Source of the DNA: an uncultured Pseudomonadota bacterium | GTDB taxonomy: Bacteria > Pseudomonadota > Gammaproteobacteria > Steroidobacterales > Steroidobacteraceae | DNA: 64,000 bases | NCBI GenBank assembly: GCA_903884105.1 | Contig: CAISDJ010000073.1 | Span: forward strand, 1-64,000 | Direction: 5' to 3' | Shown here: positions 1 to 64,000 of the stretch, piece after piece | How the letters are laid out: each line of letters opens with the position of its first letter | How positions within the stretch are numbered: the first letter of the stretch is position 1 | Notes under the pieces: generated by a model | Databases searched by the model: none | What the model saw: the letters and a program-made list of their open reading frames with translations, nothing else | What the model was told of the DNA's origin: nothing | Translations under genes and position numbers: made by a program

Positions 1-1
1 C

Positions 2-1123
2 ACCCTGGAACTGACCGCCGACCTCATTCGCCGTCCCTCCGTCAGTCCAGAGGACGGCGGATGCCTTGACCTGATTGGGGCGCGCCTCGAACTGGCCGGA
101 TTCCGGTTGGAACGTCTCAAGTACGGACCGGTAGAAAACCTGTGGGCGCGCCACGGCACCGGCAGCCCTGTCCTGTGCTTTGCAGGTCATACCGATGTCG
201 TACCGACCGGACCGCGGGACGAATGGCAGACCGACCCATTCGACCCGGTCATCAAGGACGGAGTGCTGTACGGGCGAGGGGCAGCGGATATGAAGAGCGG
301 TCTGGCCGCAATGGTTACCGCGTTCGAACGATTCGTCGCCCGGCACCCAGACCACAAGGGAACAATCGCCGTACTCTACACCAGTGACGAGGAAGGCCCC
401 TCGGTGGAGGGCACCCGGAAGGTGGTAGAGACGCTGACGGCGCGTAACGAGAAGATTGACTGGTGCATTGTGGGAGAGCCCACGAGCGGCGATGTCCTGG
501 GCGACACGCTCAAGATCGGCCGGCGCGGCTCCCTGTCAGGCAAGCTGACGGTGCACGGCATTCAGGGTCACGTCGGTTACCCCCACCTCGCGGACAACCC
601 GGTGCACGCTCTCGCGCCGGCGTTGACGGAACTCATCAGCCGCACGTGGGACAAAGGCAACGAATTCTTTCAGCCTACGACCTTCCAGATCTCGAACATC
701 AATTCCGGCACCGGGGCGCCGAACGTCATCCCAGGCGAACTCAAGGCCCGGTTCAACATCCGCTTCTCGACGGAACAGTCCGTCGAACAGTTGCAGAAGA
801 CCATCATCGAGATCCTCGACCGCCACAAGGTGAACTACACGCTCGAGTGGTTCGTGTCGGGCCTGCCCTTCCTGACGAAACCCGGCGTGCTGTCGGATGC
901 CGTGCAAAGGGCCGTCAAAGACGTCACCGGCCGAACTCCTGAACTCTCGACGACCGGTGGAACATCGGATGGTCGCTTCATCGCAACCATGGGTGCGCAG
1001 GTGGTGGAACTCGGCGTGATCAACGCGAGCATCCACAAGGTCAATGAATGCGTGAGGATAGCCGACATCGAGCCCCTGTCGAAGATGTACGAGCGGGTGC
1101 TTGACCTACTGCTGACGACTTGA
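2..1123 (+). CDS. dapE: Succinyl-diaminopimelate desuccinylase (5' end outside window)
   Basis: Zinc-dependent M20-family amidohydrolase that hydrolyses N-succinyl-LL-diaminopimelate to LL-diaminopimelate and succinate, a cytoplasmic step in lysine and peptidoglycan precursor synthesis. The frame is open from base 2, so the start codon lies just upstream; 373 residues are visible, close to the roughly 375 usual for the family, so only a few residues are missing. The metal-site motifs are all present in order: [36 protein letters not shown] and a C-terminal SIHKVNE histidine. The dimerisation lid region lies between roughly residues 175 and 295. It converges on dsbB with a 33-base gap. Nothing looks unusual and identification is firm from motifs and length. 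Confidence 0.96.
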
Positions 1124-1135
1124 GTCCGTCAGCAG
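1109..1135 (+). terminator. Hairpin spanning the dapE stop codon
   Basis: CTGCTGACG and CGTCAGCAG form a perfect 9-bp stem, extended inwards by ACT/AGT with one bulged C. The stem covers the dapE stop. There is no T-run after it, so it is at best a weak or factor-assisted terminator between the convergent dapE and dsbB genes. Confidence 0.3.
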
Positions 1136-1156
1136 CAGGGCGAGCGGCGAACCGGT

Positions 1157-1666
1157 TCAGCGCCGGTTAAGCCGCTCGGTCAGGTTGGCAAGGACTGCCC
1201 AGGCACCGAGGACCACCAGCGCGATCAGTACCCAGCCCGGCATGGCGAGGCCAAGAAACCGCCAGTTCACGGTGCCGCACTCGCCCGACCCGGTTAGGAC
1301 CGTGGCGATCACTTCGCGCAGCGGCAGGATTTCCATCATGTAGTCGAGCCCTGCGCCACACGCCGCCACGGTGCCTGGAGGTTGCGCCTGGATCCAAAGG
1401 TGGCGTGCAGCAATGCCGATGCCCGTCAGTGCGGCGATCAGGATCAGCGCGCCGTAGAAGAGGGATCCCCTCCTGGCGGGGTTGTGAATCGTAGCGATCA
1501 GAAACAGCACGCCTACCGCGATGACGGCCACACGCTGGAAAATGCACAGCGGGCACGGCTCGAGCCCCAGGATATGCTCCGAGTACAGCGCGTACGCCAT
1601 CAGCGCCACGCATGCGAGAAAACCGAGCAGATTGGCAGTCCGCCTGCCCATGGTTGCGATACTCAA
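1157..1666 (-). CDS. dsbB: Disulfide bond formation protein B
   Basis: Inner-membrane quinone-linked oxidase that reoxidises DsbA in the periplasm. The 169 residues match the usual length of about 170. Four membrane segments are visible. The first periplasmic loop carries the redox pair in EPCPLC (Cys38, Cys41) and the second loop carries Cys103 and Cys130, the pair that exchanges with DsbA; Arg45 after CPLC is the usual quinone-site arginine. It lies 35 bases downstream of phoU on the same strand and could be read through from it, although the functions are unrelated. Identification is secure; no DsbA gene is in the window. Confidence 0.95.
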   Translation of the reverse strand: MSIATMGRRTANLLGFLACVALMAYALYSEHILGLEPCPLCIFQRVAVIAVGVLFLIATIHNPARRGSLFYGALILIAALTGIGIAARHLWIQAQPPGTVAACGAGLDYMMEILPLREVIATVLTGSGECGTVNWRFLGLAMPGWVLIALVVLGAWAVLANLTERLNRR

Positions 1667-1701
1667 TGCCGTCCTCCGGTTTTCTGGTCCGTCGTAGCCG
1701 A

Positions 1702-2451
1702 TCAGCCGCCCTGCGCGGCGTCAGGTGCACGACCCGACCGCTGTTGCAGATGCTTTTCAACGTCTTCAAGCGCCACATGGCGGACGTCCTTGCCGTAAAC
1801 CATGTAGATAACGTATTCGCAGATGTTCTTCGCATGATCGCCGATCCGTTCCAGCGCGCGGGCTACCCAGAGGACATCCAGTGCGCGGCGAATGGTCCGC
1901 GGATCTTCCATCATGAACGTGATGCACTGGCGCTGGATGGCGTCAAATTCCTCGTCCACCAGACGGTCCTTCTTGGCAATGCCGAGCGCCGCTTCCGCAT
2001 CGAGCCGGGCGAAGGCATCGAGCGCGCCATGGACCATCTCGGCCACTAATCGGCCAAGATGCTTGATTTCACGATACCGGTCGGCCGGACGCTCCATGGT
2101 CGCGAGCCGCGAACCAATGTAGCCGATCTTTTCCGCCTCGTCGCCGATGCGCTCGAGGTCAGTAATGGTCTTGATGACGGCCACGATGAGGCGCAGATCG
2201 GAAGCCGCTGGACTGCGGGTTGCAAGGATGCGGCTGCAGTCATCGTCGATGGCCACTTCCATCGCGTTGACCTTGTGGTCGTTGTGCGCAACCAGGTCGC
2301 CAATCCGGCTGTCGCCCTGGACCAGCGCCTCGACGGCCTGCTTGAGCTGCTCTTCGACCAACCCGCCCATTTGCAGCACATTGGTCCTGACCCGCTCGAG
2401 ATCCTCGTTGTAGCGGCTCAGGATGTGATGGGACAGGTCCGATTTTTCCAT
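1702..2451 (-). CDS. phoU: Phosphate signalling protein PhoU
   Basis: Cytoplasmic, all-helical, metal-binding protein that couples the Pst phosphate transporter to the PhoR kinase and damps the Pho response when phosphate is plentiful. The 249 residues contain the two PhoU three-helix repeats (roughly residues 20-105 and 120-210). Family motifs such as DLRLIVAVIKTITDLERIGDEAEKI are represented by DLERIGDEA in the first repeat and ALERIGDHAKNI in the second. A GGAGAGCATC ribosome site precedes the ATG. The pst genes, often its partners, are not in the window; instead it follows a Pho-box-controlled porin, and phoBR lies 8 kb away on the same strand. No Pho box is visible directly upstream. Confidence 0.96.
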   Translation of the reverse strand: MEKSDLSHHILSRYNEDLERVRTNVLQMGGLVEEQLKQAVEALVQGDSRIGDLVAHNDHKVNAMEVAIDDDCSRILATRSPAASDLRLIVAVIKTITDLERIGDEAEKIGYIGSRLATMERPADRYREIKHLGRLVAEMVHGALDAFARLDAEAALGIAKKDRLVDEEFDAIQRQCITFMMEDPRTIRRALDVLWVARALERIGDHAKNICEYVIYMVYGKDVRHVALEDVEKHLQQRSGRAPDAAQGG

Positions 2452-2534
2452 GATGCTCTCCAGAATTGTGGGGAGGTATACCCGGCCGCGCCGCGCTGCG
2501 CAAGCGATGTAGCCGCATCGCGACGAACACTCAG

Positions 2535-2570
2535 AAAAGAAAAGGGCGGCAGCGCACGCGCCACCGCCCC
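2535..2570 (-). terminator. Rho-independent terminator after the porin gene
   Basis: Reading on the minus strand, GGGCGG pairs with CCGCCC and inner GCGC pairs with GCGC, with G-U pairs between; the hairpin is followed by TTTTCTTTTC. It starts 23 bases after the porin stop codon and separates the porin from phoU. Confidence 0.85.
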
Positions 2571-2593
2571 TCTCTTCAACCGAAGGCGCCGTC

Positions 2594-3979
2594 TTAGAAT
2601 CGCAGGTTCATGTCGAGCTGCAGCCGGTCATAGCTGGACTTCGTGCCGACATCGACATTGCGATCGTTGATGAAGTACGTGGCGTTGAAGACCCAGTTGC
2701 GGACGGGCGCATAGCCCGCACGCAGCAGGAATCCTCGATTGTCCGTATTGCCGGCACCGAAGTCCGAGTCAACCAGCTGCCCGAACAACGCGTCTGCTTC
2801 GACGACCTGGTACATGGCGCCCACTTCCCAGGTACGGTAGTTCGCTGCTGTACCGTAGAGTACCCCGGCTGCCCATGCTGTATTGAGGTCGTCCGGGTCC
2901 AGGTTCTTGGAGTATTGTCCCCAGGCTTGGAAAGGCAGCCCGGCGATGGTCGTGTTCCACTGCGTGGCCAGCTGCAGGACATTGAAGTCGTATTTCAGGA
3001 CGCCGGCGCCCGCTGCTCCGGTCGTGGAATTGCCATTCGAGCAGGCGTTGCTCGTCGTCGTGCAGTTCCAGAAGATGCCGCGCCGACCCTGCCCGCCGAC
3101 AAGATCGTAGTAGTGCGCCACGAGCATCAGGGTTGAGCTGCCAACGGGAACGCGGGCACCCACCTGCACACCGTTCAAGAGGGTATCTGCCGTCACGGTG
3201 GAGGCTGCCCCACTCACCTCATCCAACCAGGTTCCATACACGCTGCCAAACCACATGCCCCGATTGAATTGCAGCGCCAGCCCTTCCGGGTTGGTATCGC
3301 CGTCGTAGAATTGCTCCTGTCCGATGCGCACGAAGGGAGTCCGCATCTTGCCGCCCATCAAGTTGCCCCAGCTTGCGAATTTCCAGTCAAAGTAGGCTTG
3401 GTCCAGGTAGATGTTCTTGCGGGAATAAGTGCCGTCCAGCGTCTGGTTGGAGGATCTGTAGTCCCCACCCACGCGCGGATCTGACCCGCCCTCCGCTGTC
3501 GCCAGTTGCACGGACACGAGAATGTTGTCGGTCGGACGAGCATCAAGGCCAGCGCGGACCCGGATGCGATCACGGTAACGAGCGGCTGTTGCGAGCGTGC
3601 CATCTGCAACCTTGGTAGCGTCGAAGATTTCCTCGTGCCGGTAGCGCAGATCGCCCTTGAGCGCGATCCGTTGCGCCCATTCGGCGCCGCGCAGGCCAGA
3701 GAGGGCTGCGTTGGTCGCCGCGGAGTCCTTGCGCAGATCCTGGGTCTGGGCCTTCAGGTACTCGCGCTCGGCATTGTCCTGCTCGGTCGCCGCCTTCAAT
3801 TCGGTATTTTCTGCCGCCAGTGCGGCATTCTGCTGTTCGAGGCGATCAACCCGCTGCAACAACCCTTCCAGCTGCGCCCGGATCTGTGACAGTTCACCGG
3901 ATGGGGCGGCCCCCTGCGCCCATGCTGGTGCGGATGTAAGTACTGATACCAGGACGGACGCTGCCAACAGGTTCTTCAC
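2594..3979 (-). CDS. Putative porin (Porin_5 type), Pho-box controlled
   Basis: Outer-membrane beta-barrel, probably a diffusion porin induced by phosphate starvation. I place the start at the GTG at 3979, because it has a GGGAGAGAG ribosome site and begins a normal signal peptide (VKNLLAASVLVSVL... ending ...APAWA-QG); an upstream in-frame start would bury the signal. The 461-residue product has a signal peptide, an N-terminal coiled coil (about residues 28-85, typical of trimeric porins, LEQQNAALAAENTELK), then an amphipathic barrel from about residue 100 and a C-terminal Phe (LDMNLRF) expected for BAM recognition. It stands alone between a Pho box at 4181 and a strong terminator at 2535. 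Substrate cannot be read from the sequence; phosphate or organophosphate is inferred from regulation. It is related in type to the porin at 55962. Confidence 0.85.
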   Translation of the reverse strand: MKNLLAASVLVSVLTSAPAWAQGAAPSGELSQIRAQLEGLLQRVDRLEQQNAALAAENTELKAATEQDNAEREYLKAQTQDLRKDSAATNAALSGLRGAEWAQRIALKGDLRYRHEEIFDATKVADGTLATAARYRDRIRVRAGLDARPTDNILVSVQLATAEGGSDPRVGGDYRSSNQTLDGTYSRKNIYLDQAYFDWKFASWGNLMGGKMRTPFVRIGQEQFYDGDTNPEGLALQFNRGMWFGSVYGTWLDEVSGAASTVTADTLLNGVQVGARVPVGSSTLMLVAHYYDLVGGQGRRGIFWNCTTTSNACSNGNSTTGAAGAGVLKYDFNVLQLATQWNTTIAGLPFQAWGQYSKNLDPDDLNTAWAAGVLYGTAANYRTWEVGAMYQVVEADALFGQLVDSDFGAGNTDNRGFLLRAGYAPVRNWVFNATYFINDRNVDVGTKSSYDRLQLDMNLRF

Positions 3980-4166
3980 AGACTCTCTCCCGTTACTGCA
4001 CTGTGTCAGGAAACGACTCCGGTCGGAGGGACGCGGCAGGCGCGCGCCCGGCCGAGCGGCTTCGTGTAACACAATTGTTATACGGCAGATTTGTTACGGA
4101 TATATTTCACTCACCCCTTGCACTGATGCTCCGCTCCTGACGCCTGCCGTTCTCCGGGGACACGGC

Positions 4167-4198
4167 ACTGTAGGGCGCATATGACGCCTTAATGACAG
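4167..4198 (-). promoter_or_regulatory. Pho box and -10 element of the porin promoter
   Basis: On the minus strand 4198-4181 reads CTGTCAT-TAAG-GCGTCAT: two 7-base repeats with a 4-base spacer, the PhoB box layout, the first repeat matching the E. coli consensus exactly. Eight bases further is TACAGT (4172-4167), four of six to the -10 consensus. The box replaces the -35. The predicted leader to the porin start is about 180 bases. Confidence 0.85.
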
Positions 4199-4207
4199 CG
4201 CCGCAGG

Positions 4208-6895
4208 TCAGAACTTTGCGCTGAACGATGCTGACAGCGACGTGCCTGCCTTGTAGCGATTGTAGTAAACCGTGTTGCCGCCGCGCTCCTGGAATTCCTT
4301 GTAGCCGTGACCGAGCAGGTTGCGCGCCTCGAACTTCAGCTCGAGCTCGGTCCCGAAGAGGTTCAAGCCCTGCCGCGCCACGAAGTCGAGGATGAATCCC
4401 GGTGATTCGTAGATATCGGGCAATCCGGCTGCGCCCCGACTGGTGACGCGGTCGCTCGCATAGGAAAGGAGCAGGGTCTGCTGGGAAAGAGCCTGGGTAT
4501 CCTCGAGCCCGATCTGCAGGTTGACGAGATGGTCTGACTGACCCGTCAGCGGCGCACCGTCAAAGAAGAAGTTCGTCGCGGGTTGTGTCGTCGTGCCAAA
4601 CACGGACACGGAATCGCCAGCCCCCACCTTGATCTTCGAGTTTGTGAAGGTGTAGTTGCCAATGAGCACGATGCGGCGAGACGCGAGGAAGGCCACGTCG
4701 GACATCAGATCGAGCGGGAAGTACTTCTGCACGTCCGTTTCGATACCGTAGAGGGTGGCGCTCGGCGCGTTCGCAAAGCTGGTCACGGGGCTATTGTCGT
4801 TGAAGCCGGTAAACGCCTCGATCGGTTTGTCGATGGACTTGTAGAACCCGGCGATCGAGAACTGCTGCTCCGGCGCGTAGTACCACTCATACCGCGCTTC
4901 GGCATTGACGAACTTGCTGTCGACGAGCAACGGGTTGCCGCGATAGGCCCGGTTGCTTTCCGGGTCATAGTAGGCTTGGAAGATGAGCTCGCGGAACTGT
5001 GGCCTCGCAATCGTCGCCGACCCGTTCAACCGCACCTGCATGTTGTCCGAGAATTTGTAGGTCAGCGTAGCTGCAGGCAGTACGTAGTCTTCTTCCAGAA
5101 GCGTCGACGCGCTCGACGCGTTGGCGGTAGTGAACACCTGTTTGCCGCGCACGGACTGGGTCCCGCGTTCGAGGCGGGCTCCGGCATTGATCTCAAGACC
5201 CGCTGCGATCTCGGCCTGCGCCTGCACGTAGCCCGCCATGGTGCGCAACTCGGCGGCAAACGCAGGATCCGACTCCGTCGTCTCGATCAGGCTGATGTTG
5301 TAGTCCTCGATCAGCTGAGGCGCGAGCAGGTAGTCCGGCCGCAGCAGTCCGATGGAGCTCGGGAAGGTCGAGGGCGCAATGATCTGGAACTCGCGCCTGG
5401 CCGAATCACGCTTGGTGTCAGTGAAGTCGTAGCCCGCCGTCAGCACGACGTCGCTCCATACCCTTCCCGTCACGTCTATACCCGCTGACCAGAGGTTCTC
5501 CTTGAGGTCGGAGAAGGAGGCCTGTGCAAAGCCGGACTGCCCGTTGTCCAAGCGGTTGATGAAATAGCTGCCGTAAGGGCTGGCGGCCAGATTCGTGCGG
5601 ACATAGCCGAATCCCAACTCGAAAGGTGCCTTGCGGCTAGACTCGGCATAGGAGGCCCGTGCACTGATCGACACCGGCTCAAGCTTGAAATCGCCGGTCA
5701 ACTGGGTATCGATCAGCTGCCGCTCATACCAGCCGGTGTTCTGCTCGAGGAAATCCGCACCGAAGCGCTGATTGTTCTGCTTGCCCTCCGCCAGGCTGGT
5801 CCGCTTCAGCGTGTCGTGCACATACAGATTGGTCCAGCGCAGCTTGTTGCCATCGCCGAACTCGTAGCCCACCCCAAGAAGGGCATTCGTCACCGCGTGA
5901 TTCTCGGTGGCAACGCTGTGATAGTCCTTGTCGATCGCCGACAGGTCGAAGCTGCCGGGTGTCTGTTCGATATTGTCCCGCGTGCGCCACTTGTTGCTGA
6001 AGCCTGCCGTGGCAATCAGCCCAAGCTCCGAATCGTCGAATACCCAGGAGGTTCCCCCGGTGGCGGACAGGGAATAGTTGGCGGGAATGCTGTCATTCTT
6101 CTGCACCAGCGCGTTGTTCGCGTTCACGAGCTGTTTGGCGATCTCGCCGGAATCCACGTTGCCGGCGCTCAGGCGTTCACCGCTCCCCAGAAACGCCCGC
6201 AGCGCAGACGGAAGCTCGCGCTTGCCGCCTTCATAGCCCGTCCAGTCGGCCCTGTTGCCAAAGTGGGTGTAGCCGAAGCTTCCCGACGTCTGCGTATCGC
6301 CACTGACGCCGAAGCTGAAGTTCAGGAACGGCATCCTTGGCGTGGACAGCGTCGTGAGGTTGATCACGCCGCCACCGAACTCGCCGGGGAAATTCGGCGA
6401 GTAGGTCTTCTGCACGAGAGACGAGGCGATGACATCAGTCGGGAACAGATCAAGCGGTACCGCACGCCGCAGAGGTTCCGGGCTCGGCAGGGGCGAACCA
6501 TTCAAGAGCGCCTGCGAATAGCGATCACCCAATCCGCGGACATAAACGAATCCGCCACCGACGACGCTGAGCCCCGTCACGCGGCCGAGTGCACCGGCAA
6601 TGTCACCCTCGCCGCTCCGCGCGATATCCTCGTTCGAGAGCAGCGAGATGACCTGGGTTGTTGCCCTCTCTATGTTGCTGTCGCGTCGACCCAGTACGAT
6701 GATCTCGCCACCCGGAGCAGACACCTCAGCCGGTGCGTCGGCTGCCGCGTCAGCATCTGCGGTTGCCGGTGCCGGTGCCGCCGCTCGAGCAGGCTCTTTG
6801 GCTTGCTCCGCTGCCAATGCCTGAGCTATCGCAGCCGGCAGGGTCAGCATATTCGCAACAAGCAACATGCCCGCACACGTCAGTGGCTTGGCCAT
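4208..6895 (-). CDS. TonB-dependent outer-membrane receptor
   Basis: Ligand-gated outer-membrane transporter energised by TonB-ExbB-ExbD. The 895 residues hold a signal peptide (about 1-28), an Ala/Pro-rich linker (29-62), a plug domain (about 65-190, with VISLLSNEDIARSGEGDI, GLSVVGGGFVYVRGLGDRYS and FGGGVINLTT), and a 22-strand-type barrel ending in FSAKF with terminal Phe. An AGGA ribosome site sits before the ATG. It follows the beta-helix lipoprotein by 87 bases with no terminator between, so the two are probably one transcript driven by the Pho-box array at 8693-8732. This receptor-plus-lipoprotein arrangement beside phoBR suggests uptake of a phosphorus-containing ligand, which is inference. 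The ligand is unknown, and I cannot see a confident TonB box. Confidence 0.9.
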   Translation of the reverse strand: MAKPLTCAGMLLVANMLTLPAAIAQALAAEQAKEPARAAAPAPATADADAAADAPAEVSAPGGEIIVLGRRDSNIERATTQVISLLSNEDIARSGEGDIAGALGRVTGLSVVGGGFVYVRGLGDRYSQALLNGSPLPSPEPLRRAVPLDLFPTDVIASSLVQKTYSPNFPGEFGGGVINLTTLSTPRMPFLNFSFGVSGDTQTSGSFGYTHFGNRADWTGYEGGKRELPSALRAFLGSGERLSAGNVDSGEIAKQLVNANNALVQKNDSIPANYSLSATGGTSWVFDDSELGLIATAGFSNKWRTRDNIEQTPGSFDLSAIDKDYHSVATENHAVTNALLGVGYEFGDGNKLRWTNLYVHDTLKRTSLAEGKQNNQRFGADFLEQNTGWYERQLIDTQLTGDFKLEPVSISARASYAESSRKAPFELGFGYVRTNLAASPYGSYFINRLDNGQSGFAQASFSDLKENLWSAGIDVTGRVWSDVVLTAGYDFTDTKRDSARREFQIIAPSTFPSSIGLLRPDYLLAPQLIEDYNISLIETTESDPAFAAELRTMAGYVQAQAEIAAGLEINAGARLERGTQSVRGKQVFTTANASSASTLLEEDYVLPAATLTYKFSDNMQVRLNGSATIARPQFRELIFQAYYDPESNRAYRGNPLLVDSKFVNAEARYEWYYAPEQQFSIAGFYKSIDKPIEAFTGFNDNSPVTSFANAPSATLYGIETDVQKYFPLDLMSDVAFLASRRIVLIGNYTFTNSKIKVGAGDSVSVFGTTTQPATNFFFDGAPLTGQSDHLVNLQIGLEDTQALSQQTLLLSYASDRVTSRGAAGLPDIYESPGFILDFVARQGLNLFGTELELKFEARNLLGHGYKEFQERGGNTVYYNRYKAGTSLSASFSAKF

Positions 6896-6982
6896 GGGTA
6901 ATCCTCGGTAACGTAACTTCGCGCTTCAGATCCGGCGTGGACAGCCTGGTGGCCGCCCACGCCGCGGGTTGCATTCTGCCAA

Positions 6983-8560
6983 TCAGAGCGTCGGCAGGGT
7001 GGTGCAGGCCGTATTCGTCGAACCGAAGTTCGCCGTGACGGAGTTGCAGGTCCAGCCCGTGTACCAGGTGTCGCTTGCATCTCTGACTGCACCGATGTAG
7101 GTCGTGGTGTCAAAGGCCGCGTCAACCACTTTGGGGTCCGTCGCAATCCGAGCCGATTCGTTTGCGCCGTTCACGAACGTATTCGTGAGAGTTGACGTAA
7201 ACGCGCTGGTGACGTCAGTTCCCGCGTTGAAGGCGTCTGCAACCTGCTGTGCAGTCACGCCTCCCGTGCCCACGAAGGGCGTCGCGCCGCACTGGAATGC
7301 CACTGACGTAAACACGGGAGGACCCACCTTGTCCGTGGGTGCATCCTGGGGCCCTAGAATGTTGGCGCCATTGAAGCGGAGACACGGCATCGACGTAGTC
7401 ATAACGCCGTTGACCAGCCTGGCATCGGCACCGCCGCGCATCAGCATGGCAGCGCCATTACCCGACGACGCATTGCGGTGAACGAACGTGAAGTTCGCCA
7501 GCTTGAGATAAGTCCGCGGCGCCTGTGCCTCGAGCGCGTTGGCCGAGTCCAATTCAATCATGGAGTCAGCAGCACCGCTGGTCTTCTGCACACCGATCAC
7601 ATACTGGAGGGTACCTTTCCAGCCCGTATCCACGTCGATGTTGTCGTCGTCCGCACCGGTGAGCACGAGGTAGCGCAGGCTGACGCGGCCACCGAAGTTC
7701 TCGAAGGCGTCGTCCGAGCTGTTGTGGGACTGGATGTGGTCGATGACCGTCCCGCTGCCGACGCCACCCAGCGTCAGGGACTGAAGTTCACTGTTTCCGG
7801 ACAGGACATAACCTGAGTAGCGGATCTGCACATACTTCATGGTGCCGCTGTTGTCAGTCGGCGTCGCGCCGCCGAACAAGGCCGGATCTACGGCGCCTTC
7901 GGTCTGGCGCTCGCACGTGACCGAGCCGGGAGGCGCCGCGGGAGCCACGGTGCAATCCGTGATCGGTGCACGACCATGAAGTACGACTCCGCCCCATTGC
8001 CCCTGGGAATCATCAGTCACCAGGCCGAGAACGTTGTCGCGACTAGTGAAGACGATGGGAGAAGTCGGTGTGCCGACTGCACTGATGCGGTTGCCGCGGT
8101 TGACGGCCAGCCAGGAAACGCCGGTCGAGGCATAGATCACCACGCCAGGCTGAATGGTCAGGACGACGGGCGCATCGGCAGTCGGTGCCGCGCCGCGGTC
8201 CAGGCCGACGTCTACACGACCACCCAGCGAATACAAGAGGCCGGGAATCTTCGTCAGAGTCGCACTCGCCGTAAATCGGGCCGGAAGTTCGCAGATCCGG
8301 TAGGTACCGGTGGGGCCTGTAATGGTAGCCCTGTCGGTCAGTCCGGCCGGGTCGGCGATCGTAGGGCAACCGGCTGCGGCAGTCGCCAGCGGCCCCCCGT
8401 TCGGTGCCGTCGGCGTTACAGGCGCCGGCGCAGCGGGATTGTTGATGGTGACGTTACCGCTGGTACCAGGCGATGCCACTCCGTCCGCGCCACATCCACT
8501 GAGGACTGCACAAACTGCGGTGAGCAACACTAGAGAGCTCGACTTGACGGTTCCGACCAT
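6983..8560 (-). CDS. Beta-helix-like outer-membrane lipoprotein, partner of the TonB receptor
   Basis: A 525-residue lipoprotein; I do not recognise a named family. The ATG at 8560 has GGAG six bases upstream and starts a clear lipoprotein signal, MVGTVKSSSLVLLTAVCAVL then SGCG, with Cys as the lipidated residue. After a Pro/Thr/Ala linker (about 25-60) the body has repeated short strands with Asn/Asp turns (HIQSHNSSDDAFENFGG, LTGADDDNIDVDTGW), as in right-handed beta-helix or bactofilin-like folds, and it ends in a Cys/Thr-rich tail. It lies directly upstream of the TonB receptor and has a Pho-box array about 135-170 bases upstream of its start. A surface-exposed ligand-capturing role analogous to SusD-type partners is inference from gene order only. 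Confidence 0.7.
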   Translation of the reverse strand: MVGTVKSSSLVLLTAVCAVLSGCGADGVASPGTSGNVTINNPAAPAPVTPTAPNGGPLATAAAGCPTIADPAGLTDRATITGPTGTYRICELPARFTASATLTKIPGLLYSLGGRVDVGLDRGAAPTADAPVVLTIQPGVVIYASTGVSWLAVNRGNRISAVGTPTSPIVFTSRDNVLGLVTDDSQGQWGGVVLHGRAPITDCTVAPAAPPGSVTCERQTEGAVDPALFGGATPTDNSGTMKYVQIRYSGYVLSGNSELQSLTLGGVGSGTVIDHIQSHNSSDDAFENFGGRVSLRYLVLTGADDDNIDVDTGWKGTLQYVIGVQKTSGAADSMIELDSANALEAQAPRTYLKLANFTFVHRNASSGNGAAMLMRGGADARLVNGVMTTSMPCLRFNGANILGPQDAPTDKVGPPVFTSVAFQCGATPFVGTGGVTAQQVADAFNAGTDVTSAFTSTLTNTFVNGANESARIATDPKVVDAAFDTTTYIGAVRDASDTWYTGWTCNSVTANFGSTNTACTTLPTL

Positions 8561-8692
8561 GAAAATCTCCGATCCGGCCAGGCCGGGAATTGACCAAGAG
8601 GTAAAGGTGCTACAGCGCAATGCCAAACCGTCGTCTTGGAGACGTGGAAAGCTGTAGCTGGACAATCTGCCAAGGAAAGGTAGGCCAGTTGT

Positions 8693-8732
8693 CTTACAAC
8701 AAGGCGACGGCAAGATGACAATACGGTTACAG
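8693..8732 (-). promoter_or_regulatory. Pho-box array upstream of lipoprotein/TonB receptor
   Basis: On the minus strand 8732-8715 reads CTGTAAC-CGTA-TTGTCAT, a good Pho box. Two further 7-mers in the same 11-bp register, CCGTCGC and TTGTAAG (to 8693), are weaker. No convincing -10 follows at the expected distance, so the transcription start is uncertain. Confidence 0.7.
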
Positions 8733-8826
8733 CGGCGGGCGGCTCGACCTGCTGCCATCAACTGGAAAGGAGCGTGGATGAAAGCACGCCGGACTGATTG
8801 CGGCCCTGGAGATGGACGCCGGCCTG

Positions 8827-10137
8827 CTAGATGTGAATCACGCGTTCCGGCGGGAAATGACACGTGAAGACGCTGCCGCGACCCTCAACGCTCTCGACGG
8901 CGAGCGTGCCATCATGCCGCTGCAATGCATGCTTGACGATGGCGAGCCCGAGGCCGGAGCCGCCGATCTTGCGCGAGCGGCCCGGATCGACCCGGTAGAA
9001 GCGTTCGGTGAGACGGGGAATGTGCTCGACAGCAATGCCGATTCCAGAGTCACGAACCGCGACATGACCGCCTGCCGCATCGACCCACCAGCGAATCTCC
9101 ACCTCTCCTTCTACCGGGGTGTACTTGGCCGCGTTCGATACCAGGTTGGAGAAGATCGAATGCAGCTCGCTCTCCGAGCCGCGGAGATGCGCAGTCGACT
9201 CCAGCTTGAGCTCGATCCTGCGTGGCCTCTGCTCCTGGGACTCCAGATCCCGCCGCAACAGTGCCAACATGCCGCCCACGTCGACACTCTGATCAGACGG
9301 CGCTGTGCCACTCGCTTCCAGGCGGGACAGCTCCAGCAAGTCGTTGATGATGCCCCGCATCCGGTCCGCCTGGCGACGCATCTCGAGAATGGGTTCGCGC
9401 CATAGTGCATCCAGCTGCGGTTCCTCAACGAGTGCGTCCAGATACCCGGCGATTACGGTCAACGGAGAACGTATCTCGTGGGACGCGTTGGCGACGAAAT
9501 CGCGACGTATCGATTCGACCCTGATCTCGCGAGTGACGTCGCGGACAATGACAAGCTTCTGTTCCGATGCGGAAGTCGTCACGAGGTGCAGCTCAAGCCA
9601 TCGATCGCCTTTGGCGGGCTTGTGGATGGTGACTGAAGACCGGCTTCCCTGGTCCTTCAGGTACTGGATGAACTGCGGATCGCGCACCAGATTCTCGATG
9701 CGAATCCCGAAATCCAGCTTGCGGCGCAAGCCGAGCCAGCTGGCGGCATGGCGATTGAACCAGATGATTTCGTTGTTGGGCCCAAGCAGCACAGCGCCGT
9801 CGGGCATCGCTGCAGTAAGGCGGCGGAATTCGCGCAGCAGCCTGACGACCCGCGCCTTGTGGAACTGCTTGCGGCGATAGATGCGGTTGACGGTCGCCAC
9901 GACCTCACCCCAGGGACCATTGATATCCGGAGGCAATTCCGTCCGTCGCAACCGCAGCCAACGGTCGAGTCGCAGCAGGTTCAGGACCTGGAGCGCCAGG
10001 TAGACGGACAGGACAGCGATGAGGATCCCGCCCAGATGACCGAAGATCAGTCCCGCAATGAGCGCCAGCAGGAGTGTACCCGCGAGCCTGAACAGCGCCT
10101 GCCCTGCCGTGCCGGAAAGGGCCCGACCGAAAGGCAT
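8827..10137 (-). CDS. phoR: Phosphate regulon sensor histidine kinase PhoR
   Basis: Inner-membrane kinase that phosphorylates PhoB under phosphate limitation. The 436 residues show a short N-terminal membrane hairpin (about 15-55) with no large periplasmic domain, as in E. coli PhoR, a PAS region (about 95-190), a HisKA domain with the phosphoacceptor in NASHEIRSPLTV, and a HATPase_c domain with N box (SNLVSNAAKYTP), G1 (DSGIGIA), F box (ERFYRVD) and G2 (GGSGLGLAIVKH). Its ATG overlaps the phoB stop codon (TAATG), so the pair is translationally coupled. It is followed after about 100 bases by the Pho-box array of the lipoprotein gene. Identification is secure. Confidence 0.96.
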   Translation of the reverse strand: MPFGRALSGTAGQALFRLAGTLLLALIAGLIFGHLGGILIAVLSVYLALQVLNLLRLDRWLRLRRTELPPDINGPWGEVVATVNRIYRRKQFHKARVVRLLREFRRLTAAMPDGAVLLGPNNEIIWFNRHAASWLGLRRKLDFGIRIENLVRDPQFIQYLKDQGSRSSVTIHKPAKGDRWLELHLVTTSASEQKLVIVRDVTREIRVESIRRDFVANASHEIRSPLTVIAGYLDALVEEPQLDALWREPILEMRRQADRMRGIINDLLELSRLEASGTAPSDQSVDVGGMLALLRRDLESQEQRPRRIELKLESTAHLRGSESELHSIFSNLVSNAAKYTPVEGEVEIRWWVDAAGGHVAVRDSGIGIAVEHIPRLTERFYRVDPGRSRKIGGSGLGLAIVKHALQRHDGTLAVESVEGRGSVFTCHFPPERVIHI

Positions 10138-10832
10138 TACGCCACTCGAGTGGAGAAGCGGTAGCCGGAACCGCGGACAGTCTGGATGAACCGGTCGTAG
10201 CCGAAGACTTCGAGGGCCTTGCGCAACCGTCTGATATGGACGTCCACCGTTCTCTCCTCGACGTACACGTTGCCACCCCAGACGCGATCAAGGAGCTGAG
10301 CCCGGCTGTAGACCCGCTCCGGGTGCGTCATGAAGAAGGATAGCAGGCGGTACTCCGTCGGGCCGAGCTGGACTGTGCCTCCTCCCGCCATGACGCGATG
10401 GCTGGCGGCATCCAAAACCAGCCCGTCGGCATCGATCACATCCTCGGCTCCCGCCTGCGCAGTCCTTCGCAGCACAGCGTTGATGCGGGCCAGCAATTCG
10501 CGGGGCGAGAATGGCTTCGTCACGTAGTCGTCGGCACCACCCTCAAGACCCATTACCTTGTCCTGCTCTTCTGCGCGAGCCGTCAGCATGATGACCGGAA
10601 CTTCCTGGGTGTCCTTGTCACGCTTGAGAGCACGCGTGAGCTCAAGCCCGCTCATGTCAGGCAGCATCCAGTCGACGAGGACGAGGTCGGGCCGGTGGTC
10701 CGCGATACTCGCACGAGCGGCGCTGACATCCTCGACTTCGCGCACTTCAAATCCGCTGCGGCGCAATCCAAACGCAATCATCTCGCGTATGGGGCGTTCA
10801 TCTTCGACGATCAGGATCTGTTTGACTGCCAT
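10137..10832 (-). CDS. phoB: Phosphate regulon response regulator PhoB
   Basis: OmpR-family transcription factor that binds Pho boxes when phosphorylated by PhoR. I choose the ATG at 10832 (231 residues, family norm about 230); an in-frame TTG at 10862 would add ten residues without a better ribosome site. The receiver domain (about 3-118) has the acidic pair in VEDE, the phosphorylated Asp in [10 protein letters not shown], the conserved Thr (MLTARAEE) and Lys ([10 protein letters not shown]). The C-terminal winged helix (about 130-228) has the recognition helix region [15 protein letters not shown]. It is the regulator expected to act on the Pho boxes at 4181, 8715, 60574 and 60629. Confidence 0.96.
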
Positions 10833-10879
10833 GCGTTTCTGGGGATTCTTTATTGAGTTCAACTACTTGGAAATCTTTG

Positions 10880-10897
10880 ATTGCACCGATATTACAG
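10880..10897 (-). promoter_or_regulatory. Possible degenerate Pho box upstream of phoB
   Basis: The minus strand reads CTGTAAT-ATCG-GTGCAAT. The first repeat is good and the second matches only four of seven positions. PhoB autoregulation is usual in other bacteria, so the site is plausible but weak; no clear -10 follows. Confidence 0.35.
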
Positions 10898-10927
10898 CAA
10901 GTAATTGTGACACTTGGGTGAATACCC

Positions 10928-11605
10928 CTATTTCACCTGGGCAGCACTGACCCAAGCCACCTGGTCGCGCAGGTAAACCGGCTGCGCACCGCTCGCCTGC
11001 AAGCCCTCGCCTCGCCGTAACGCCAGCTCGCCCAGACAGGCGATGTCGCTCGCCCTCGGCAGCGCGGTGTCATCGATCCGTAGTCCTGGAAACCGCCCTT
11101 TGAGGACGGAGTAGGCATGAAAACCCGTACCGACTCCCATCACAACCCGGGGGTCATCCAGGAAGACACTCTCGGCCGGGCCGACGCCTTCTGTACCCTG
11201 CAGGGTCAATCTGCCGTCACCGCCACGAGCATAGACACCCCAATAGACTTCATTCATCCGCGCGTCCATGCACACGAGTACCGCCTCTCCTGTCCCGGCA
11301 AACTGCTGCGCCACAGCCGCCAGCGTCGAAATGCCGACCACAGGCAGCCCACTGCCGAGACTGATCCCCTGGATTGCCCCTACTGCGATCCGCACGCCAG
11401 TGAACGCACCGGGGCCTCGGCCAAAAGCGAGCCCGTCCAGATCAGCCAGCGTGCACCCGGCCTCCACCATCACCCTTTCAACCATGGGCAACAACATTTC
11501 AGCGTGCCCGCGCGCGGTCATTGCACGCTCTTCAATCGTGCGCCCTTCCAACCTGAGAGCAACCGAACATTGCTCGGTGGCCGTATCGATCGCGAGCACT
11601 TTCAT
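10928..11605 (-). CDS. tsaB: tRNA threonylcarbamoyladenosine biosynthesis protein TsaB
   Basis: Non-catalytic ASKHA-fold partner of TsaD in making the t6A37 modification of ANN-decoding tRNAs, in the cytoplasm. The 225 residues start MKVLAIDTATEQCSVAL and carry the family signatures TARGHAEMLLPMVERV and AFGRGPGAFTGVRIAVG. Length matches E. coli TsaB (231). Its ATG overlaps the stop of the upstream yoaA-like helicase by four bases (ATGA), giving translational coupling; a tsaB-helicase neighbourhood is common in Gammaproteobacteria. Confidence 0.95.
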   Translation of the reverse strand: MKVLAIDTATEQCSVALRLEGRTIEERAMTARGHAEMLLPMVERVMVEAGCTLADLDGLAFGRGPGAFTGVRIAVGAIQGISLGSGLPVVGISTLAAVAQQFAGTGEAVLVCMDARMNEVYWGVYARGGDGRLTLQGTEGVGPAESVFLDDPRVVMGVGTGFHAYSVLKGRFPGLRIDDTALPRASDIACLGELALRRGEGLQASGAQPVYLRDQVAWVSAAQVK

Positions 11606-13599
11606 GGAATCCGTCTCTCGGCGTGAACGACTGCAACTGCCAAAGGATCAATGCCGGCACCATGGAGCTTGTCACTCAGGAACTGCTCCACCTCTGCGAT
11701 CTGCTCAGTGCGGCGCATGGCGGGCAGGCTGCCGAGGAAGGTCCTTCCATAGGGCCTCGACGTCAGCCGCTGATCACACAACATCACGACACCAAAGTCC
11801 TGCTGGTCGCGAATCAGGCGTCCCACGCCCTGCTTCAGCGCAATCACGGCCTGTGGAATCTGTTCATCGAAGAACGGGTTCCCGCCCTGACGCTCGATGG
11901 CATCGAGGCGGGCCTTCAGCACCGGATCATCCGGAACGGCAAACGGCAGCTTGTCGATGACAACGACCGCAAGCGCCGTCCCCTTCACGTCGACGCCTTC
12001 CCAGAAACTGCCAGTCCCCAGCAGCACTGCGTTGCCATACTGCCGGAACCGCTGCAGCAGCGCATCGCGAGGGGCGTCTCCTTGAACCAGAACAGGGAAA
12101 GGCGCCTCTCCCTTCATCATGCCTGCCAGCACCTCCGCTGCTTCACGCAATGCGCGGTGGCTGGTGAAGAGCAGGAAGGCACGACCGCCGCTGGCCTTGA
12201 GGACCGGCCACGCCGCTTCAACCACCTGCCGGGTATGCCGCCGTGATGACGGCGCATCGAGCCCGGGCGGCAAGTACATCAAGGCCTGGTTCGGATAGTC
12301 GAACGGGCTGCCAAAGCGCACCGTCACCGCGTCCGCCACGCCGAGCCTGCGCTTGAAGTGCGAAAAGTCCTCGCCGACCGCCAACGTGGCGGATGTATAG
12401 ATCCAGGAACTCGCGCGGGCCTCGACCAAGGCTCCCAATTGCTTTGCCGTATCCACAGGAACGTAGTGCGCGCTGAAGCCGCTTTGACTCAATTGCACCC
12501 ACCGGATCCCTGCCACCACCCGCACATCGTCCTCGGGTGCAAGCAGGGTATCCATGCGATCGGCAACCTCACCAGCGCGACGCTTGATGGCAGCCATGGG
12601 CGCATTGTCGGCGGCGACCGGCTCAAGCAGCGCACACAGTGTCCGCAGGTCGGCGACCAGCAACTCCAGGGCTTCGACGAAGGCCGCGGGCCACGCCGCC
12701 ACATCGATGCGCTCACCTGCGCTGCGAACAGCACTTTCCGCATCAGCGATCCGGCGTTCAAAGGTCTCTGCCCATGTGCCTGCAGCTCCATCGACAGAGC
12801 TCATCAGCATGAGCTCCGCCACCACATCGCGAGCCAGGGATTGCAGCTGTCGTGAGCTGACCGACTGGCCGAGGAACTGCGTTGCCACGTCAGGCAGCTG
12901 ATGCGCCTCATCGATCACGACAGCATCGGCGCCCGGCAGGAGTTCACCAAAGCCCTCTTCCTTCAGGACGAGATCCGCCATCAGCAGGTGGTGATTGATG
13001 ATGACGATCTCTGCCGCCTGCGCTTCGCGCCGCGCGGCCACAACATGACACCGCTGGTACTCGGGACACTCTGCCTGCAGGCAATTGTCACGTGTCGATG
13101 TCACCCAGGGCCAGACGGGATGCTGCTCGCCCACCGTCGCGAGCTCGGCAACGTCTCCCTTGGCCGTACTGAAGGACCAGCGACGAACCTGACCGATCCC
13201 GATCGCAACCTCCCGCTTGAGCCCCCGCGCCGCAGCCTGCTGCTCTGCCAGCGAGAGTCGATGCAGGCAAAGATAGTTGGCACGCCCCTTGAGCAACGCG
13301 ACTTGCACCGGCCGGCCAAGCGCCCGCGTGATGGTGGGCAGGTCGCGGTGATAAAGCTGATCCTGCAACGAGCGCGTGCCCGTAGAGATGATGATCCGCT
13401 TTCCGGATAGCAGGACCGGCACAAGGTACGCAAACGTCTTGCCGATACCGGTACCCGCTTCAATCAGGAGTTGCTGAGGTGACCGCAAGGCAGCAGCCAC
13501 ATGCTCCGCCATGGCGACCTGCTCGGCTCGTTCGGTAAACCCTTCGATCGCTTGCGCCAGCGGGCCCTGTCGACTGAAGAGTTCGGCAACGGAAGTCAT
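11602..13599 (-). CDS. yoaA: DinG-family ATP-dependent DNA helicase (YoaA type)
   Basis: XPD-like 5'-3' superfamily 2 helicase involved in repair of stalled forks in E. coli, where YoaA partners the polymerase subunit HolC. The 665 residues contain Walker A (EAGTGIGKTFAYL, about 47-59), motif Ia (IISTGTRSLQDQ), an iron-sulfur region with cysteines in ANYLCLH and DNCLQAECPEYQRCH, the DEAH box (AVVIDEAHQLPD), and the C-terminal motifs ending in QGVGRLIRDQQDFG. The shorter length and terminal sequence favour YoaA over DinG, but I cannot fully separate them. It is followed directly by tsaB. Confidence 0.88.
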   Translation of the reverse strand: MTSVAELFSRQGPLAQAIEGFTERAEQVAMAEHVAAALRSPQQLLIEAGTGIGKTFAYLVPVLLSGKRIIISTGTRSLQDQLYHRDLPTITRALGRPVQVALLKGRANYLCLHRLSLAEQQAAARGLKREVAIGIGQVRRWSFSTAKGDVAELATVGEQHPVWPWVTSTRDNCLQAECPEYQRCHVVAARREAQAAEIVIINHHLLMADLVLKEEGFGELLPGADAVVIDEAHQLPDVATQFLGQSVSSRQLQSLARDVVAELMLMSSVDGAAGTWAETFERRIADAESAVRSAGERIDVAAWPAAFVEALELLVADLRTLCALLEPVAADNAPMAAIKRRAGEVADRMDTLLAPEDDVRVVAGIRWVQLSQSGFSAHYVPVDTAKQLGALVEARASSWIYTSATLAVGEDFSHFKRRLGVADAVTVRFGSPFDYPNQALMYLPPGLDAPSSRRHTRQVVEAAWPVLKASGGRAFLLFTSHRALREAAEVLAGMMKGEAPFPVLVQGDAPRDALLQRFRQYGNAVLLGTGSFWEGVDVKGTALAVVVIDKLPFAVPDDPVLKARLDAIERQGGNPFFDEQIPQAVIALKQGVGRLIRDQQDFGVVMLCDQRLTSRPYGRTFLGSLPAMRRTEQIAEVEQFLSDKLHGAGIDPLAVAVVHAERRIP

Positions 13600-13614
13600 A
13601 TCGCGATGCTGACT

Positions 13615-14199
13615 TCAGCGGAAGACGGCACGAAATCGCGCGTAGGCGGTGGCCCCAGGGGCCAACGGGTAACGCATCTGCCACCGGATATGCGTATAGG
13701 CATCGGGCGCAGCCGCTCGCTGGACACCTTTCGCGTCCCTGACAAGAAGTTCGCGAGCAGGCGCAAAGGTCACGCCGCCGTCGACGGAAAAGGAAAGGAG
13801 GGCCCCGGGAGCTGCCGCGGAATCGGCCAGGTAGCGGGTATTCGTGGGGACCGGCTTGGTAATCACCACGTTATGGGCAGCCTTCGAATCAAGGTTTCTG
13901 ATCTTCACCGTGTAGTAAACCACCTGACCCTCACGGATATCCGTGGCGGGGAGCCATTCCTTGGTCCGCGTGCCATCAGGCAGCGTCCGAGTCCCGAGAA
14001 CCGCCGCCACCATGTCCGTTTCAATAGTGACTACAGCCCCAGCTGGGCTCGAGGGCGGCGTGGGTACCGCAGCGTCAACGGCAGTGAGCCAAGCAACGGC
14101 TAGCAAGCCGACCGCAGATAGCCAAAAACAGGTGCGAAATGAAAGGACTAGAAACATGGACGCACTGTACGGGGCAATAGCAGTTTCCGACATCGACAT
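13615..14199 (-). CDS. Secreted protein with DUF11-like domain, function unknown
   Basis: About 194 residues. A hydrophobic export signal (SFRTCFWLSAVGLLAVAWLTAVDA) is followed by a compact beta-rich region with the pattern VVYYTVKIRNLDSKAAHNVV...PVPTNTRYLADSA, typical of conserved-repeat (DUF11-like) extracellular domains, here a single copy. The start is uncertain: the ATG at 14199 has GGAG nine bases upstream but leaves a long tail before the signal, while an ATG at 14157 would give a standard signal but has no ribosome site. It lies 15 bases upstream of the yoaA-like gene on the same strand. No function can be assigned. Confidence 0.7.
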   Translation of the reverse strand: MSMSETAIAPYSASMFLVLSFRTCFWLSAVGLLAVAWLTAVDAAVPTPPSSPAGAVVTIETDMVAAVLGTRTLPDGTRTKEWLPATDIREGQVVYYTVKIRNLDSKAAHNVVITKPVPTNTRYLADSAAAPGALLSFSVDGGVTFAPARELLVRDAKGVQRAAAPDAYTHIRWQMRYPLAPGATAYARFRAVFR

Positions 14200-14234
14200 C
14201 GACTTCGACTCCAAAGGGCTTCGATAGACGGCCA

Positions 14235-14263
14235 TTGACAGTCGTCCGAGTCAGAAGTATGCT
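14235..14263 (+). promoter_or_regulatory. Strong sigma70-type promoter for a small RNA
   Basis: TTGACA (14235-14240), a 17-base spacer and TATGCT (14258-14263). The predicted start is about 14270. No start codon with a ribosome site follows before the terminator at 14343, which points to a non-coding transcript. Confidence 0.75.
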
Positions 14264-14269
14264 GCGACG

Positions 14270-14371
14270 CATCAATGTTGCGGCGCGGTAAGTTTACTGC
14301 CTTAAGAGTAACTGATCGCGCCTCCTTACCGATCCCCCTGTTGCGCCCACCTTTGAGTGGGCGCTTTTTTT
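14270..14371 (+). ncRNA. Probable small RNA, two hairpins with a C-rich single-stranded linker
   Basis: A roughly 102-base unit bounded by a consensus-like promoter and an intrinsic terminator. Hairpin 1 pairs GGCGCG (14282-14287) with CGCGCC (14317-14322), and inside it AGTTTACT (14291-14298) with AGTAACT (14307-14313, one bulge). The linker 14323-14342 is C-rich and unpaired (TCCTTACCGATCCCCCTGTT), and the C-rich tract across the hairpin edge (CCTCCTTACC, 14321-14330) could pair with ribosome binding sites. The terminator hairpin closes the unit. I do not recognise a named RNA family. It stands directly upstream of pckG but has its own terminator, so it is probably a trans-acting RNA rather than a leader. 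Confidence 0.65.
14343..14371 (+). terminator. Intrinsic terminator of the small RNA
   Basis: A perfect stem GCGCCCAC/GTGGGCGC with loop CTTTGA is followed by seven T residues. It lies between the small-RNA promoter and the pckG promoter. Confidence 0.9.
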
Positions 14372-14386
14372 CGCGACCTTGTCGCA

Positions 14387-14414
14387 ATGACAGTCCACTG
14401 TCGATCGGTATAAT
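14387..14414 (+). promoter_or_regulatory. pckG promoter
   Basis: ATGACA (14387-14392, five of six to the -35 consensus), a 16-base spacer and a perfect TATAAT (14409-14414). The predicted start is near 14421, leaving a leader of about 195 bases before pckG. Confidence 0.75.
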
Positions 14415-14421
14415 CCCGCCC

Positions 14422-14456
14422 CTGCCCGAAGGCCCGGCCTACCCGGTGTCGGGCAG
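14422..14456 (+). repeat. Inverted repeat at the start of the pckG leader
   Basis: CTGCCCGA (14422-14429) and TCGGGCAG (14449-14456) are perfect complements around a 19-base GC-rich loop that includes GGCCCGGCC. It would form right at the 5' end of the pckG transcript. The rest of the leader (14457-14616) shows no ORF with a ribosome site. Confidence 0.45.
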
Positions 14457-14616
14457 CCGTTTCCAAAGCGTGGCTTCCCGCTGGCGGCACCCCCTTGGGT
14501 TGCGTGCCCCAAGCCCGTTCGAGACAGGCCGCGCTCGCGCCAGTGCGCAAACGCCAAGCATGTTGCGTGGCGGCACGGAATGTACAGTTTTCTTGGTCCA
14601 GGAGGCATGATTCGAA

Positions 14617-16383
14617 ATGAGCACGTCCAATGCGGCGCTGAAATTGGGTTCGTCCAGCAATGCAGCGCTGAATAACTGGGTCGATGAAGTTGCGCGCCTC
14701 ACGCAGCCTGATCGCATCCACTGGTGCACCGGTTCCGACGCCGAGAATGCCTCCCTCGTCAGCCAGATGCTCGCGTCGGGTGACCTCGTCAAGCTGAACG
14801 AAAAGACCCATCCCAACTGCTACCTGCACCGCTCGAATCCGACCGACGTCGCACGCGTCGAGCACCTCACATTCATCTGCACCGGCAATCGCGAGGATGC
14901 CGGCCCGAACAACCTGTGGATGGACCCTGCCGAAGCCAACGCGAAGATGGATGACCTGCTCCGCGGTTCAATGAAGGGGCGTACGCTGTATGTCATACCG
15001 TACTGCATGGGGCCGCTCGATTCGCCTCATTCGCGATGCGGTGTCGAGATCACCGACAGTGCCTACGTCGTCGCCAACATGCGCATCATGACGAACATGG
15101 GCGACGCCGCCCTCAAGCGGATCGAGCGCGAAGGCACGTTCGTCAAGGGTCTGCACTCGACGGGCGACCTCGACCCGAAGAAGCGCTTCATCATGCACTT
15201 CCCCGAAGAGCTGACGATCAAGAGCATTGGATCCGGTTACGGTGGCAACGCCCTGCTCGGCAAGAAGTGCCACGCGCTGCGCATTGCCAGCTGGCAGGCA
15301 CGTACGGAAGGTTGGCTCGCCGAGCACATGCTCATCATGGGCGTGCAGAATCCTCAAGGACAGGTTCACTACGTCGCCGCCGCATTCCCGTCCGCGTGCG
15401 GCAAGACAAACCTCGCCATGATGGTCCCACCCGCCTCCATGCCGGGCTGGAAGATCTGGACGATCGGCGACGACATCTGCTGGCTGCACGTCGACGGCGA
15501 AGGTCAGCTGCGTGCAATCAATCCCGAGACTGGTTACTTCGGCGTCGTTCCCGGCACGAACGCCAAGACCAATGCCAACGCTTACGAGACGATCAAAAAG
15601 GACACGATCTTCACGAACGTCGCAGTCACGGCTGACAACCAGCCGTGGTGGGAAGGACTGTCTGGGACACCTGCGCTCGACTGGCAGGGTAAGCCGTATT
15701 CCGGCAACGGTCCCGCAGCCCATCCGAATGCCCGTTTCACCGTATCGGCCAAGCTGAATCCTGCGTACTCGACGATGGCAGAGGCCCCCGAGGGCGTGCC
15801 GATTTCAGCGATCCTTTTTGGCGGCCGCCGCCGCGAAGTGCCGCCGCTGGTCTACCAGGCTCGCGACTGGGGCCATGGGGTACTCGTGGGTGCCGGCATG
15901 GCGTCCGAAACCACTGCCGCGGCGGTGGGCGAAGTCGGCATCGTCCGTCGTGACTCCATGGCAATGAAGCCGTTCTGCGGCTACAACTTCGCCGACTATT
16001 GGGCCCACTGGTTCTCGTTCGAGCAGCGAACCCAGAAGCTCCCGAAGGTGTTCCACGTCAACTGGTTCCGTCAGGACAAGAACGGCAAGTTCATGTGGCC
16101 GGGCTTTGGTGACAACCTGCGCGTGCTCAAGTGGATATTTGACCGCTGCGACAACAAGGTTGAGGCGCAGGATACGGCTATCGGCTATCTGCCTCATGCC
16201 AAGGATCTCGACGTATCCGGATTGAACCTGGATCCGGCCACGTTGGAGCAGCTACTGTCGATTGACGCAGCCGCCTGGCGTCATGAGATGGCCGACATCG
16301 GCAAATACCTCAACGACTTTGGCCAGCGCACTCCCGCGCGTTTGCGTGAGGAACACGCGAAAGTCACCCAACGACTGGGCTGA
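14617..16383 (+). CDS. pckG: Phosphoenolpyruvate carboxykinase (GTP)
   Basis: Cytoplasmic gluconeogenic enzyme converting oxaloacetate and GTP to phosphoenolpyruvate, CO2 and GDP. The 588 residues carry the GTP-family signature FPSACGKTNLAMM (P-loop plus reactive Cys), the metal-binding Asp pair in GDDICWLHVD, the substrate-binding YCMGPL and SRCGVEITD motifs, GSGYGGNALLGKKC and the C-terminal NWFRQDKNGKFMWPGFGDN. It is the GTP type, not the ATP type (PckA) of E. coli. AGGAGG lies upstream of the ATG with an 11-base gap. The gene is monocistronic, with its own promoter at 14387 and a strong terminator at 16423. Confidence 0.97.
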   Translation: MSTSNAALKLGSSSNAALNNWVDEVARLTQPDRIHWCTGSDAENASLVSQMLASGDLVKLNEKTHPNCYLHRSNPTDVARVEHLTFICTGNREDAGPNNLWMDPAEANAKMDDLLRGSMKGRTLYVIPYCMGPLDSPHSRCGVEITDSAYVVANMRIMTNMGDAALKRIEREGTFVKGLHSTGDLDPKKRFIMHFPEELTIKSIGSGYGGNALLGKKCHALRIASWQARTEGWLAEHMLIMGVQNPQGQVHYVAAAFPSACGKTNLAMMVPPASMPGWKIWTIGDDICWLHVDGEGQLRAINPETGYFGVVPGTNAKTNANAYETIKKDTIFTNVAVTADNQPWWEGLSGTPALDWQGKPYSGNGPAAHPNARFTVSAKLNPAYSTMAEAPEGVPISAILFGGRRREVPPLVYQARDWGHGVLVGAGMASETTAAAVGEVGIVRRDSMAMKPFCGYNFADYWAHWFSFEQRTQKLPKVFHVNWFRQDKNGKFMWPGFGDNLRVLKWIFDRCDNKVEAQDTAIGYLPHAKDLDVSGLNLDPATLEQLLSIDAAAWRHEMADIGKYLNDFGQRTPARLREEHAKVTQRLG

Positions 16384-16392
16384 GCAATTTTC

Positions 16393-16408
16393 CGGGAGAC
16401 GTCTCCCG
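16393..16408. repeat. Perfect 16-bp palindrome downstream of pckG
   Basis: CGGGAGACGTCTCCCG, 10 bases after the pckG stop and just before the terminator. With no loop it would be a poor RNA hairpin; a protein site is possible but nothing supports one. Confidence 0.4.
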
Positions 16409-16422
16409 AGGAAGGAAGAAAG

Positions 16423-16448
16423 AAAGAGCCTGCGCGAGCAGGCTCTTT
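16423..16448. terminator. Bidirectional intrinsic terminator between pckG and the cyclase gene
   Basis: AAAGAGCCTGC pairs with GCAGGCTCTTT around loop GCGA. The plus strand continues in a T-run into 16452 and the minus strand in TTTCTTTCTTCC, so it can serve both convergent genes. It ends three bases before the cyclase stop region. Confidence 0.9.
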
Positions 16449-16450
16449 TT

Positions 16451-17365
16451 TTATTCCTCGCAGATGAACCTGACCGTCAGGGTCGAACCGCTTTCCGGCA
16501 CGCGACCGAACCCGATCACGCCCTCGCCCTTCAGCAGCATGCTATCGCGGCGAACGAACGCCTCCTCGCCCTCATTCGAGGTCACGAAGGTACCGTTGGT
16601 GCTCTGGTCTATCAGCGTGAACTTGTTGCGGCTGTACTCGATTCTGGCGTGCAGCCTGGAAATCAGGTTGCCTTTGATGACGATGTCGTTCTCTTCGGCG
16701 CGTCCGATGTTGATGCTGCCGTGATCATCGTCAACCACGATCTCCTTACCCTGGAACTGCAGCCGCAACCGGCGCACACGCTGCCTGTCACGACCGTTGA
16801 TTGCCACGTTCAGCGCCAGTGCCGGCAGCATGCTCGTCGCATCTTCCTTCTGCCACAACACCTCGAACAGCTCATCTTCGCTGGTCTTGCCGCGCAGCGT
16901 GGCGACATCGATCTGCCGAACTGCTGACCGCCATTCGGGCGGGAGTCCTTCGACCATCGCCGTCGTGATCATGATCTGCCCAGCCTTGGCCTGGCTGGTC
17001 ATGCGATTTGCCGTATGCACCGCTGCGCCGAAGATGTCGCGGTTTTCAACCACCACTGGACCGAAATGACAGCCGATTCGAATCGCGACCGGCTGGCCTT
17101 CCACCCTTAGCCCGGAATGGCTCACGATGTCGTGCTGCATCTGGCTTGCGGCGTTCACGGCATCGTTCGAGGTGGGGAACGTGGCCATGATCTCGTCGCC
17201 AATGGTCTTGATCACCGAACCGTGGTGCTGTTCGGTGGCACTGCGCATGATTTCGACACAGGTGAGGACCATGTCGCGGGCGCGCAGGTCTCCCATGATC
17301 TCGTAAATCCTGGTGCTGCCGACCACGTCGGCAAACAGGATTGCGACTTCGACATCCTTCCCCAT
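16451..17365 (-). CDS. Class III adenylate/guanylate cyclase with C-terminal FHA domain
   Basis: Predicted soluble nucleotide cyclase, 304 residues. The cyclase domain (about 3-175) has both metal Asp residues (Asp13 in FADVVGST, Asp57 in IKTIGDEI) and residues usually associated with ATP use (Lys53, Asp110 in RDIFG). The transition-state arginine is present (Arg121), but the paired asparagine of the usual VNxAxR motif is His117 here (VHTANR), so activity is uncertain. The FHA domain (about 205-295) has GRAEENDIVI, SRLHARI and STNGTFV, the phosphothreonine-binding motifs, so the enzyme may be recruited to a Ser/Thr-kinase substrate. An inverted repeat lies upstream at 17402-17435. It is convergent with pckG and shares its terminator. 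Confidence 0.88.
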   Translation of the reverse strand: MGKDVEVAILFADVVGSTRIYEIMGDLRARDMVLTCVEIMRSATEQHHGSVIKTIGDEIMATFPTSNDAVNAASQMQHDIVSHSGLRVEGQPVAIRIGCHFGPVVVENRDIFGAAVHTANRMTSQAKAGQIMITTAMVEGLPPEWRSAVRQIDVATLRGKTSEDELFEVLWQKEDATSMLPALALNVAINGRDRQRVRRLRLQFQGKEIVVDDDHGSINIGRAEENDIVIKGNLISRLHARIEYSRNKFTLIDQSTNGTFVTSNEGEEAFVRRDSMLLKGEGVIGFGRVPESGSTLTVRFICEE

Positions 17366-17401
17366 TCGCTAATGCCCCGTGCTCATGCCCGTGGAATCAT
17401 A

Positions 17402-17435
17402 TATACATGAAGCGTCGGTCACCCGCTTATGTATA
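17402..17435 (-). repeat. Inverted repeat upstream of the cyclase gene
   Basis: TATACAT-G-AAGCG (17402-17414) pairs with CGCTT-ATGTATA (17424-17435): 12 paired bases with one bulged G and a 9-base loop. It lies 37-70 bases before the cyclase start, where it could be an operator or a leader hairpin. It lacks the T-run of a terminator. Confidence 0.45.
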
Positions 17436-17451
17436 ACCCGGCGGGATCGGG

Positions 17452-17475
17452 AAAAAAGACCGCCACTCAAGCGGC
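17452..17475 (-). terminator. Probable terminator overlapping the dusA stop codon
   Basis: On the minus strand CCGC and GCGG form a short stem around TTGAGTG, extended past a mismatch, followed by TCTTTTTTCCC. The stem is short but the T-run is good. Confidence 0.5.
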
Positions 17476-18474
17476 CCGCACAATCCGCAGCGAGTCCAGC
17501 AGCATTTGCGGTCCGGTTTGCCCGACATTGGCCTGCTCACTGAGGAATCGCCGCCAGGACCGGGAACGAGGCAATCCCGCATACAGGCCAAGGACATGAC
17601 GCGTCATGGAGCGAAGCGGATCGCCCTCCGCGAGCCGAGCCTCGACGTACTTGGCGTAGGCTTCGATAACGGATTCACGCGATGGCAGCTCAAAGGCCGG
17701 ATCAACGACCGCCCGATGCAGCTCGGCCAGAATGTACGGGTTATCGCAAACCTCGCGTCCGAGCATCACCCCATCAAATCCCTCGAGGTGCCGTCGCACA
17801 TCGGCGACAGTGCGAATGCCCCCATTGAGAACAAAAGCGCAGTCAGGGAAGTCGGCCTTCAACCGCGCAACGACTCCGTACTGCAAGGGCGGAATCTCGC
17901 GGTTCTCCTTGGGACTCAAGCCGCCCAGCACCGCCTTGCGAGCGTGTATTACAAACACGGAGCACCCTTCTGCCGCAATTCGCCCGACGAAGTCCGCGAG
18001 GAATGCGTAGTCATCACCTTCTTCGGCTCGAGGCTCGATACCGATCCGGCACTTCACCGTCACTGGCACGGATACCGATTCGCGCATCGCGCGCACCGAC
18101 TCGGCTACACGGTCCGGTTCGGCCATCAGGCACGCACCGAACCGCCCGCTCTGCACCCGATCACTGGGGCAACCGCAATTGAGATTGATCTCGTCGTAGC
18201 CAAACTCGGCTCCAAGCCTGGCTGCATGGGCGAGATCCGCGGGCTCGCTGCCTCCCAGCTGCAGGACCACGGGATGCTCCTGGTCGCTAAATTCAAGCAA
18301 GCGAGCTGGATCCGCATGCTTCAGCGCCTGGGCGGTAATCATCTCAGTGTAGAGCAGCGCGCTCGGACTCAACAGTCTCAGAAAATAGCGGAAGTGCCGA
18401 TCCGTGTAGGCCATCATAGGCGCAACGGAGATCGGAATCACTTTGCTGTTCAATAGGTTACTTGGGGCCGACAT
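17467..18474 (-). CDS. dusA: tRNA-dihydrouridine(20/20a) synthase
   Basis: FMN- and NADPH-dependent reductase that converts uridine to dihydrouridine in the tRNA D-loop. The 335 residues start the TIM barrel with VAPMMAYTDRHFRYFLRLLSP, the DusA signature, rather than the DusB/C forms. LQLGGSEP, NLNCGCPSDRVQSGRFGACLM (catalytic Cys in the CGCPS segment), VTVKCRIG, FVIHARKA and LNGGIRT cover the FMN and substrate sites. Length equals the family norm. No good ribosome site precedes the ATG; it is kept because the family N-terminus begins a few residues later. Confidence 0.95.
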   Translation of the reverse strand: MSAPSNLLNSKVIPISVAPMMAYTDRHFRYFLRLLSPSALLYTEMITAQALKHADPARLLEFSDQEHPVVLQLGGSEPADLAHAARLGAEFGYDEINLNCGCPSDRVQSGRFGACLMAEPDRVAESVRAMRESVSVPVTVKCRIGIEPRAEEGDDYAFLADFVGRIAAEGCSVFVIHARKAVLGGLSPKENREIPPLQYGVVARLKADFPDCAFVLNGGIRTVADVRRHLEGFDGVMLGREVCDNPYILAELHRAVVDPAFELPSRESVIEAYAKYVEARLAEGDPLRSMTRHVLGLYAGLPRSRSWRRFLSEQANVGQTGPQMLLDSLRIVRAA

Positions 18475-18585
18475 AGGGAGGAGATGCGCCGTATCAGTAG
18501 ATTGCGTCTGTTAAAAGCGCGACTATGCCTGAATTCCCGTGCGATGGAGCAGGCCAGCACCTCAGGCGCGGTCACGGATCGTAGA

Positions 18586-21500
18586 TCACGCCGACCGGAC
18601 GAATCGGACGTCAGTCGTGGAGCAGGTAATGCGGTTCAATGACTCAACGGACTCCGGTGCCGCCAGGTACCAGCCCTGCGCGTAGTCGATGCCGATTTCC
18701 CCAAGGCACGCGAGCACTTCGGCAGACTCCACGCGCTCGGCAATGGTCTTGAGCCCCATCGCCTTGCCGATCTGGGCAATCGCCTCAACCATCGCGCGAT
18801 CAACATGATCAGTCGTCACGTTCTGGATGAACTGGCCATCGATCTTCAGGTAGTCGACCGGCAGGTTCTTCAGATACAGGAATGACGACAGGCCGCTGCC
18901 GAAATCGTCGAGCGAGAACATGCAGCCCCGCTCACGCAATTCCTTCATGAAGTGGGCCACATTGGCGAGGTTGGCAATGGCCGCCGTTTCCGTGATCTCG
19001 AAACAGACCGCACCAGGACTCAAGTCGTAGGACTGCAGCTCGCTGATCATGAAATCAAGGAACCGGTCATCGTTGAGGGAGGTACCGGACAGATTGATGG
19101 ACAGCGTATAGCCGCTTTCGGGCGGACCGTCATTGCGGTAGTGTGCCAGTGTCCCCAATGCGTGACGCACGACCCAACGGTCGATCGTGGGCATCAAGTT
19201 GTAGCGCTCGGCAGCCGGAATGAATTCCGCCGGGCTCACCAACGCACCGTTTTCACCGCGCATGCGAAGCAGCAGCTCGTAGTGCCCCCGCGTGTCGGAG
19301 TTCTTGCCGATCGCCACTATCGGCTGGTAATAGAGCTCGAGGCGATTCTCCTCGCATGCACGCGTGAGCTTGGACACCCATTGCATTTCGCGATGTCGCT
19401 CCGGCGCAGCGCCGTGCTCATACATATGGATGCGATTTCGCCCTGAATCCTTTGCGGCATAGCAGGCAACATCGGATGCACTCAGGATGCTGGCGATGCT
19501 TTCACTGTCGCGGTTGATTTCGACAATGCCGACGCTAACGCCCACATTCAACGCACCGTCCTGCCAGACGAACCGGAAGTCACGGATCGCCTGCCGCAGG
19601 CTTTCTGCCACCTTGGCAGCCCAATCCACGGAGCATTCGAGCAGCAAGATGCCGAATTCGTCGCCACCCAACCTCGCAATCGTGTCGGTCGCGCGGACAC
19701 GAGTCTGCAGCAATCCGGTGATCTGCTTTAGCAGGAGGTCACCCGCCTGGTGGCCACAAGTGTCATTGACGACCTTGAACTGGTCCAGGTCCAGATACAG
19801 CATCACATGAGTCACGTCGCCGCCCGCTCGGGATTGCAGCAACGCCTCCTGTACACGGCGCTCGAATTCCCGGCGATTGATCAGGCCGGTCAACGCGTCG
19901 TGGGTCGCCTGGTAGGTCAGCGCGCGCTGCAGGCGTCGTTCCTTGCTGACGTCGTGAAACACCATGACGGCTCCGATCACCTTTCCTGCCCGATCACGAA
20001 TCGGGGCGGCCGAATCCTGGATCGCGATCTCCTGTCCCTGGCGATTCACCAACACGGCTTGCTCGACAGGCTTGATGACCTGGCCTTCCCGGATACAGCG
20101 CAACACGGGATGTTCCAGCACCTCACGAGTGGCTTCGTTCATCAGCCCGAAGACCTCAGCGAGCGGCTTGCCCTGGGCTTCCGCCAGCAACCATCCCGTC
20201 AGCTCCTCGGCAATGGTGTTGGCATAGTCGACGCGACCTTCGGCATCGGTAGTGATGACGGCATCGCCGATCGACCTCAATGTTGTCTGCGCCTTTTCCT
20301 TCTCCTCGATGACCTGCGTTTCCGCCCGCTTGCGCTCGGTAATGTCAGAGATGGTTCCCTCAAACCCGACCACCTGTCCATCCTTGCTACGCACCGCTCT
20401 GGCATTCTCGACGACCGTCAGTGTCGTGCCATCGATCCGGCGCAGCTGAAACTCGGCATTGCGAACCTCGCCTACGAGTTCGAGCGCGGCAAGAATCTCG
20501 GACCGGACATCCGGGTCCGCATACATTTCGCCGGTCGGTAGCGCGAGCAACTCTGCCGCACTTGCGTATCCGACCATGCGCACCAGGGCGGGATTCACCG
20601 AAACAAAGCGCCCATCGCAGGTCGAGCTGTAGACACCTTCGATCACGTTGTCGAACAGCCCGCGATACTGCGATTCACTGGCTCTCAGCGCATCCTCGGC
20701 GCGCCGGCGCTCGATTGCGATTCCGGCGAGCTGGGTCATTCGCGACATGAGCTCGAAGTCCCGCCCGGACGGATTCCGCGGCGACCGGAAATACAACGCA
20801 AGGGTGCCAATGATGCCGCCATCGGAGCCGCGTATCGGAGTCGACCAGCACGCCTTGAGGCCAGTGGACAGCGCCAGTTTGCGCCGGTTCTCCCACAGTG
20901 CGTCGCGGGCAATGTCGACAACGATCACCTGGCGTTCAAGGTAGACCGCGGCCGCACACGATCCATTGCGAATCGCAATCGGCACCGAACGCATTGCGCT
21001 GGAATAGTCATCGGGCAGCTTGGGTCCGGCGGACAATGTCAGGGTCGAGCGGTCCGGCTCGAGCAGACGGATGGCGCATATGCTGTCGGTCTCCACGCGC
21101 TCGACAGCCTCCACCAGAGACAGCAGCGTCATGCCCAGATCGACATTGGCCGCCATGCGCTCGAAGACGCGCTTTTCTCCACCTACGATCAGCTCCGCCC
21201 GCTTGCGCTCCGTGATGTCGATGATGCTGCCGCGAATGAGCCTGCGATTGGAGGCTGGCAAACGCACCAGCCGGACCTCGCAGGGAATCTCATTGCCAAC
21301 AGCGTCGCAGAGCGTCCACTCGAATACAGGCGCTTCGCCATCGAGCGCACGCTCCATGTAGGCATTGCAGAGTTCCACGGACAACCTGCCATCGGGCTGC
21401 ATTGCGGGCGCCACACCCTCGGGCCCGAGCTTGAGCAACCGCTCGCGCTCCATCCTGAAGAAGCGCACGGCGTTGTCATTGACCTCGACGAATCGCCCCA

Positions 21501-22146
21501 GGTCAAGATCGAGCACGACGATGCACTCTGGAGCATGTTGAACCAGCGTGCGATAGCGCGCTTCGCTCTCACGCAACGCGGCCTCGGAACTCTTGCGCTC
21601 AGTGGTGTCACGAAGGCAGACGATGTACACATTCTCGCGATTGACCCTCGCCTTGCTGACAGCGAGCTCCGCCGTAAAGCGGCTTCCGTTGGCGTGCAGG
21701 GCAATCGCCTCCTGGGGAGCGAGATCCGCCTGGGTGTCATCGAGCCGTGCGGCAAGTTGGTCGAGCGCATTGGCCAGCGATCCGCCATCTGGCAGCTCCG
21801 GCAATAGAAACGTCAGGCCACGGCCGATGAGGTCCTGTTCGCTGTAGCCGAACACTCGTTCGCCGGTACCGTTGACGGTTGCGATGTGACCGGACTCGGC
21901 CACCGTGATAATGGCATCTTTGACGTTGTCCAGGATGGCCTGCAGCTGGCTTGCGGTGCTCTCCCTGATTTCCCGCGTGACCGCGGTGGCCTCTTCGGAC
22001 ATCAACTGCATGGAGCGCACGATGCCGCGGCGCTCTTCGTCCATATTCACATACGTCTCTGCAACCAGCCGGAGCAGCCGATCGGAGTCGAGCCGCCCGT
22101 CCGGGCCGGTCGCTTGGTCGATCTGCTTTTTGAGCTGGCGATGCAT
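18586..22146 (-). CDS. Multi-sensor diguanylate cyclase/phosphodiesterase (PAS-GAF-GGDEF-EAL)
   Basis: Cyclic-di-GMP turnover protein of about 1186 residues with no membrane segment. Order by inspection: N-terminal helical region (1-70), PAS (about 70-185), PAS (190-310), GAF (320-480), PAS (490-610), PAS (615-740), GGDEF (745-910) and EAL (930-1170). The GGDEF motif is intact (RLGGDEFG) and is preceded five residues earlier by the RATD inhibitory site. The EAL domain keeps its catalytic set: ELLLR in place of EALLR, EITETAAI, DDFGSG, YLKIDG and AERVES. Both activities are therefore possible. The ATG at 22146 has GGAG 12 bases upstream; an in-frame TTG at 22194 is less likely. It may link environmental sensing to the polysaccharide locus nearby, which is inference. 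Confidence 0.9.
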   Translation of the reverse strand: MHRQLKKQIDQATGPDGRLDSDRLLRLVAETYVNMDEERRGIVRSMQLMSEEATAVTREIRESTASQLQAILDNVKDAIITVAESGHIATVNGTGERVFGYSEQDLIGRGLTFLLPELPDGGSLANALDQLAARLDDTQADLAPQEAIALHANGSRFTAELAVSKARVNRENVYIVCLRDTTERKSSEAALRESEARYRTLVQHAPECIVVLDLDLGRFVEVNDNAVRFFRMERERLLKLGPEGVAPAMQPDGRLSVELCNAYMERALDGEAPVFEWTLCDAVGNEIPCEVRLVRLPASNRRLIRGSIIDITERKRAELIVGGEKRVFERMAANVDLGMTLLSLVEAVERVETDSICAIRLLEPDRSTLTLSAGPKLPDDYSSAMRSVPIAIRNGSCAAAVYLERQVIVVDIARDALWENRRKLALSTGLKACWSTPIRGSDGGIIGTLALYFRSPRNPSGRDFELMSRMTQLAGIAIERRRAEDALRASESQYRGLFDNVIEGVYSSTCDGRFVSVNPALVRMVGYASAAELLALPTGEMYADPDVRSEILAALELVGEVRNAEFQLRRIDGTTLTVVENARAVRSKDGQVVGFEGTISDITERKRAETQVIEEKEKAQTTLRSIGDAVITTDAEGRVDYANTIAEELTGWLLAEAQGKPLAEVFGLMNEATREVLEHPVLRCIREGQVIKPVEQAVLVNRQGQEIAIQDSAAPIRDRAGKVIGAVMVFHDVSKERRLQRALTYQATHDALTGLINRREFERRVQEALLQSRAGGDVTHVMLYLDLDQFKVVNDTCGHQAGDLLLKQITGLLQTRVRATDTIARLGGDEFGILLLECSVDWAAKVAESLRQAIRDFRFVWQDGALNVGVSVGIVEINRDSESIASILSASDVACYAAKDSGRNRIHMYEHGAAPERHREMQWVSKLTRACEENRLELYYQPIVAIGKNSDTRGHYELLLRMRGENGALVSPAEFIPAAERYNLMPTIDRWVVRHALGTLAHYRNDGPPESGYTLSINLSGTSLNDDRFLDFMISELQSYDLSPGAVCFEITETAAIANLANVAHFMKELRERGCMFSLDDFGSGLSSFLYLKNLPVDYLKIDGQFIQNVTTDHVDRAMVEAIAQIGKAMGLKTIAERVESAEVLACLGEIGIDYAQGWYLAAPESVESLNRITCSTTDVRFVRSA

Positions 22147-22305
22147 GAGAGCGAAAAACTCCAGACACTCCCGAACCCTCAGGGAGCGTCGCAATGGCGT
22201 CTGCCATCGTAGAAGCTTCGCTACGGGCGCCGGTGTGAACAGGCTCCCGATTTATGTGAAAGACAACGCGGTATTCCTCAAGTCCCGCTTGGGGTTATGT
22301 CTAAT

Positions 22306-22337
22306 GGGCCAGGCAGCGAAGAGCAGCGGCCTGGCCC
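22306..22337 (-). terminator. Hairpin downstream of typA
   Basis: GGGCCAGGC (22306-22314) and GCCTGGCCC (22329-22337) form a perfect 9-bp stem. Only a weak T content follows on the minus strand, so termination is uncertain. Confidence 0.35.
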
Positions 22338-22345
22338 CGCAGGAA

Positions 22346-24178
22346 TCAATCTTCCGACGATTCCCTTGAGCGACCGCTGCGCTTGCGGTCGTGCTCCTTG
22401 AGCGCCCGCTTGCGCAGGCGAATCTGGCTCGGAGTCACCTCGACCAGTTCGTCGTCCTGGATGAACTCCATCGCCTGCTCGAGGGTGTAGCGGATCGGCG
22501 GCACGAGGATGATGTTTTCGTCAGTCCCGGCAGCACGCATATTGGTGAGCTTCTTGGCCTTCAGCGGATTGACGACGAGATCGTTGTCGCGACTGTGAAT
22601 ACCGAGGATCTGGCCCTCATACACTTCTTCCGCATGGCCGATCATCAATTTGCCGCGCTCTTGCAGGGTGAATAGCGCATAGGCCAGGGCCTTGCCCTGT
22701 CCATTCGCGATCAGCACGCCGTTCTGCCGCAGTCCAATTTCCTTCTGCAGGACCGGACCGAAGTGATCAAACACATGATGCAGCAGGCCGGTGCCAGAGG
22801 TCATCGTGCGGAAGTCCGTCTGAAAGCCGATCAGGCCGCGTGCCGGCACCATGTAGTCGAGGCGGACACGGCCCTTGCCATCCCCAAGCATCCCCGTGAG
22901 CTGCCCACCGCGCTCGCCGAGCGCCTGCATGACGCTTCCCTGGGACGACTCATCGAGATCGATGGCAACGGTTTCGTAAGGCTCGCAGAGTTCGCCGTCG
23001 ATCACCTTGGTGACCGCCTTGGGTCGCGACACGGCCAGCTCGTAGCCTTCGCGACGCATGTTCTCGAGCAGAATGCCAAGGTGCAGCTCGCCGCGGCCAA
23101 AGACCAGGAACTTGTCGGGGTCTTCCGTATCTTCGACGCGCAAGGCAACGTTATGCACGGCTTCGCGCGACAGGCGCTCGCGAATCTGCCGGCTGGTAAC
23201 ATACTTGCCTTCCTTGCCGCAGAAAGGGGAAGTATTCACTTCGAATGTCATGCTGATCGTCGGCTCATCGACGACGAGCGGCGGCAATGCTTCCGGAGTG
23301 GACGGATCACAGATGGTGTCGGAGATTTCCGGCTTCTCGATGCCTGCAAAGGCCACGATGTCACCAGCCAGGACTTCATCCACCTCGATGCGGTCCAGCC
23401 CGAGGAAGCCGAGCACCTGGATGATGCGCTCGTTGCGTACCTTGCCGTCCCGATCGACTACGACCACCGGGCTGTTGCGCTTCAGCTTGCCGCGCTTGAT
23501 GCGGCCGATGCCGATGGCGCCCACGTAGCTCGAGTAGTCGAGCTGGCTGACCTGCAGCTGCAGCGGTCCATCCTCGTTCACGTCCGGCGGGGGGCAGTGC
23601 TCCAAGATGGCCTCGAACAGGGGCGTCATGTCCGTTCCCATGTTCTTGGGATCGAGACCGGAAAAGCCCCGCAATGCCGATGCATAGATGATCGGGAAGT
23701 CGAGCTGCGCTTCCGTCGCGCCGAGGCGATCGAAGAGGTCAAAAGTCTGGTCGACCACCCAGCTGGGGCGGGCTTCGTCACGGTCAACCTTGTTCACGAC
23801 GACGATCGGACGCAAACCGTGGGCAAAGGCCTTCTGGGTGACGAACCGGGTCTGCGGCATCGGACCGTCGACGGCATCGACCAGCAGCAGCACGGAATCG
23901 ACCATCGACAGCACGCGCTCCACTTCGCCGCCGAAATCGGCGTGTCCCGGTGTATCGACGATGTTGATGCGGTAGTCGCGCCAGCGGATCGCGGTGTTCT
24001 TGGCCAGGATCGTGATGCCACGCTCGCGCTCGAGCGGATTCGAGTCCATGACGCGTTCAGGCGATGCCTTGCGGGCGTCGAGGGTTCCCGACTGCTTAAG
24101 CAGCTGGTCAACGAGCGTGGTCTTGCCATGATCGACGTGCGCGATGATGGCGATATTTCTTAAGGTCGAGGTGGTCAC
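22346..24178 (-). CDS. typA: Ribosome-associated translational GTPase TypA/BipA
   Basis: EF-G-like GTPase that assists 50S assembly and stress adaptation. The 610 residues match the family (about 607). G motifs are all present: G1 [11 protein letters not shown]2 region RERGITI, G3 [13 protein letters not shown]4 NKVDRDEA and G5 YASALRG. Domains II and III and the BipA-specific C-terminal domain follow ([30 protein letters not shown]). A perfect TATAAT lies 34 bases upstream of the start. The tail is basic ([16 protein letters not shown]). Confidence 0.97.
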
Positions 24179-24211
24179 TAAATAGGCAGCCTGGAGAGTG
24201 AAGGCCGCGGA

Positions 24212-24217
24212 TTATAC
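24212..24217 (-). promoter_or_regulatory. -10 element of the typA promoter
   Basis: The minus strand has a perfect TATAAT, giving a leader of about 27 bases to the typA ATG. No good -35 is present at normal spacing. The rest of 24179-24372 holds a GGGGTCC/GGACCCC hairpin (around 24248-24262) and no ORF. Confidence 0.55.
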
Positions 24218-24372
24218 GGGGGCAGGGTGTAATAGCGAGCGGCATCAGGGGTCCCGGACCCCGCCAGGGCCCCGGAAGACTCCGGAATGGGCCAAATCCG
24301 TGCAATCTCAGGGGCCTTCAGGCTGCCAACCCACCCCTCATCCTGGATGGCGCCGGCGTCCGTGTCCCGAGG

Positions 24373-24963
24373 CTACTTGGGCCGGGAACGTTCCACTGCC
24401 GGCATCGACTGGATCGGCTGCCCCTTGGCGTCCTTCGTAGGCTCGACCGTCGGCTTGCGGGCGGTCGAGGGATCCCCCAGCAGCACGGGAATCGAGAACG
24501 TTCGGGCCTGGGTACTCGACCCGCGCAGGGTCGTCACGGTGACGCTGATGTAGTACACCCCCGGCTGGTCGGCCAAGGCAGTGAACTTGTGCGGATAGAC
24601 CTGCCCGGCAACGACATCTGCCAGCGGGGCCATCACTTCATCCGCCACGGTGAGTCCCGGCATACCGGCAATCACCACCGTCATCGTCTCGGCATCACTT
24701 CCCGAGACCAGGGCCAGGTCGATATCAAAGGGCACCCCGACCGCAGGCTTGGCATTGATCTCGTAACGAAGCTCGACGGCAGCGCCTGTCTTGGCCGTGC
24801 TGACAGCCTTGGCCATCTTGGCCGCGGGGTCGTCGGCGCTCAGGATCGCCTTGGGAGCAGGCGCCTTGACTGCCGGAGGGGGCGCGGCCTCTTCAGATCC
24901 GCAGCCGGACAGAAGGAGCGCGCCAGCCAATGCAGCCAGGAGACGATTCTTGTTGATTTGCAT
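24373..24963 (-). CDS. Lipoprotein of unknown function
   Basis: A 196-residue predicted lipoprotein. The ATG at 24963 has AGGGG eleven bases upstream and begins the signal MQINKNRLLAALAGALLLSG followed by CGSEE, the Cys being the lipidation site. A Pro/Ala-rich linker (30-50) leads to one beta-rich domain (about 70-165, with VELRYEINAKPAVGVPFDID and QPGVYYISVTVTTLRG) resembling an immunoglobulin-like fold, then a charged Pro-rich tail. I do not recognise a family. It lies upstream of typA on the same strand and immediately downstream of a degraded gene. Confidence 0.75.
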   Translation of the reverse strand: MQINKNRLLAALAGALLLSGCGSEEAAPPPAVKAPAPKAILSADDPAAKMAKAVSTAKTGAAVELRYEINAKPAVGVPFDIDLALVSGSDAETMTVVIAGMPGLTVADEVMAPLADVVAGQVYPHKFTALADQPGVYYISVTVTTLRGSSTQARTFSIPVLLGDPSTARKPTVEPTKDAKGQPIQSMPAVERSRPK

Positions 24964-24988
24964 ACGCCGATAACCCCTGTATACCAAT

Positions 24989-25440
24989 TTACCCGGCTAT
25001 GGAAACTGTCATGCAATGCGGATTGGAGTTTGCAGCCGACTGTTCAATAAAAGCCGAGTCATAAATCTCAATTACATACTCTCCAGCGGGAAACTGCATG
25101 GACGTGAGCGTCTCGCGATGAATCACTTCATTGGCCACCGGAGCATTGGCATCGAACTCAAAGACCTGCCCCTGCCTCCATACGACAATGTCGGGATCAA
25201 GAGCGGCTACCGAATTGGCAACCTGCGGATTTATGGATAGTGTCGAGAATGGCAAATGGCGCTGCAGCCCGCGTACCAGTGTAACCGGACGTTCCCCATC
25301 CTGATGTCGCGCGAAGTGTTTGCGTTACCAGAGCACGACGCACTGCCATCCAGGACGTACAGCGCGTCATTGTGACCAATAGCGGCAGAATGCACCGCAT
25401 CAGCGTGGAAGGGTGAAGGCACGTAGTCGTCATGGGCCCT
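24989..25440 (-). pseudogene. Frameshifted remnant of a secreted-protein gene
   Basis: Two minus-strand frames hold what looks like one protein. From about 25440 to 25310 one frame reads ...DDYVPSPFHADAVHSAAIG and ALYVLDGSASCSGNANT; from about 25310 to 24989 the neighbouring frame continues VTLVRGLQRHLPFSTL, SVAALDPDIVVWRQGQVFEF and GEYVIEIYDSAFIE to a stop at 24989. No start with a ribosome site precedes either piece. The switch lies near 25300-25330. I cannot name the parent family. Bases 25441-25634 hold no recognisable gene. Confidence 0.55.
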
Positions 25441-25634
25441 GCGCGATCTCTTGCCGACCCGAGTTGATTGACGAAACGAAGTCATGGGTCGCCGGCAACA
25501 GGAAACCAGCACAGCAGCAAATGCGTGGCGACCCACCGGGCGGTGGGCTGTATGGATTCGGAGACAGATTCGCGCAGTTCAGCGGAGGCCAGCGCCCGTC
25601 GGTTACCAGCCTCCCTGCACGCTACCCACCTGGG

Positions 25635-28037
25635 CTACCCCGTCCGCTTCACTTCCGCGAGTGCCGAACGAGCCTCGTCAAGACCCGCGAAGGGGCTACT
25701 CGCAGCGACGGCAACTTCGAGATTCCGCCTGGCCGCGTCCCTGTCGCCGAGCCGCAGCTGTGCCATCCCGAGGTGGTAGCGCATCAGCGGCGAATCAGGC
25801 GCCGTGTCGACAGCCTGCTGCAGCAGCGGCAACGCTTGCTGATACTCGCCTCTCTTGTAGCGAACCCAGCCACGCGTGTTCACGAAAGTCGGTTCGAGCG
25901 AACCGGCCAGCTTTTCGGCCAGCTGCAGGGCACGATCCAGGCTGGCGGTATCGCTCTTGTAGCTCGCCAGCAGCATCGCGAGGTTGTTGGACGCCGGGGC
26001 TGATCCCGGATTACGCGCGACGAGCCCCTCGTAAACCTTGATGGCTTCATCGAGCCGGCCAAGGCGCTCATAAAGCGCAGCCAGATCAGAGGCCAGCCCC
26101 GGTGCACCCTGCGTCTTTTCCACGCCCTGCGACAACGCCGCCACGGCACCCTCGGTATCCCTGGAACCCAGATGAGAAAGCGCCAGTCCGCGATACGGAA
26201 CCCACCACTGCGGGGCACGGGCGATCGCCTCGGCGAACGACGCTGCAGCATCATCAAATCGCTTCTGAGAGGCGAGCAGCTCGCCTTTCAGGTTCCGCGC
26301 CACGACATTACCTGGAAATTGCCGGATGACCGCATCGAGTCGCTCCAGGGCCCGCTCCGGGCGCTTCCGCGCGATGTCGACCCTGACTGCAGCGGCCAGC
26401 GGTTCGGCGCCATCGGGCTGGATCTCGAGTGCCTTGTCGTAGGCAGCGCCGGCGACTTCCATCTTCCGTTCGGACTCGTCCACCAGCCCGGAAAAATAGA
26501 ATCCGATCGCGAGATCCGGACGGACCCGCTGCAAGCCCTCTGCAGTGGCACGAGCTGCTGCCATGTCCTTGAGGCCCGCCTGAACCCGGAAGAGCCCCTC
26601 GAAGGCTTGCAGGTTGTCCGGCGCATCGGTCACCAGTTTTTCCAGCAGCGGTCGCGCCTGCTCGAGCCTGCCTGACTGCACCAGCAGCGATGCGACATCA
26701 AGCCGCGTCGTGGCATCCCGGGGATTCGCCTCGCTGGCGGTGCGCAGCGTTTCTTCGGCCAGAGCAGACTCATTGTTCATCTGGTGAGCCCGGGCAAGCG
26801 CCCGCATGACGGGGACGGCATTTGGCTGGTCGCGCAGGACGGACCTGAGGTCGGCAATCGCGCCCGGCGCATCGTTGCGGCCCAACGCCAGGTTGGCCCG
26901 GAGGATCAGCGCATCGTTGTCGCGGGGATTCTCCTTGAGGACTTCGGCGATGAGCTGCTCGGCACCGGGCACGTCATTGGCCTGCACGCGCAGCGCGGCG
27001 ATGCGATTCCGCGCGGCCAGCCCTTGCGGGCGCTCACCCGCATGGCTGATCACTTCGCGATACACGACCTCGGCTCGATCGTTGTTCTTGCGTCCTTCAT
27101 GGAAACGGCCGAGCGCGAGCTTGAGGTCGTCATTGCTCTCGTCTGCCGCAATGAATTCCTGCATCTGCTTTTCTGCATCTCCAGCTCCGCGCTGGACTGC
27201 CAGGAACTCGACCAGCGCAAGCTTGGCGTCCAGGCTGTCTGGCAGGGCCTCGATGCCGTTGCGCATCGCTTGTTCGGCCGCGTCGTTGTTCCGGGTCAGC
27301 AGATAGAACCGCGCGAGGCGCTGCCAATGACTGACAACACCTGGCTGCAGCTCGACGGTCTTGCGCAACTGCTCTTCGGCTGCCTCCGGGTGATTCTGTT
27401 GCAACTCCAGATCCGCGAGCACTACCCGCAGATCCACGTTGTCCGGCAGCTTCTCGAGGCCGGTGCGCACGACTTCGATGGCCTTGTCGTTCTGCCTGTT
27501 CTGCCGATACAGAGAGGCCAGCAACGCAAGGGCATATTCATCCGCGGGCCCGGCACGCAAGGCCGCCTCGGCATCGGCGAATGCCCCCTGGGTATCCCCC
27601 TTCTGTGCCTTGGCTGCGCCCCGGACTGTCAGCAGCGAAGCGCTGTCGGGCGCACTCGCGAGGCCCGGCTCAATGATCTCCGCCGCACGTTCGGGCAATC
27701 CCCCGAAAAGGAACAGCCGCCCCAACGCGGCTCGGGACTCGATGTGATTCGGGTTGGCGTCGATGGCCGCCTGGTACTGGCCGACCGCCTCGCGGGGATT
27801 GTTGAGTTTTTCCGCCACGCGTCCCGACATGTAGCGTGCGTCGGCGTTCTTGGGATCGATCTGCAACGCATTGCTGAACTCGACGCGGGCCTTTTCGAAA
27901 TTCCGGACGGCAAAGTACTGGTCGCCCCTCTCCAGGTAGCTTGCAAGACGCGCTTCGGCTCCGCCGCAGCCCCCGAGGCCCAACAGGGCCAGCGACGCGA
28001 TGACGATCGCAGCGGAACGAACGCAGGTGTTGGTCAT
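25635..28037 (-). CDS. TPR-repeat lipoprotein of the exosortase/EPS system (PrsT-like)
   Basis: An 800-residue lipoprotein with lipobox LLGLGGC at its N-terminus (MTNTCVRSAAIVIASLALLG). Almost all the remainder is tetratricopeptide repeats, roughly 20 copies, with typical positions such as YFAVRNFEKARVEFSNALQI and SNNLAMLLASYKSD. This matches the PEP-CTERM-associated TPR lipoprotein family in type, though that family is often nearer 900 residues. It is anchored to a membrane facing the periplasm and is thought to organise polysaccharide export or sorting. It is the last gene of the minus-strand group with the WecA-like transferase and exosortase, 118 bases after the former. Confidence 0.85.
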   Translation of the reverse strand: MTNTCVRSAAIVIASLALLGLGGCGGAEARLASYLERGDQYFAVRNFEKARVEFSNALQIDPKNADARYMSGRVAEKLNNPREAVGQYQAAIDANPNHIESRAALGRLFLFGGLPERAAEIIEPGLASAPDSASLLTVRGAAKAQKGDTQGAFADAEAALRAGPADEYALALLASLYRQNRQNDKAIEVVRTGLEKLPDNVDLRVVLADLELQQNHPEAAEEQLRKTVELQPGVVSHWQRLARFYLLTRNNDAAEQAMRNGIEALPDSLDAKLALVEFLAVQRGAGDAEKQMQEFIAADESNDDLKLALGRFHEGRKNNDRAEVVYREVISHAGERPQGLAARNRIAALRVQANDVPGAEQLIAEVLKENPRDNDALILRANLALGRNDAPGAIADLRSVLRDQPNAVPVMRALARAHQMNNESALAEETLRTASEANPRDATTRLDVASLLVQSGRLEQARPLLEKLVTDAPDNLQAFEGLFRVQAGLKDMAAARATAEGLQRVRPDLAIGFYFSGLVDESERKMEVAGAAYDKALEIQPDGAEPLAAAVRVDIARKRPERALERLDAVIRQFPGNVVARNLKGELLASQKRFDDAAASFAEAIARAPQWWVPYRGLALSHLGSRDTEGAVAALSQGVEKTQGAPGLASDLAALYERLGRLDEAIKVYEGLVARNPGSAPASNNLAMLLASYKSDTASLDRALQLAEKLAGSLEPTFVNTRGWVRYKRGEYQQALPLLQQAVDTAPDSPLMRYHLGMAQLRLGDRDAARRNLEVAVAASSPFAGLDEARSALAEVKRTG

Positions 28038-28155
28038 GACGGAACCCGGACAAGTGTGGGAGCAACCGACGACCGGACGTCAAGGAATCGTCCGTGCCGC
28101 ACGAATGACAAGCGTATGCGGAGAACTTGACGGGCGGATGACAGGGACACGCCCG

Positions 28156-29808
28156 TCAGGTCAGCCACCCTGCGCCAGTCGAGAGGCAAGCGAGCAGGAA
28201 GGCCGTTGCGGCCACTCCCGGCCACCGCCAGGCTCCGGGGCGGATGCCCGCGCTCAAGGTTTCCACGGCATAGAACAGCACGATCAGCTTGCCGACCGAG
28301 GCCCCGAGGCCCTGAGGCGCCACGATCGACCCCGGCAGGTTCGGGATGACCAGGGCGATGAAGACCACGAGCACGTCGAGCGGCGTGATCTTGAACCGGC
28401 GGTCGGACGACAACCGGAACCGGACTGCGATGGCCATCGCCATGAGGATGAACACCGTCCATTCCAGCCAGCTCGGCATGGCCGTCGTTCCTTTGTGCAT
28501 TTCAAGGTACACGGCCAGCACCGCGCAGACGTAGAGCACGCCCATGTCGACCCAGCCCGGTTCCGTGGCATGGCGGCGCCACGCAAGCGACAGCACGGCA
28601 ACCATCGCCACGCCGATCGCCAGGAACCGGAGGTCAGCAGAGAGCCCACCGCACGCCAGCGCCACCGCCGCGAAATAGGCCAGGAGCAGCATCGTCACGG
28701 TCAGGTAGGCCCACTTCGGCAGGCGGCCGGGCGAGCGCAGCCATTCGATCGACCCCTGCAGTGCCGACTTGGGCGCGCCTGCTCCGGCGGTTGTATCGCG
28801 CAAACGCCATCCGCAGCGCTCGCCGGCAAACAGCAGGCCGATCACCAAGGAGGCAAACGCAATGAACGTGGCGACGATGGCGATGTCCGACTCGAAGCGC
28901 ATGAACCAGGCCAGCAGGAACAGGACCGCCTGCAGCAGGTAGATCGCAACCACGGCCTCATGATGGACGAGCCCAAGTGCCAGCAGCCGGTGATGCGTAT
29001 GGTTGCGGTCTGCCCTGAACGGCGAATGGCCCGCCAGCATCCGCTGTGTCATGACCATCAGCGTGTCGATGATCGGCAGGCCAAGCAGCAGCAGCGGCAA
29101 CGATGAACTGAGCGGCGTCGCCGTATCCTGAGTGAGCACCACTGCGAGCACGGCGACGGAAAAGCCGAGAATCTGGCTGCCGCTGTCTCCCATGAATACG
29201 CGGGCGGGATGCGTATTGAACCGCAGGAACCCGAGCACGGCACCCACGATGATGACAGCGGCACTCCCGACGAAGGCACTGCCCGATGTCCAGGCGAGCA
29301 GCGCCACGGCACACAGCGACAGCAGCGTCGTCCCACCGGCCAGGCCGTCCAGCCCATCGGCCAGATTGATGGCGTTGGTCACGCCGACGATGAAGAACAG
29401 CGTCAATGGCGCCGCCACCCATTGCGGCAAGTCGATGCGCTCCGCAAGAGTCAGTGAGCCGATGCTGACATCGCCCCAGAGCATCACGACGAGCGCCGCC
29501 GCCAGCTGCCCCAGGAACTTGGTTCCCGCACCCAGGCTCACTCGGTCATCCCACACACCGAACGCCAGCAGGATGACGATTCCCGTGCAGAAGGCCGGCA
29601 GCGGCGCGGCCACCCCTCCCCAGAGCAACAACGCGAGCAGCGTGCCGGCAGCCATGGCGATTCCGCCCACCCGCGGGATGGGTTGCGCGTGGACCTTCCG
29701 CTGCGACGGCATGTCGAGCACATGCAGGCGCCCCGCTCCGTGCATGAGCGGCGGAATGAGCGCGATGGTCACGCTCATTGCCAGCAGGAAGCCAAGCAGG
29801 AGTTCCAT
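28156..29808 (-). CDS. WecA/MraY-like undecaprenyl-phosphate sugar-1-phosphate transferase with extra C-terminal membrane domain
   Basis: Inner-membrane enzyme that starts lipid-linked glycan synthesis by transferring a sugar-1-phosphate (often GlcNAc-1-P) to undecaprenyl phosphate. The ATG at 29808 gives 550 residues. The first 330 carry the family motifs: HAQPIPRVGG, AFGVWDDRVSLG, NAINLADGLDGLAGG, FMGDSGSQILGF and RNHTHHRLL, among about ten membrane segments. Residues from about 365 to 550 form a further hydrophobic domain with about six segments that ordinary WecA (about 370 residues) lacks. It begins 10 bases after the exosortase gene, so the two are probably cotranscribed. Its exact sugar cannot be read. 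Confidence 0.88.
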   Translation of the reverse strand: MELLLGFLLAMSVTIALIPPLMHGAGRLHVLDMPSQRKVHAQPIPRVGGIAMAAGTLLALLLWGGVAAPLPAFCTGIVILLAFGVWDDRVSLGAGTKFLGQLAAALVVMLWGDVSIGSLTLAERIDLPQWVAAPLTLFFIVGVTNAINLADGLDGLAGGTTLLSLCAVALLAWTSGSAFVGSAAVIIVGAVLGFLRFNTHPARVFMGDSGSQILGFSVAVLAVVLTQDTATPLSSSLPLLLLGLPIIDTLMVMTQRMLAGHSPFRADRNHTHHRLLALGLVHHEAVVAIYLLQAVLFLLAWFMRFESDIAIVATFIAFASLVIGLLFAGERCGWRLRDTTAGAGAPKSALQGSIEWLRSPGRLPKWAYLTVTMLLLAYFAAVALACGGLSADLRFLAIGVAMVAVLSLAWRRHATEPGWVDMGVLYVCAVLAVYLEMHKGTTAMPSWLEWTVFILMAMAIAVRFRLSSDRRFKITPLDVLVVFIALVIPNLPGSIVAPQGLGASVGKLIVLFYAVETLSAGIRPGAWRWPGVAATAFLLACLSTGAGWLT

Positions 29809-29818
29809 CGTTTCGCGC

Positions 29819-31402
29819 TCAGCCCGGGACGTACTTTCCAAGCTGCGGCGCGACGCGGGACGCGAACTCCACGAGGCGCCGGTCCACTGCAGCAATGTCT
29901 TCGCCCTTGCCCAGCGGGGCCACGAGTCGCACCAGCGCGCCATCGGTACGATTGCGGGTCAGTGCGTCCCAGAACAGGTACCACTTCGCCATGTATTCGT
30001 TGGTGATCACACGACCGCGTTGCTGGAACCAGTAGTAGACCACCTGCTTCTGGTCCCCGAACTCAATCAGCGCCCGATTGGCGACCACTTGGACGTCACC
30101 TGCCATGACGCCTGGCAGCACGACCTGCTCCAGCGACGTGATCCGCCAACCCCCGCCGGGGATGCACGACCGGGGCGAATGCGCCGAGTTTCCGGTTCGC
30201 TGCGACTCGTACCAGGCGACATAGAAGTTGACGAGCTCTGCGCCGTTACGCTGATAGTTGGACATGACATAGTCATCCAGCTTCAGTGCATCGAGGTACT
30301 CCCTATCCAGCGGCTCCTTGCGCCCTGTCCAACCGTCGATCTGGTTGGGAAACACCGAGAAATCGGCGCGCTGTGGAATCAGTTCCTGGCGCTCCGGAGC
30401 GAACGACAGCGCCAGGGACAACAGCGTGACCAGCGCCCCCGCCACGAGGAACGAGCGGGGGATGGGCCGGTTGTTGCGCACGGCGCCGCTCGGTGGCGGT
30501 GCCGGAAATTCGAGTCCGAACACCTCTCGCCAGTGTCGCGCTTCACGGCCCAGTCGCGTCAACAGCACCACTTCGCCGACCAGCAGCGCACCGCTGGCCA
30601 TGAATACCACCCATCCCTGGAACTCATGCAGGAAGCCCTCCGCCATCCGCACGCCCCAGTACTCGACCATCACGCCGATGGTGCCGATGCGGAAACAGTT
30701 CATCAGCAGGGTGATCGGGATACTCGACAGGAACAGCACGGAGCGCTTCCAGAAAGCCGCCTTGTAGAAGTACGCCATGATGAAGCCGAGCGTCATCAGC
30801 GGGAACAGATAGCGCAATCCGTTGCAGGCTTCCGCCACCTGCAGCTTGTACGAACCGAGGTCGATGACATTGCCTTCGACGAACACGCTGATGCCGAACA
30901 GGCGGATGAACCACACGCCGATCTGCGACGAGATCAGCTGCAGCTGCGCAGAAAAATTCTGCAGCAGGAACTCAGGCAAGGGGATCATGAAGACCAGGAT
31001 CAGGAGCGGCACAGCCAGCAACCGTACGACCTGCCAGCCAGCAAAGGACAGCACCAGCCCGTAGAGGACAACGAGCATGGCGTATTGCTGGACGACATAC
31101 AGCGTCGCGAAATCGCCGAGCACCTGCAATGCCGCGCCGAAGAGGACGACAGCCACTCCCGCCCAGGAGCCACGGAACTCGATCAGCTCGAGCGCATCCT
31201 TCTTCTGCCACACGAGGAAGGCGGAGATGAGCGGAATCAGCACTCCGTGGCTGTATTCATCGCGGCCGAACCAGATGGCCACCATGTTCTCGAGACCCAC
31301 ACGGAAACCCGCAGCGACGATGGCCAGCGTCAAGCCGAACAGCACCCATACCGTCCATGGCAGCTGGTAGATCGCAGGCGAGGCCGTGGAGCGCACCGTC
31401 AT
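29819..31402 (-). CDS. xrtD: Exosortase fused to EpsI domain (XrtD, VPLPA-CTERM type)
   Basis: Inner-membrane transpeptidase-like sorting enzyme, 527 residues from the ATG at 31402. The N-terminal half (about 15-300) has eight or so membrane segments and the exosortase triad: Cys193 in EACNGLRYLFP, Arg238 in NCFRIGTIG and His259 in LHEFQGW. The C-terminal half (about 320-527) is an EpsI-like periplasmic domain (SVFPNQIDGWTGRKEPLD, RSCIPGGGWRI). Fusion with EpsI is the arrangement I associate with XrtD, whose substrates end in VPLPA-CTERM signals; both such substrates in this window (52862 and 53980) carry that signal. It lies between glycosyltransferases and the WecA-like gene. Confidence 0.9.
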   Translation of the reverse strand: MTVRSTASPAIYQLPWTVWVLFGLTLAIVAAGFRVGLENMVAIWFGRDEYSHGVLIPLISAFLVWQKKDALELIEFRGSWAGVAVVLFGAALQVLGDFATLYVVQQYAMLVVLYGLVLSFAGWQVVRLLAVPLLILVFMIPLPEFLLQNFSAQLQLISSQIGVWFIRLFGISVFVEGNVIDLGSYKLQVAEACNGLRYLFPLMTLGFIMAYFYKAAFWKRSVLFLSSIPITLLMNCFRIGTIGVMVEYWGVRMAEGFLHEFQGWVVFMASGALLVGEVVLLTRLGREARHWREVFGLEFPAPPPSGAVRNNRPIPRSFLVAGALVTLLSLALSFAPERQELIPQRADFSVFPNQIDGWTGRKEPLDREYLDALKLDDYVMSNYQRNGAELVNFYVAWYESQRTGNSAHSPRSCIPGGGWRITSLEQVVLPGVMAGDVQVVANRALIEFGDQKQVVYYWFQQRGRVITNEYMAKWYLFWDALTRNRTDGALVRLVAPLGKGEDIAAVDRRLVEFASRVAPQLGKYVPG

Positions 31403-31456
31403 GGCAAAGGACAACCCTGTTGGGGAGTAAGGAGGAAGCAGTGTATTGCGATCGGA

Positions 31457-32695
31457 TTACGGAACCGTGTCGGTCGCGGCGGTGGCAAGGCCGCCGAGCA
31501 ACCGGCTCCAGCGGCGCACTCCCAGGGGACGGTCAAAGCGCTCCCGGAAGGCCGCACCGGCCCGGACCCCGAGTTCGCGCGTCAGGGGCCGGTCGTCCGC
31601 GAGCTGCCGCACGATGTGCGCCAGCCCCTCGCCGTCGCCACCCGCCACCGTATAGCCGCACTGAGCCTGCCGCAGCGAAGCGGCACACTCCCCCGTCGGG
31701 GCCCCGATGAACACACAAGGCCGGCCCGCCGCGAGGATGCCGTACAGCTTGCTGGGCACCACGAGTCCTTCCATTGCCGGGCGCAGGCAGACCAGATGGA
31801 GATCGGGAACGCTCAAGGAATCGGCCAGGCGTTCACGCGGCTGATAGGGCCGAAAGACGATATTGGTGAGGTGCTCCTGCTGCAGGACGCGCTGTACCTC
31901 GGCGACGCGGGCACCGCCGCCGATGAACAGGAACACCACGTTGGTCCGCTCACGCAGCAAGCGCGCGGCCTGCATGATGGTCTCCACCTCATGTGCCATG
32001 CCGAGATTGCCGGAGTAGCCCACAACAAAGGCATCCTGGAGGCCCCATTCCTTGCGCAATGCATTGGCTTCAGGCGACACCGGTCGCACGACAGTGCCAT
32101 CGGCCCAGTTCTCGATCACGGCAATGCGCGCCACGGGAATCCTCCTTTCCGCCAGCAACGTCGCCATGCGGTGTCCGACCGCCACGTTGCACGCGGCGCG
32201 ACGCAGGTAGCGGTCTCGCAGCGCTGCAAGCGGTGCGATCCCCAGCCGCGCAGCAGGTCGTGTCGTGAGCGCGCCGAGCACTTCCGGAAACAGGTCCTGC
32301 AACCAGTTGACAAGACGGGCACGCTTGAGCGCAGCGACCCATCCAGCGGTGATGCCGATCAGCGGTGGATCGGTCTTGGCGACAACGATCGACTCACGAT
32401 CCACGAGACGCAGCAAGGCGATGAGCGCGCTGACGTGAAAGGTCAGGTAGTCGACCAGCCTGCCGGCCGGATGCGTTCGCCCGAATGCACTGGTCGCAAT
32501 GCGATGCACCTTGACCCCGCCGACCACCTCGAATGCAGGGAGGCTGGCCCCGGGCGAGTCGTAGCGCTGGCGACTGGTCACGACCGTGACATCGAATCCC
32601 TCCGCCGAGAGATCCAGCGCGAGATCGCTCAGCATCTGGCTGGTGGCCGAGAAGTCGGGATGGAAGTAGCGGTTGACGAACAGGACGCGCGTCAT
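31457..32695 (-). CDS. Glycosyltransferase family 4 (WbuB/WcaI-like)
   Basis: GT-B fold glycosyltransferase of 412 residues, acting on a lipid-linked intermediate at the inner membrane's cytoplasmic face. The ATG at 32695 overlaps the stop of the upstream GT2 gene by four bases (ATGA). N-terminal MTRVLFVNRYFHPDFSATSQ and the acceptor-domain motif LVNWLQDLFPEV resemble the WbuB group. The C-terminal donor domain has VVGYSGNLGMAHEVE and the ExxxxGLVVPSKLYGILAAG-type segment, with Glu in MEGLVVPSK. Donor and acceptor sugars cannot be assigned. It is part of the minus-strand group ending in the TPR lipoprotein. Confidence 0.88.
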   Translation of the reverse strand: MTRVLFVNRYFHPDFSATSQMLSDLALDLSAEGFDVTVVTSRQRYDSPGASLPAFEVVGGVKVHRIATSAFGRTHPAGRLVDYLTFHVSALIALLRLVDRESIVVAKTDPPLIGITAGWVAALKRARLVNWLQDLFPEVLGALTTRPAARLGIAPLAALRDRYLRRAACNVAVGHRMATLLAERRIPVARIAVIENWADGTVVRPVSPEANALRKEWGLQDAFVVGYSGNLGMAHEVETIMQAARLLRERTNVVFLFIGGGARVAEVQRVLQQEHLTNIVFRPYQPRERLADSLSVPDLHLVCLRPAMEGLVVPSKLYGILAAGRPCVFIGAPTGECAASLRQAQCGYTVAGGDGEGLAHIVRQLADDRPLTRELGVRAGAAFRERFDRPLGVRRWSRLLGGLATAATDTVP

Positions 32696-33522
32696 AGCGA
32701 CTGCCCAGCAACCCGACGGCGCAATTCCCGCGTCTTGCAGTCGATCATGAATTCGTACCAGGCGCGCAGCAGACTGAACGTCAGCCCCGCACGACCCTCC
32801 AGCACCCCCCCACGCAGCAGATAGAGCGACAGGAACATGATCAGCGGCCTGCCGGGAACCCGGTAGAGCAGCGCTTTCAACTGCTTGCGCCGCCTTGCAG
32901 GATCGCGCGACACGAGGCCGGTCCATTCAATCGGTTGCCGCCACCCAGCCACGATCAGCTCCGCTTCCATCGTCGAGTAGCGATCGTGCTTGCGGATCCA
33001 CTCGCTGAAGCCCTTGTTGAACGGGTAGTGCTCGAGGGCATGGTGCAGCCGTTCAATGCGACCGTCGGTGTGATACTCCTCGTTGATCGGCCGCTCCACG
33101 CGCACGTGGCCAACCCGTGCAAGCCGCCCAAACCACGTGGGGTAACCGCTGCTCCCACGGATCCACTTGCCGAACAGGTGATCTCTGCGCCGCAACTGCA
33201 GCAGCGTCACCCCGGAATCTACCGCGGCAACGACTTTGACCATTTCTTCTCGCAACGCCTCGGGCACGCGCTCGTCGGCGTCGAGCATCAGCACCCAGGG
33301 ATACCTGAATGCGATCTGGGTCAGCCCGAACGTGCGCTGACCGGCGTAATGATCGAACTCCCGCCGCACCAGCCGCGCGCCGGCCGCAAGCGCCACCTCT
33401 CCAGTGCGATCCGTACTGTGGGAATCGAGGACGACAATATCGTCTGACCAGGCGACCGAGTCCAGGCAGTGCCCAATGTTCACCTCCTCGTTGTAGGTCA
33501 GGATCAGTATCGAGACAGACAC
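32692..33522 (-). CDS. Glycosyltransferase family 2 (WaaE/KdtX-like)
   Basis: GT-A fold transferase of about 276 residues. The start is uncertain: I prefer the GTG at 33522, preceded by GAGGGTGGGTGAC, because the domain begins at once with SVSILILTYNEEVNI. The DxD-type motif is in VLMLDADERVP and the downstream catalytic region includes HHALEHYPFNKGFSEWI, as in the WaaE-like subgroup that adds a sugar to a core or lipid-linked acceptor. A C-terminal hydrophobic stretch (LIMFLSLYLLRGG) suggests membrane association. It is the first gene of the minus-strand group and is divergent from the GT4 gene at 33737. The shared intergenic region 33523-33736 shows no clear promoter. Confidence 0.85.
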   Translation of the reverse strand: MSVSILILTYNEEVNIGHCLDSVAWSDDIVVLDSHSTDRTGEVALAAGARLVRREFDHYAGQRTFGLTQIAFRYPWVLMLDADERVPEALREEMVKVVAAVDSGVTLLQLRRRDHLFGKWIRGSSGYPTWFGRLARVGHVRVERPINEEYHTDGRIERLHHALEHYPFNKGFSEWIRKHDRYSTMEAELIVAGWRQPIEWTGLVSRDPARRRKQLKALLYRVPGRPLIMFLSLYLLRGGVLEGRAGLTFSLLRAWYEFMIDCKTRELRRRVAGQSL

Positions 33523-33736
33523 GTCACCCACCCTCACCTCAATCGACGCCGGCAACCGGAATCAAGCCGAGTCAGGGTAGGCAGCCTGTGTTGCAGTCGT
33601 ATGTCAGGTGCCGTCCGCAGGGCCCTGCCTGACCGTCATCTGGACTTCATCTGTTGCAGCTAGATTGCGGGCAACGCTGACGTTCATGGCTCTGTCATGC
33701 GTCGGCCCTACGCAGGTCAGGGAGGTACGAGGACAC

Positions 33737-34984
33737 GTGATTCCAGCAATCCCCGATGACGCGCCGCTCGGGACGCGCCCCACCATTGGCATGGTCGTGC
33801 CCGCGCTGGCCGGCGGGGGCGGCGTGCCTGCGGTCGCCGACTTCCTCTGCACGCAGATCGAGCGCGCAGGCCGCTACACCCTGCGGATCTTTTCACTTGC
33901 CACTTCCAGTCGCGATGACTGCAGCCTGCGCCTGCGCGCGCCGCACTCCTGGCTGGGGGCGCCCCGCTCCCGGACGGGCCTGTGGAATGGCAGGCCTTAC
34001 ACGCACTTCGGCGCCACGGCCGCGGAGTTCGAGTTCCAGCGCTATGGAACCCGATCACCGCTGACCCGCGCGCTGCGAGAATGCGACCTCATCCAGGTGG
34101 TGGCGGGTTCACCCGCTGCGGCCCTCTGCGCATCAAAGTGCGATCGTCCAGTCGTGCTGCAAGTGGCGACGCTGATCGCGACCGAACGGGCCAGCGCCGT
34201 CAGCCAGAGTACCGCGACAATGCGCTGGTGGCGTGAAGCCATGATGCGTGTCACCAGCGAACTCGATGATCGGGCGCTCGCCACGGTGGATGCCATCATG
34301 GTGGAGAACGAGTGGATGCTGAAGTACGCGCGGGAACGCTCCGCCGGGCTCGGCCGAGTGGTGAAGTCTCCGCCCGGCGTCGACTGCGAGGCGTACACGC
34401 CGCTCGCGGACCGCAAGCCACAGGTGCAGCAACATCCGTACATCCTGTTCGTTGGCCGGTTTGCCGACCCGCGCAAGAATCTCACCCTGCTGTGCGCGGC
34501 CTACTCGGATCTCGTTTCCAGGATGCCCGACCCGCCGCGGCTGATCCTGGCCGGTCACGAGGACCTCCCCGTACCTGCAGCGGCACTGCTTGCAAGATGC
34601 CCGGACCAGGCGCGCATCCGCATCGTCCGCTCACCCTCGGCAAGAGAGCTGCGTTCCCTCTACCAGCACGCGGCGTGCCTCGCGTTGCCCTCGCATGAGG
34701 AAGGCTTCGGCATGGTGGTCATCGAAGCCATGGCAAGCGGCATCCCCGTCGTTGCCACGCGCTGTGGCGGTCCGGAAGAAATCATTGACGAGGGCGAGAC
34801 CGGCTATCTGGTGCCGCTCGACGACGCGAAGCAGCTCGCATCAAGGCTCGAACTGCTGTGCACCGAAGCCTCGCAGAACGTGGCGATGGGCCTGCGGGCC
34901 CGCGCCCAGGTCGAGCTGCGCTATTCGGCCACCGCAGCCTTCCAGCCCTTTGCCCAGATCTATGACTACCTGCTCAATCGCTGA
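33737..34984 (+). CDS. Glycosyltransferase family 4
   Basis: GT-B glycosyltransferase of about 415 residues. I choose the GTG at 33737, with GAGG five bases upstream, because the domain starts at TIGMVVPALAGGGGVPAVAD; the reading frame extends further upstream without a ribosome site. The acceptor domain contains VLQVATLIATERAS and the donor domain ILFVGRFADPRKNLTLL, SHEEGFGMVVIEAMASGIPVV (the Ex7E motif) and GGPEEIIDEGETGYLV. It overlaps the next GT4 gene by 23 bases in another frame, so the two are coupled. Sugar specificity is unknown. Confidence 0.85.
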   Translation: MIPAIPDDAPLGTRPTIGMVVPALAGGGGVPAVADFLCTQIERAGRYTLRIFSLATSSRDDCSLRLRAPHSWLGAPRSRTGLWNGRPYTHFGATAAEFEFQRYGTRSPLTRALRECDLIQVVAGSPAAALCASKCDRPVVLQVATLIATERASAVSQSTATMRWWREAMMRVTSELDDRALATVDAIMVENEWMLKYARERSAGLGRVVKSPPGVDCEAYTPLADRKPQVQQHPYILFVGRFADPRKNLTLLCAAYSDLVSRMPDPPRLILAGHEDLPVPAAALLARCPDQARIRIVRSPSARELRSLYQHAACLALPSHEEGFGMVVIEAMASGIPVVATRCGGPEEIIDEGETGYLVPLDDAKQLASRLELLCTEASQNVAMGLRARAQVELRYSATAAFQPFAQIYDYLLNR

Positions 34985-36170
34985 AGCGATCATCCCGCAG
35001 CAGGCCGAGCTGAGGCCCTCGGTTGTCCTGACCATTGCTTCACTGGAGAAGCGATCCGGTGGCCCATCACGAGTCGTCACCGAACTCGCAGACGCACTGG
35101 TTGCGTCCGGGCTCGATGTGTCCCTCGTTTTTGGCGGTAGCGAACGGTCAACGGACGACGTGCTGCCTGCCAAGGCAACTGCATGCCCAACCGGTACGCT
35201 GCGATTCCGCAATCGCGCCCTCTGGACGGCAGATTACGCGGGCACCATCCGAACCGTGCTCAAGACCACCGGCCCGCAGCTGATCCACGACAATGGCTTA
35301 TGGGGCCAGACCAATTTCGTTGCAGCCCGGTTTGCGGCAAGCCAGGGCATCCCCCTCGTCATCAGCCCGCACGGCATGCTCGAACCCTGGGCGCTCTCGC
35401 ATCGACGGGCACGCAAGACGGTCGCCATGTTCCTTTACCAGCGCGCCCTGCTTGAGGCCGCGAGGCTCTTCGTGGTGACGTCCGACAGCGAATGGCAATC
35501 GATCCGCCGTGCGGGTTTCAGGCAACCCGTCGCCGTGGTCCCGCCGGGCATCGCTATGCCCCGGACCCGCGCACAGCACGACCCGCAGGCATGCGGACGC
35601 CGGATCCTGTTCCTTTCGCGGCTGCATCCGGTCAAGGGACTCCTTCCCTTCATCGACGCGTGGCAACAGGCGCGCCGACCCGGATGGAAAGTGATCGTCG
35701 CGGGCCCCGACGAAGCCGGTCACCGCGCCGATATCGAGAGGCATCTGCAGGCCACCTCGCTCACACAGGACTTCGAGTTCGTGGGCGAAGTCGCAGGCAC
35801 GGACAAACAGTCGCTGTTCGAGTCTGCCGACTTGTTCGTGTTGCCCAGCTTCTCGGAGAACTTCGGTGTCGCCATTGCCGAGGCGATGGCTTACGGCCTG
35901 CCTGTGCTGACGACACAGGGAACGCCGTGGTCGGTCCTCGAGCGCATTCGCGCAGGCTGGTGGGTTGAAGTCGGGAAAGAGGGCCTGATCAACGGACTGC
36001 GCAGGGCGCTCGCAACAGACAGCCAGGAGCGTGCAGCAATGGGCTCCGCCGGACGCACCTACGCGCAGGAACAGCTCGGCTGGTCACGCGCCGCGCGACA
36101 CATTGCGGAGGCCTATGACTGGACCCTGGGCAGTGCTTCCCATCGACCTGCGCACATCCACCTCGATTGA
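34962..36170 (+). CDS. Glycosyltransferase family 4
   Basis: GT-B glycosyltransferase of about 402 residues. The start at 34962 lies inside the end of the preceding gene; the open frame upstream of it is only the antiphase of that gene. Domain marks are SLEKRSGGPSRVVTELADAL (acceptor-domain glycine loop), ISPHGMLEPWAL, ILFLSRLHPVKGLLPFIDAW and the Ex7E motif in SFSENFGVAIAEAMAYGLPVL. The pattern SGGPSR and HGMLEPWAL is typical of the WcaI/WbaZ-like GT4 set in EPS clusters. It converges with the minus-strand GT4 gene, leaving a 14-base gap. Confidence 0.87.
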   Translation: MTTCSIAEAIIPQQAELRPSVVLTIASLEKRSGGPSRVVTELADALVASGLDVSLVFGGSERSTDDVLPAKATACPTGTLRFRNRALWTADYAGTIRTVLKTTGPQLIHDNGLWGQTNFVAARFAASQGIPLVISPHGMLEPWALSHRRARKTVAMFLYQRALLEAARLFVVTSDSEWQSIRRAGFRQPVAVVPPGIAMPRTRAQHDPQACGRRILFLSRLHPVKGLLPFIDAWQQARRPGWKVIVAGPDEAGHRADIERHLQATSLTQDFEFVGEVAGTDKQSLFESADLFVLPSFSENFGVAIAEAMAYGLPVLTTQGTPWSVLERIRAGWWVEVGKEGLINGLRRALATDSQERAAMGSAGRTYAQEQLGWSRAARHIAEAYDWTLGSASHRPAHIHLD

Positions 36171-36184
36171 CACCGATCCGCGGG

Positions 36185-37375
36185 TCAAGTCTCCCGTTCG
36201 CGCGCGCAGCCAGAGACGATGTCCGCGATCCGCGTGGCGCTGCTCTCACTGGACCAGCGCTGGCTGACGCGGCGCGCAGCCTCGCCCCGCTTCCGGAGCG
36301 CATCGACGCCTTCTCTGGCGGCCAGAGTGAGGATCTCGATCAGCTGCGCCTGATTGCCCGATTCGAACACCCAACCGGTCACGCCGGATTCGATCAGATC
36401 CCGAGCCGCACCGACGCGGCTGCTCGCAATGACGGGTCGACCACAAGCCATGGCTTCGTTCAGCGCAAGCCCCCAGGTTTCTCCAGGTCCCTGACTGGGC
36501 AAGACGCAGAGATCGCCGAGCCGGTAAACAGCCGGCATGACGCTCTGGTTCTGGAACGGCAGGAAGTGGACCCGCGCACACCCGCCTGCCCGTGACTTCA
36601 GTACGTCTTCAAGATCGCCATTGCCGCAGAAGACGAGGTGCCCCTGGCCGCCCGATTGCAGAAACGCGTCGAGCAACAGCTGCGGATTCTTCTTGTGAGT
36701 CAGCTTGCCGGCGAACAGGAAGACGACCTCCCCTTCCCGAATGCGCATTTCACTGCGCCAGTTCTCTATGAGCGCGCGATGCGAAGCCGTAGCAGCGCCG
36801 AAGCGCTCCGTGTCGATGGAGTGGGGCGCGATGAGGACGCGTTCAGCGGGCACGCCGTAACGGCGAAAGTAGTCGCGATTGTTCTGTCCGACGGCAATCG
36901 CCACGTCAATGTGGCGATAGACCCCTGTCAGCACCAGCCAGCGTGCGAGAGACCGCCATGGCGGCATCTCATCGAGCAGCGTCGAGTCGCCCAGGAAGAA
37001 CACGGGCACCCTACCCTTGAAGTGTCGCATTGCCTGAAAGTGTGAAGCGAGATTCCATCCGAACACGAGCACCGCCTCCGCCCCCCAGCTTGTGATCCGC
37101 GGGATCAGCTCCGGGTTGCGCACGCCGCGAAAGTGATCGACTCCGGGATTGGCGGACACGTTGTGCACGAACTCATGTTCATAGCCCTCGCGCAGCGGGA
37201 TGTCCCAGCGGATGGCCTTGCCGAACTCCCCATCCGGTACCGTGCCTTCAGCCACGTTCGACCAGGTGTAGAACACCTTGGGGGAGACCGACGTCGACGC
37301 TGCGAGCGCCCGAAACACCGGTGCGTAGTACTGCGTGGGATGCGTGAGCACGATGGCGAGGCGAGTGCGCTTCAT
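36185..37375 (-). CDS. Glycosyltransferase family 4
   Basis: GT-B glycosyltransferase of 396 residues from the ATG at 37375, which overlaps the stop of the small acyltransferase-like gene (ATGA). The N-terminus MKRTRLAIVLTHPTQYYAPV is the acceptor-domain start. The donor domain carries FLFAGKLTHKKNPQLLLDAF, the Ex7E motif in PGETWGLALNEAMACGRPVI and ARDLIESGVTGWVFE. This subgroup, starting with THPxQYYxP, is common in exosortase-linked EPS loci, but its sugar is not known. Confidence 0.87.
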   Translation of the reverse strand: MKRTRLAIVLTHPTQYYAPVFRALAASTSVSPKVFYTWSNVAEGTVPDGEFGKAIRWDIPLREGYEHEFVHNVSANPGVDHFRGVRNPELIPRITSWGAEAVLVFGWNLASHFQAMRHFKGRVPVFFLGDSTLLDEMPPWRSLARWLVLTGVYRHIDVAIAVGQNNRDYFRRYGVPAERVLIAPHSIDTERFGAATASHRALIENWRSEMRIREGEVVFLFAGKLTHKKNPQLLLDAFLQSGGQGHLVFCGNGDLEDVLKSRAGGCARVHFLPFQNQSVMPAVYRLGDLCVLPSQGPGETWGLALNEAMACGRPVIASSRVGAARDLIESGVTGWVFESGNQAQLIEILTLAAREGVDALRKRGEAARRVSQRWSSESSATRIADIVSGCARERET

Positions 37376-37722
37376 GCCCTGTCCCGAATTGCCCGCAACC
37401 TGTTTGCCCCCGGATCGGCGGGCTGCGCGACGGCAGACGGACGCTTGTTCACGAAGGGCCGTTCGAACAACCACCAGAATCCGGTCGCCAGCAGCAGGTG
37501 CAGGATGACTAATGACGCTCCGTTGCGCAGGCCGGAACTCGCCGCCGCCGCGATGCAGTAGCCGCTGACCACGAAGAAGACCATGACGCAGTAGTGCCCG
37601 ATGGGCGCGACACCGAGGTGATGCAGCACGACCCCAAGGCAGGCGAGCCCCCGCAGCCCGTCCAGCAACGCATATCTGGCCGGCCACGTGCCCGGCCGCG
37701 GCCCCCGCTCTTCATACCCCAT
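37372..37722 (-). CDS. Internally deleted acyltransferase-3-like membrane protein
   Basis: Only 116 residues, against about 340-380 for acyltransferase-3 (OafA/YrhL) O-acyltransferases. The N-terminus is normal: ARYALLDGLRGLACLGVVLH with the catalytic-type His, then CVMVFFVVSGYCIAAA. After SSGLRNGASLV the sequence jumps to what looks like the last membrane segment and terminal motif, LHLLLATGFWWLFERPFVNK. About eight membrane segments appear missing, yet the frame is open and is coupled by ATGA to the next glycosyltransferase. It is most likely non-functional as an enzyme, retained as a leader that keeps translation coupled; a true mini-protein cannot be excluded. Confidence 0.6.
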   Translation of the reverse strand: MGYEERGPRPGTWPARYALLDGLRGLACLGVVLHHLGVAPIGHYCVMVFFVVSGYCIAAAASSGLRNGASLVILHLLLATGFWWLFERPFVNKRPSAVAQPADPGANRLRAIRDRA

Positions 37723-37778
37723 GTGATTCCAGGCTGGTGCCAGCCGCTACCGGGGCTCTGTTCCCCTGCCGCATTGTG

Positions 37779-37807
37779 GCCACAGCCATGTAACAGTTTT
37801 CTGACAA
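37779..37807 (-). promoter_or_regulatory. EPS promoter element with Pho-box-like repeats
   Basis: On the minus strand 37807-37790 reads TTGTCAG-AAAA-CTGTTAC, the 7-4-7 Pho-box layout with five of seven matches in each half, followed ten bases later by CACAAT (37780-37775 region) as a possible -10. The same strand contains ACTGTTACA-TGG-CTGTGGC (37797-37779), nearly repeated at 52256-52237 before the export operon. Control by PhoB or by another EPS regulator are both possible. Confidence 0.4.
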
Positions 37808-37826
37808 GCCGGGTATTTGATAGGGA

Positions 37827-37850
37827 ACTGTAACACTCGTTGCCTATAGT
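37827..37850 (+). promoter_or_regulatory. Probable flippase promoter
   Basis: ACTGTAACA (37827-37835) is followed by TATAGT (37845-37850), five of six to the -10 consensus. No standard -35 is present, so an activator at the ACTGTAACA element is possible. The start codon of the flippase is 42 bases downstream. Confidence 0.45.
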
Positions 37851-37892
37851 GAATCACCGCGGAGCCCCAGTGCCGGTCCCCCGCGGTGATCC

Positions 37893-39146
37893 ATGCCGTC
37901 ACTGCGCAACAACATCCTCTCCCTCTACTGGGTCCAGCTCCTGACGTACGCGCTGCCGCTGCTGACGCTGCCGTGGCTGACGCGCGTGCTCGGACTCGAT
38001 GGTTTTGGCCGGCTGGTCTTCTGCACGGCCATCAATGCCTATTTCATCATGCTGACCGACTACGGCTTCAACTTCACGGCCACCCGCGCCGTCGCGCTGG
38101 CTGGCAACGATCGCCCCGCCAGGTCGGGCGTGTTCTGGACCACGATGACGGCCAAGCTCGTGCTGGCCTGCGTTGGTCTCGCCGTCCTCGGGGTGCTGAC
38201 CCTTGTCCTGGAACCGCTTGCGGACAATGCGGCTCTGCTCCTCACCGGATACCTCGCGGTCATTGGCAGCGCGTTCACCCCCTTGTGGTACTTCCAGGGA
38301 ACCGAGCGTCTCAGGGTTTTCAGCACCATCACCATCGCAGTCCGGGCGGTGTCCGTCGCTGCCCTGTTCCTGCTGGTGCGCACGCCCGACGATCTGCTGA
38401 CCGCAATGGCGATCACGGCCGGCGTGCCGGTCGCCATCGGCGCCATCTGCCTTCTGCTCCTGATGCAGGAACGGGCAGTGCCGTACGCTCCCGTCTCACT
38501 TGCCGGTCTTCGAGAGACCCTGCATGACGGCTGGCAGCTCTTTGCATCCACGACGGCCATCAGCCTGTACACGACGGCCAACACGGTGGTGCTCGGATTC
38601 CTCGCCGGCCCGGCCGTGGTCGGCCAGTATGGTGCCGCGGAGAGACTGATCGGCGCCGCGCAGGGCCTCGTGACGCCTCTCACCCAGTCCATCTTCCCCC
38701 GGGTATCGCGCCTGATGAACGAATCGCAGGGCGAGGCGTTCGCGCTGTTGCGCAAGCTGCTGCACCTGCAAGGCCTCGCAACGCTGGCGCTGTCGGCGCT
38801 GATCTTCGTATCGGCCCCCTACGTCGTGACATTGATCTACGGCCCCGACTTTTCGGGCGCCGTCGCCGTGCTGCGCTGGCTGTCACTGTTGCCCTTCCTG
38901 GTCGGCCTCTCCAACGTGTTCGGCATCAACACGATGCTGCCGCTCGGCATGCAACGGATGTTCTCCGGGATCCTCATCACTGCAGGCGCGCTGCACATCG
39001 TGGCGCTGTTCGTGCTGATCCCAGCGTTCTCGGCAGCCGGCGCGGCCATGGCCGTCTTGCTGACCGAATGCGCGGTCACCCTCGTGATGGGTGCCGTCCT
39101 GTGGCGGAAACGTATCCCGATCTTTTCGGCGCCCATGGCCGCATGA
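37893..39146 (+). CDS. Polysaccharide flippase (Wzx-like, MATE/MVF superfamily)
   Basis: Inner-membrane protein of 417 residues with about twelve hydrophobic segments, expected to flip undecaprenyl-linked repeat units to the periplasm. The N-terminus SLYWVQLLTYALPLLTLPWL, followed by RVLGLDGFGRLVFC, is typical of oligosaccharide flippases (RfbX/Wzx). Later segments include GPAVVGQYGAAERLIGAAQG and TQSIFPRVSRLM, also family features. It starts a plus-strand group with glf and a galactofuranosyltransferase-like gene (9-base gap to glf), so the transported unit probably contains galactofuranose. Confidence 0.88.
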   Translation: MPSLRNNILSLYWVQLLTYALPLLTLPWLTRVLGLDGFGRLVFCTAINAYFIMLTDYGFNFTATRAVALAGNDRPARSGVFWTTMTAKLVLACVGLAVLGVLTLVLEPLADNAALLLTGYLAVIGSAFTPLWYFQGTERLRVFSTITIAVRAVSVAALFLLVRTPDDLLTAMAITAGVPVAIGAICLLLLMQERAVPYAPVSLAGLRETLHDGWQLFASTTAISLYTTANTVVLGFLAGPAVVGQYGAAERLIGAAQGLVTPLTQSIFPRVSRLMNESQGEAFALLRKLLHLQGLATLALSALIFVSAPYVVTLIYGPDFSGAVAVLRWLSLLPFLVGLSNVFGINTMLPLGMQRMFSGILITAGALHIVALFVLIPAFSAAGAAMAVLLTECAVTLVMGAVLWRKRIPIFSAPMAA

Positions 39147-39155
39147 AGGCGCTCC

Positions 39156-40268
39156 ATGAATGAATCGCATGATGTGCTGGTAGTCGGTGCGGGGTTTGCG
39201 GGCGCCGTCTGCGCGGAGCGGCTTGCCAACGCCGGCCGGCGCGTACTCGTGATCGACAGGCGTCCGCACATCGCAGGCAACGCGTACGACCACCTCGACG
39301 ACCATGGCGTGCTCGTGCACCGCTACGGCCCGCATATCTTCCACACGAACGGCAAGCGGATCTTCGAGTACCTCTCGCGCTTCACCGATTGGCGGTTCTA
39401 CGAGCACCGGGTACGTGCCGTCGTATCCGGGCAGTTGTATCCGATGCCCATCAACAGAACCACCATCAACCGGCTCTACGGTCTCGATCTCGATGAGGCG
39501 GGCGTGGCCGCCTATCTTGAGACCGTGCGCGTGCCCCGCTCACCGCTTTCGACCAGCGAGGACGTCGTGCTCAACAGCGTCGGCAGCGACCTGTGCGAGA
39601 AGTTCTTCCGCGGCTACACGCGCAAGCAGTGGGGACTCGACCTGTCGCAGTTGTCCGCAGGCGTCGCGGCCCGCATCCCTACGCGGACCAACGACGATGA
39701 CCGTTATTTTTCCGATACGTTTCAGTTCATGCCGGCCGCCGGCTACACGGCCCTGTTCCAGCGCATGCTCGGCCATCCGAACATCGAGATCCGGCTCGGC
39801 ATCGACTTTGCGGACATCCGCACTACCCTGCTTCGCACACACACCGTCTATACGGGCCCGATTGACGCGTATTTCGGTTACTGCTTCGGCCGGCTGCCGT
39901 ACCGCTCGCTGCGATTCGAGCACCTGCATGAGTCCGCGTCAGACCGAGTACAGGAGGTGGGAACCATCAACTACCCGAACGACCACGCCTGGACACGGAT
40001 CACCGAATTCAAGCACCTGACGGGGCAGCAGTGCGCCGGCACATCGCTGGTGCGCGAATATGCGCAGGATGAAGGAGAACCCTACTATCCCGTCCCGCGA
40101 CCGGCGAATGAAGCCCAGTTCAAGCGTTACCAGGCGCTTGCGAACGCGGAACCCGGCGTCACGTTCGTCGGCCGCCTCGCCCAGTATCGTTACTACAACA
40201 TGGACCAGGTCGTGGGCGCCGCCCTGAAGGCCGCGGCGCTCCTGACGGGAGAGCCCGCCGATGAATAA
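39156..40268 (+). CDS. glf: UDP-galactopyranose mutase
   Basis: Flavoenzyme that isomerises UDP-galactopyranose to UDP-galactofuranose in the cytoplasm. The 370 residues open with the FAD Rossmann motif VVGAGFAGAVCAERL, then RRPHIAGNAYD, the substrate-region GPHIFHTN, and FFRGYTRKQWG; the C-terminus has EYAQDEGEPYYPVPRP and FVGRLAQYRYYNMDQVVGAAL. Length and motifs equal the family. Its stop overlaps the next gene by eight bases. The conserved active-site Arg and Tyr positions (RKQWG, YRYYNMD) are present, so activity is expected. Confidence 0.97.
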   Translation: MNESHDVLVVGAGFAGAVCAERLANAGRRVLVIDRRPHIAGNAYDHLDDHGVLVHRYGPHIFHTNGKRIFEYLSRFTDWRFYEHRVRAVVSGQLYPMPINRTTINRLYGLDLDEAGVAAYLETVRVPRSPLSTSEDVVLNSVGSDLCEKFFRGYTRKQWGLDLSQLSAGVAARIPTRTNDDDRYFSDTFQFMPAAGYTALFQRMLGHPNIEIRLGIDFADIRTTLLRTHTVYTGPIDAYFGYCFGRLPYRSLRFEHLHESASDRVQEVGTINYPNDHAWTRITEFKHLTGQQCAGTSLVREYAQDEGEPYYPVPRPANEAQFKRYQALANAEPGVTFVGRLAQYRYYNMDQVVGAALKAAALLTGEPADE

Positions 40269-41226
40269 CACCCTGGCGGCGATCGTCGTCACGTACAACC
40301 GGGCCGGCTTGCTGATTGAATGCCTGGCAGCGTTGCTTGCACAAAGCCGGCCGCTTGCCCGCATCATCCTGATTGACAACGCGAGCACCGATGCCACCGC
40401 CGACCTGCTGCAGGCACACGGTTACTTCGACCATCCTCTCATCGACTATGTATGCCTGCCGGTCAACACCGGCGGTGCGGGGGGCTTTCATGAAGGAGTC
40501 CGACGCGGCACTGCCGGAGGGTACGACTGGCTCTGGCTGATGGATGACGACGCCGAGCCGGCAGTCGACGCCGTGGAGAAGATGAGCAAGCACTTCGCGC
40601 GGGACGATGTGGCCGGAATTGCCAACCTGCCGATCGGCCTCGACGGCAAGCCCCAGGTGGAGCATCGCGGCTGGCTACGGCTGCGGGGCACGACCGCACA
40701 GGCCCATCAACCGATCGATGCCACCGCCCTGGCGAATGGCATGGAGATCTCGTTTGCTTCGTTCGTCGGACTGGCCGTCCACCGGCGCGCCATCGAGAAG
40801 GTCGGCTTGCCCCTCAAGGAATTCTTCATCCACCGCGACGACCTCGAGTACTGCGTGCGATTGTCCGCGGTGGGGCCTTTGGTCCTCGCGACGGACAGCC
40901 TGATCCGCCACAAGGATGCGATGAACTCAGTGCATCCGGCGAAAGTCGTATTGGGTCGCGAGGTACGGCGAGTCCCCATGGCCAAGCTGTGGCTCGGGTA
41001 CTACTCGCTGCGCAACCTCATCTGGTTGAGGCGCCGCCACTGCGGTGCCGGTGTTGCCGCCCGCTATGCTATCCGACAATACCTGCGCAATGCCGTGGGC
41101 ATCCTGCTGTACGACTCGCACCGCATGACCCGGCTGAAGTTCTTCCTGCACGCGAGCGTCGACGGCTGGCGGGGCCGCTTCGACAACGACAAGCCCAGAC
41201 GCCTGACAGCGGTCGCGTCCCGCTGA
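40261..41226 (+). CDS. Glycosyltransferase family 2, probable galactofuranosyltransferase
   Basis: GT-A transferase of 321 residues resembling the GlfT2/WbbO-associated galactofuranosyltransferase type. TLAAIVVTYNRAGLLIECL begins the nucleotide-sugar domain, NTGGAGGFHEGVRR is the GlfT signature loop, and DWLWLMDDDAEP contains the DDD metal site. FIHRDDLEYCVRL holds the catalytic-base region. Overlap with glf by eight bases supports use of UDP-galactofuranose, an inference from motif and context. It is convergent with the wzy-like gene, 24 bases away. Confidence 0.83.
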   Translation: MNNTLAAIVVTYNRAGLLIECLAALLAQSRPLARIILIDNASTDATADLLQAHGYFDHPLIDYVCLPVNTGGAGGFHEGVRRGTAGGYDWLWLMDDDAEPAVDAVEKMSKHFARDDVAGIANLPIGLDGKPQVEHRGWLRLRGTTAQAHQPIDATALANGMEISFASFVGLAVHRRAIEKVGLPLKEFFIHRDDLEYCVRLSAVGPLVLATDSLIRHKDAMNSVHPAKVVLGREVRRVPMAKLWLGYYSLRNLIWLRRRHCGAGVAARYAIRQYLRNAVGILLYDSHRMTRLKFFLHASVDGWRGRFDNDKPRRLTAVASR

Positions 41227-41250
41227 ACCGAACGTCCCGCCGCAACGCGC

Positions 41251-42786
41251 TCAACGCATCAGGTTCGGGAAAGGGACTGCCGCACTCATGGCATCAGGCC
41301 GAGGGCTCCCATTGCCAGTCTGATCGCCAGCCTCACTGGATTCCGCCCCGCTGCGCCGGGCGAGCACCAGGTGCAGCAGGCCGATTGCCAGCATCGATCG
41401 CATCCACACCACGTATTGGGCGGCGATCGTGCTCTCGAAGCCAAGAACGAGCGCCTGCATCGTCACGGCGGCAATCATGACGCGCGTCAGCGTCACGGCT
41501 TCACTGAGATCGCAGCACCGGCCGATGATCCCGAGCAGCGCACCGATCAGGAACATGCCGCCCAGCGCGCCGGACCAGCCGAAGTTCCAGTAGAGTTCGC
41601 CCAGATGGGAGGGTGAGATATAGGTCTCGGCCTGCTCCGACACCTGGAACGCCTCGTTCATCACGCGCCCTGTCTGCACGTCGGGCTTGTCCGGCCAGAT
41701 CAGGCGGGGGATGAACGCCGTGAGCAGCGGCGACAACGTATCGCCGTCCTGGAAGGCAACGTCCTTGCCCGTTCGGCTGACGATGAGCTCCACGCTGGTC
41801 TTGAGAGACAGGCGTTCGAAGAAGGACTCGGGGCGGAAATTCGCGGAACTGGCCTGCCGGCTGGTGGCAACCGCCTTCTTCAATACTTGTACGACGTTCT
41901 GCGCAGCGGCAGTCCGGTCCATTCCGGACTCGCCACGCACAACACGGTTGGCCTGCAGAACCGGAAACGCCAGGGCCACCGAGACGCCGATGACCACGAG
42001 CCACATCCGCGGGACGCGGCCTTGCGTCAGCAGCTTGACGAGAATGACGAGCACCGCCCCCATCAGCGCATCCCCCTTCACGTCCACGATGAAGCCGAAA
42101 GCAAACTGGAACACGACGACGGCGATCAGCAACGGCGTCAGGTAGGCGCGCTGGAAGCGTGACTGCGCGTAGGCCAGCATCAGCAGACCGAGCGGCTGCA
42201 GCATGATGCCGAGGATGAACGCCGAGGTCTCCCAGCCACCAAGTCCGGCGAGGCCGCGCTGGATATCGGCGCCCGCGGTACTCACGATGACGTGCACCTT
42301 GAACTCCCAGCTCAGCCAGGTGCAGACCGTCCACAGCAACAGGCCGACGCTCACGAGCGTGCGTTCCGACCAGTCGCCAGGGGCACCGCGCCGTGCCGCT
42401 GCCGGCGCCAGCTGCACCACCCGGTATCCGACGTGCGCAAGCACGCCACCCGCGAGAATGACCAGCTCCGCCTTGTCGAACAGGCCAGACGGAGCAGCCG
42501 GCCCGGCGGATCCTGTCAGCAGTCGAACGACATCCATGAGGCCATAGAAAAGAAAGTAGATCACCGAAAACAGCAGCAGGTAGACCTGCCTGTCGTTGAG
42601 CTGGCGCATGCCGCAAACCGCGCTGGAGCACAGCGCGAACAGCAGGACCAGATACACCGGATGAGCTGCATCGAGGTGACCCCACACCATGCCGAGTGCG
42701 ACCAGCAGCAGGAACGCGGCGTTGAGCAAGCCGTACAACGGCAGGCCGCCACCCATCGACGCCCGTGACACTGCGACGGCGCTCAT
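41251..42786 (-). CDS. O-antigen/EPS polymerase-like membrane protein (Wzy-like)
   Basis: A 511-residue inner-membrane protein with about ten to twelve hydrophobic segments and one larger periplasmic loop (about 275-395) with RTGKDVAFQDGDTLSPLLTA, FIPRLIWPDKPDVQTGR and SPSHLGELYWNFGW. This loop pattern (IPRxIWPxKP, then a G-E-Y/W motif) is typical of EPS polymerases in exosortase clusters. It would join repeat units delivered by the flippase. Its ATG overlaps the FkbM gene stop (ATGA); it is the last gene of the nine-gene minus-strand operon beginning at 52151. Polymerase assignment is by topology and context. Confidence 0.75.
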   Translation of the reverse strand: MSAVAVSRASMGGGLPLYGLLNAAFLLLVALGMVWGHLDAAHPVYLVLLFALCSSAVCGMRQLNDRQVYLLLFSVIYFLFYGLMDVVRLLTGSAGPAAPSGLFDKAELVILAGGVLAHVGYRVVQLAPAAARRGAPGDWSERTLVSVGLLLWTVCTWLSWEFKVHVIVSTAGADIQRGLAGLGGWETSAFILGIMLQPLGLLMLAYAQSRFQRAYLTPLLIAVVVFQFAFGFIVDVKGDALMGAVLVILVKLLTQGRVPRMWLVVIGVSVALAFPVLQANRVVRGESGMDRTAAAQNVVQVLKKAVATSRQASSANFRPESFFERLSLKTSVELIVSRTGKDVAFQDGDTLSPLLTAFIPRLIWPDKPDVQTGRVMNEAFQVSEQAETYISPSHLGELYWNFGWSGALGGMFLIGALLGIIGRCCDLSEAVTLTRVMIAAVTMQALVLGFESTIAAQYVVWMRSMLAIGLLHLVLARRSGAESSEAGDQTGNGSPRPDAMSAAVPFPNLMR

Positions 42787-43679
42787 AGCTGCACGCCCCC
42801 CACTGCAATCTTCGGTGCCGATGCGAGCAGGCGCCGGACGCGTTCAACATCGCGAACAAACAGGACGTTGCCCGTCGTCGCACCATCGACTGCAACCATC
42901 CGCAGCGTCCGCGAGAACGGCAGGTACTCGTACGGAGAAAAGCCGTGACCTTGCATGCAGGCCACCAGCTCCCGGTCACTGAACCCGTAGCGCGTGCCGC
43001 TGCCATTGAGCTCCATGACAACGGAGTGCAAGGTCGCATCCGCGAGCGTCTGTGCTGCGCCACGCAGCACCGGCAACTCGAACCCTTCGACGTCGATCTT
43101 CATGATCGCGGGCCGAGCCCCGGCCAGTACCGCGTCCAGCGTCCTGACGGGAACCGAGATCGTCGCCGTCGCCGACTCACCGGAAGCCAGTACGTGATTC
43201 ATGCAGTTCTCGCCGGTGGTAAACACGAGTTCCGTATCGCGCTCACCGAGACCGACGTTGAGGGGTACCACGCGTTCGAGCAGATCGTTGAGGCGCAGGT
43301 TGTCCACGAGGCGTCGATACGTGGCCGGCACCGGCTCGAAACAGAAGCCCCGGGCGCCGCGCACTGCACAGGCGAGCACCGAGTAGGACCCCACGTTGGC
43401 ACCGACATCGACGAACAGGTCTTCCCTGGAGATGGCATGCAGCACATACGCCATGTCGGCAAACTCATGCAGGCCCGTGTAGATGTTGCCTGTGACGCCT
43501 TCTTCACCTGCCCTGACCAGCAGGCGTGCACCGCCGATCCAGTCGAAGGCCGTATCTCCCGGCACCAGCCGGCTGCCGAGCTGCCATTTCACGAAGCCTA
43601 GAAAAGCCGCCAGCTTGCGGGGCCGGTTGAGCGGATGCCGGGCAATGAAGCTTAAGGTGTTGAGCAGGGCCATGGTCAT
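42783..43679 (-). CDS. FkbM-family methyltransferase
   Basis: S-adenosylmethionine-dependent O-methyltransferase of 298 residues, probably modifying a sugar hydroxyl on the polysaccharide. The SAM-binding motif I is in LFVDVGANVGSYSVLA, FCFEPVPATYRRLVDNL is the next binding loop, and IMKIDVEGFELPVLRGA is the FkbM signature. It starts three bases after the beta-helix gene and overlaps the wzy-like gene by four bases. The exact methylated sugar is unknown. Confidence 0.88.
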   Translation of the reverse strand: MTMALLNTLSFIARHPLNRPRKLAAFLGFVKWQLGSRLVPGDTAFDWIGGARLLVRAGEEGVTGNIYTGLHEFADMAYVLHAISREDLFVDVGANVGSYSVLACAVRGARGFCFEPVPATYRRLVDNLRLNDLLERVVPLNVGLGERDTELVFTTGENCMNHVLASGESATATISVPVRTLDAVLAGARPAIMKIDVEGFELPVLRGAAQTLADATLHSVVMELNGSGTRYGFSDRELVACMQGHGFSPYEYLPFSRTLRMVAVDGATTGNVLFVRDVERVRRLLASAPKIAVGGVQL

Positions 43680-43682
43680 TCT

Positions 43683-46298
43683 CTAGTGAGGGCATCCGCA
43701 GGACGTAACGGCGCCCAACGGACACACGATCACGGCTTGATCGCGACTGGCGAGGATGGGCCGGGGTGCTCCTGGACAGGCATTGGCGTACATCACCGGA
43801 TGCGCAACCAGCGCGGACTCACCCACACTGATCGCAGTCCGGTTCGGCGGGCGCTCGGTGCGACAGGGGCGCGCCGCAGGATCGCCGACTCCGGTTACGG
43901 TGTTGTGAAAGATCAGCGGTGCCGCAACCAAGGGCCAGCGATGCGGCACCGGCCCCTGATACCAGCCGGGCGAAAACGCGATCGCACCCCCCATCCAGCC
44001 ATCCGCGTGTTCAACGACGTTGTGCGCGATCGTCAGACCGGTGCCGATCGTCGGCGGCGGGGAGTCCGGCGTGGGAGACGCTGCGACCGAGATCCCGATG
44101 CCGGACGAGCTGCAGGCCGACGTCCGGTCGTATTCGCCAAGGATGCGATTGCCGCGGATCTCGACGGCAGACTGAAAGAAGCTCTCGGAGACGCAGTCGA
44201 GGCACCCTTTGCCCTGCGCGCTGTACAGCTGCTGCAGCACGATGCCATCGGTGTCGAACTGCATGTTGCCATCGATTGCGGAGTCCGCCGCCTGCGCCCA
44301 CACCACGATGCCGCCTCCCTTGCGTGCTGAGCGATTGCTCTTGCGGCAAGGCGGACTGCGATGATCGACCGTGTTCGCGACGACATACGCCTGCCAGAAA
44401 GCCCGTCCGATCCCCACACGCCCCACGCCGGAGGCGGGCACGACGTCCCAGGCCGGCGCGACCTTGAGCGTCACGGCACCGCTGACGGGATCAGTGCGAT
44501 AGGACTCGATCTTGCGGGCCTGCCCGACTCCCGGCCCCGAACCGACCGTCACCCAGTGTCCAACATAGTAAGCATCGGCAGGCACCTCTCGTGCATGCTG
44601 CGTGGCCAGCAGCGGCATGCCCAGCGTGACCGAATTCGCAGTGGACGCGAGCACCGTCGCTGCCGCTGCAGTCCCGAAGGTGTTGCCGTTGTTGTCGAGC
44701 GCAATGGCCTCGCCGTCGCCGGTCTTGTCGCCTGTGCAGCTCGCTGTGTTCTGCGAGATCAGTACCTGCTCCTGGCTGCCGTTCAAATGCCAGAAGAAGG
44801 CCGCGCGCCAGCCGGGCGCATCGCCAGGCGCATACAGCGCGGCGGTCGAACTGCCGTCTGCCGTGTTGTGACTGAAGTCGACGCGATGCCCGGCGCCGAG
44901 TTCACTGGCGATTGCGCCCTGTTTCGCCTCGGAATCGAGATCACTGCCGGGATTGAAACGATTGAAGGCGATGACGGCGTCTTCCAGCTTGAAAGGCTGA
45001 TTGACGTTGAAGCGATTGCCTTCCAGGCGCAGCGCAGTCGAGTACGCGCCGAATTCGTTGTCGGTGATGAACAGGCGCGACAACGGCGAGCCGGAATCAG
45101 CGATGGCCGGATGCGCGCCCCGGAACTGATTGCCCGTAATGATGACGTCACTGACATGCCCCACCTCAGGGTCACTCCCCGCCGCACGTTCGCCCGAGGG
45201 CGTCCCGAGTCGCAGCATCGGAGCAGGCGCATCACCAGTTCTGTAGCGCCTCTCGTCACGAAACGTGAGGCCCGAGAGGGCGCTCCCTCCAAGCAGCGTA
45301 AACGTGGTGACTGACGACCCGCGCCCCCAGTGCTCGCCTCGGACCAGCACTGTTCGGCCCTTGCCCTCGCCACGGAGACTCACTCCCGCAGGCACGACGA
45401 TGCCATTCGTCCCCGGTTCGGGAGATTCGTCGAGCCGCCAAACTCCCCTGCCCAGCACGACGACTGCACCTCGACTGCGTGCTGCGGTCGCGAGCGCAGT
45501 GACCAGGCATCGGGTGTCGTCGGCCTCATCGTCCGCTCGGCAAGCACCCGCGCCGGACATAGCGACAGGCACCTCGACGCCCGCCGCCGGATCGTCGCGC
45601 ACCTCGAGCAACTGGCCCGGTAGCAACTTCCATTGCTCGCGACCCTTGCGAACCTCGATGCGGTAACTGCCAGGCCTCAGCGCCTTGGGCAATGCCACCT
45701 CGGCCACGAAGTGATCGAGGGCCGGTTCAACGTGGCTCGCCGTCATCTCGACGACCTGCGGCCCGGTGAGCCGAACCTGGGTGACGGACCCGGCCGCCGG
45801 TTGCAGGTTTCGGCCAATGACCTTGATCGATCGCGGCAAGCCGGCATGGGTCGTGGTCGCATGGACATAGGCAGGACTGACCCAGAGCGGCCGCGCATCG
45901 TTGATCAGGACAGGATCGCTCCACTCGTTCGTCGCCGATCTGACCCACAACGCGTAGGTCTGCCCGGGCCGCATCGCGGAGGGCAGACGAATGACGAGCG
46001 AGTCGGGTACACCGCGATTGCTGACGACCTCCGCCGTGCCCGTCTCTGCGGTGGCAACGCCAGGAAGCGACGCGGGCCGGGTCACGGGTTGCGCAGCTTC
46101 TGCCACCGCGCGGTAAACCACCTGATCACCTGCCGAGAGTCCGGACCCGGCAAGCAGCAGCAGGTCGTCCGGCTCGCCTCGCACCGGACTCTGGTGGGCC
46201 GGTTGGGCATACAGCACTGGCCTCGCCGCTGCGCCCGTCGTTCCAGCGAGGACCAGTCCCAGGACTGCAACGAACCCATGGAGCGTCAACTGCTTCAT
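43683..46298 (-). CDS. Secreted right-handed beta-helix protein, possible polysaccharide lyase or epimerase
   Basis: An 871-residue exported protein. The ATG at 46298 overlaps the acetyltransferase stop (ATGA) and begins a signal peptide (MKQLTLHGFVAVLGLVLAGT... cleavage near GAAA-RPV). Residues about 25-265 are beta-sandwich-like, with two IPT/filamin-like stretches (LLAGSGLSAGDQVVY; IKVIGRNLQPAAGSVTQVRL). From about 290 onward there are repeated short strands with Asn turns (VIITGNQFRGAHPAI, LFITDNEFGAYSTALRLEGN, IAHNVVEHADG) typical of parallel beta-helices such as pectate lyases and mannuronan epimerases. No catalytic set can be assigned. Its place in the EPS operon suggests trimming or modifying the polymer in the periplasm. 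Confidence 0.78.
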   Translation of the reverse strand: MKQLTLHGFVAVLGLVLAGTTGAAARPVLYAQPAHQSPVRGEPDDLLLLAGSGLSAGDQVVYRAVAEAAQPVTRPASLPGVATAETGTAEVVSNRGVPDSLVIRLPSAMRPGQTYALWVRSATNEWSDPVLINDARPLWVSPAYVHATTTHAGLPRSIKVIGRNLQPAAGSVTQVRLTGPQVVEMTASHVEPALDHFVAEVALPKALRPGSYRIEVRKGREQWKLLPGQLLEVRDDPAAGVEVPVAMSGAGACRADDEADDTRCLVTALATAARSRGAVVVLGRGVWRLDESPEPGTNGIVVPAGVSLRGEGKGRTVLVRGEHWGRGSSVTTFTLLGGSALSGLTFRDERRYRTGDAPAPMLRLGTPSGERAAGSDPEVGHVSDVIITGNQFRGAHPAIADSGSPLSRLFITDNEFGAYSTALRLEGNRFNVNQPFKLEDAVIAFNRFNPGSDLDSEAKQGAIASELGAGHRVDFSHNTADGSSTAALYAPGDAPGWRAAFFWHLNGSQEQVLISQNTASCTGDKTGDGEAIALDNNGNTFGTAAAATVLASTANSVTLGMPLLATQHAREVPADAYYVGHWVTVGSGPGVGQARKIESYRTDPVSGAVTLKVAPAWDVVPASGVGRVGIGRAFWQAYVVANTVDHRSPPCRKSNRSARKGGGIVVWAQAADSAIDGNMQFDTDGIVLQQLYSAQGKGCLDCVSESFFQSAVEIRGNRILGEYDRTSACSSSGIGISVAASPTPDSPPPTIGTGLTIAHNVVEHADGWMGGAIAFSPGWYQGPVPHRWPLVAAPLIFHNTVTGVGDPAARPCRTERPPNRTAISVGESALVAHPVMYANACPGAPRPILASRDQAVIVCPLGAVTSCGCPH

Positions 46299-46906
46299 GA
46301 ATCGGCATGCAGAGCCGGAGCCGATGCGAGCGATCCCACGACAGGCGAACCAGCAACGGAACGCTCGAACGCCGGCCGCAGTCCCTGCTGACGGGCCGGT
46401 GAACCCACCATCACCGCCCAATCCGGCACATCGGCGAAGACGGCAGACCGCGCGCCAATCACGGCACCCCTGCCGATCCTGACCCCCGGACCGACAAAGA
46501 CATCCGCCGCGACCCAGGCGTCCGCCTCGATGACGATCGGCGCAACGACCAGCGGCAATGAAGGAACTCGATAGTCGTGGCTCGCGGAACAGAGATAGGA
46601 GTACTGGCTCACCGTCGCATGGGGCCCGAGCGTCACCGGCCCAACGGAATAGCAGTCGACATCGTCCGCGATGCAGCTGTGCTCACCCATCGTCAGGTTC
46701 CATGGAGCCCAGATCCTTGCGCGCGGATAGGGGTGCGCACCCGCGCCGATCCGCGCCCCGAATGCCTTGAGCAGGCCGCGTCGCCATGCATGCAACGGCG
46801 TGGGTGACGGTCGATAGAGCAGCTTCGAGACGATGCACCACAGTGCGCGCCGTACCCGATTGCCCGTTCCAACCTCAACCTGCGCGAGCGCAAAGGACCG
46901 GGTCAT
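46295..46906 (-). CDS. WcaF-like hexapeptide acetyltransferase
   Basis: Left-handed beta-helix O-acetyltransferase of 203 residues, probably acetylating a sugar of the repeat unit. The ATG at 46906 has GGAGGG eight bases upstream. Hexapeptide repeats are clear: IGAGAHPYPRARIWAPWNLT, IADDVDCYSVGPVTLGPHAT, IEADAWVAADVFVGPGVRIG. The sequence SHDYRVPSLPLVV resembles the catalytic His region of the WcaF/colanic-acid group, and the end VGSPARQQG matches the family finish. It is the sixth gene of the export operon, 14 bases after the ATPase. Confidence 0.88.
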   Translation of the reverse strand: MTRSFALAQVEVGTGNRVRRALWCIVSKLLYRPSPTPLHAWRRGLLKAFGARIGAGAHPYPRARIWAPWNLTMGEHSCIADDVDCYSVGPVTLGPHATVSQYSYLCSASHDYRVPSLPLVVAPIVIEADAWVAADVFVGPGVRIGRGAVIGARSAVFADVPDWAVMVGSPARQQGLRPAFERSVAGSPVVGSLASAPALHADS

Positions 46907-46920
46907 GGCGCGACCCTCCG

Positions 46921-47799
46921 TCACAAGGTCGCGAACGGAGCACTCTCCTGCGCGACAGCCGTCGCAGGGGCGTTCGCTGGAGCCACCGTCCACAGTCCGC
47001 CGCGCTGCCGATCCGCAATCACCTGGTTCATGAGCGGCGCTTCGACGCAGGGCAATTGTTCCGCAAAGGCATACACCAGCGCGGTATCGCACAGTTGGTT
47101 GATCAGGCGCGGCACGCCGCCCGCAGCAGCATGGGCTGCATGGATGGCGTCACCGCGAATCAGGTCGGCGTTGCCTCCTGCGACCTGCAAACGATGCCGG
47201 ACATAGTGGTAGGCCTCGATCAGGCTGAGCACGGGCAGGTGATAGTCGACGCTGATCCGCTGCGCGAACTGCCGCAATGCGGGCTGCTTCAGCGTCTCGC
47301 GCAGCTCCGGCTGTCCCACCAGGAACGTCTGCAACACCAGATGCTTGTCGGCGTTGATGTTGGACAGCACGCGCAACTCTTCCAGCATCGCCAGGTCGAG
47401 ATTCTGCGCCTCGTCGACAATGAGCGTTACGCGGCGGCCCCGCCCGTACTGGCTGACCAGGAACTCGACAAAGGTTTCATAGAGGGCCGCATCGTCCTTG
47501 CCTTTGTGCTCCAGGCCAAACGCCACGCACACCCATTGCAGCAATTTGCCGAAGCTGCGGTTCGTGTTGGTGATCAGCCCGACCACGGCGGACTTGTCGA
47601 GCTGGTTCAGCCAGTGCCGGATCAGCGTCGTCTTGCCGGATCCCACTTCGCCCGTCACCAGGCTGAAGCCGGCGTGGTTGGCGAGGCCGTATTCAAGCAG
47701 CGTGAGCGCCATCAGCTGGCTGCGAGTCGGGTACAGGAACGCGGGATCCGGCGTCAGCGAAAACGGCTTCTCGCGCAGCCCATAGAAGGATTCGTACAT
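46921..47799 (-). CDS. ExeA-like AAA ATPase of exosortase/EPS loci
   Basis: Cytoplasmic ATPase of 292 residues starting MYESFYGLREKPFSLTPDPA, the signature of the ExeA/GspA-type family found in PEP-CTERM loci. Walker A is GEVGSGKTTLIRH (about 50-58), Walker B is VTLIVDEAQNLD, and the sensor region has FLVGQPELRETL and LPVLSLIEAYHYVRHRL. No membrane or peptidoglycan-binding domain follows, unlike ExeA of type II secretion, which agrees with the exosortase-linked group. It is the fifth gene of the nine-gene operon and may energise assembly of the export machinery, which is inference. Confidence 0.9.
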   Translation of the reverse strand: MYESFYGLREKPFSLTPDPAFLYPTRSQLMALTLLEYGLANHAGFSLVTGEVGSGKTTLIRHWLNQLDKSAVVGLITNTNRSFGKLLQWVCVAFGLEHKGKDDAALYETFVEFLVSQYGRGRRVTLIVDEAQNLDLAMLEELRVLSNINADKHLVLQTFLVGQPELRETLKQPALRQFAQRISVDYHLPVLSLIEAYHYVRHRLQVAGGNADLIRGDAIHAAHAAAGGVPRLINQLCDTALVYAFAEQLPCVEAPLMNQVIADRQRGGLWTVAPANAPATAVAQESAPFATL

Positions 47800-47815
47800 G
47801 GTGTGCTGTTGCGGG

Positions 47816-48625
47816 CTAGTAGTAGCTGCCCGGAACCTCCCGCGAACCGTTGAGCAGCGTCCCCACGACGGGCGTCTGCCCGAGCAGCTGCAACGTCCGC
47901 GTGACGTCCTCTCGACGCGTCCGCCCTTCGGTGATGACCACGAGGGCCGCTTCGACATGCCGCGAGAAGGCGAGTGCATCGTCCGCTTCCAGCACCGGAG
48001 GCAAATCGAACAGCACGATGCGATTCGCGTACCGGCTCCTGATCTCCCTGACCAGTTCACCGGTCCGCGCTGACCCGAGCAGCTCGGATGAATGCGCCAC
48101 GGGAGCCCCCGCGGGCAGGAGCGTCAGACGGCCGTAGCCCTCCGGACGCACCAGTCCTTGCTCGACCGGCACCTTCTCCTCCAGGCACTGCTCGACACCA
48201 ACGGCAGGCGTCAGGCCGAAGCGCGCCGCCACCTGCGGGCGGCGCAAGTCGAAATCCACCAGCAGCGTCGTGCGATTGGGGTCGGCTGCCAGGCTGATCG
48301 CGAGGTTGATCGCCGTCAGCGTCTTGCCGTCATGAGCACGGGGACTGACGATGGCAAGCGTCGTGGCGCCCAGCTGCTCGAGCCTTCTCAGCACCTGGGT
48401 ACGCAGCATCTTGTAAGGCGCCGCGGCCGCCCCCGACTCATTCGCGTCGAGGATCCGTTCCCGCTGCAGGTGCGCGCGATCGACTGGCACGACGGGAGTG
48501 CGCCATGCGTGCCGCTCCGGTTCGGCCGGGACTGTCACTTCCGCTGAGGAAATGGCGCCAGGCTGCGCCGCCGGACTCTCCCGCTGGGTGCGCGCGAGTT
48601 CAAGGGCCCGTTTGATTCTTTCCAT
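47816..48625 (-). CDS. BY-kinase-like tyrosine autokinase (CpsD/CapB type)
   Basis: Cytoplasmic ATPase domain of a bacterial tyrosine kinase, 269 residues, acting with the Wzz-like protein to control chain length. Walker A is SPRAHDGKTLTAINLAISL, Walker A' is LLVDFDLRRPQ, and Walker B is IVLFDLPPVLEADD. The C-terminus ends GSYY, a short tyrosine pair in place of the long Tyr cluster of Wzc, so phosphorylation capacity is reduced. It lies three bases downstream of the Wzz-like gene, the split arrangement of many exosortase loci. Confidence 0.9.
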   Translation of the reverse strand: MERIKRALELARTQRESPAAQPGAISSAEVTVPAEPERHAWRTPVVPVDRAHLQRERILDANESGAAAAPYKMLRTQVLRRLEQLGATTLAIVSPRAHDGKTLTAINLAISLAADPNRTTLLVDFDLRRPQVAARFGLTPAVGVEQCLEEKVPVEQGLVRPEGYGRLTLLPAGAPVAHSSELLGSARTGELVREIRSRYANRIVLFDLPPVLEADDALAFSRHVEAALVVITEGRTRREDVTRTLQLLGQTPVVGTLLNGSREVPGSYY

Positions 48626-48628
48626 ATC

Positions 48629-50374
48629 TCAACCCCCGAGCTTGCGCAGCGCGACGTGCCAGATCACGTCCAGCGGGCGATAGAGAAAATGAGCGGCGGT
48701 CACCGCCACTACCACACTGCCGGCGACCCCAGCCAATGTGTAGTGACGCTGTCGGCGCACCCGGGCGCGGTCCTCGTCGGTCATGATCCACGGCACGATA
48801 GCGAGGGGAGCCACTGACAACAGTTGTTCAAGGTCACGCGGGCCGCGCACCGAGGTATCCATCACCTCCAGCAGCAGCATCAGCGCGAACGCCACCACTG
48901 CGGCAAATACGATGCCGAGCGCAACGATGGCGATGCGGTTGGGACTGACGGGCTCCTGCGCAGGAATCGGCGGTTCGATGAGCGTGAAGCGCTCGCCCTT
49001 GCTCTCGCTCTCGAGGTTCTGCGCCAGCTGCGCTTCCATCTGCTTCTGGCGCACCTCGCGGTACTTCATCTGCGAACTCTCGAGTTCGCGTGCGAGGCCG
49101 CTGTACTCACGCTCGATCTCGGGGGACTCGGAAAGCCGCTTCTCGAACTCGGTGAGGCGGACCGCAAGAACCGCCCGATGCTGCTGCAGGGAAGTACGCT
49201 CATTCGCCGAGGCCTCCCGCTGCGCACGCACCTGGATGTAGGCAGGGTTATCCGCATTGGCGGTGACGGCCGCCGCTGTCGCGGGAGCCACGCGCATGGC
49301 CGCCTCGACCGACGACACGAGCCGCTCGAGGCGAGTGATATCCGGGTGACCGGCACCGTATCGCTGCCGTGCTGCCGTGAGCTGCGAGCGCGCGGCCGCC
49401 AGTTGCCGCGCCAGATCGTTGGCGGAATCCTGCGTCCCGACCTCCTTCTCCAGGCCATCGAGCTCGCGCTTGAGCCGGATGACATCGGGATGGTCGGGCG
49501 CATACAGCGATGTTGCGCGCAGATAGTCGGAGCGCACGGTCTTCAGCCGGTCGGACGGCGACATGACACGCTCGCCGGTGGACGTATAGATCTGAGCGGC
49601 CGGCTGCAGCTGCGCCAGCTGTGCATCGAGATACACGACCTGCTGGTCGAGCGAGCGGATGCGCGTGTCGACCTCCCGTGCCTCTTCCTCGACCCGGCCC
49701 ATCATCTGCACATTGAGCGCGTTGAGGTCCGGAAGGCTGTCGGCGTTCTGTTCCTTGAAGGACGCAATGCGCATCTCGAGTTCCGCCACCGTGCGGCTCA
49801 GCCGATTGGATTCCACGGTGAGGAAGTTGGCCGTATCGGCAGTCAATTGCTTGCGGCTCTCGATGTTCTCGTTGAGGTAGAGCGTCGTGAGCTCGTTGGC
49901 GACGCGGGCGGCCGTTTCCGATGAGCGGTTGTCGTAGCTCACCGCGAAGGCGATGGTGGCGCGGGTCGGGCGGCCGATCCGCGGATCGACCACATCAGCG
50001 CTGATCATGTTGAACTGTACGTCGGCGCGCATGCGGGCCATGACCGCTTCGCGCGGCTGCTTCCTGCGCTCGCTGGCGTAGAGGTCGTACTTCTCCATGA
50101 TCTTGAGCAGGTTGGCTGTGGTCATCACGCGCTGGTTGATGACCTGGATACGCTGGTCGGCGTAACTCGAGATCGTCGACCTGACGAGGTCCGTCGGCAC
50201 TTCTTGTTGCTCGATGAGAATCGTGGCCGTAGAGCGATAGGTGGCCGGCCACAGCAAGGCAGCAGCAAGGGCGATCGCCAGAACGGCACCGGCACCGATC
50301 AGCATGGGCACGCGGCGGCGACGAATGGCGCCAAGCTGCTCGGTCAGGGAGTCCCCCAGTGTCTTCGTACTCAT
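48629..50374 (-). CDS. Wzz/GumC-type polysaccharide chain-length protein
   Basis: Inner-membrane polysaccharide copolymerase of 581 residues. A first membrane segment (about 23-43) and a last one (about 485-505) enclose a large periplasmic region rich in coiled coil (about 180-440; NRLSRTVAELEMRIASFKEQ and ALNVQMMGRVEEEAREVDTR) with the Wzz N-domain (YRSTATILIEQQEVP). A further hydrophobic segment follows near 550. The kinase domain is separate (the next gene), as in GumC-like proteins. Its stop overlap with the beta-barrel gene (ATGA) indicates coupled translation. Confidence 0.9.
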   Translation of the reverse strand: MSTKTLGDSLTEQLGAIRRRRVPMLIGAGAVLAIALAAALLWPATYRSTATILIEQQEVPTDLVRSTISSYADQRIQVINQRVMTTANLLKIMEKYDLYASERRKQPREAVMARMRADVQFNMISADVVDPRIGRPTRATIAFAVSYDNRSSETAARVANELTTLYLNENIESRKQLTADTANFLTVESNRLSRTVAELEMRIASFKEQNADSLPDLNALNVQMMGRVEEEAREVDTRIRSLDQQVVYLDAQLAQLQPAAQIYTSTGERVMSPSDRLKTVRSDYLRATSLYAPDHPDVIRLKRELDGLEKEVGTQDSANDLARQLAAARSQLTAARQRYGAGHPDITRLERLVSSVEAAMRVAPATAAAVTANADNPAYIQVRAQREASANERTSLQQHRAVLAVRLTEFEKRLSESPEIEREYSGLARELESSQMKYREVRQKQMEAQLAQNLESESKGERFTLIEPPIPAQEPVSPNRIAIVALGIVFAAVVAFALMLLLEVMDTSVRGPRDLEQLLSVAPLAIVPWIMTDEDRARVRRQRHYTLAGVAGSVVVAVTAAHFLYRPLDVIWHVALRKLGG

Positions 50375-51549
50375 CGCGTCACCGTCCGTCCGTTCCAGGA
50401 GAGGCTGAACGACATGCGGTAGCTGTCCGCGGAAGACCGTGAAGCCTCGCCTGCTGTCACGACGTCTTGGGTCCTTCCGCCGAGGGACAGCACGGCTGTC
50501 CAGGTCTGCGTGATGCGCCAGCTCAACCAGCCGTCAACCTCATAAAACCGCACCTGCTGCCCGGTAGCCGCTGACAGGTTGAAGATATCTGCATTGCGCA
50601 GGTACCGGCCGGTCATTCCAGTTGCAACCCGCTCGCTCAACTCTCGCGACGCACTGAGCTCGAATGCATTGGCCTCGGTCAGCAAACCGCGCCCTGTCGG
50701 GTTCAGCTTGTGCGACACGCCGGCCTTGAGCTGCACGGTCTCGCCCCGTCGCGAAACGTCGGCAGAGAAGAGATAGCCTCGATCCTGTTCGTAGCCCGAA
50801 TCAGCCCACGAGGGTCCCACAGACAACGACGATCTCCAGCGCGGGCCCAGTTCGTAGTCGAACCCGAGCGTGAGGTCCGCATCCTTCGAGTCGCGGACTC
50901 GGGCTGGCGTCGTCAGCACCCCGGCCCTCGCGCCCAGCCGCACCACGCCGCGCTCCGAGAACTGCGTCTCGCTGTAAACCGTGGCCGCGCCGTACGAGTA
51001 GTCGACGAGGCCGCTGGCAGCTGCATCGACATAGCGGGAGTCCTGCCATTGCGCGTTGACGCCGGCGGCCCCGCTTTCACTCAGTTGCCAGCGCGGTCCG
51101 GCGTTGATCGAAATGAATTCCCGGCGGCGGTTGCTTGCGACGATGCCGGTGGTGCCGAGTTCGCTGATCTGCGTTGAGTCGCGCGACAGCTGGGCGGCCC
51201 CCGCCCACAGCGTGCGTTCAGACTTCCACGACGAGCTGATGCCGAGATACTGGTCATTGCTGTCCAGGCTGTCATCGCCCTGGTATTGCGAGAAGGTGGC
51301 GCGCGGCGACAAGGAGAGCGTGGCGCGTTCGGTCGACAGGCTGGCAAGCGCCGCCGCTTCGGCAACGTTCACATAGACGTCCTTGCCGCCTGCAGGGAGC
51401 AGTCGCGGATTAGTCGTATACCCGGGTGACAGCCGGGAGCTCGGGCTGAAGCGCCATTCGGCCGCGCCGGCCGTACCCGCAATACACAGCCCCGCAGCCA
51501 TTCCGCACACCACACGCTGCCACTGCGCCGGGAACAACCGCAGGTTCAC
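50371..51549 (-). CDS. Outer-membrane beta-barrel protein of EPS/exosortase locus
   Basis: A 392-residue outer-membrane protein: signal peptide (MNLRLFPAQWQRVVCGMAAG..., cleavage near TAGA-AEW) then alternating amphipathic strands throughout, about 14 to 16 in number (e.g. LTLGFDYELGPRWRSSLSV, GWLSWRITQTWTAVLSLGG). It resembles the PEP-CTERM-associated barrel family of EPS loci, which act beside the OPX protein. Unlike most barrels it does not end in Phe. It overlaps both neighbours by four bases, in the second position of the operon. Confidence 0.8.
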   Translation of the reverse strand: MNLRLFPAQWQRVVCGMAAGLCIAGTAGAAEWRFSPSSRLSPGYTTNPRLLPAGGKDVYVNVAEAAALASLSTERATLSLSPRATFSQYQGDDSLDSNDQYLGISSSWKSERTLWAGAAQLSRDSTQISELGTTGIVASNRRREFISINAGPRWQLSESGAAGVNAQWQDSRYVDAAASGLVDYSYGAATVYSETQFSERGVVRLGARAGVLTTPARVRDSKDADLTLGFDYELGPRWRSSLSVGPSWADSGYEQDRGYLFSADVSRRGETVQLKAGVSHKLNPTGRGLLTEANAFELSASRELSERVATGMTGRYLRNADIFNLSAATGQQVRFYEVDGWLSWRITQTWTAVLSLGGRTQDVVTAGEASRSSADSYRMSFSLSWNGRTVTR

Positions 51550-52151
51550 GGCACGACCACCGTGTCGCCGCTCTTCAGCAGCACGTTCTGCTCAAGCGCC
51601 TTGCCGCGCTCGACTTCGGCATAACGGAAAGAGATCGATACCTGCCGGCCGTTCTCGCGACGGAGGATCTGGATGTCGTTGAGGGATGCGAACGCGGTGG
51701 TCCCGCCGGCGAGGCTCAGTGCCTGCATGACATCCACAGGCTTGCTGAACGGGAACTCGCCCGGCCGGTTGACCTTGCCCAGCACGTAGATCCGGTTGCC
51801 TCCGATCTGGCGCACGGTCACCGTCACCACCGGATCAGGAATGAATTTGCGCAGGCGCTCCTCGAGCGCAAGGCGCAACTCGTCGACGGTATGCCCCGCC
51901 GCCATGTGCTCGCCCGCCAGCGGAAAAGTGATACCGCCGTCCGGACGCACGAGCACTTCAGCCTGCAGGTCCGCTTCACGCCACACGGACACGGTCAACA
52001 CATCGCCCGGCTGCACGCGATAGGCCTCAGTCTCTGCAGCGTACGCATGCTGGCAAAGGGAGATCGCCAGTACCGCCACCAGCGCCAGGCTCCACGCCCA
52101 TACGGTGACTGACAGCCTGTTCAGGGAGCCCGGGTGTGCAATCTCATTCAT
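51546..52151 (-). CDS. Polysaccharide export protein (OPX, Wza/GumB family)
   Basis: Periplasmic/outer-membrane export protein of 201 residues from the ATG at 52151, which has no clear ribosome site. A signal peptide (about 10-38, ending QHAYA-AE) precedes the poly-export domain (YRVQPGDVLTVSVWREADLQ) and one SLBB-like domain (IYVLGKVNRPGEFPFSKPVD). No lipobox Cys is visible and the C-terminal membrane helix of Wza is missing, so it is a short OPX that would need the adjacent barrel to cross the outer membrane. It is the first gene of the operon, with the promoter element at 52237-52256 upstream. Confidence 0.9.
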   Translation of the reverse strand: MNEIAHPGSLNRLSVTVWAWSLALVAVLAISLCQHAYAAETEAYRVQPGDVLTVSVWREADLQAEVLVRPDGGITFPLAGEHMAAGHTVDELRLALEERLRKFIPDPVVTVTVRQIGGNRIYVLGKVNRPGEFPFSKPVDVMQALSLAGGTTAFASLNDIQILRRENGRQVSISFRYAEVERGKALEQNVLLKSGDTVVVP

Positions 52152-52236
52152 TTGTATGACCGATGCATTTCGCCATGGACGCAGTGAATCGTTGGCGGTC
52201 AGGGCCGCCAAGGAAGGTGCTCGACGTGCTTAGTTA

Positions 52237-52256
52237 GCCACAGGAATTGTTACAGT
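52237..52256 (-). promoter_or_regulatory. Candidate regulatory element upstream of the export operon
   Basis: The minus strand reads ACTGTAACA-ATTC-CTGTGGC. The same two blocks, spaced by three instead of four bases, occur at 37797-37779, and ACTGTAACA alone at 37827-37835. The site is about 86 bases before the OPX ATG. No strong -10 is visible next to it. Confidence 0.4.
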
Positions 52257-52268
52257 CGCTCGCGCGGT

Positions 52269-52784
52269 TCAGCGCGGCTTTCCCGGGTCATCCGTCTCTT
52301 GTGGCGCGCCGCCCTGGCCGGCGTACACATATTTTTCATACAGGTAGTGCCTGAGCGTCCGGGACAGGTTGTCGCCGTCCGCTGTTTCGCGCACGGGGGC
52401 CGGCGTGCCATTGCGCCCACCGAGGCTGGACAGCCTGAGCTTGGCGTAGGACTGCTGGATGCCATTCATGGCAATGAGCTGGATGTCTTCCTGGTCGACG
52501 CGAATGTCTTCCTCGGCTCCATCGTTGATGATGCTCTCGAGACGGACCGCGTCGAGATCGAGGTAACGGAAGATTTCATTCCCGGACTCGACGAACACCG
52601 GCACGAGGCTGCGACCGCGGAGGCTGCTGTCATTCAGGGGCCCGAGTCGTGCCAGCATCGCCTTCACTGCCAGCCGGATGACGTCCGAATCCCGCACCCC
52701 GAGACGCTTGGCCAGCTTCTTGACGTTGCGGATGTCTCCCGAGCTCATGCGGATCGATACCGCCTGTTTCCGACTGTCCATCAT
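52269..52784 (-). CDS. Ribbon-helix-helix-like DNA-binding protein, possible EPS regulator
   Basis: A 171-residue protein with an N-terminal segment (about 8-47) of the ribbon-helix-helix type: a short strand QAVSIRMSS, then DIRNVKKLAKRLG and DSDVIRLAVKAMLARL. The rest (about 60-171) is charged, with VFVESGNEIFRYLDLDAVRL and a C-terminal Arg/Lys tail. The size is large for an Arc/MetJ-type repressor, so the C-terminus probably has its own role. It sits directly upstream of the nine-gene export operon, 117 bases before the OPX start, and could bind the element at 52237; this is inference from position. Confidence 0.65.
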   Translation of the reverse strand: MMDSRKQAVSIRMSSGDIRNVKKLAKRLGVRDSDVIRLAVKAMLARLGPLNDSSLRGRSLVPVFVESGNEIFRYLDLDAVRLESIINDGAEEDIRVDQEDIQLIAMNGIQQSYAKLRLSSLGGRNGTPAPVRETADGDNLSRTLRHYLYEKYVYAGQGGAPQETDDPGKPR

Positions 52785-52861
52785 GACCCTTCCCTTGAGC
52801 GACTTGGCGCGCTTCTATCCAGGAGATCGCGGCGGCCTGCTCTAGCGTTTTCGCAACAGAA

Positions 52862-53764
52862 TCAGTGCGCAGGCACCACAGCCGGCTTGCGACGCAGGCC
52901 GAACAATCCGAGCAACCCGGAGCCGAACAGCAGCGCGCCTGCGGGCAGAGGCACCGGCGACGCCTGCACAGGCGAGTACCCGCTGACGGCGATCAGCAAA
53001 TCCTGGAAATCGCGGTCGCCCCCATTCACCAGATCCTCCCAGGCGAGCAGGTAGCTGCCCTCGGGAAACACGAAATCGTCGTCCTGGCCGGGCTGGTTGC
53101 TGCGAAAGGTGCGCAGGTGATCCGTCCGATCCCCATTCAGCGCGCTATCACTGAAGAACACGTTGGTGGGGGTTCGCAGGTAGAAGCCGAACACCGAGCT
53201 GCCGAAGAGCGCGCTCTCGCTGATGCCGTTCGCTGTGGCGGTGAAGCGGAAGCCCGTGGGGCCTGCCTGCTGGATGGCCAGCGAGCTGGTCGCCCCCGGT
53301 CCCGCGAAGCCATAGAGCAGCGGTAGACGGGCCGCGGGCGACGAGCGGTCGTACACGCCGAAAATGCTGTACGGCGCATTGGACCCGCTCTCGAACAGCA
53401 GCGTGGACGATGCACCGGGCAGCGCGCTCCACTGCGAATCGCTGCCCTCGGCAAGCGCGTCACGTGTCGAGTTGAGAACGCCAGGCCCTACCTGCTTGTC
53501 GAGCAACCGCTGCAGCGACAGCTCATTCCTGACCGATGCCTCGGCGGTATTCTTGCCACCATCGGTCACGCCCCGTTCTTCGCGATCGCCGCCGCTGCGA
53601 AAATTGCGTGATTTGAAGTCATCGGCGCGGCTCGCCTCGGTGCTTCCGCCCTGCTGCCACCGCCCGTCCGGCCCCTGTGGAAGCGAAGTCGCCAACGCAG
53701 CGCCGGCAACAAGCGCGGCTGTGGCTCCGAGCGCGGCCGCGAGAATCAGTGCATTCGATGCCAT
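52862..53764 (-). CDS. VPLPA-CTERM sorted exoprotein with DUF4114-like domain
   Basis: Secreted protein of 300 residues from the ATG at 53764 (ribosome site GAAGGGG eight bases upstream). The signal peptide is about 1-25 (MASNALILAAALGATAALVA...). A DUF4114-like region near the C-terminal third contains FPEGSYLLAWEDLVNGGDRD followed by FQDLLIAVSGY, with acidic Ca-type loops. The C-terminus is the exosortase signal: VPLPAGALLFGSGLLGLFG then RRK, that is VPLPA motif, hydrophobic helix and basic end. It is expected to be processed by the XrtD-type exosortase at 29819. Ligand or structural role is unknown. Confidence 0.88.
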   Translation of the reverse strand: MASNALILAAALGATAALVAGAALATSLPQGPDGRWQQGGSTEASRADDFKSRNFRSGGDREERGVTDGGKNTAEASVRNELSLQRLLDKQVGPGVLNSTRDALAEGSDSQWSALPGASSTLLFESGSNAPYSIFGVYDRSSPAARLPLLYGFAGPGATSSLAIQQAGPTGFRFTATANGISESALFGSSVFGFYLRTPTNVFFSDSALNGDRTDHLRTFRSNQPGQDDDFVFPEGSYLLAWEDLVNGGDRDFQDLLIAVSGYSPVQASPVPLPAGALLFGSGLLGLFGLRRKPAVVPAH

Positions 53765-53817
53765 TAGCGACCCCTTCCACGGATGAAACGATCCGTCAAG
53801 GGAGATAGTCGCGAATT

Positions 53818-53837
53818 CACGTGACTGTTTGTTGAAG
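53818..53837 (-). promoter_or_regulatory. 20-bp element upstream of the first VPLPA gene
   Basis: The minus strand reads CTTCAACAAACAGTCACGTG, 54 bases before the ATG. Sixteen of 20 positions match the element at 54936-54917 upstream of the second VPLPA gene. It is not a known consensus to me. Confidence 0.5.
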
Positions 53838-53938
53838 GTCTTGTGAAACTCCAGCACCGGGAGCGGAGAGTTCGTCCGAACCTCCGCGCAAGGACCCATT
53901 GGGTCAGCTCTTTATCACCTCCGCGCGGGAGGCGTTTG

Positions 53939-53964
53939 CGGCACTGCCCTTGTGGGCAGTGCCG
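53939..53964. repeat. Perfect 11-bp hairpin between the VPLPA genes
   Basis: CGGCACTGCCC and GGGCAGTGCCG flank loop TTGT, 16 bases after the stop of the second VPLPA gene. There is no T-run on either strand, so it may protect the transcript end or terminate weakly. Nearby are GACCC/GGGTC and CCTCC/GGAGG inverted repeats (53893-53932). Confidence 0.5.
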
Positions 53965-53979
53965 ATTCAACTCATGGCT

Positions 53980-54810
53980 TCAGGCCCTGCGCCGCCGGGC
54001 CAGCCCTCCAAATCCGAGCAGCCCCGAGGCCAGCAGCCAAGCGGCCGCAGGCAGGGGAACCGGCGTGATGTCCTTGACCAGCACAACGAAGTCCTGGAAA
54101 TCGCCGTCGTAGCCGCTGACAGAACTGCGCAGGTCCTCCCAGGCAAGGATGTACTGGGGCGACGCAAAGACGTCGCCCTCGAGAATCTCGGGGAGGCCCT
54201 GGACTTCGTCGATCCCGTTGTCCTGACCCAGGAACCGGGTGTTCGTGCCACGGTAGGCATACAGATGATCGGGTTGCGGCCCCGGATCGATGGCACCGGC
54301 CGGGCCCGGCGGGTTGGCCGCATTGGCTGCCGTGTTGCTGTAGAACGTCGTGCCCGTCGTCGGCACGAACAGGTAGAAGCCAAAGAGGGCGCTCGTGAAA
54401 TTGCCCTGCGTCGATCCGTTGACCCGCACGTCATATCCACCCGCGGACCCCGCGACGAACTCGATGGTCGCGGTGCTGCCTGCTGCGGCGCTGCCCTCGA
54501 AGATCCGCACCGAGCTGCCCGATACCGGATCGTACAGCCCGAACTGGTTGGTATTGGCAAAGCCGGCCAGCTCAAGCACGACCGTGGAGCTGGCGACACC
54601 CCCGGTTGTCCAGTAGCTGTCGGCCCCATCCGCCAGACGGTTGCCGACGGGTAATACACCGGCACCCAGCCAGGTATCGAAGCATTGCTGCAATGAACTT
54701 TCCGGCGGCCCCATGCTGCACGCAGCATTCGCTTCGCCCCCGATGCCGAGACCGAGCAGCGCGGCAACTGCGGCGAATAAAGGCACTCGAGAGCCCGGCA
54801 GGACGGTCAT
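53980..54810 (-). CDS. VPLPA-CTERM sorted exoprotein with DUF4114-like domain
   Basis: Secreted protein of about 276 residues from the ATG at 54810, with AGGGAA upstream. Signal peptide about 1-30 (MTVLPGSRVPLFAAVAALLG, cleavage near EANA-ACS), Cys pair near the mature N-terminus, then a beta-rich domain with ASPQYILAWEDLRSSVSGYD and GDFQDFVVLVKD (DUF4114-like). The C-terminus ends VPLPAAAWLLASGLLGFGG with an Arg-rich tail, the VPLPA-CTERM sorting signal. It is similar in design to the protein at 52862 but not a close copy, so the two are probably related members of one family. Confidence 0.88.
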   Translation of the reverse strand: MTVLPGSRVPLFAAVAALLGLGIGGEANAACSMGPPESSLQQCFDTWLGAGVLPVGNRLADGADSYWTTGGVASSTVVLELAGFANTNQFGLYDPVSGSSVRIFEGSAAAGSTATIEFVAGSAGGYDVRVNGSTQGNFTSALFGFYLFVPTTGTTFYSNTAANAANPPGPAGAIDPGPQPDHLYAYRGTNTRFLGQDNGIDEVQGLPEILEGDVFASPQYILAWEDLRSSVSGYDGDFQDFVVLVKDITPVPLPAAAWLLASGLLGFGGLARRRRA

Positions 54811-55243
54811 GTTCACTTCCCTTGTCTGACGGTCGAGGTCCGGTGAAGAACATCGCCGGTTGGCAAATCGCAGTGACTGCGGCTGTGGGGGAAGTCTGCA
54901 AGCGGCAGATGTTCGACAGGTGATCTTTTGTTGAAGAATTTTCTACGGAAACGTAGATAAATCAGATGCTTTTAGCGGTACTTTCGTATTTCACGCGTCG
55001 TTGCGTTCGTAACCCACTGGCGTGGCTTTCGTGTGACATAAGCAGGCTGGCGTCAGACACGAGGATTCGAGCGAACAGACGCCGCATCGCCATCTCATGG
55101 ACAGAAGGTGGCAATGAACGCGGAGGACACTGCATTGGCCCGCCCAGTGCGGGAAGTGAGCCCGCCGCGAGCGGGCTTGGGTCAGCAAACAGGAGCGTGG
55201 CCGGGATCCCTGCCGGCCACGTGTCCTGCACTTGAGTTGAGGA
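54811..55243. other. 433-bp intergenic region with promoter element and tandem hairpins
   Basis: It holds the VPLPA-gene element (54917-54936), a small CTACG-GAAA-CGTAG hairpin (54943-54956), and two stems downstream of the coiled-coil gene: AGCCCGC/GCGGGCT (55159-55177) and CGTGGCCGG/CCGGCCACG (55196-55221). The last two may end the 60.5-55.2 kb operon, although only a short T-rich stretch follows. No credible gene is seen here. Confidence 0.5.
54917..54936 (-). promoter_or_regulatory. 20-bp element upstream of the second VPLPA gene
   Basis: The minus strand reads CTTCAACAAAAGATCACCTG, 107 bases before the ATG. It shares CTTCAACAAA-N3-TCAC-N-TG with the element at 53837-53818. Confidence 0.5.
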
Positions 55244-55930
55244 CTACCTTGCGCCGGCTGGCGTCGAGGCAGCGTTTGCGGGCGCGGGGAGCGCCCCCTT
55301 CTGCTCACGTTCGACGCGCAACTCCTCGACGCGATACCGGTAGTCGTCGATGAGGTTATCGAGTCGGGCGCGCACGATACCGGTGATCCGCTCCTGCTCC
55401 GCGGCCCGCCCCCAGAAGCCACGATCTTCCAGGTGGTGAAGCATCTCGCTGTTGAGTTCATACAGGCCGACGTTGCGATCGATGCAGACCTTGAGATCCC
55501 GCTCGCGAGTGCCAAGCAGGTTGCGGGCTTCACTGCGCTCCAGCTCCGCGGTGCGCAGCTGATCAGTCGTTTCGCGGAACCGGGCCACCAGCTCCTGCAA
55601 CTGGGCGCGAGTGCGTTCGAGCGTTTCACCGGAAGCAGCAGTGGAACTGTTCAATTTCGCCGTTGCCGCTTCTGCGGATTGGGCGCGACGTTGCAGCCCC
55701 CCCTGCTCTGCTTGCAAGCGAGTGAGCTCCGCTTTGGCTGTGTCGAGCTCCTTCTGCAGCCGGTCGTTGTCGGCCTGCAGTGTCGTACGCTCCGCTGTCA
55801 CCTGCTGGAGCTGCTGCATGACGCGCGCGCCATCATTGCCGCTCCGCTGCGCCTGGCCCAGGGCCGTGCTCGCAGCGAGGACTGCCAGGCAGGCCACTGC
55901 CAATCTCGACTTGCCGCTGTTGGGGATCAT
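55244..55930 (-). CDS. Periplasmic coiled-coil protein of the TonB/porin operon
   Basis: A 228-residue exported protein from the ATG at 55930: signal peptide (MIPNSGKSRLAVACLAVLAA..., cleavage near LG-QAQ), a long coiled coil (about 35-130, MQQLQQVTAERTTLQADND and LRTAELERSEARNLLG), then a helical C-terminus with LYELNSEMLHHLEDRGFWGR. A FWGR-type end with coiled coil is seen in small periplasmic proteins of TonB loci. It starts 31 bases after the porin stop and is the last gene of the operon. A periplasmic scaffold between porin and TonB is a possibility, not shown. Confidence 0.75.
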   Translation of the reverse strand: MIPNSGKSRLAVACLAVLAASTALGQAQRSGNDGARVMQQLQQVTAERTTLQADNDRLQKELDTAKAELTRLQAEQGGLQRRAQSAEAATAKLNSSTAASGETLERTRAQLQELVARFRETTDQLRTAELERSEARNLLGTRERDLKVCIDRNVGLYELNSEMLHHLEDRGFWGRAAEQERITGIVRARLDNLIDDYRYRVEELRVEREQKGALPAPANAASTPAGAR

Positions 55931-55961
55931 GGCAACACCGTCGTGGATAGCGTCACGCGCG

Positions 55962-57596
55962 TCAGAACTGCGCATTGAGGTCGAGCTGCCAGACATCGAT
56001 GCCGAGCGGCGGACCATCGATCTCGTTGGCCGTGAGGTAACGGAGCCGCAGCCACGAACCACGCGTCAGTCCGAGATCGAATCCCAGCTGGTAGCCCTGG
56101 GTGTCAGTGCCGCCCAGCCTGAAGTCGGAATCGGTGAATGCATCGAGCACGGCATCGCGCTCGAGATAGCGATAGGAAATGAAGCCTCGCCACTGCCCGA
56201 GCCCGGAGAGCACCGGTCGGCCCACCGTCAGGCTGGCGTCATAGCCCTGCACTCTCGCGTCGGTCTTCACGCCAGTGCGGGCGAACACGTCTTCCGCCTT
56301 CCAGCCGATGTTCTTGACGTATTCCGCACCCAGCATCACGTGGTTGGCGCCAAAGGCCGCGACGTCGAGCAACAGGCTGGCCGTCGCAAGCTCGTAGTCG
56401 CCTGCCAGCGCAAAGCGGTTGGTCCCGGGATTGGCATCATTGCGGATGTCGAACAGCGAGTTGCCCTTCGTGACAAACTCGGGCGCGGTGAAATCCAGCA
56501 GCGTGTTATCGAAGGAATTACGGACGCCCGTGATGTTGCGATAGGCGAAGTAGGCCGCCGCGATCCGCAACGAGGAGTCGGAGCCGAGCGCAATCTCCGT
56601 ACCCAGTTGCCCGCCCAGCAACCACTTGTCCTTCGTGGACAATGCCACTTCCTGCAACGGGAACGCACCGACCGTCAGGAACAGGCTGCGTTCCATGTGC
56701 GCCGGGTCGCGGCCGGAAAGATCCATCGCGTAGGAGGCAGAGAAGCCCTCGAATCCGAGGTCGGTGTCCCAGACCAGTTCGCTCGTCGAGACGAAGGGAT
56801 TCGCGAAGCGCCCGAACCGCAGGTCGAGCTCGCGATCATGCATGCCATTGACGGGATTCCACAGGATCGCTGCGCGGTCGACATTGACGGTCCAGCGACC
56901 GCCATAGGTCCCCATCGTCTGGTTCGTGGAATTGGGCGTGCGCGCGTTGCCCGTGGCGAGCCGAATGTCCACGGTCGAGGAGTCCCCCACCTTGGCAGTC
57001 AGTCCGAGGCGTGCGCGTCCCACGGAACGCAGCCGGTCCTCCGTCGTGTTGAGCAATGCATCGATGCCGGCGGCGCCAACGCCACCTGCGCTGTTGACCG
57101 CATTGAAATCCAGATAGGCGTTGGTCGCGTTGCCTGCCGCATACACCGCTCCTTCGGCGCGCGCCCGCACGTCACCTGAAATCCGGACGCCAGTCAGCCA
57201 TTCCGGCAATGCCCCGGGAATGCCCCAGCGCTCCTCGCGCGCCTGGGCCATCACGTCCTTGACCACTTCCGGGCGGATCTCGCCGCGGACCCGCTCGCTG
57301 ATCTGCTGCTGGACGATCTCCGGCACGTAGGTGACCCGGACCGCATCCTTCTCGTCCGCCGCCTCGGCGTTGCGCGCCGCACTATCGCTGACCGCCTTCT
57401 CCTGTGCCGCTGCAACCATCGTGGCTGCCTGCTCGCGTGTCATGACGCCTTTCTGCACCAATGCTTCGAGCAGATTGATCACGGTGTTACGCACTTCCTC
57501 CAGTGCGTTCGCCTGCTCTGCGGCTTGCACGGGTTGTATGCTCGCACCCGCGAGCACGACTGACACCGCAAGGCCTGCAATCGATTTCTTCAACAT
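55962..57596 (-). CDS. Putative porin (Porin_5 type) in TonB-ExbBD operon
   Basis: Outer-membrane barrel of 544 residues. Signal peptide about 1-25 (MLKKSIAGLAVSVVLAGASI..., cleavage QA-AEQ), then a helical/coiled region (about 30-125, VRNTVINLLEALVQKGVMT) resembling the N-terminal part of trimeric porins, and a barrel from about 135 (VRISGDVRARAEGAVY, DRLRSVGRARLGLTAKVG) ending in LDLNAQF with terminal Phe. It has the same general architecture as the porin at 2594. It sits 22 bases after the TonB gene. Both porins appear under Pho boxes, so phosphate starvation is the likely signal. Confidence 0.85.
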   Translation of the reverse strand: MLKKSIAGLAVSVVLAGASIQPVQAAEQANALEEVRNTVINLLEALVQKGVMTREQAATMVAAAQEKAVSDSAARNAEAADEKDAVRVTYVPEIVQQQISERVRGEIRPEVVKDVMAQAREERWGIPGALPEWLTGVRISGDVRARAEGAVYAAGNATNAYLDFNAVNSAGGVGAAGIDALLNTTEDRLRSVGRARLGLTAKVGDSSTVDIRLATGNARTPNSTNQTMGTYGGRWTVNVDRAAILWNPVNGMHDRELDLRFGRFANPFVSTSELVWDTDLGFEGFSASYAMDLSGRDPAHMERSLFLTVGAFPLQEVALSTKDKWLLGGQLGTEIALGSDSSLRIAAAYFAYRNITGVRNSFDNTLLDFTAPEFVTKGNSLFDIRNDANPGTNRFALAGDYELATASLLLDVAAFGANHVMLGAEYVKNIGWKAEDVFARTGVKTDARVQGYDASLTVGRPVLSGLGQWRGFISYRYLERDAVLDAFTDSDFRLGGTDTQGYQLGFDLGLTRGSWLRLRYLTANEIDGPPLGIDVWQLDLNAQF

Positions 57597-57618
57597 GGTC
57601 GTATTCCAGAAAACATGT

Positions 57619-58266
57619 TCATCCCCGCGACACGATTCGGAGCGTCACCGGCTGCGGCATTTCAAGCGGCGGTGCATCGCGCATCCGGGCCACTCGCCCG
57701 AGTGCCTGCTCGATCGCGCCATCGAGCTCGCGATTGCCGGTCGACTGCGTCAGGGCAATTCTTTCGACGCGACCATCGGTCGTGAGCCACACACGGACCG
57801 TGACCTGGTAACTACCCTTGCGGACGCGCTCATCCTCGGACAACTTGTCGAGGATGCTGTCCTTGATCAGCGTCGTGTACCAGGCGAAGGCACTTCCGCC
57901 GCCACCAACGATGTCTCGCCCGCCACGGCGGGCCGCGAGACCGAATCCGTCCGAGCCCGCCACGCCATCGGCGTCGAGACCAAGCTGTTCTGCAGCCGGC
58001 GCATCGTCAGGCGGTGAATTCTCGGGCGCATCTTGCGGCAACGGCTCGTCGATCTTCTCTTCCGGCGGCGGCGGTGGCGGCGGTGGCTGATCCGGCGGCG
58101 GCGGTGGGCGCACGAGCTGCACCACCTGCGCAACTGCACGCGTCGGCTCGTCCTTCTTCTTCATCATGCCGCTCACCAGCCACACCAGGCCGGCCACGAC
58201 GGCAAGCACGACGACGGCGCCGATGGCACCCGGTACAAAGCGAGCGAACCGCTTCTGCCTGGGCAT
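57619..58266 (-). CDS. TonB-type energy transducer
   Basis: Inner-membrane anchored periplasmic protein of 215 residues that passes proton-motive-force energy to outer-membrane receptors. It has one N-terminal membrane segment (about 13-33, GAIGAVVVLAVVAGLVWLVS), a Pro-rich stretch (PPPPPDQPPPPPPPP then EEK), an acidic linker, and a C-terminal TonB domain (about 130-215, GSYQVTVRVWLTTDGRVERI and LGRVARMRDAPPLEMPQPV). The membrane segment lacks the Ser/His pair of E. coli TonB. It is placed between exbD (12-base gap) and the porin, so it belongs to this complex. Confidence 0.88.
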   Translation of the reverse strand: MPRQKRFARFVPGAIGAVVVLAVVAGLVWLVSGMMKKKDEPTRAVAQVVQLVRPPPPPDQPPPPPPPPEEKIDEPLPQDAPENSPPDDAPAAEQLGLDADGVAGSDGFGLAARRGGRDIVGGGGSAFAWYTTLIKDSILDKLSEDERVRKGSYQVTVRVWLTTDGRVERIALTQSTGNRELDGAIEQALGRVARMRDAPPLEMPQPVTLRIVSRG

Positions 58267-58278
58267 CGCGCTGTGGCC

Positions 58279-58686
58279 CTACTTCACAACGCGTTGCGTC
58301 ACGAGACCCAGCTGCCTGATCTCGAGCCGGCCGACGATGTCGAGCACATCGACGACCCTCTGGTACTGGATGGTCGAATCGGCTTTCACGATCACGGGCA
58401 GCTCCGGGTCGACCGCCTTGTACTGCTTGAGCAGGTTTTCGAGTTCCTCAAGCGTCACGGGGAACGTGTCCAGGTAGATCGTCCCGTCGGCAGTGATGGA
58501 GACTGCCTTGGTTTTCGGCTTGGCAATGGCTGGCGTCTCGCTGGCCTTTGGCAGATTCACGGTAATGCCCTGCACGGACGCCGTGGTCATGATGATGAAG
58601 ATCACCAGCAGCACGTACGCCAGGTCGAGCATGGGCGTGACGTTGATCTCGTCGTAGGCGTCCTTTTCTTCGGCTGATGCTGACAT
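58279..58686 (-). CDS. exbD: ExbD/TolR-type biopolymer transport protein
   Basis: Proton-channel partner of ExbB, 135 residues. One membrane segment (about 20-40) follows EINVTPMLDLAYVLLVIFI, with the essential acidic Asp21 placed as in E. coli ExbD Asp25. The periplasmic domain (about 65-130) has SITADGTIYLDTFPVTLEEL and VIVKADSTIQYQRVVDVLDI, typical ExbD motifs. It lies between the ExbB-like fusion (21-base gap) and TonB (12-base gap) in a tight operon. Confidence 0.93.
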   Translation of the reverse strand: MSASAEEKDAYDEINVTPMLDLAYVLLVIFIIMTTASVQGITVNLPKASETPAIAKPKTKAVSITADGTIYLDTFPVTLEELENLLKQYKAVDPELPVIVKADSTIQYQRVVDVLDIVGRLEIRQLGLVTQRVVK

Positions 58687-58707
58687 GGTGGCCTTGGCGC
58701 TATCGCG

Positions 58708-60528
58708 CTAGCTGTAGTGTTCTGCGACGCGCGTGACGAACTCGTCGATGAACACTCGCATGTCGGCGTTGATCTCCTTGATCTTGGTGTTCAGCCAGTT
58801 GTAGCCGAACAGCGCCGGGATCGCGACGGCGAGGCCAGCCACCGTGGCAGCCAGCGCGGCTGCAATGCCGGGTGCAATCGAGTTGACGTTGACGTCTCCG
58901 CTCGCGGCGATCGCGGCGAACGTGATCATGACGCCGACCACCGTGCCGAGCAGCCCGAGGAACGGGCCACCCGAGATGGCGATGGTCAGCAGCACCATGT
59001 TGGCCGAGAGCTTCTGTCCCATCCGGACTTGCGACGCGTCCATCGTTGCGCGGATCGCGGCAATCGCCTGTGGCGTGAGCGTCTTGACGGCACGTGTGCC
59101 CACGGAGGGCAGCCCGATGCGATCCGTCATTTCGTGGATGCCGTTGTGGTACAGACGGTAGACAGTCGACATGCGGAAGCGATTGTCTTGACCCTCTGCT
59201 CCCGGCGCGAAGGGCGAGCGGTCCAGCGCATCGTCCCCCTGCTCCTCGCCAGACTCCTTCTGGTCGAGATCAGTCGGGTCGCCTTTCAGCTTCGCAAACT
59301 CCCTGAGGAAGGCGACGTTCGCCCCCTGGATTCGCGTCAGGTAAACGGCCTTGGAGACCATGATCAGCATTGCGATCACGAACATCACGGCCAACACGAT
59401 GATGACGACCCAGCCGTCGATCGTGACGTTCTTCATCGTCACGACGAAGTATGAAGTCTCGCCCGCTTCCTTCTGCGTATCGCCACCGTAGGCAACCAGC
59501 AGGGACTCGGCACTCTGGCCCCGCACCGATGCCTTGATCCATTCGGCAGGGCGCGCCGTATTGGCAACCTGTACTTCGTCCACCTGTGCCGTCAGCCCAT
59601 TGCTGCCACTGGCCGCGGCACCAATCGTGAACGTACCCGCCACTTCCATCAGCGTTGCAGGGCTCGCCGCCAGTTCGTCGCCGTCGACGAACAGCGTCAG
59701 ACGACCCGCGGTCGCCGTCATTGCAAGGTGGTGCCAGCGGCCCGGAACGAGCACATCGGCGGTCTGGGCCACGGTCGGATCAGCGAGGGTGCCTGCCCTG
59801 CCGAACACCTGCGTCCCGTTGATGCCGAGGGCAAGGACAGTGGCCTGGTCCTCAAGTGCCATGACGTACGCATTGGCTTGCGGACCGTCGATGCGCACCC
59901 ACGCCGAGAGCGTCGCACCGTTGGCTGGGACGAACCGTAATGAGGCGCTCGAGGGGACGGTCACGGACGAAGCCCCAGTCAGCGTGGCGCCTCCTGCGAT
60001 CAGCGATGCCGCGTTCTTCGCTGCGGAGGAAGTCGCCGAGTTGTTGCCAAAGGCCGTGGCATCCGCAGCGCCTGCGCCGTCACCGCCGAAGTGATACGTC
60101 AGTACCTGCTTGGCATCGAAGGTGCCCGCCACATCCGCCCCGGCGGGAGCATCCTTGTTGCCGTAGTAGAGAAAGATCTTCTCGGTGTTCGTGCCCCCGG
60201 CAAGGCGCGGCACCTTGACCCAGAGGAAGGCCATCTGCTCGACCGGGTCATAGCGCTCGATGTGGAACTTGAGGGGCGTCTTGTCATCCCCCGCCACGAA
60301 CCTCAGGTCACTGCCGTCGGGCTTGGTGTCGGCAAAGTAGCCGAAGTTGCCGATGTGCAACCGGATGAGCACGGGGACGTCAATCGCCGTGCCCGCTACG
60401 TCGGCTCCGGCCGCAGTCAGGTCCAGCGTCAGTTCCTTGCGGAAGTTCCACTCTTCGTTCCACCAGGCGTGGCTGACAGCCGGCACAACCGTCAGAAGAA
60501 CGAGCAACAGCCTGCGCACCGCATTCAT
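58708..60528 (-). CDS. DUF2341/LamG-like periplasmic region fused to ExbB/TolQ proton channel
   Basis: A 606-residue fusion. A signal peptide (about 1-21, ending SHA-WWN) exports residues 22-370: a DUF2341-like region (about 22-130, WWNEEWNFRKELTLDLTAAG) and a LamG/concanavalin-like sandwich (about 180-335, LSAWVRIDGPQANAYVMALE and GRWHHLAMTATAGRLTLFVD). Then come the three ExbB membrane segments: 372-395, 511-540 with the channel signature ISGGPFLGLLGTVVGVMITF, and 552-580, with cytoplasmic loop 396-510. Ordinary ExbB is about 240 residues, so about 370 residues of possible carbohydrate-binding sensor are added. Two Pho boxes lie upstream. The combination implies that ligand binding may be tied to channel activity; this is inference. 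Confidence 0.88.
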   Translation of the reverse strand: MNAVRRLLLVLLTVVPAVSHAWWNEEWNFRKELTLDLTAAGADVAGTAIDVPVLIRLHIGNFGYFADTKPDGSDLRFVAGDDKTPLKFHIERYDPVEQMAFLWVKVPRLAGGTNTEKIFLYYGNKDAPAGADVAGTFDAKQVLTYHFGGDGAGAADATAFGNNSATSSAAKNAASLIAGGATLTGASSVTVPSSASLRFVPANGATLSAWVRIDGPQANAYVMALEDQATVLALGINGTQVFGRAGTLADPTVAQTADVLVPGRWHHLAMTATAGRLTLFVDGDELAASPATLMEVAGTFTIGAAASGSNGLTAQVDEVQVANTARPAEWIKASVRGQSAESLLVAYGGDTQKEAGETSYFVVTMKNVTIDGWVVIIVLAVMFVIAMLIMVSKAVYLTRIQGANVAFLREFAKLKGDPTDLDQKESGEEQGDDALDRSPFAPGAEGQDNRFRMSTVYRLYHNGIHEMTDRIGLPSVGTRAVKTLTPQAIAAIRATMDASQVRMGQKLSANMVLLTIAISGGPFLGLLGTVVGVMITFAAIAASGDVNVNSIAPGIAAALAATVAGLAVAIPALFGYNWLNTKIKEINADMRVFIDEFVTRVAEHYS

Positions 60529-60557
60529 CGTGATTCGATCCCTCTTGAGAGGCGGCG

Positions 60558-60646
60558 ATTATGGAAACGCGCGGTGATGGTTTTATGACAACGTCAGCGG
60601 AATCGCCGCGACGCGGCAATTTGAGCGGATGACGAACGTATGACAC
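60558..60646 (-). promoter_or_regulatory. Two Pho boxes in phase and -10 of the ExbB-fusion operon
   Basis: On the minus strand, distal box GTGTCAT-ACGT-TCGTCAT (60646-60629) and proximal box TTGTCAT-AAAA-CCATCAC (60591-60574) start exactly 55 bases apart, five turns of 11. Ten bases after the proximal box is CATAAT (60563-60558), five of six to the -10 consensus, with transcription expected near 60551 and a leader of about 23 bases. The layout matches the porin promoter at 4167-4198. Confidence 0.8.
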
Positions 60647-60789
60647 ACTGCGTGGGCCTCTCCATTGGCCGCTTCTGTTGCTGATCGATGACGGAACGGC
60701 TACCGTCCTGAACTTGGCCTTGCAGCGCCGCTGCGAGGCGATCCTTGAACTGACAGCGCAAGTCGTCACCCACTGCAACTGGAGTTCCC

Positions 60790-61305
60790 ATGGCCACGAA
60801 ACAGAAGAAGCTGGATGTCACTTCGGCAGGCTTGCAGGCCGCAGCCCGCAAGGCTGCAGCCCATGCGGATCACATCAGGAAACAGGTTCACCTGGCGAAG
60901 GCTGAACTCAAGGCCGTGCGGAAGGCGTTCAAGGACCTGAAGAAGGCGGCGAAGCATGCCCGCGCTGCGGCGGACATGGCTGTGAAGGCAGCGAAGGCCG
61001 AACTCAAGAAGGCCGCCTCCGCCAAGCGCGCCGGCAGAAGCAAGCCAAAGGCTGCGAAGAAGAAGAAGTCCGGGGCGGGGAGCAGCGCCAAAGCGGCACG
61101 GCCGGCGCCCGCGGGCGCCAAGATGACCCAAGCTCCCGCACAGAAGCACGTTGCCCGCAAAGTGCGGCTTCCCAAGCCCGCTCTGAAAAAGCCGGCGGTC
61201 GCCGCCAAAGCCAAACGCAAGGCGAAGACCGCGGCGCCGGTCGTGGCAGCACCGGCGCAGAACTCAGGGGTCACTCCGACCGCCAGCAAGCCCACCAGCG
61301 CCTGA
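60790..61305 (+). CDS. Histone H1-like Lys/Ala-rich protein
   Basis: A 171-residue, very basic protein. Residues 1-90 predict a long helix with heptad-like Ala/Lys spacing (AARKAAAHADHIRKQVHLAK, DLKKAAKHARAAADMAVKAA). Residues 90-171 are Lys/Ala/Pro repeats (PKAAKKKKSG, KAKRKAKTAAPVVAAP) as in eukaryotic H1 tails and AlgP-like bacterial proteins. It has GGAG six bases before the ATG. It is divergent from the ExbB operon. It probably binds DNA or polyanions; a specific role is unknown. Confidence 0.8.
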   Translation: MATKQKKLDVTSAGLQAAARKAAAHADHIRKQVHLAKAELKAVRKAFKDLKKAAKHARAAADMAVKAAKAELKKAASAKRAGRSKPKAAKKKKSGAGSSAKAARPAPAGAKMTQAPAQKHVARKVRLPKPALKKPAVAAKAKRKAKTAAPVVAAPAQNSGVTPTASKPTSA

Positions 61306-61320
61306 CATCAGAAGTCCATG

Positions 61321-61351
61321 GACAGCTGTTCTGCATTTGCAGGACAGCTGT
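61321..61351 (+). repeat. Paired palindromic sites upstream of arsC
   Basis: GACAGCTGT occurs at 61321-61329 and again at 61343-61351, 22 bases apart (two helical turns). Each contains the palindrome ACAGCTGT. They lie 50-80 bases before arsC and could be a repressor or activator operator. No ArsR-type gene is in view. Confidence 0.45.
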
Positions 61352-61401
61352 CGTGCGATTTCGCCATCAATCCGTCGCACAGGCGCGCGTAGCATGGAAA
61401 G

Positions 61402-61908
61402 ATGGGTACGAATGACTTCACCATCCTGTTCCTGTGCACCGGCAATACGGCGCGCTCGATCCTCGCGGAAGGCACGCTCAATCATCTGCCGATCAATGGC
61501 GGACGGTTTCGGGCCTTCAGTGCCGGGAGTCACCCCAAGGGCGAGCTGAACCCGTTCGCGATTGAACTGCTCGAGCGACAAGGCATTTCGACAACGGGCC
61601 TGCGTAGCAAGAGCTGGGATGAGTTCTCCGGCCGCGGGGCGCCCGACCTCGACCTCGACTTCGTCATCACGGTCTGTGACCAGGCGGCGGGGGAAGTGTG
61701 CCCGATCTGGCCCGGCCAGCCGATGACAGCGCATTGGGGGGTCGCTGATCCTGCCGCCGTCACCGGTAGCGACGAAACCAAACGCCGCGCGTTCCTTGAT
61801 GCCTACGCGACCCTCCGCAGACGCATCGAACTGTTCGCCAATCTGCCGATCCCCACGTTGAGCCGACTCGCCCTCGAGACGCGCCTGCGGGACATCGGGA
61901 CTCGATGA
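61402..61908 (+). CDS. arsC: Arsenate reductase / low-molecular-weight phosphatase family
   Basis: A 168-residue LMW-PTPase-fold protein, likely reducing arsenate to arsenite with thioredoxin or a similar thiol. The CX5R active site is CTGNTARS (Cys12-Arg18), with the usual Ser replaced by Thr within the loop. FSAGSHPKGELNPFAIELLE is the second family motif, and DFVITVCDQAAGEVCPIWPG contains Cys residues that can serve as the resolving pair. The acid region is WGVADPAAVTG. It overlaps the aquaporin gene by four bases (ATGA), giving a coupled arsenic module. A tyrosine phosphatase function cannot be excluded. Confidence 0.87.
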   Translation: MGTNDFTILFLCTGNTARSILAEGTLNHLPINGGRFRAFSAGSHPKGELNPFAIELLERQGISTTGLRSKSWDEFSGRGAPDLDLDFVITVCDQAAGEVCPIWPGQPMTAHWGVADPAAVTGSDETKRRAFLDAYATLRRRIELFANLPIPTLSRLALETRLRDIGTR

Positions 61909-62576
61909 GCGCAGATCGGACGTTGCGCGCTGCGCTGCTCGCCGAAGGCATTGGCACAGCGGGCCTGCTGATGGTGGTCGTCGGCTCCGGCATCATGGCG
62001 GAACGACTGGCCTTCGGGAACGCCGCCCTCGCCCTCCTCGCCAATGCGCTTGTCACAGGATGCGGCCTCTTTGTGTTGATCACGCTCTTCGCTCCGGTGT
62101 CGGGCGCACACTTCAATCCGCTCGTCTCGGTGATGGCGTGGTCGGGCGGCGAGCTGTCCCGTGGTCGATTGGTCGCGGTGATGCTGACGCAGTTCGCTGC
62201 AGCCATTGCCGGCACGCTGATCGCGCACGCCATGTTCGGCCTCCGCCTCATCGACTGGGGTACACAGCGGCGCACAGGACCGGGCCAGTTGCTGAGCGAA
62301 CTCATCGCCACTGCCGGCCTGGTATTGGTGATCAGGGGCATGGCCAGACGCGAGGTCGCCTTGGCCGCAGGGTGCATCGCTGCCTATATCACTGCGGCGT
62401 ACTGGTTCACGGCATCGACGTCATTCGCCAATCCGGCAGTCACTCTCGCCCGCTCGCTCACGACGTCGTTCTCGGGTATTGCTCTGGTCGATGTGCCGGG
62501 CTTTGTCATTGCGCAAATCGCAGGCGCATTGCTGGGCTATGCCGCGGCGAGTCGGGTGTTCCCGGCTTCCGGGTGA
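61905..62576 (+). CDS. Aquaporin-family channel, probable arsenite efflux (AqpS-like)
   Basis: Six-segment major intrinsic protein of 223 residues. The first half-helix motif is SGAHFNPLVSV (NPL instead of NPA) and the second is STSFANPAVTLARS with the family Arg. Coupling to arsC by a 4-base overlap resembles the AqpS-ArsC arrangement known in rhizobia, where arsenate is reduced and arsenite leaves by the channel. The substitution at the first NPA may alter selectivity. It is convergent with the PhoD gene, 29 bases apart. Confidence 0.87.
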   Translation: MSADRTLRAALLAEGIGTAGLLMVVVGSGIMAERLAFGNAALALLANALVTGCGLFVLITLFAPVSGAHFNPLVSVMAWSGGELSRGRLVAVMLTQFAAAIAGTLIAHAMFGLRLIDWGTQRRTGPGQLLSELIATAGLVLVIRGMARREVALAAGCIAAYITAAYWFTASTSFANPAVTLARSLTTSFSGIALVDVPGFVIAQIAGALLGYAAASRVFPASG

Positions 62577-62605
62577 AGAAAATCGGGGGCCGCGCTGCCC
62601 CTGCT

Positions 62606-64000
62606 TCAGGCTTCAGTCAGAGGCTGGCCAGCCGGCATCACGAATGAACGAACGACCCGGGCGCCGGAACGGGGGTTGGTCGCGTCGTCCAGTCCCACCA
62701 TGTCGCCACGCAACAGGTCGGTACCGATGCTGAGCCTCAAGTAACCGCGATACTGGGCGCTGCCGTACAGCACGTTCGAATTGATGTCGACAAGCGATTT
62801 GATCATGCCCACGCCGGGCTGTCGGGACGTGATCGACGTGGTGACCAGCTCGCTCGCGACGACCGGTGTGTCCTCGCGGCCAGGGACGGCATTCAGCCGC
62901 CCGGCGAAGAACGCGTGAATGTCACCGCTCAGGATCAGCGGATTCCTGACCTGCGGCTGGGCCACCGCAGCGAGCAATCGCCGCCGCGCAGCTGCGTAGC
63001 CGTTCCAGCTGTCGGTATAGAACTGCTCACCCGGCCCGGCCAGTTCATCGAGGTACGACATCATCACGCCTTGCGCGAACAGGTTCCAGCGCGCGTCGGC
63101 TGATTGCAGCCGCTGTGCGAGCCAGGCCTCCTGCCGGAAGCCGAGCATCGTGCGACTCTCGTCCGTCACCTCGGCGCAGTTTTCCACTCGCCGCGATCCG
63201 CGAATTCCCGGGGCGCTGCAGGCATGCGGTGACCGGAACTGCCTGCCATCCAGCATGTAAAACGACGCCAGTGGACCGAAATTGCGCTGCTGGTACAGGC
63301 GCATTGCAGACCCGAACGGCACGGCGCTTCGCGGCACAGGCAAGTGCTCGTAGTACGCCTTCATGGCGGCCGCGCGCCGCAGCCTGAACAAGGCCGGATC
63401 GTCATCCTGCTCGGAGATGTCTCCGGTGTAGTCGTTGTCGACCTCATGATCGTCCCAGGTGCAGAGCCAGGGCGCTGCTGCGTGGGCAGCCTGCAGGTCC
63501 GGATCGAGCCGATACAGCGAGTGCCGGATCCGGTAGTCCTCGAGCGTCTGGGCTTCGCTCGCATCATGCCGGCGCACCGGATCGGCGCCGTTGCCGCCTT
63601 CATAGATGTAGTCGCCGACATGGACGATCAGGTCAGGCGCGTCGGCCACCATGTGGCGATAGGCTGCGTAGTAACCGTGCTCGTAGTTCTGGCAGGACGC
63701 TACCGCCACTTTGAGCGAATCGCGCTTCGAATCTGCAGCGGGTGCCGTGTGCGTCCGACCGACGGGACTCTGCTGTCCCATCGCAGTGAAGCGGTACCAG
63801 TAAGGCCGATCCGGTTCCAGGCCGCTCACTTCGACATGGACAGAATGCGCCCAGTCGGGCGTCGCATAGCTGATGCCACTCGCCCGGACGTCCCGCAGGG
63901 CTTCATCTGCGGCAACCACCCAATTGACGGGAATCGCCGAGGCTGGCATTCCGCCATCAGGCGAGAGCGGAATCGGCGCGAGGCGGGTCCACACCACGCA
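62606..64000 (-). CDS. phoD: PhoD-type alkaline phosphatase/phosphodiesterase (N-terminus outside window)
   Basis: Calcium/iron-dependent exported phosphatase that releases phosphate from phosphoesters. The frame is open through base 64000, so the start and Tat signal lie beyond; 464 residues are visible. After VVWTRLAP and the N-terminal beta-domain (WYRFTAMGQQSPVGRT) come the metal and substrate motifs: VAVASCQNYEHGYYAAY, LIVHVGDYIYEGG, CTWDDHEVDNDYTG and LILSGDIHAFFAGRL. These are the conserved PhoD/PhoX-like phosphatase set for the PF09423 family. It completes the phosphate theme of the window; whether it has a Pho box cannot be seen. Stop at 62606. Confidence 0.93.
   Translation of the reverse strand, partial: CVVWTRLAPIPLSPDGGMPASAIPVNWVVAADEALRDVRASGISYATPDWAHSVHVEVSGLEPDRPYWYRFTAMGQQSPVGRTHTAPAADSKRDSLKVAVASCQNYEHGYYAAYRHMVADAPDLIVHVGDYIYEGGNGADPVRRHDASEAQTLEDYRIRHSLYRLDPDLQAAHAAAPWLCTWDDHEVDNDYTGDISEQDDDPALFRLRRAAAMKAYYEHLPVPRSAVPFGSAMRLYQQRNFGPLASFYMLDGRQFRSPHACSAPGIRGSRRVENCAEVTDESRTMLGFRQEAWLAQRLQSADARWNLFAQGVMMSYLDELAGPGEQFYTDSWNGYAAARRRLLAAVAQPQVRNPLILSGDIHAFFAGRLNAVPGREDTPVVASELVTTSITSRQPGVGMIKSLVDINSNVLYGSAQYRGYLRLSIGTDLLRGDMVGLDDATNPRSGARVVRSFVMPAGQPLTEA

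Follow-up and report, generated by a model that had tools for sequence, protein, structure and literature searches.

The closest described counterpart of the locus analysed here is the PUMA3/sigma-VreI regulon of Pseudomonas aeruginosa (pdtA-phdA-pdtB-exbB2-exbD2-tonB4-PA0696-PA0697-PA0698-PA0699), which comprises the same kinds of genes in the same order; the likeness is one of gene kinds and order. The P. aeruginosa genes phdA-pdtB-exbB2D2-tonB4-PA0696 to PA0701 are reported to be under PhoB and low-phosphate control, with PhoB and sigma-VreI driving the counterpart genes under phosphate limitation (PMC4971064), and PA0690, PA0696 and PA0698 are listed among the proteins most enriched in low phosphate (PMC9769906). 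PUMA3 clusters accompany homologues of two-partner secretion (TPS) genes, exbBD and PA0696, and P. aeruginosa mutants in PA0695 and PA0696 showed wild-type virulence in zebrafish (Llamas 2009; PMC2729926). A 2020 account labelled the pdtB-exbB2-exbD2-tonB4-PA0696 unit uncharacterised. Cooperation between a secreted TpsA protein and Ton-linked outer-membrane import has a precedent in HxuABC of Haemophilus influenzae (PMC5422565), although in that case haem is taken up through a true TonB-dependent transporter. DUF2341 has been catalogued among the N-terminal appendages of generic ion transporters, with no known function (PMC12505986), an arrangement like that of the channel protein reported here. 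The open-licence literature searched, on DUF2341 with ExbB and on the related TPS, Ton and phosphate systems, yielded no described mechanism.

The five-gene operon and its motor

Within the window, i.e. the whole 64,000-nucleotide stretch of DNA that was analysed, five ORFs on the minus strand (55244-60528) encode an ExbB fusion, ExbD, TonB, a porin and a coiled-coil protein (Table 1), and their coordinates confirm the tight spacing given in a preliminary description, with gaps of 21, 12, 22 and 31 bp. A longer mechanical ORF of the coiled-coil gene, to 56062, would overlap the porin gene. The possibility that the operon simply serves a TonB-dependent receptor was considered and rejected, the unit being without any such receptor.

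Table 1. Features of the operon and its surroundings (window positions unless marked as contig positions).
Feature	Position	Strand	Basis or remark
ExbB fusion, 606 aa: signal peptide, DUF2341, LamG/ConA-like domain, three-helix ExbB/TolQ channel	58708..60528	-	ORF, Pfam, structure model, solved-structure alignment
DUF2341 segment of ExbB fusion, residues 71-138	60115..60318	-	Pfam
LamG (Laminin_G_3) segment of ExbB fusion, residues 185-331	59536..59976	-	Pfam
MotA/TolQ/ExbB channel segment of ExbB fusion, residues 487-590	58759..59070	-	Pfam MotA_ExbB; solved TolQ and ExbB aligned
ExbD, 135 aa	58279..58686	-	Pfam ExbD; solved ExbD
TonB, 215 aa, TonB_2 C-terminal domain, proline-rich linker	57619..58266	-	Pfam
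Porin_5 porin, 544 aa, signal peptide, N-terminal helical extension	55962..57596	-	Pfam, E 8e-153
Putative TonB-box-like motif VRVTYVP, porin extension residues 86-92	57321..57341	-	Alignment
Coiled-coil protein, 228 aa, likely signal peptide, PA0697-like by position	55244..55930	-	ORF, Pfam
Pho-box-like site GTGTCATACGTTCGTCAT, 11/14	60629..60646	-	Consensus match
Weaker Pho-box-like site TTGTCATAAAACCATCAC, 10/14	60574..60591	-	Consensus match
PhoD-like alkaline phosphatase, continues to contig base 64186	62606..64000	-	Neighbouring gene
phoB and phoR	8827-10862		Same window as operon
TpsA, 3427 aa, DUF3739	contig 64255-74538	-	Beyond window
TpsB	contig 74546-76174	-	Beyond window
PstS-like protein	contig 76255-77898	-	Beyond window

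All three proteins of the TonB-ExbB-ExbD complex have counterparts in the operon, which encodes the ExbB/TolQ channel helices, an ExbD with its membrane Asp (NVTPMLD, corresponding by alignment to NVTPFID in solved ExbD) and a TonB C-terminal domain; TonB was assigned through Pfam TonB_2 alone (E 4e-9), with no match to solved structures up to E 0.1. In contrast to that complex, the window ExbB carries ~340 additional periplasmic residues, and the operon pairs it with a porin in the outer membrane rather than with a plugged receptor. The additional residues extend from a likely signal peptide (~1-21) to the start of the hydrophobic membrane segments (~361), in agreement, as are the Pfam matches, with the large periplasmic DUF2341/LamG-like part proposed in the preliminary description; given the succession of signal peptide, beta-rich domains and membrane segment, export of the N-terminal region, as was also proposed, is very probable. 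The structure model of the fusion is of low confidence overall (mean pLDDT 63), its best-modelled stretch being the LamG part (residues 181-330, pLDDT 76-94). Foldseek matched the model to TolQ and to LamG-like domains of arabinanase, clostridial neurotoxin binding domains and trans-sialidase, matches so generic that they are read as fold class only, without functional meaning. Across 32 aligned fusion sequences, conserved residues are concentrated in two regions, DUF2341 and the channel, and the LamG part is more variable.

Linkage to a two-partner secretion pair and a PstS-like protein

The interpretation given in the preliminary description holds in part; it missed the P. aeruginosa precedent and also the TPS pair and the PstS-like gene, which lie just outside the window. 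With TpsB and TpsA near exbBD-tonB-porin-coiled coil, the window genome has the layout of Pdt-type clusters, the TPS half being separated from the exbBD-tonB-porin half by PhoD and three divergent genes. It differs from the P. aeruginosa unit in that exbB heads its own gene run and a PstS-like protein of another subfamily is encoded ahead of tpsB. The Pdt-type regulators also set it apart: the 110,565-base contig of the window genome gave no VreI-, VreR-, PPIase- or YbjN-type match (E <= 0.01, one reference each), and the VreA reference matched the TonB gene only, whereas such genes are present at two other loci (L035 and L130), where the fused ExbB adjoins FecR, sigma and STN genes.

In a class survey using the same 274 genomes for every family, fused ExbB (E <= 1e-40) was found in 17, DUF3739 over its cut-off in 18, full-length Porin_5 (E <= 1e-140) in 19 and the PstS-like family (E <= 1e-10) in 17, and the four co-occur almost without exception. 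Fisher tests gave p 8e-23 for fused ExbB with DUF3739 (counts 16/1/2/255) and p 3e-27 for DUF3739 with the porin (18/0/1/255); in the two genomes with DUF3739 and no ExbB match (G101 and G200), contigs start inside the operon. None of the 255 genomes without the porin has the PstS-like family, and fused ExbB is likewise missing from 77 of the 78 genomes whose TPS domain comes without DUF3739, the sole exception (G104) being 85% complete. The operon is one conserved unit: at 30 of the 37 other fused-ExbB loci, the fusion gene is followed, within 6 kb and in the same orientation, by exbD, tonB, porin and coiled-coil genes, and at 21 of the 37 an ORF for tpsA or tpsB on the same strand ends at most 500 bp from the exbB ORF. 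Fused ExbB was also detected in 19/248 Pseudomonadaceae genomes, and there are Pseudomonadaceae loci where it stands beside TpsB, porin and coiled coil; Burkholderia, Cupriavidus, Methylosinus and Klebsiella records contain the gene set too. In Povalibacter uvarum DSM 26723, the operon with fused exbB adjoins TpsA, and its contig also carries a PhoD-like and a PstS-like gene. The parts of the set, their conserved order, their joint presence or absence across the class and the sequence elements seen in it but absent from the controls are direct observations, and the operon is almost certainly linked in function to the TPS pair. A chance neighbourhood was rejected on the co-occurrence and locus counts. 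Second copies at three loci (L057, L060 and L081) consist of fused ExbB-ExbD-TonB with no porin or coiled coil nearby, and locus L034 has no porin; the motor therefore has other uses. A Pfam scan of 10 proteins, covering other neighbours and possible alternative partners of the second copies (L057 and L060), gave nothing telling.

The PstS-like assignment is made from sequence comparison, with moderate confidence. Searched as a profile, the family matches PstS-type structures (4ecf, E 1e-4), and in an alignment with E. coli PstS (1a54) an R-x3-S-G-T loop invariant in 13/13 members falls on R135/S139/G140/T141, the phosphate-ligand residues of that protein; Pfam PBP_like_2 matches 4/13 members, the window genome's own being unmatched. 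In three Pseudomonadaceae genomes with fused ExbB (G381, G395 and G426), the window-type family is absent at E <= 0.001, so another PstS-superfamily protein would have to substitute in that branch; at one Pseudomonadaceae locus, L123, the ORF adjoining a 4200-aa TpsA encodes a PBP_like_2 protein (E 1e-19). DING proteins on PstS-containing appendages are reported in a 2014 paper.

Possible phosphate control

Scored against the consensus CTGTCAT-N4-CTGTCAT, the two Pho-box-like sites upstream of the window operon match at 11 and 10 of 14 positions. Sites of at least 11/14 occur in 3.2% of random 250-bp pieces of the contig, and such a site with a separate same-strand site of at least 10/14 in 1.3%; at this 1-3% chance level, the window Pho box is suggestive, not proof. 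The expected co-occurrence of Pho boxes with the gene order was not borne out, relatives rarely having boxes directly upstream. When 250 bp ahead of 30 exbB, 20 tpsB and 13 PstS-like genes were scanned, the window genome's included, boxes at p <= 0.05 against 150 random same-locus pieces were found for 2, 3 and 0 genes, respectively; the two exbB matches are the window's own and L049, i.e. 1/29 relatives for exbB as compared with 3/19 for tpsB, in a test weakened because many exbB genes sit within a longer operon. The phosphate link put forward in the preliminary description is supported by the PstS-like partner and by the reported dependence of the P. aeruginosa counterpart on PhoB, and we regard a role of the system in phosphate as likely.

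Candidate targets of the motor

The porin model, of low confidence (mean pLDDT 56), has 16 long strands; Pfam finds Porin_5 only and no Plug domain, so the porin differs from the 22-strand barrel with Plug domain that is the hallmark of TonB-dependent transporters. Foldseek returned porins (OmpM1 first, OprO ninth, OprP 25th), and a sequence search of the PDB gave no match up to E 1. A conserved TonB-box-like motif, V-R-V-x-Y-V-P, lies within the N-terminal extension at the position expected for an N-terminal TonB box, of which it is a putative example. The strict pattern occurs in 24/27 operon porins, the other three having, by alignment, one strict match outside the pattern search range and two variants, and in 6/6 Pseudomonadaceae porins; it occurs in 0/11 control porins (ten partial Porin_5 matches and the window's 2594-4072, selected by the analyst), a comparison that is not motif-specific because the controls are without the entire extension. 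The motif could instead be a structural strand of the extension rather than a TonB ligand. The C-terminal tail of TpsA (e.g. LTVEVIGFG) is an equally good candidate handle for TonB: it was found in 19/22 sequences and in 0/10 control TpsA without DUF3739, the controls being ten regions chosen by the analyst from the upper part of the TPS-domain match list, each represented by its longest ORF accepted without further check, that of L110 being cut off by a contig end. The porin and tail patterns were both written after the alignments had been inspected. No paper on DUF3739 was found in the open-licence literature searched.

Our preferred explanation, held tentatively and at slightly less than even confidence, is phosphate scavenging powered by protons, with the porin as the target of TonB. 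To a system for phosphate starvation the operon would contribute a motor in the inner membrane and a pore in the outer membrane, the other half being TpsB, a TpsA of ~3,400 residues with C-terminal DUF3739 and the PstS-like phosphate-binding protein. TpsB would export TpsA, which may stay surface-bound, its C-terminal tail pointing into the periplasm, and present phosphate-bearing ligands; ExbB-ExbD would draw on the proton gradient, and TonB would grip the VRVxYVP strand, making ligand import through the porin an active process, a step that we consider possible but not quite an even call. The PstS-like protein would then receive the phosphate, in the periplasm or at the surface, and the LamG ring of the ExbB pentamer would most likely serve for the docking of a partner, for example the porin, the coiled-coil protein or the tail of TpsA. 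A more elaborate trans-envelope machine, in which TpsA forms a surface fibre that catches ligands, TonB handles both the tail and the porin extension, the LamG ring is the hub and the porin is actively opened, appears doubtful.

Alternatively, the Ton motor may work on TpsA itself, with TonB or the LamG ring holding the conserved tail in the periplasm and driving export, anchoring or release through TpsB and the porin serving as helper or plug. The distribution of the tail, the tracking of fused ExbB with DUF3739 TpsA rather than with TPS domains generally and the proximity of tpsA or tpsB to exbB are all consistent with this, as is a resemblance by eye between the tail and a stretch, EIIVLG, in the TonB-dependent receptor encoded within the window; TpsB transporters in other systems, however, operate without added energy, and the porin and PstS-like protein would be left unexplained; we regard this explanation as rather unlikely. 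Less probable again, and improbable overall, is a general Tol-Pal-like envelope-stability machine induced by phosphate starvation, in which LamG binds peptidoglycan or another envelope polymer. The channel does match solved TolQ better than ExbB (E 1e-15 and 6e-10), and NCBIfam ranks tolQ above exbB and tolR (89 bits) above ExbD (69 bits), all below cut-offs; solved structures, on the other hand, place ExbD nearer ExbD (61 bits) than TolR (40 bits), Pfam gives no Pal, TolB or CpoB among the five proteins, and the strict association with the genes for TpsA, the porin and the PstS-like protein argues against it. The reading of the preliminary description, a channel gated by a putative glycan on the LamG domain for envelope remodelling, is very improbable; the LamG family match and the standing of this part as the best-modelled of the fold speak for it, and its greater variability counts against it.

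Phosphate porins are generally regarded as passive. If the more elaborate trans-envelope machine outlined above is correct, it would be, to our knowledge, the first TonB-gated porin, as opposed to plugged receptor, and the first two-partner secretion system coupled to an energy source. The gene set, which includes some of the most enriched proteins in phosphate-limited P. aeruginosa, points to an undescribed mode of phosphate scavenging under scarcity, and the joint inheritance of the TPS pair, Ton motor, porin and PstS-like protein provides a testable model of active outer-membrane phosphate uptake.

The operon and its gene order

The five genes lie 21, 12, 22 and 31 bases apart, the second to fourth matching the Pfam families ExbD, TonB_2 and Porin_5. 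The ExbB fusion opens with a likely signal peptide, a conserved WW and beta-rich domains, and continues into three long helices, the first starting near residue 360. Alignment to solved structures pairs its channel part with TolQ and ExbB, and the operon's ExbD with ExbD, the NVTPxxD start of the membrane segment included; by NCBIfam scores the fusion is closer to TolQ and ExbD closer to TolR, both below the cut-offs. Given this order of signal peptide, beta domains and helices, together with these alignments, the extra domain should be periplasmic, in agreement with the preliminary description. The structure model of the fusion is of low confidence overall (pLDDT 63), with pLDDT 76-94 for LamG residues 181-330.

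The gene order, which the preliminary description had proposed checking across Proteobacteria, is conserved: in 30 of 37 other fused-ExbB loci (E < 1e-50, second copies counted, Bacteroidetes locus L008 excluded beforehand), exbD, tonB, porin and coiled-coil genes lie downstream of the fused exbB on the same strand, in an order by distance that is identical in 29 and blurred in L050 by overlapping exbD and tonB ORFs. Among the remaining seven, L003 and L006 stop at contig ends, L034 is without a porin, the porin and coiled coil of L053 lie at a separate site on its contig (L085), and L057, L060 and L081 (12251-15095) are second copies of the fused exbB-exbD-tonB triad only, with no adjoining porin or coiled-coil gene.

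Several other genes surround the operon. A Lys/Ala-rich protein, histone-H1-like by eye and with no NCBIfam match, is followed by an ArsC-like and then an aquaporin-like gene. The family of a small protein weakly like ribbon-helix-helix regulators occurs near the system in seven loci (the window's own, L053, L056, L076, L077, L081 and L083); for comparison, the P. aeruginosa cluster includes phdA. VPLPA/PEP-CTERM-like proteins, one with a clear and one with a weak DUF4114 match, also have counterparts near the system in L047, L074, L077, L085 and L088.

Features of the operon and its surroundings (window and contig share one numbering)
Feature	Position	Strand	Details
phoB cluster	window 1702-10862		phoB, phoR, 626-aa protein, TonB-dependent receptor, Porin_5-like porin (second porin), phoU
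Pho-box-like site	4181-4198		12/14; second porin's box
Pho-box-like site	8715-8732		11/14
Small protein	window 52269-52784
VPLPA/PEP-CTERM-like proteins	window 52862-53899, 53980-54816; contig 77986-78783
Five-gene operon	55244-60528	minus	transcription order: ExbB fusion, ExbD, TonB, Porin_5 porin, coiled-coil protein
ExbB fusion			606 aa; DUF2341 71-138, Laminin_G_3 185-331, MotA_ExbB 487-590 (Pfam)
Lys/Ala-rich protein	window 60790-61305		divergent from operon
PhoD	62606-64186		with three divergent genes, separates TPS pair from operon
TpsA	contig 64255-74538		3427 aa; TPS domain 69-319, DUF3739 3242-3350
TpsB	contig 74546-76174
PstS-like protein	contig 76255-77898		547 aa; precedes TpsB

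Co-inheritance with a DUF3739 TpsA and a PstS-like protein

The contig of the window carries the only TpsB and the only TPS (two-partner secretion) domain of its genome. Plasmid records of Methylosinus, K. quasipneumoniae and Cupriavidus show the operon's five genes next to an annotated ShlB/FhaC-type TpsB, with PPIase and YbjN genes within the same stretch; the first two records also annotate a filamentous haemagglutinin. The Klebsiella plasmid records carrying the TPS-Ton-porin set are L036, a conjugative plasmid of Klebsiella quasipneumoniae, and L037 (K. pneumoniae), where the tpsA and tpsB ORFs are fragmented and these two genes, like that for the PPIase, appear to be disrupted.

Five queries were run against the same 274 genomes of the Gammaproteobacteria. 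The fused ExbB (E <= 1e-40) was found in 17 and DUF3739 above cut-off in 18 (additionally below cut-off in G223), the two occurring together in 16; TPS domains were present in 94, and the fusion was absent from 77 of the 78 genomes having a TPS domain without DUF3739. All 18 DUF3739 genomes also have the full-length Porin_5; Porin_5 matches of any kind occur in 37 genomes, of which 19 pass a threshold of our own choice for the full-length form (E <= 1e-140). The PstS-like profile (E <= 1e-10) matched 17 genomes, all within these 19, and none of the 255 others; 13 of the 17 supplied profile rows, so that the four new and 255 empty genomes are the informative ones. The exceptions to co-occurrence coincide with assembly gaps or incomplete genomes: contigs of G101 and G200 begin within the operon, G104 (without DUF3739 or PstS-like protein) is 85% complete, and G221 (without PstS-like protein) 82%.

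The PstS-like protein occurs in 13 loci, including the window's contig, by iterated profile, and genome searches found it in Povalibacter, four of five further genomes and G150, though not in G104. Against the PDB, the 13-member profile matched phosphate-binding proteins (4ecf, E 1e-4; E. coli PstS, E 0.29). The family's invariant R312, S316, G317 and T318 align with PstS R135, S139, G140 and T141, which we take to be phosphate ligands. The Pfam family PBP_like_2 covers 4 of the 13 members. In four Pseudomonadaceae genomes, three with the fused ExbB, no PstS-like protein was found at E <= 0.001. In the Pseudomonadaceae locus L123, the ORF next to a 4200-aa TpsA, truncated where the locus sequence stops, gives a weak match to the iterated profile (3e-7, among a small set of ORFs) and a clear one to PBP_like_2 (E 1e-19), which by sequence makes it a PstS-superfamily protein of another subfamily. 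In P. aeruginosa numbering, lapA and lapB (PA0688, PA0689) come before pdtA (PA0690), according to excerpts of PMC9769906, and excerpts of PMC7922408 place low-mass Pseudomonas alkaline phosphatases in one superfamily with PstS; LapA would be one of these.

Candidate Pho boxes and the Pseudomonas counterpart

Scored against what we take to be the Pho-box consensus, the operon has one 11/14 and one 10/14 site; such a pair turns up in 1.3% of the contig's 250-bp pieces. The preliminary description had proposed looking for Pho boxes co-occurring with the gene order; in relatives they lie just upstream of 1 of 29 exbB and 3 of 19 tpsB genes, not, or barely, above background, and the bioinformatic case for a conserved Pho box is weak. 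The experimental case for PhoB control in P. aeruginosa is strong: according to excerpts of PMC4971064, PhoB binds at the promoter of phdA, from which phdA, pdtB, exbB2, exbD2, tonB4 and PA0696-PA0701 are transcribed, and this expression requires phoB and low phosphate.

Among 248 genomes of the Pseudomonadaceae (the family of G162, taken as such on its strong OprF match, E 1e-77), 19 carry the ExbB fusion. Six examined loci (L122, L124, L126, L128, L129 and L130) have TpsB-ExbB-ExbD-TonB-porin-coiled coil with a PPIase, and L130, with divergently oriented FecR, sigma and STN genes, has the same layout as PUMA3 of P. aeruginosa. We infer that PA0693 is the fused ExbB. No VreI-, VreR-, PPIase- or YbjN-type match was found on the window's contig with one reference each.

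Conserved candidate handles and a proposed model for uptake

In the operon porins the barrel is preceded by an N-terminal extension: two helices, then a variable linker, V-R-V-x-Y-V-P and another helix. A strict pattern finds the motif within the first 260 residues of 24 of 27 operon porins, and alignment accounts for the others (VRVQFVP in L054, its ORF extended upstream; variants VRVPYVS in L038 and KHVSYVP in L035); it is present in 6/6 Pseudomonadaceae porins, and 11 Porin_5-like porins encoded elsewhere than in such operons have neither the motif nor the extension. By position and composition the motif fits a putative TonB box. The TpsA C-terminus combines an Ala/Ser-rich linker with a conserved strand, e.g. 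LTVEVIGFG, a tail matched by pattern in 19 of 22 sequences (the misses being L037, a broken gene; L085, with variant LMVEILAFG; and L081, not a TpsA) and in 0/10 TpsA proteins without DUF3739, one of them cut by a contig end. Both patterns were composed after the alignments were seen.

TonB or the LamG domain could hold the porin motif, the TpsA tail, or the two together. The strongest rival to our favoured reading is that TonB acts on the TpsA tail. Excerpts of earlier papers recorded the cluster's link to TPS genes in 2009 (PMC2729926), describe the P. aeruginosa cluster as a putative, still uncharacterised TonB system (PMC7035377), and list the DUF2341 appendage in 2025 (PMC12505986); as far as the literature was searched, the strict co-inheritance with the DUF3739 TpsA and the PstS-like family is new, as are the two conserved handles. 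The reading we favour is that phosphate, or ligands bearing it, would be taken up actively: TonB would gate the porin for import, TpsA may serve as the catcher at the cell surface, and the PstS-like protein may be the receiver.
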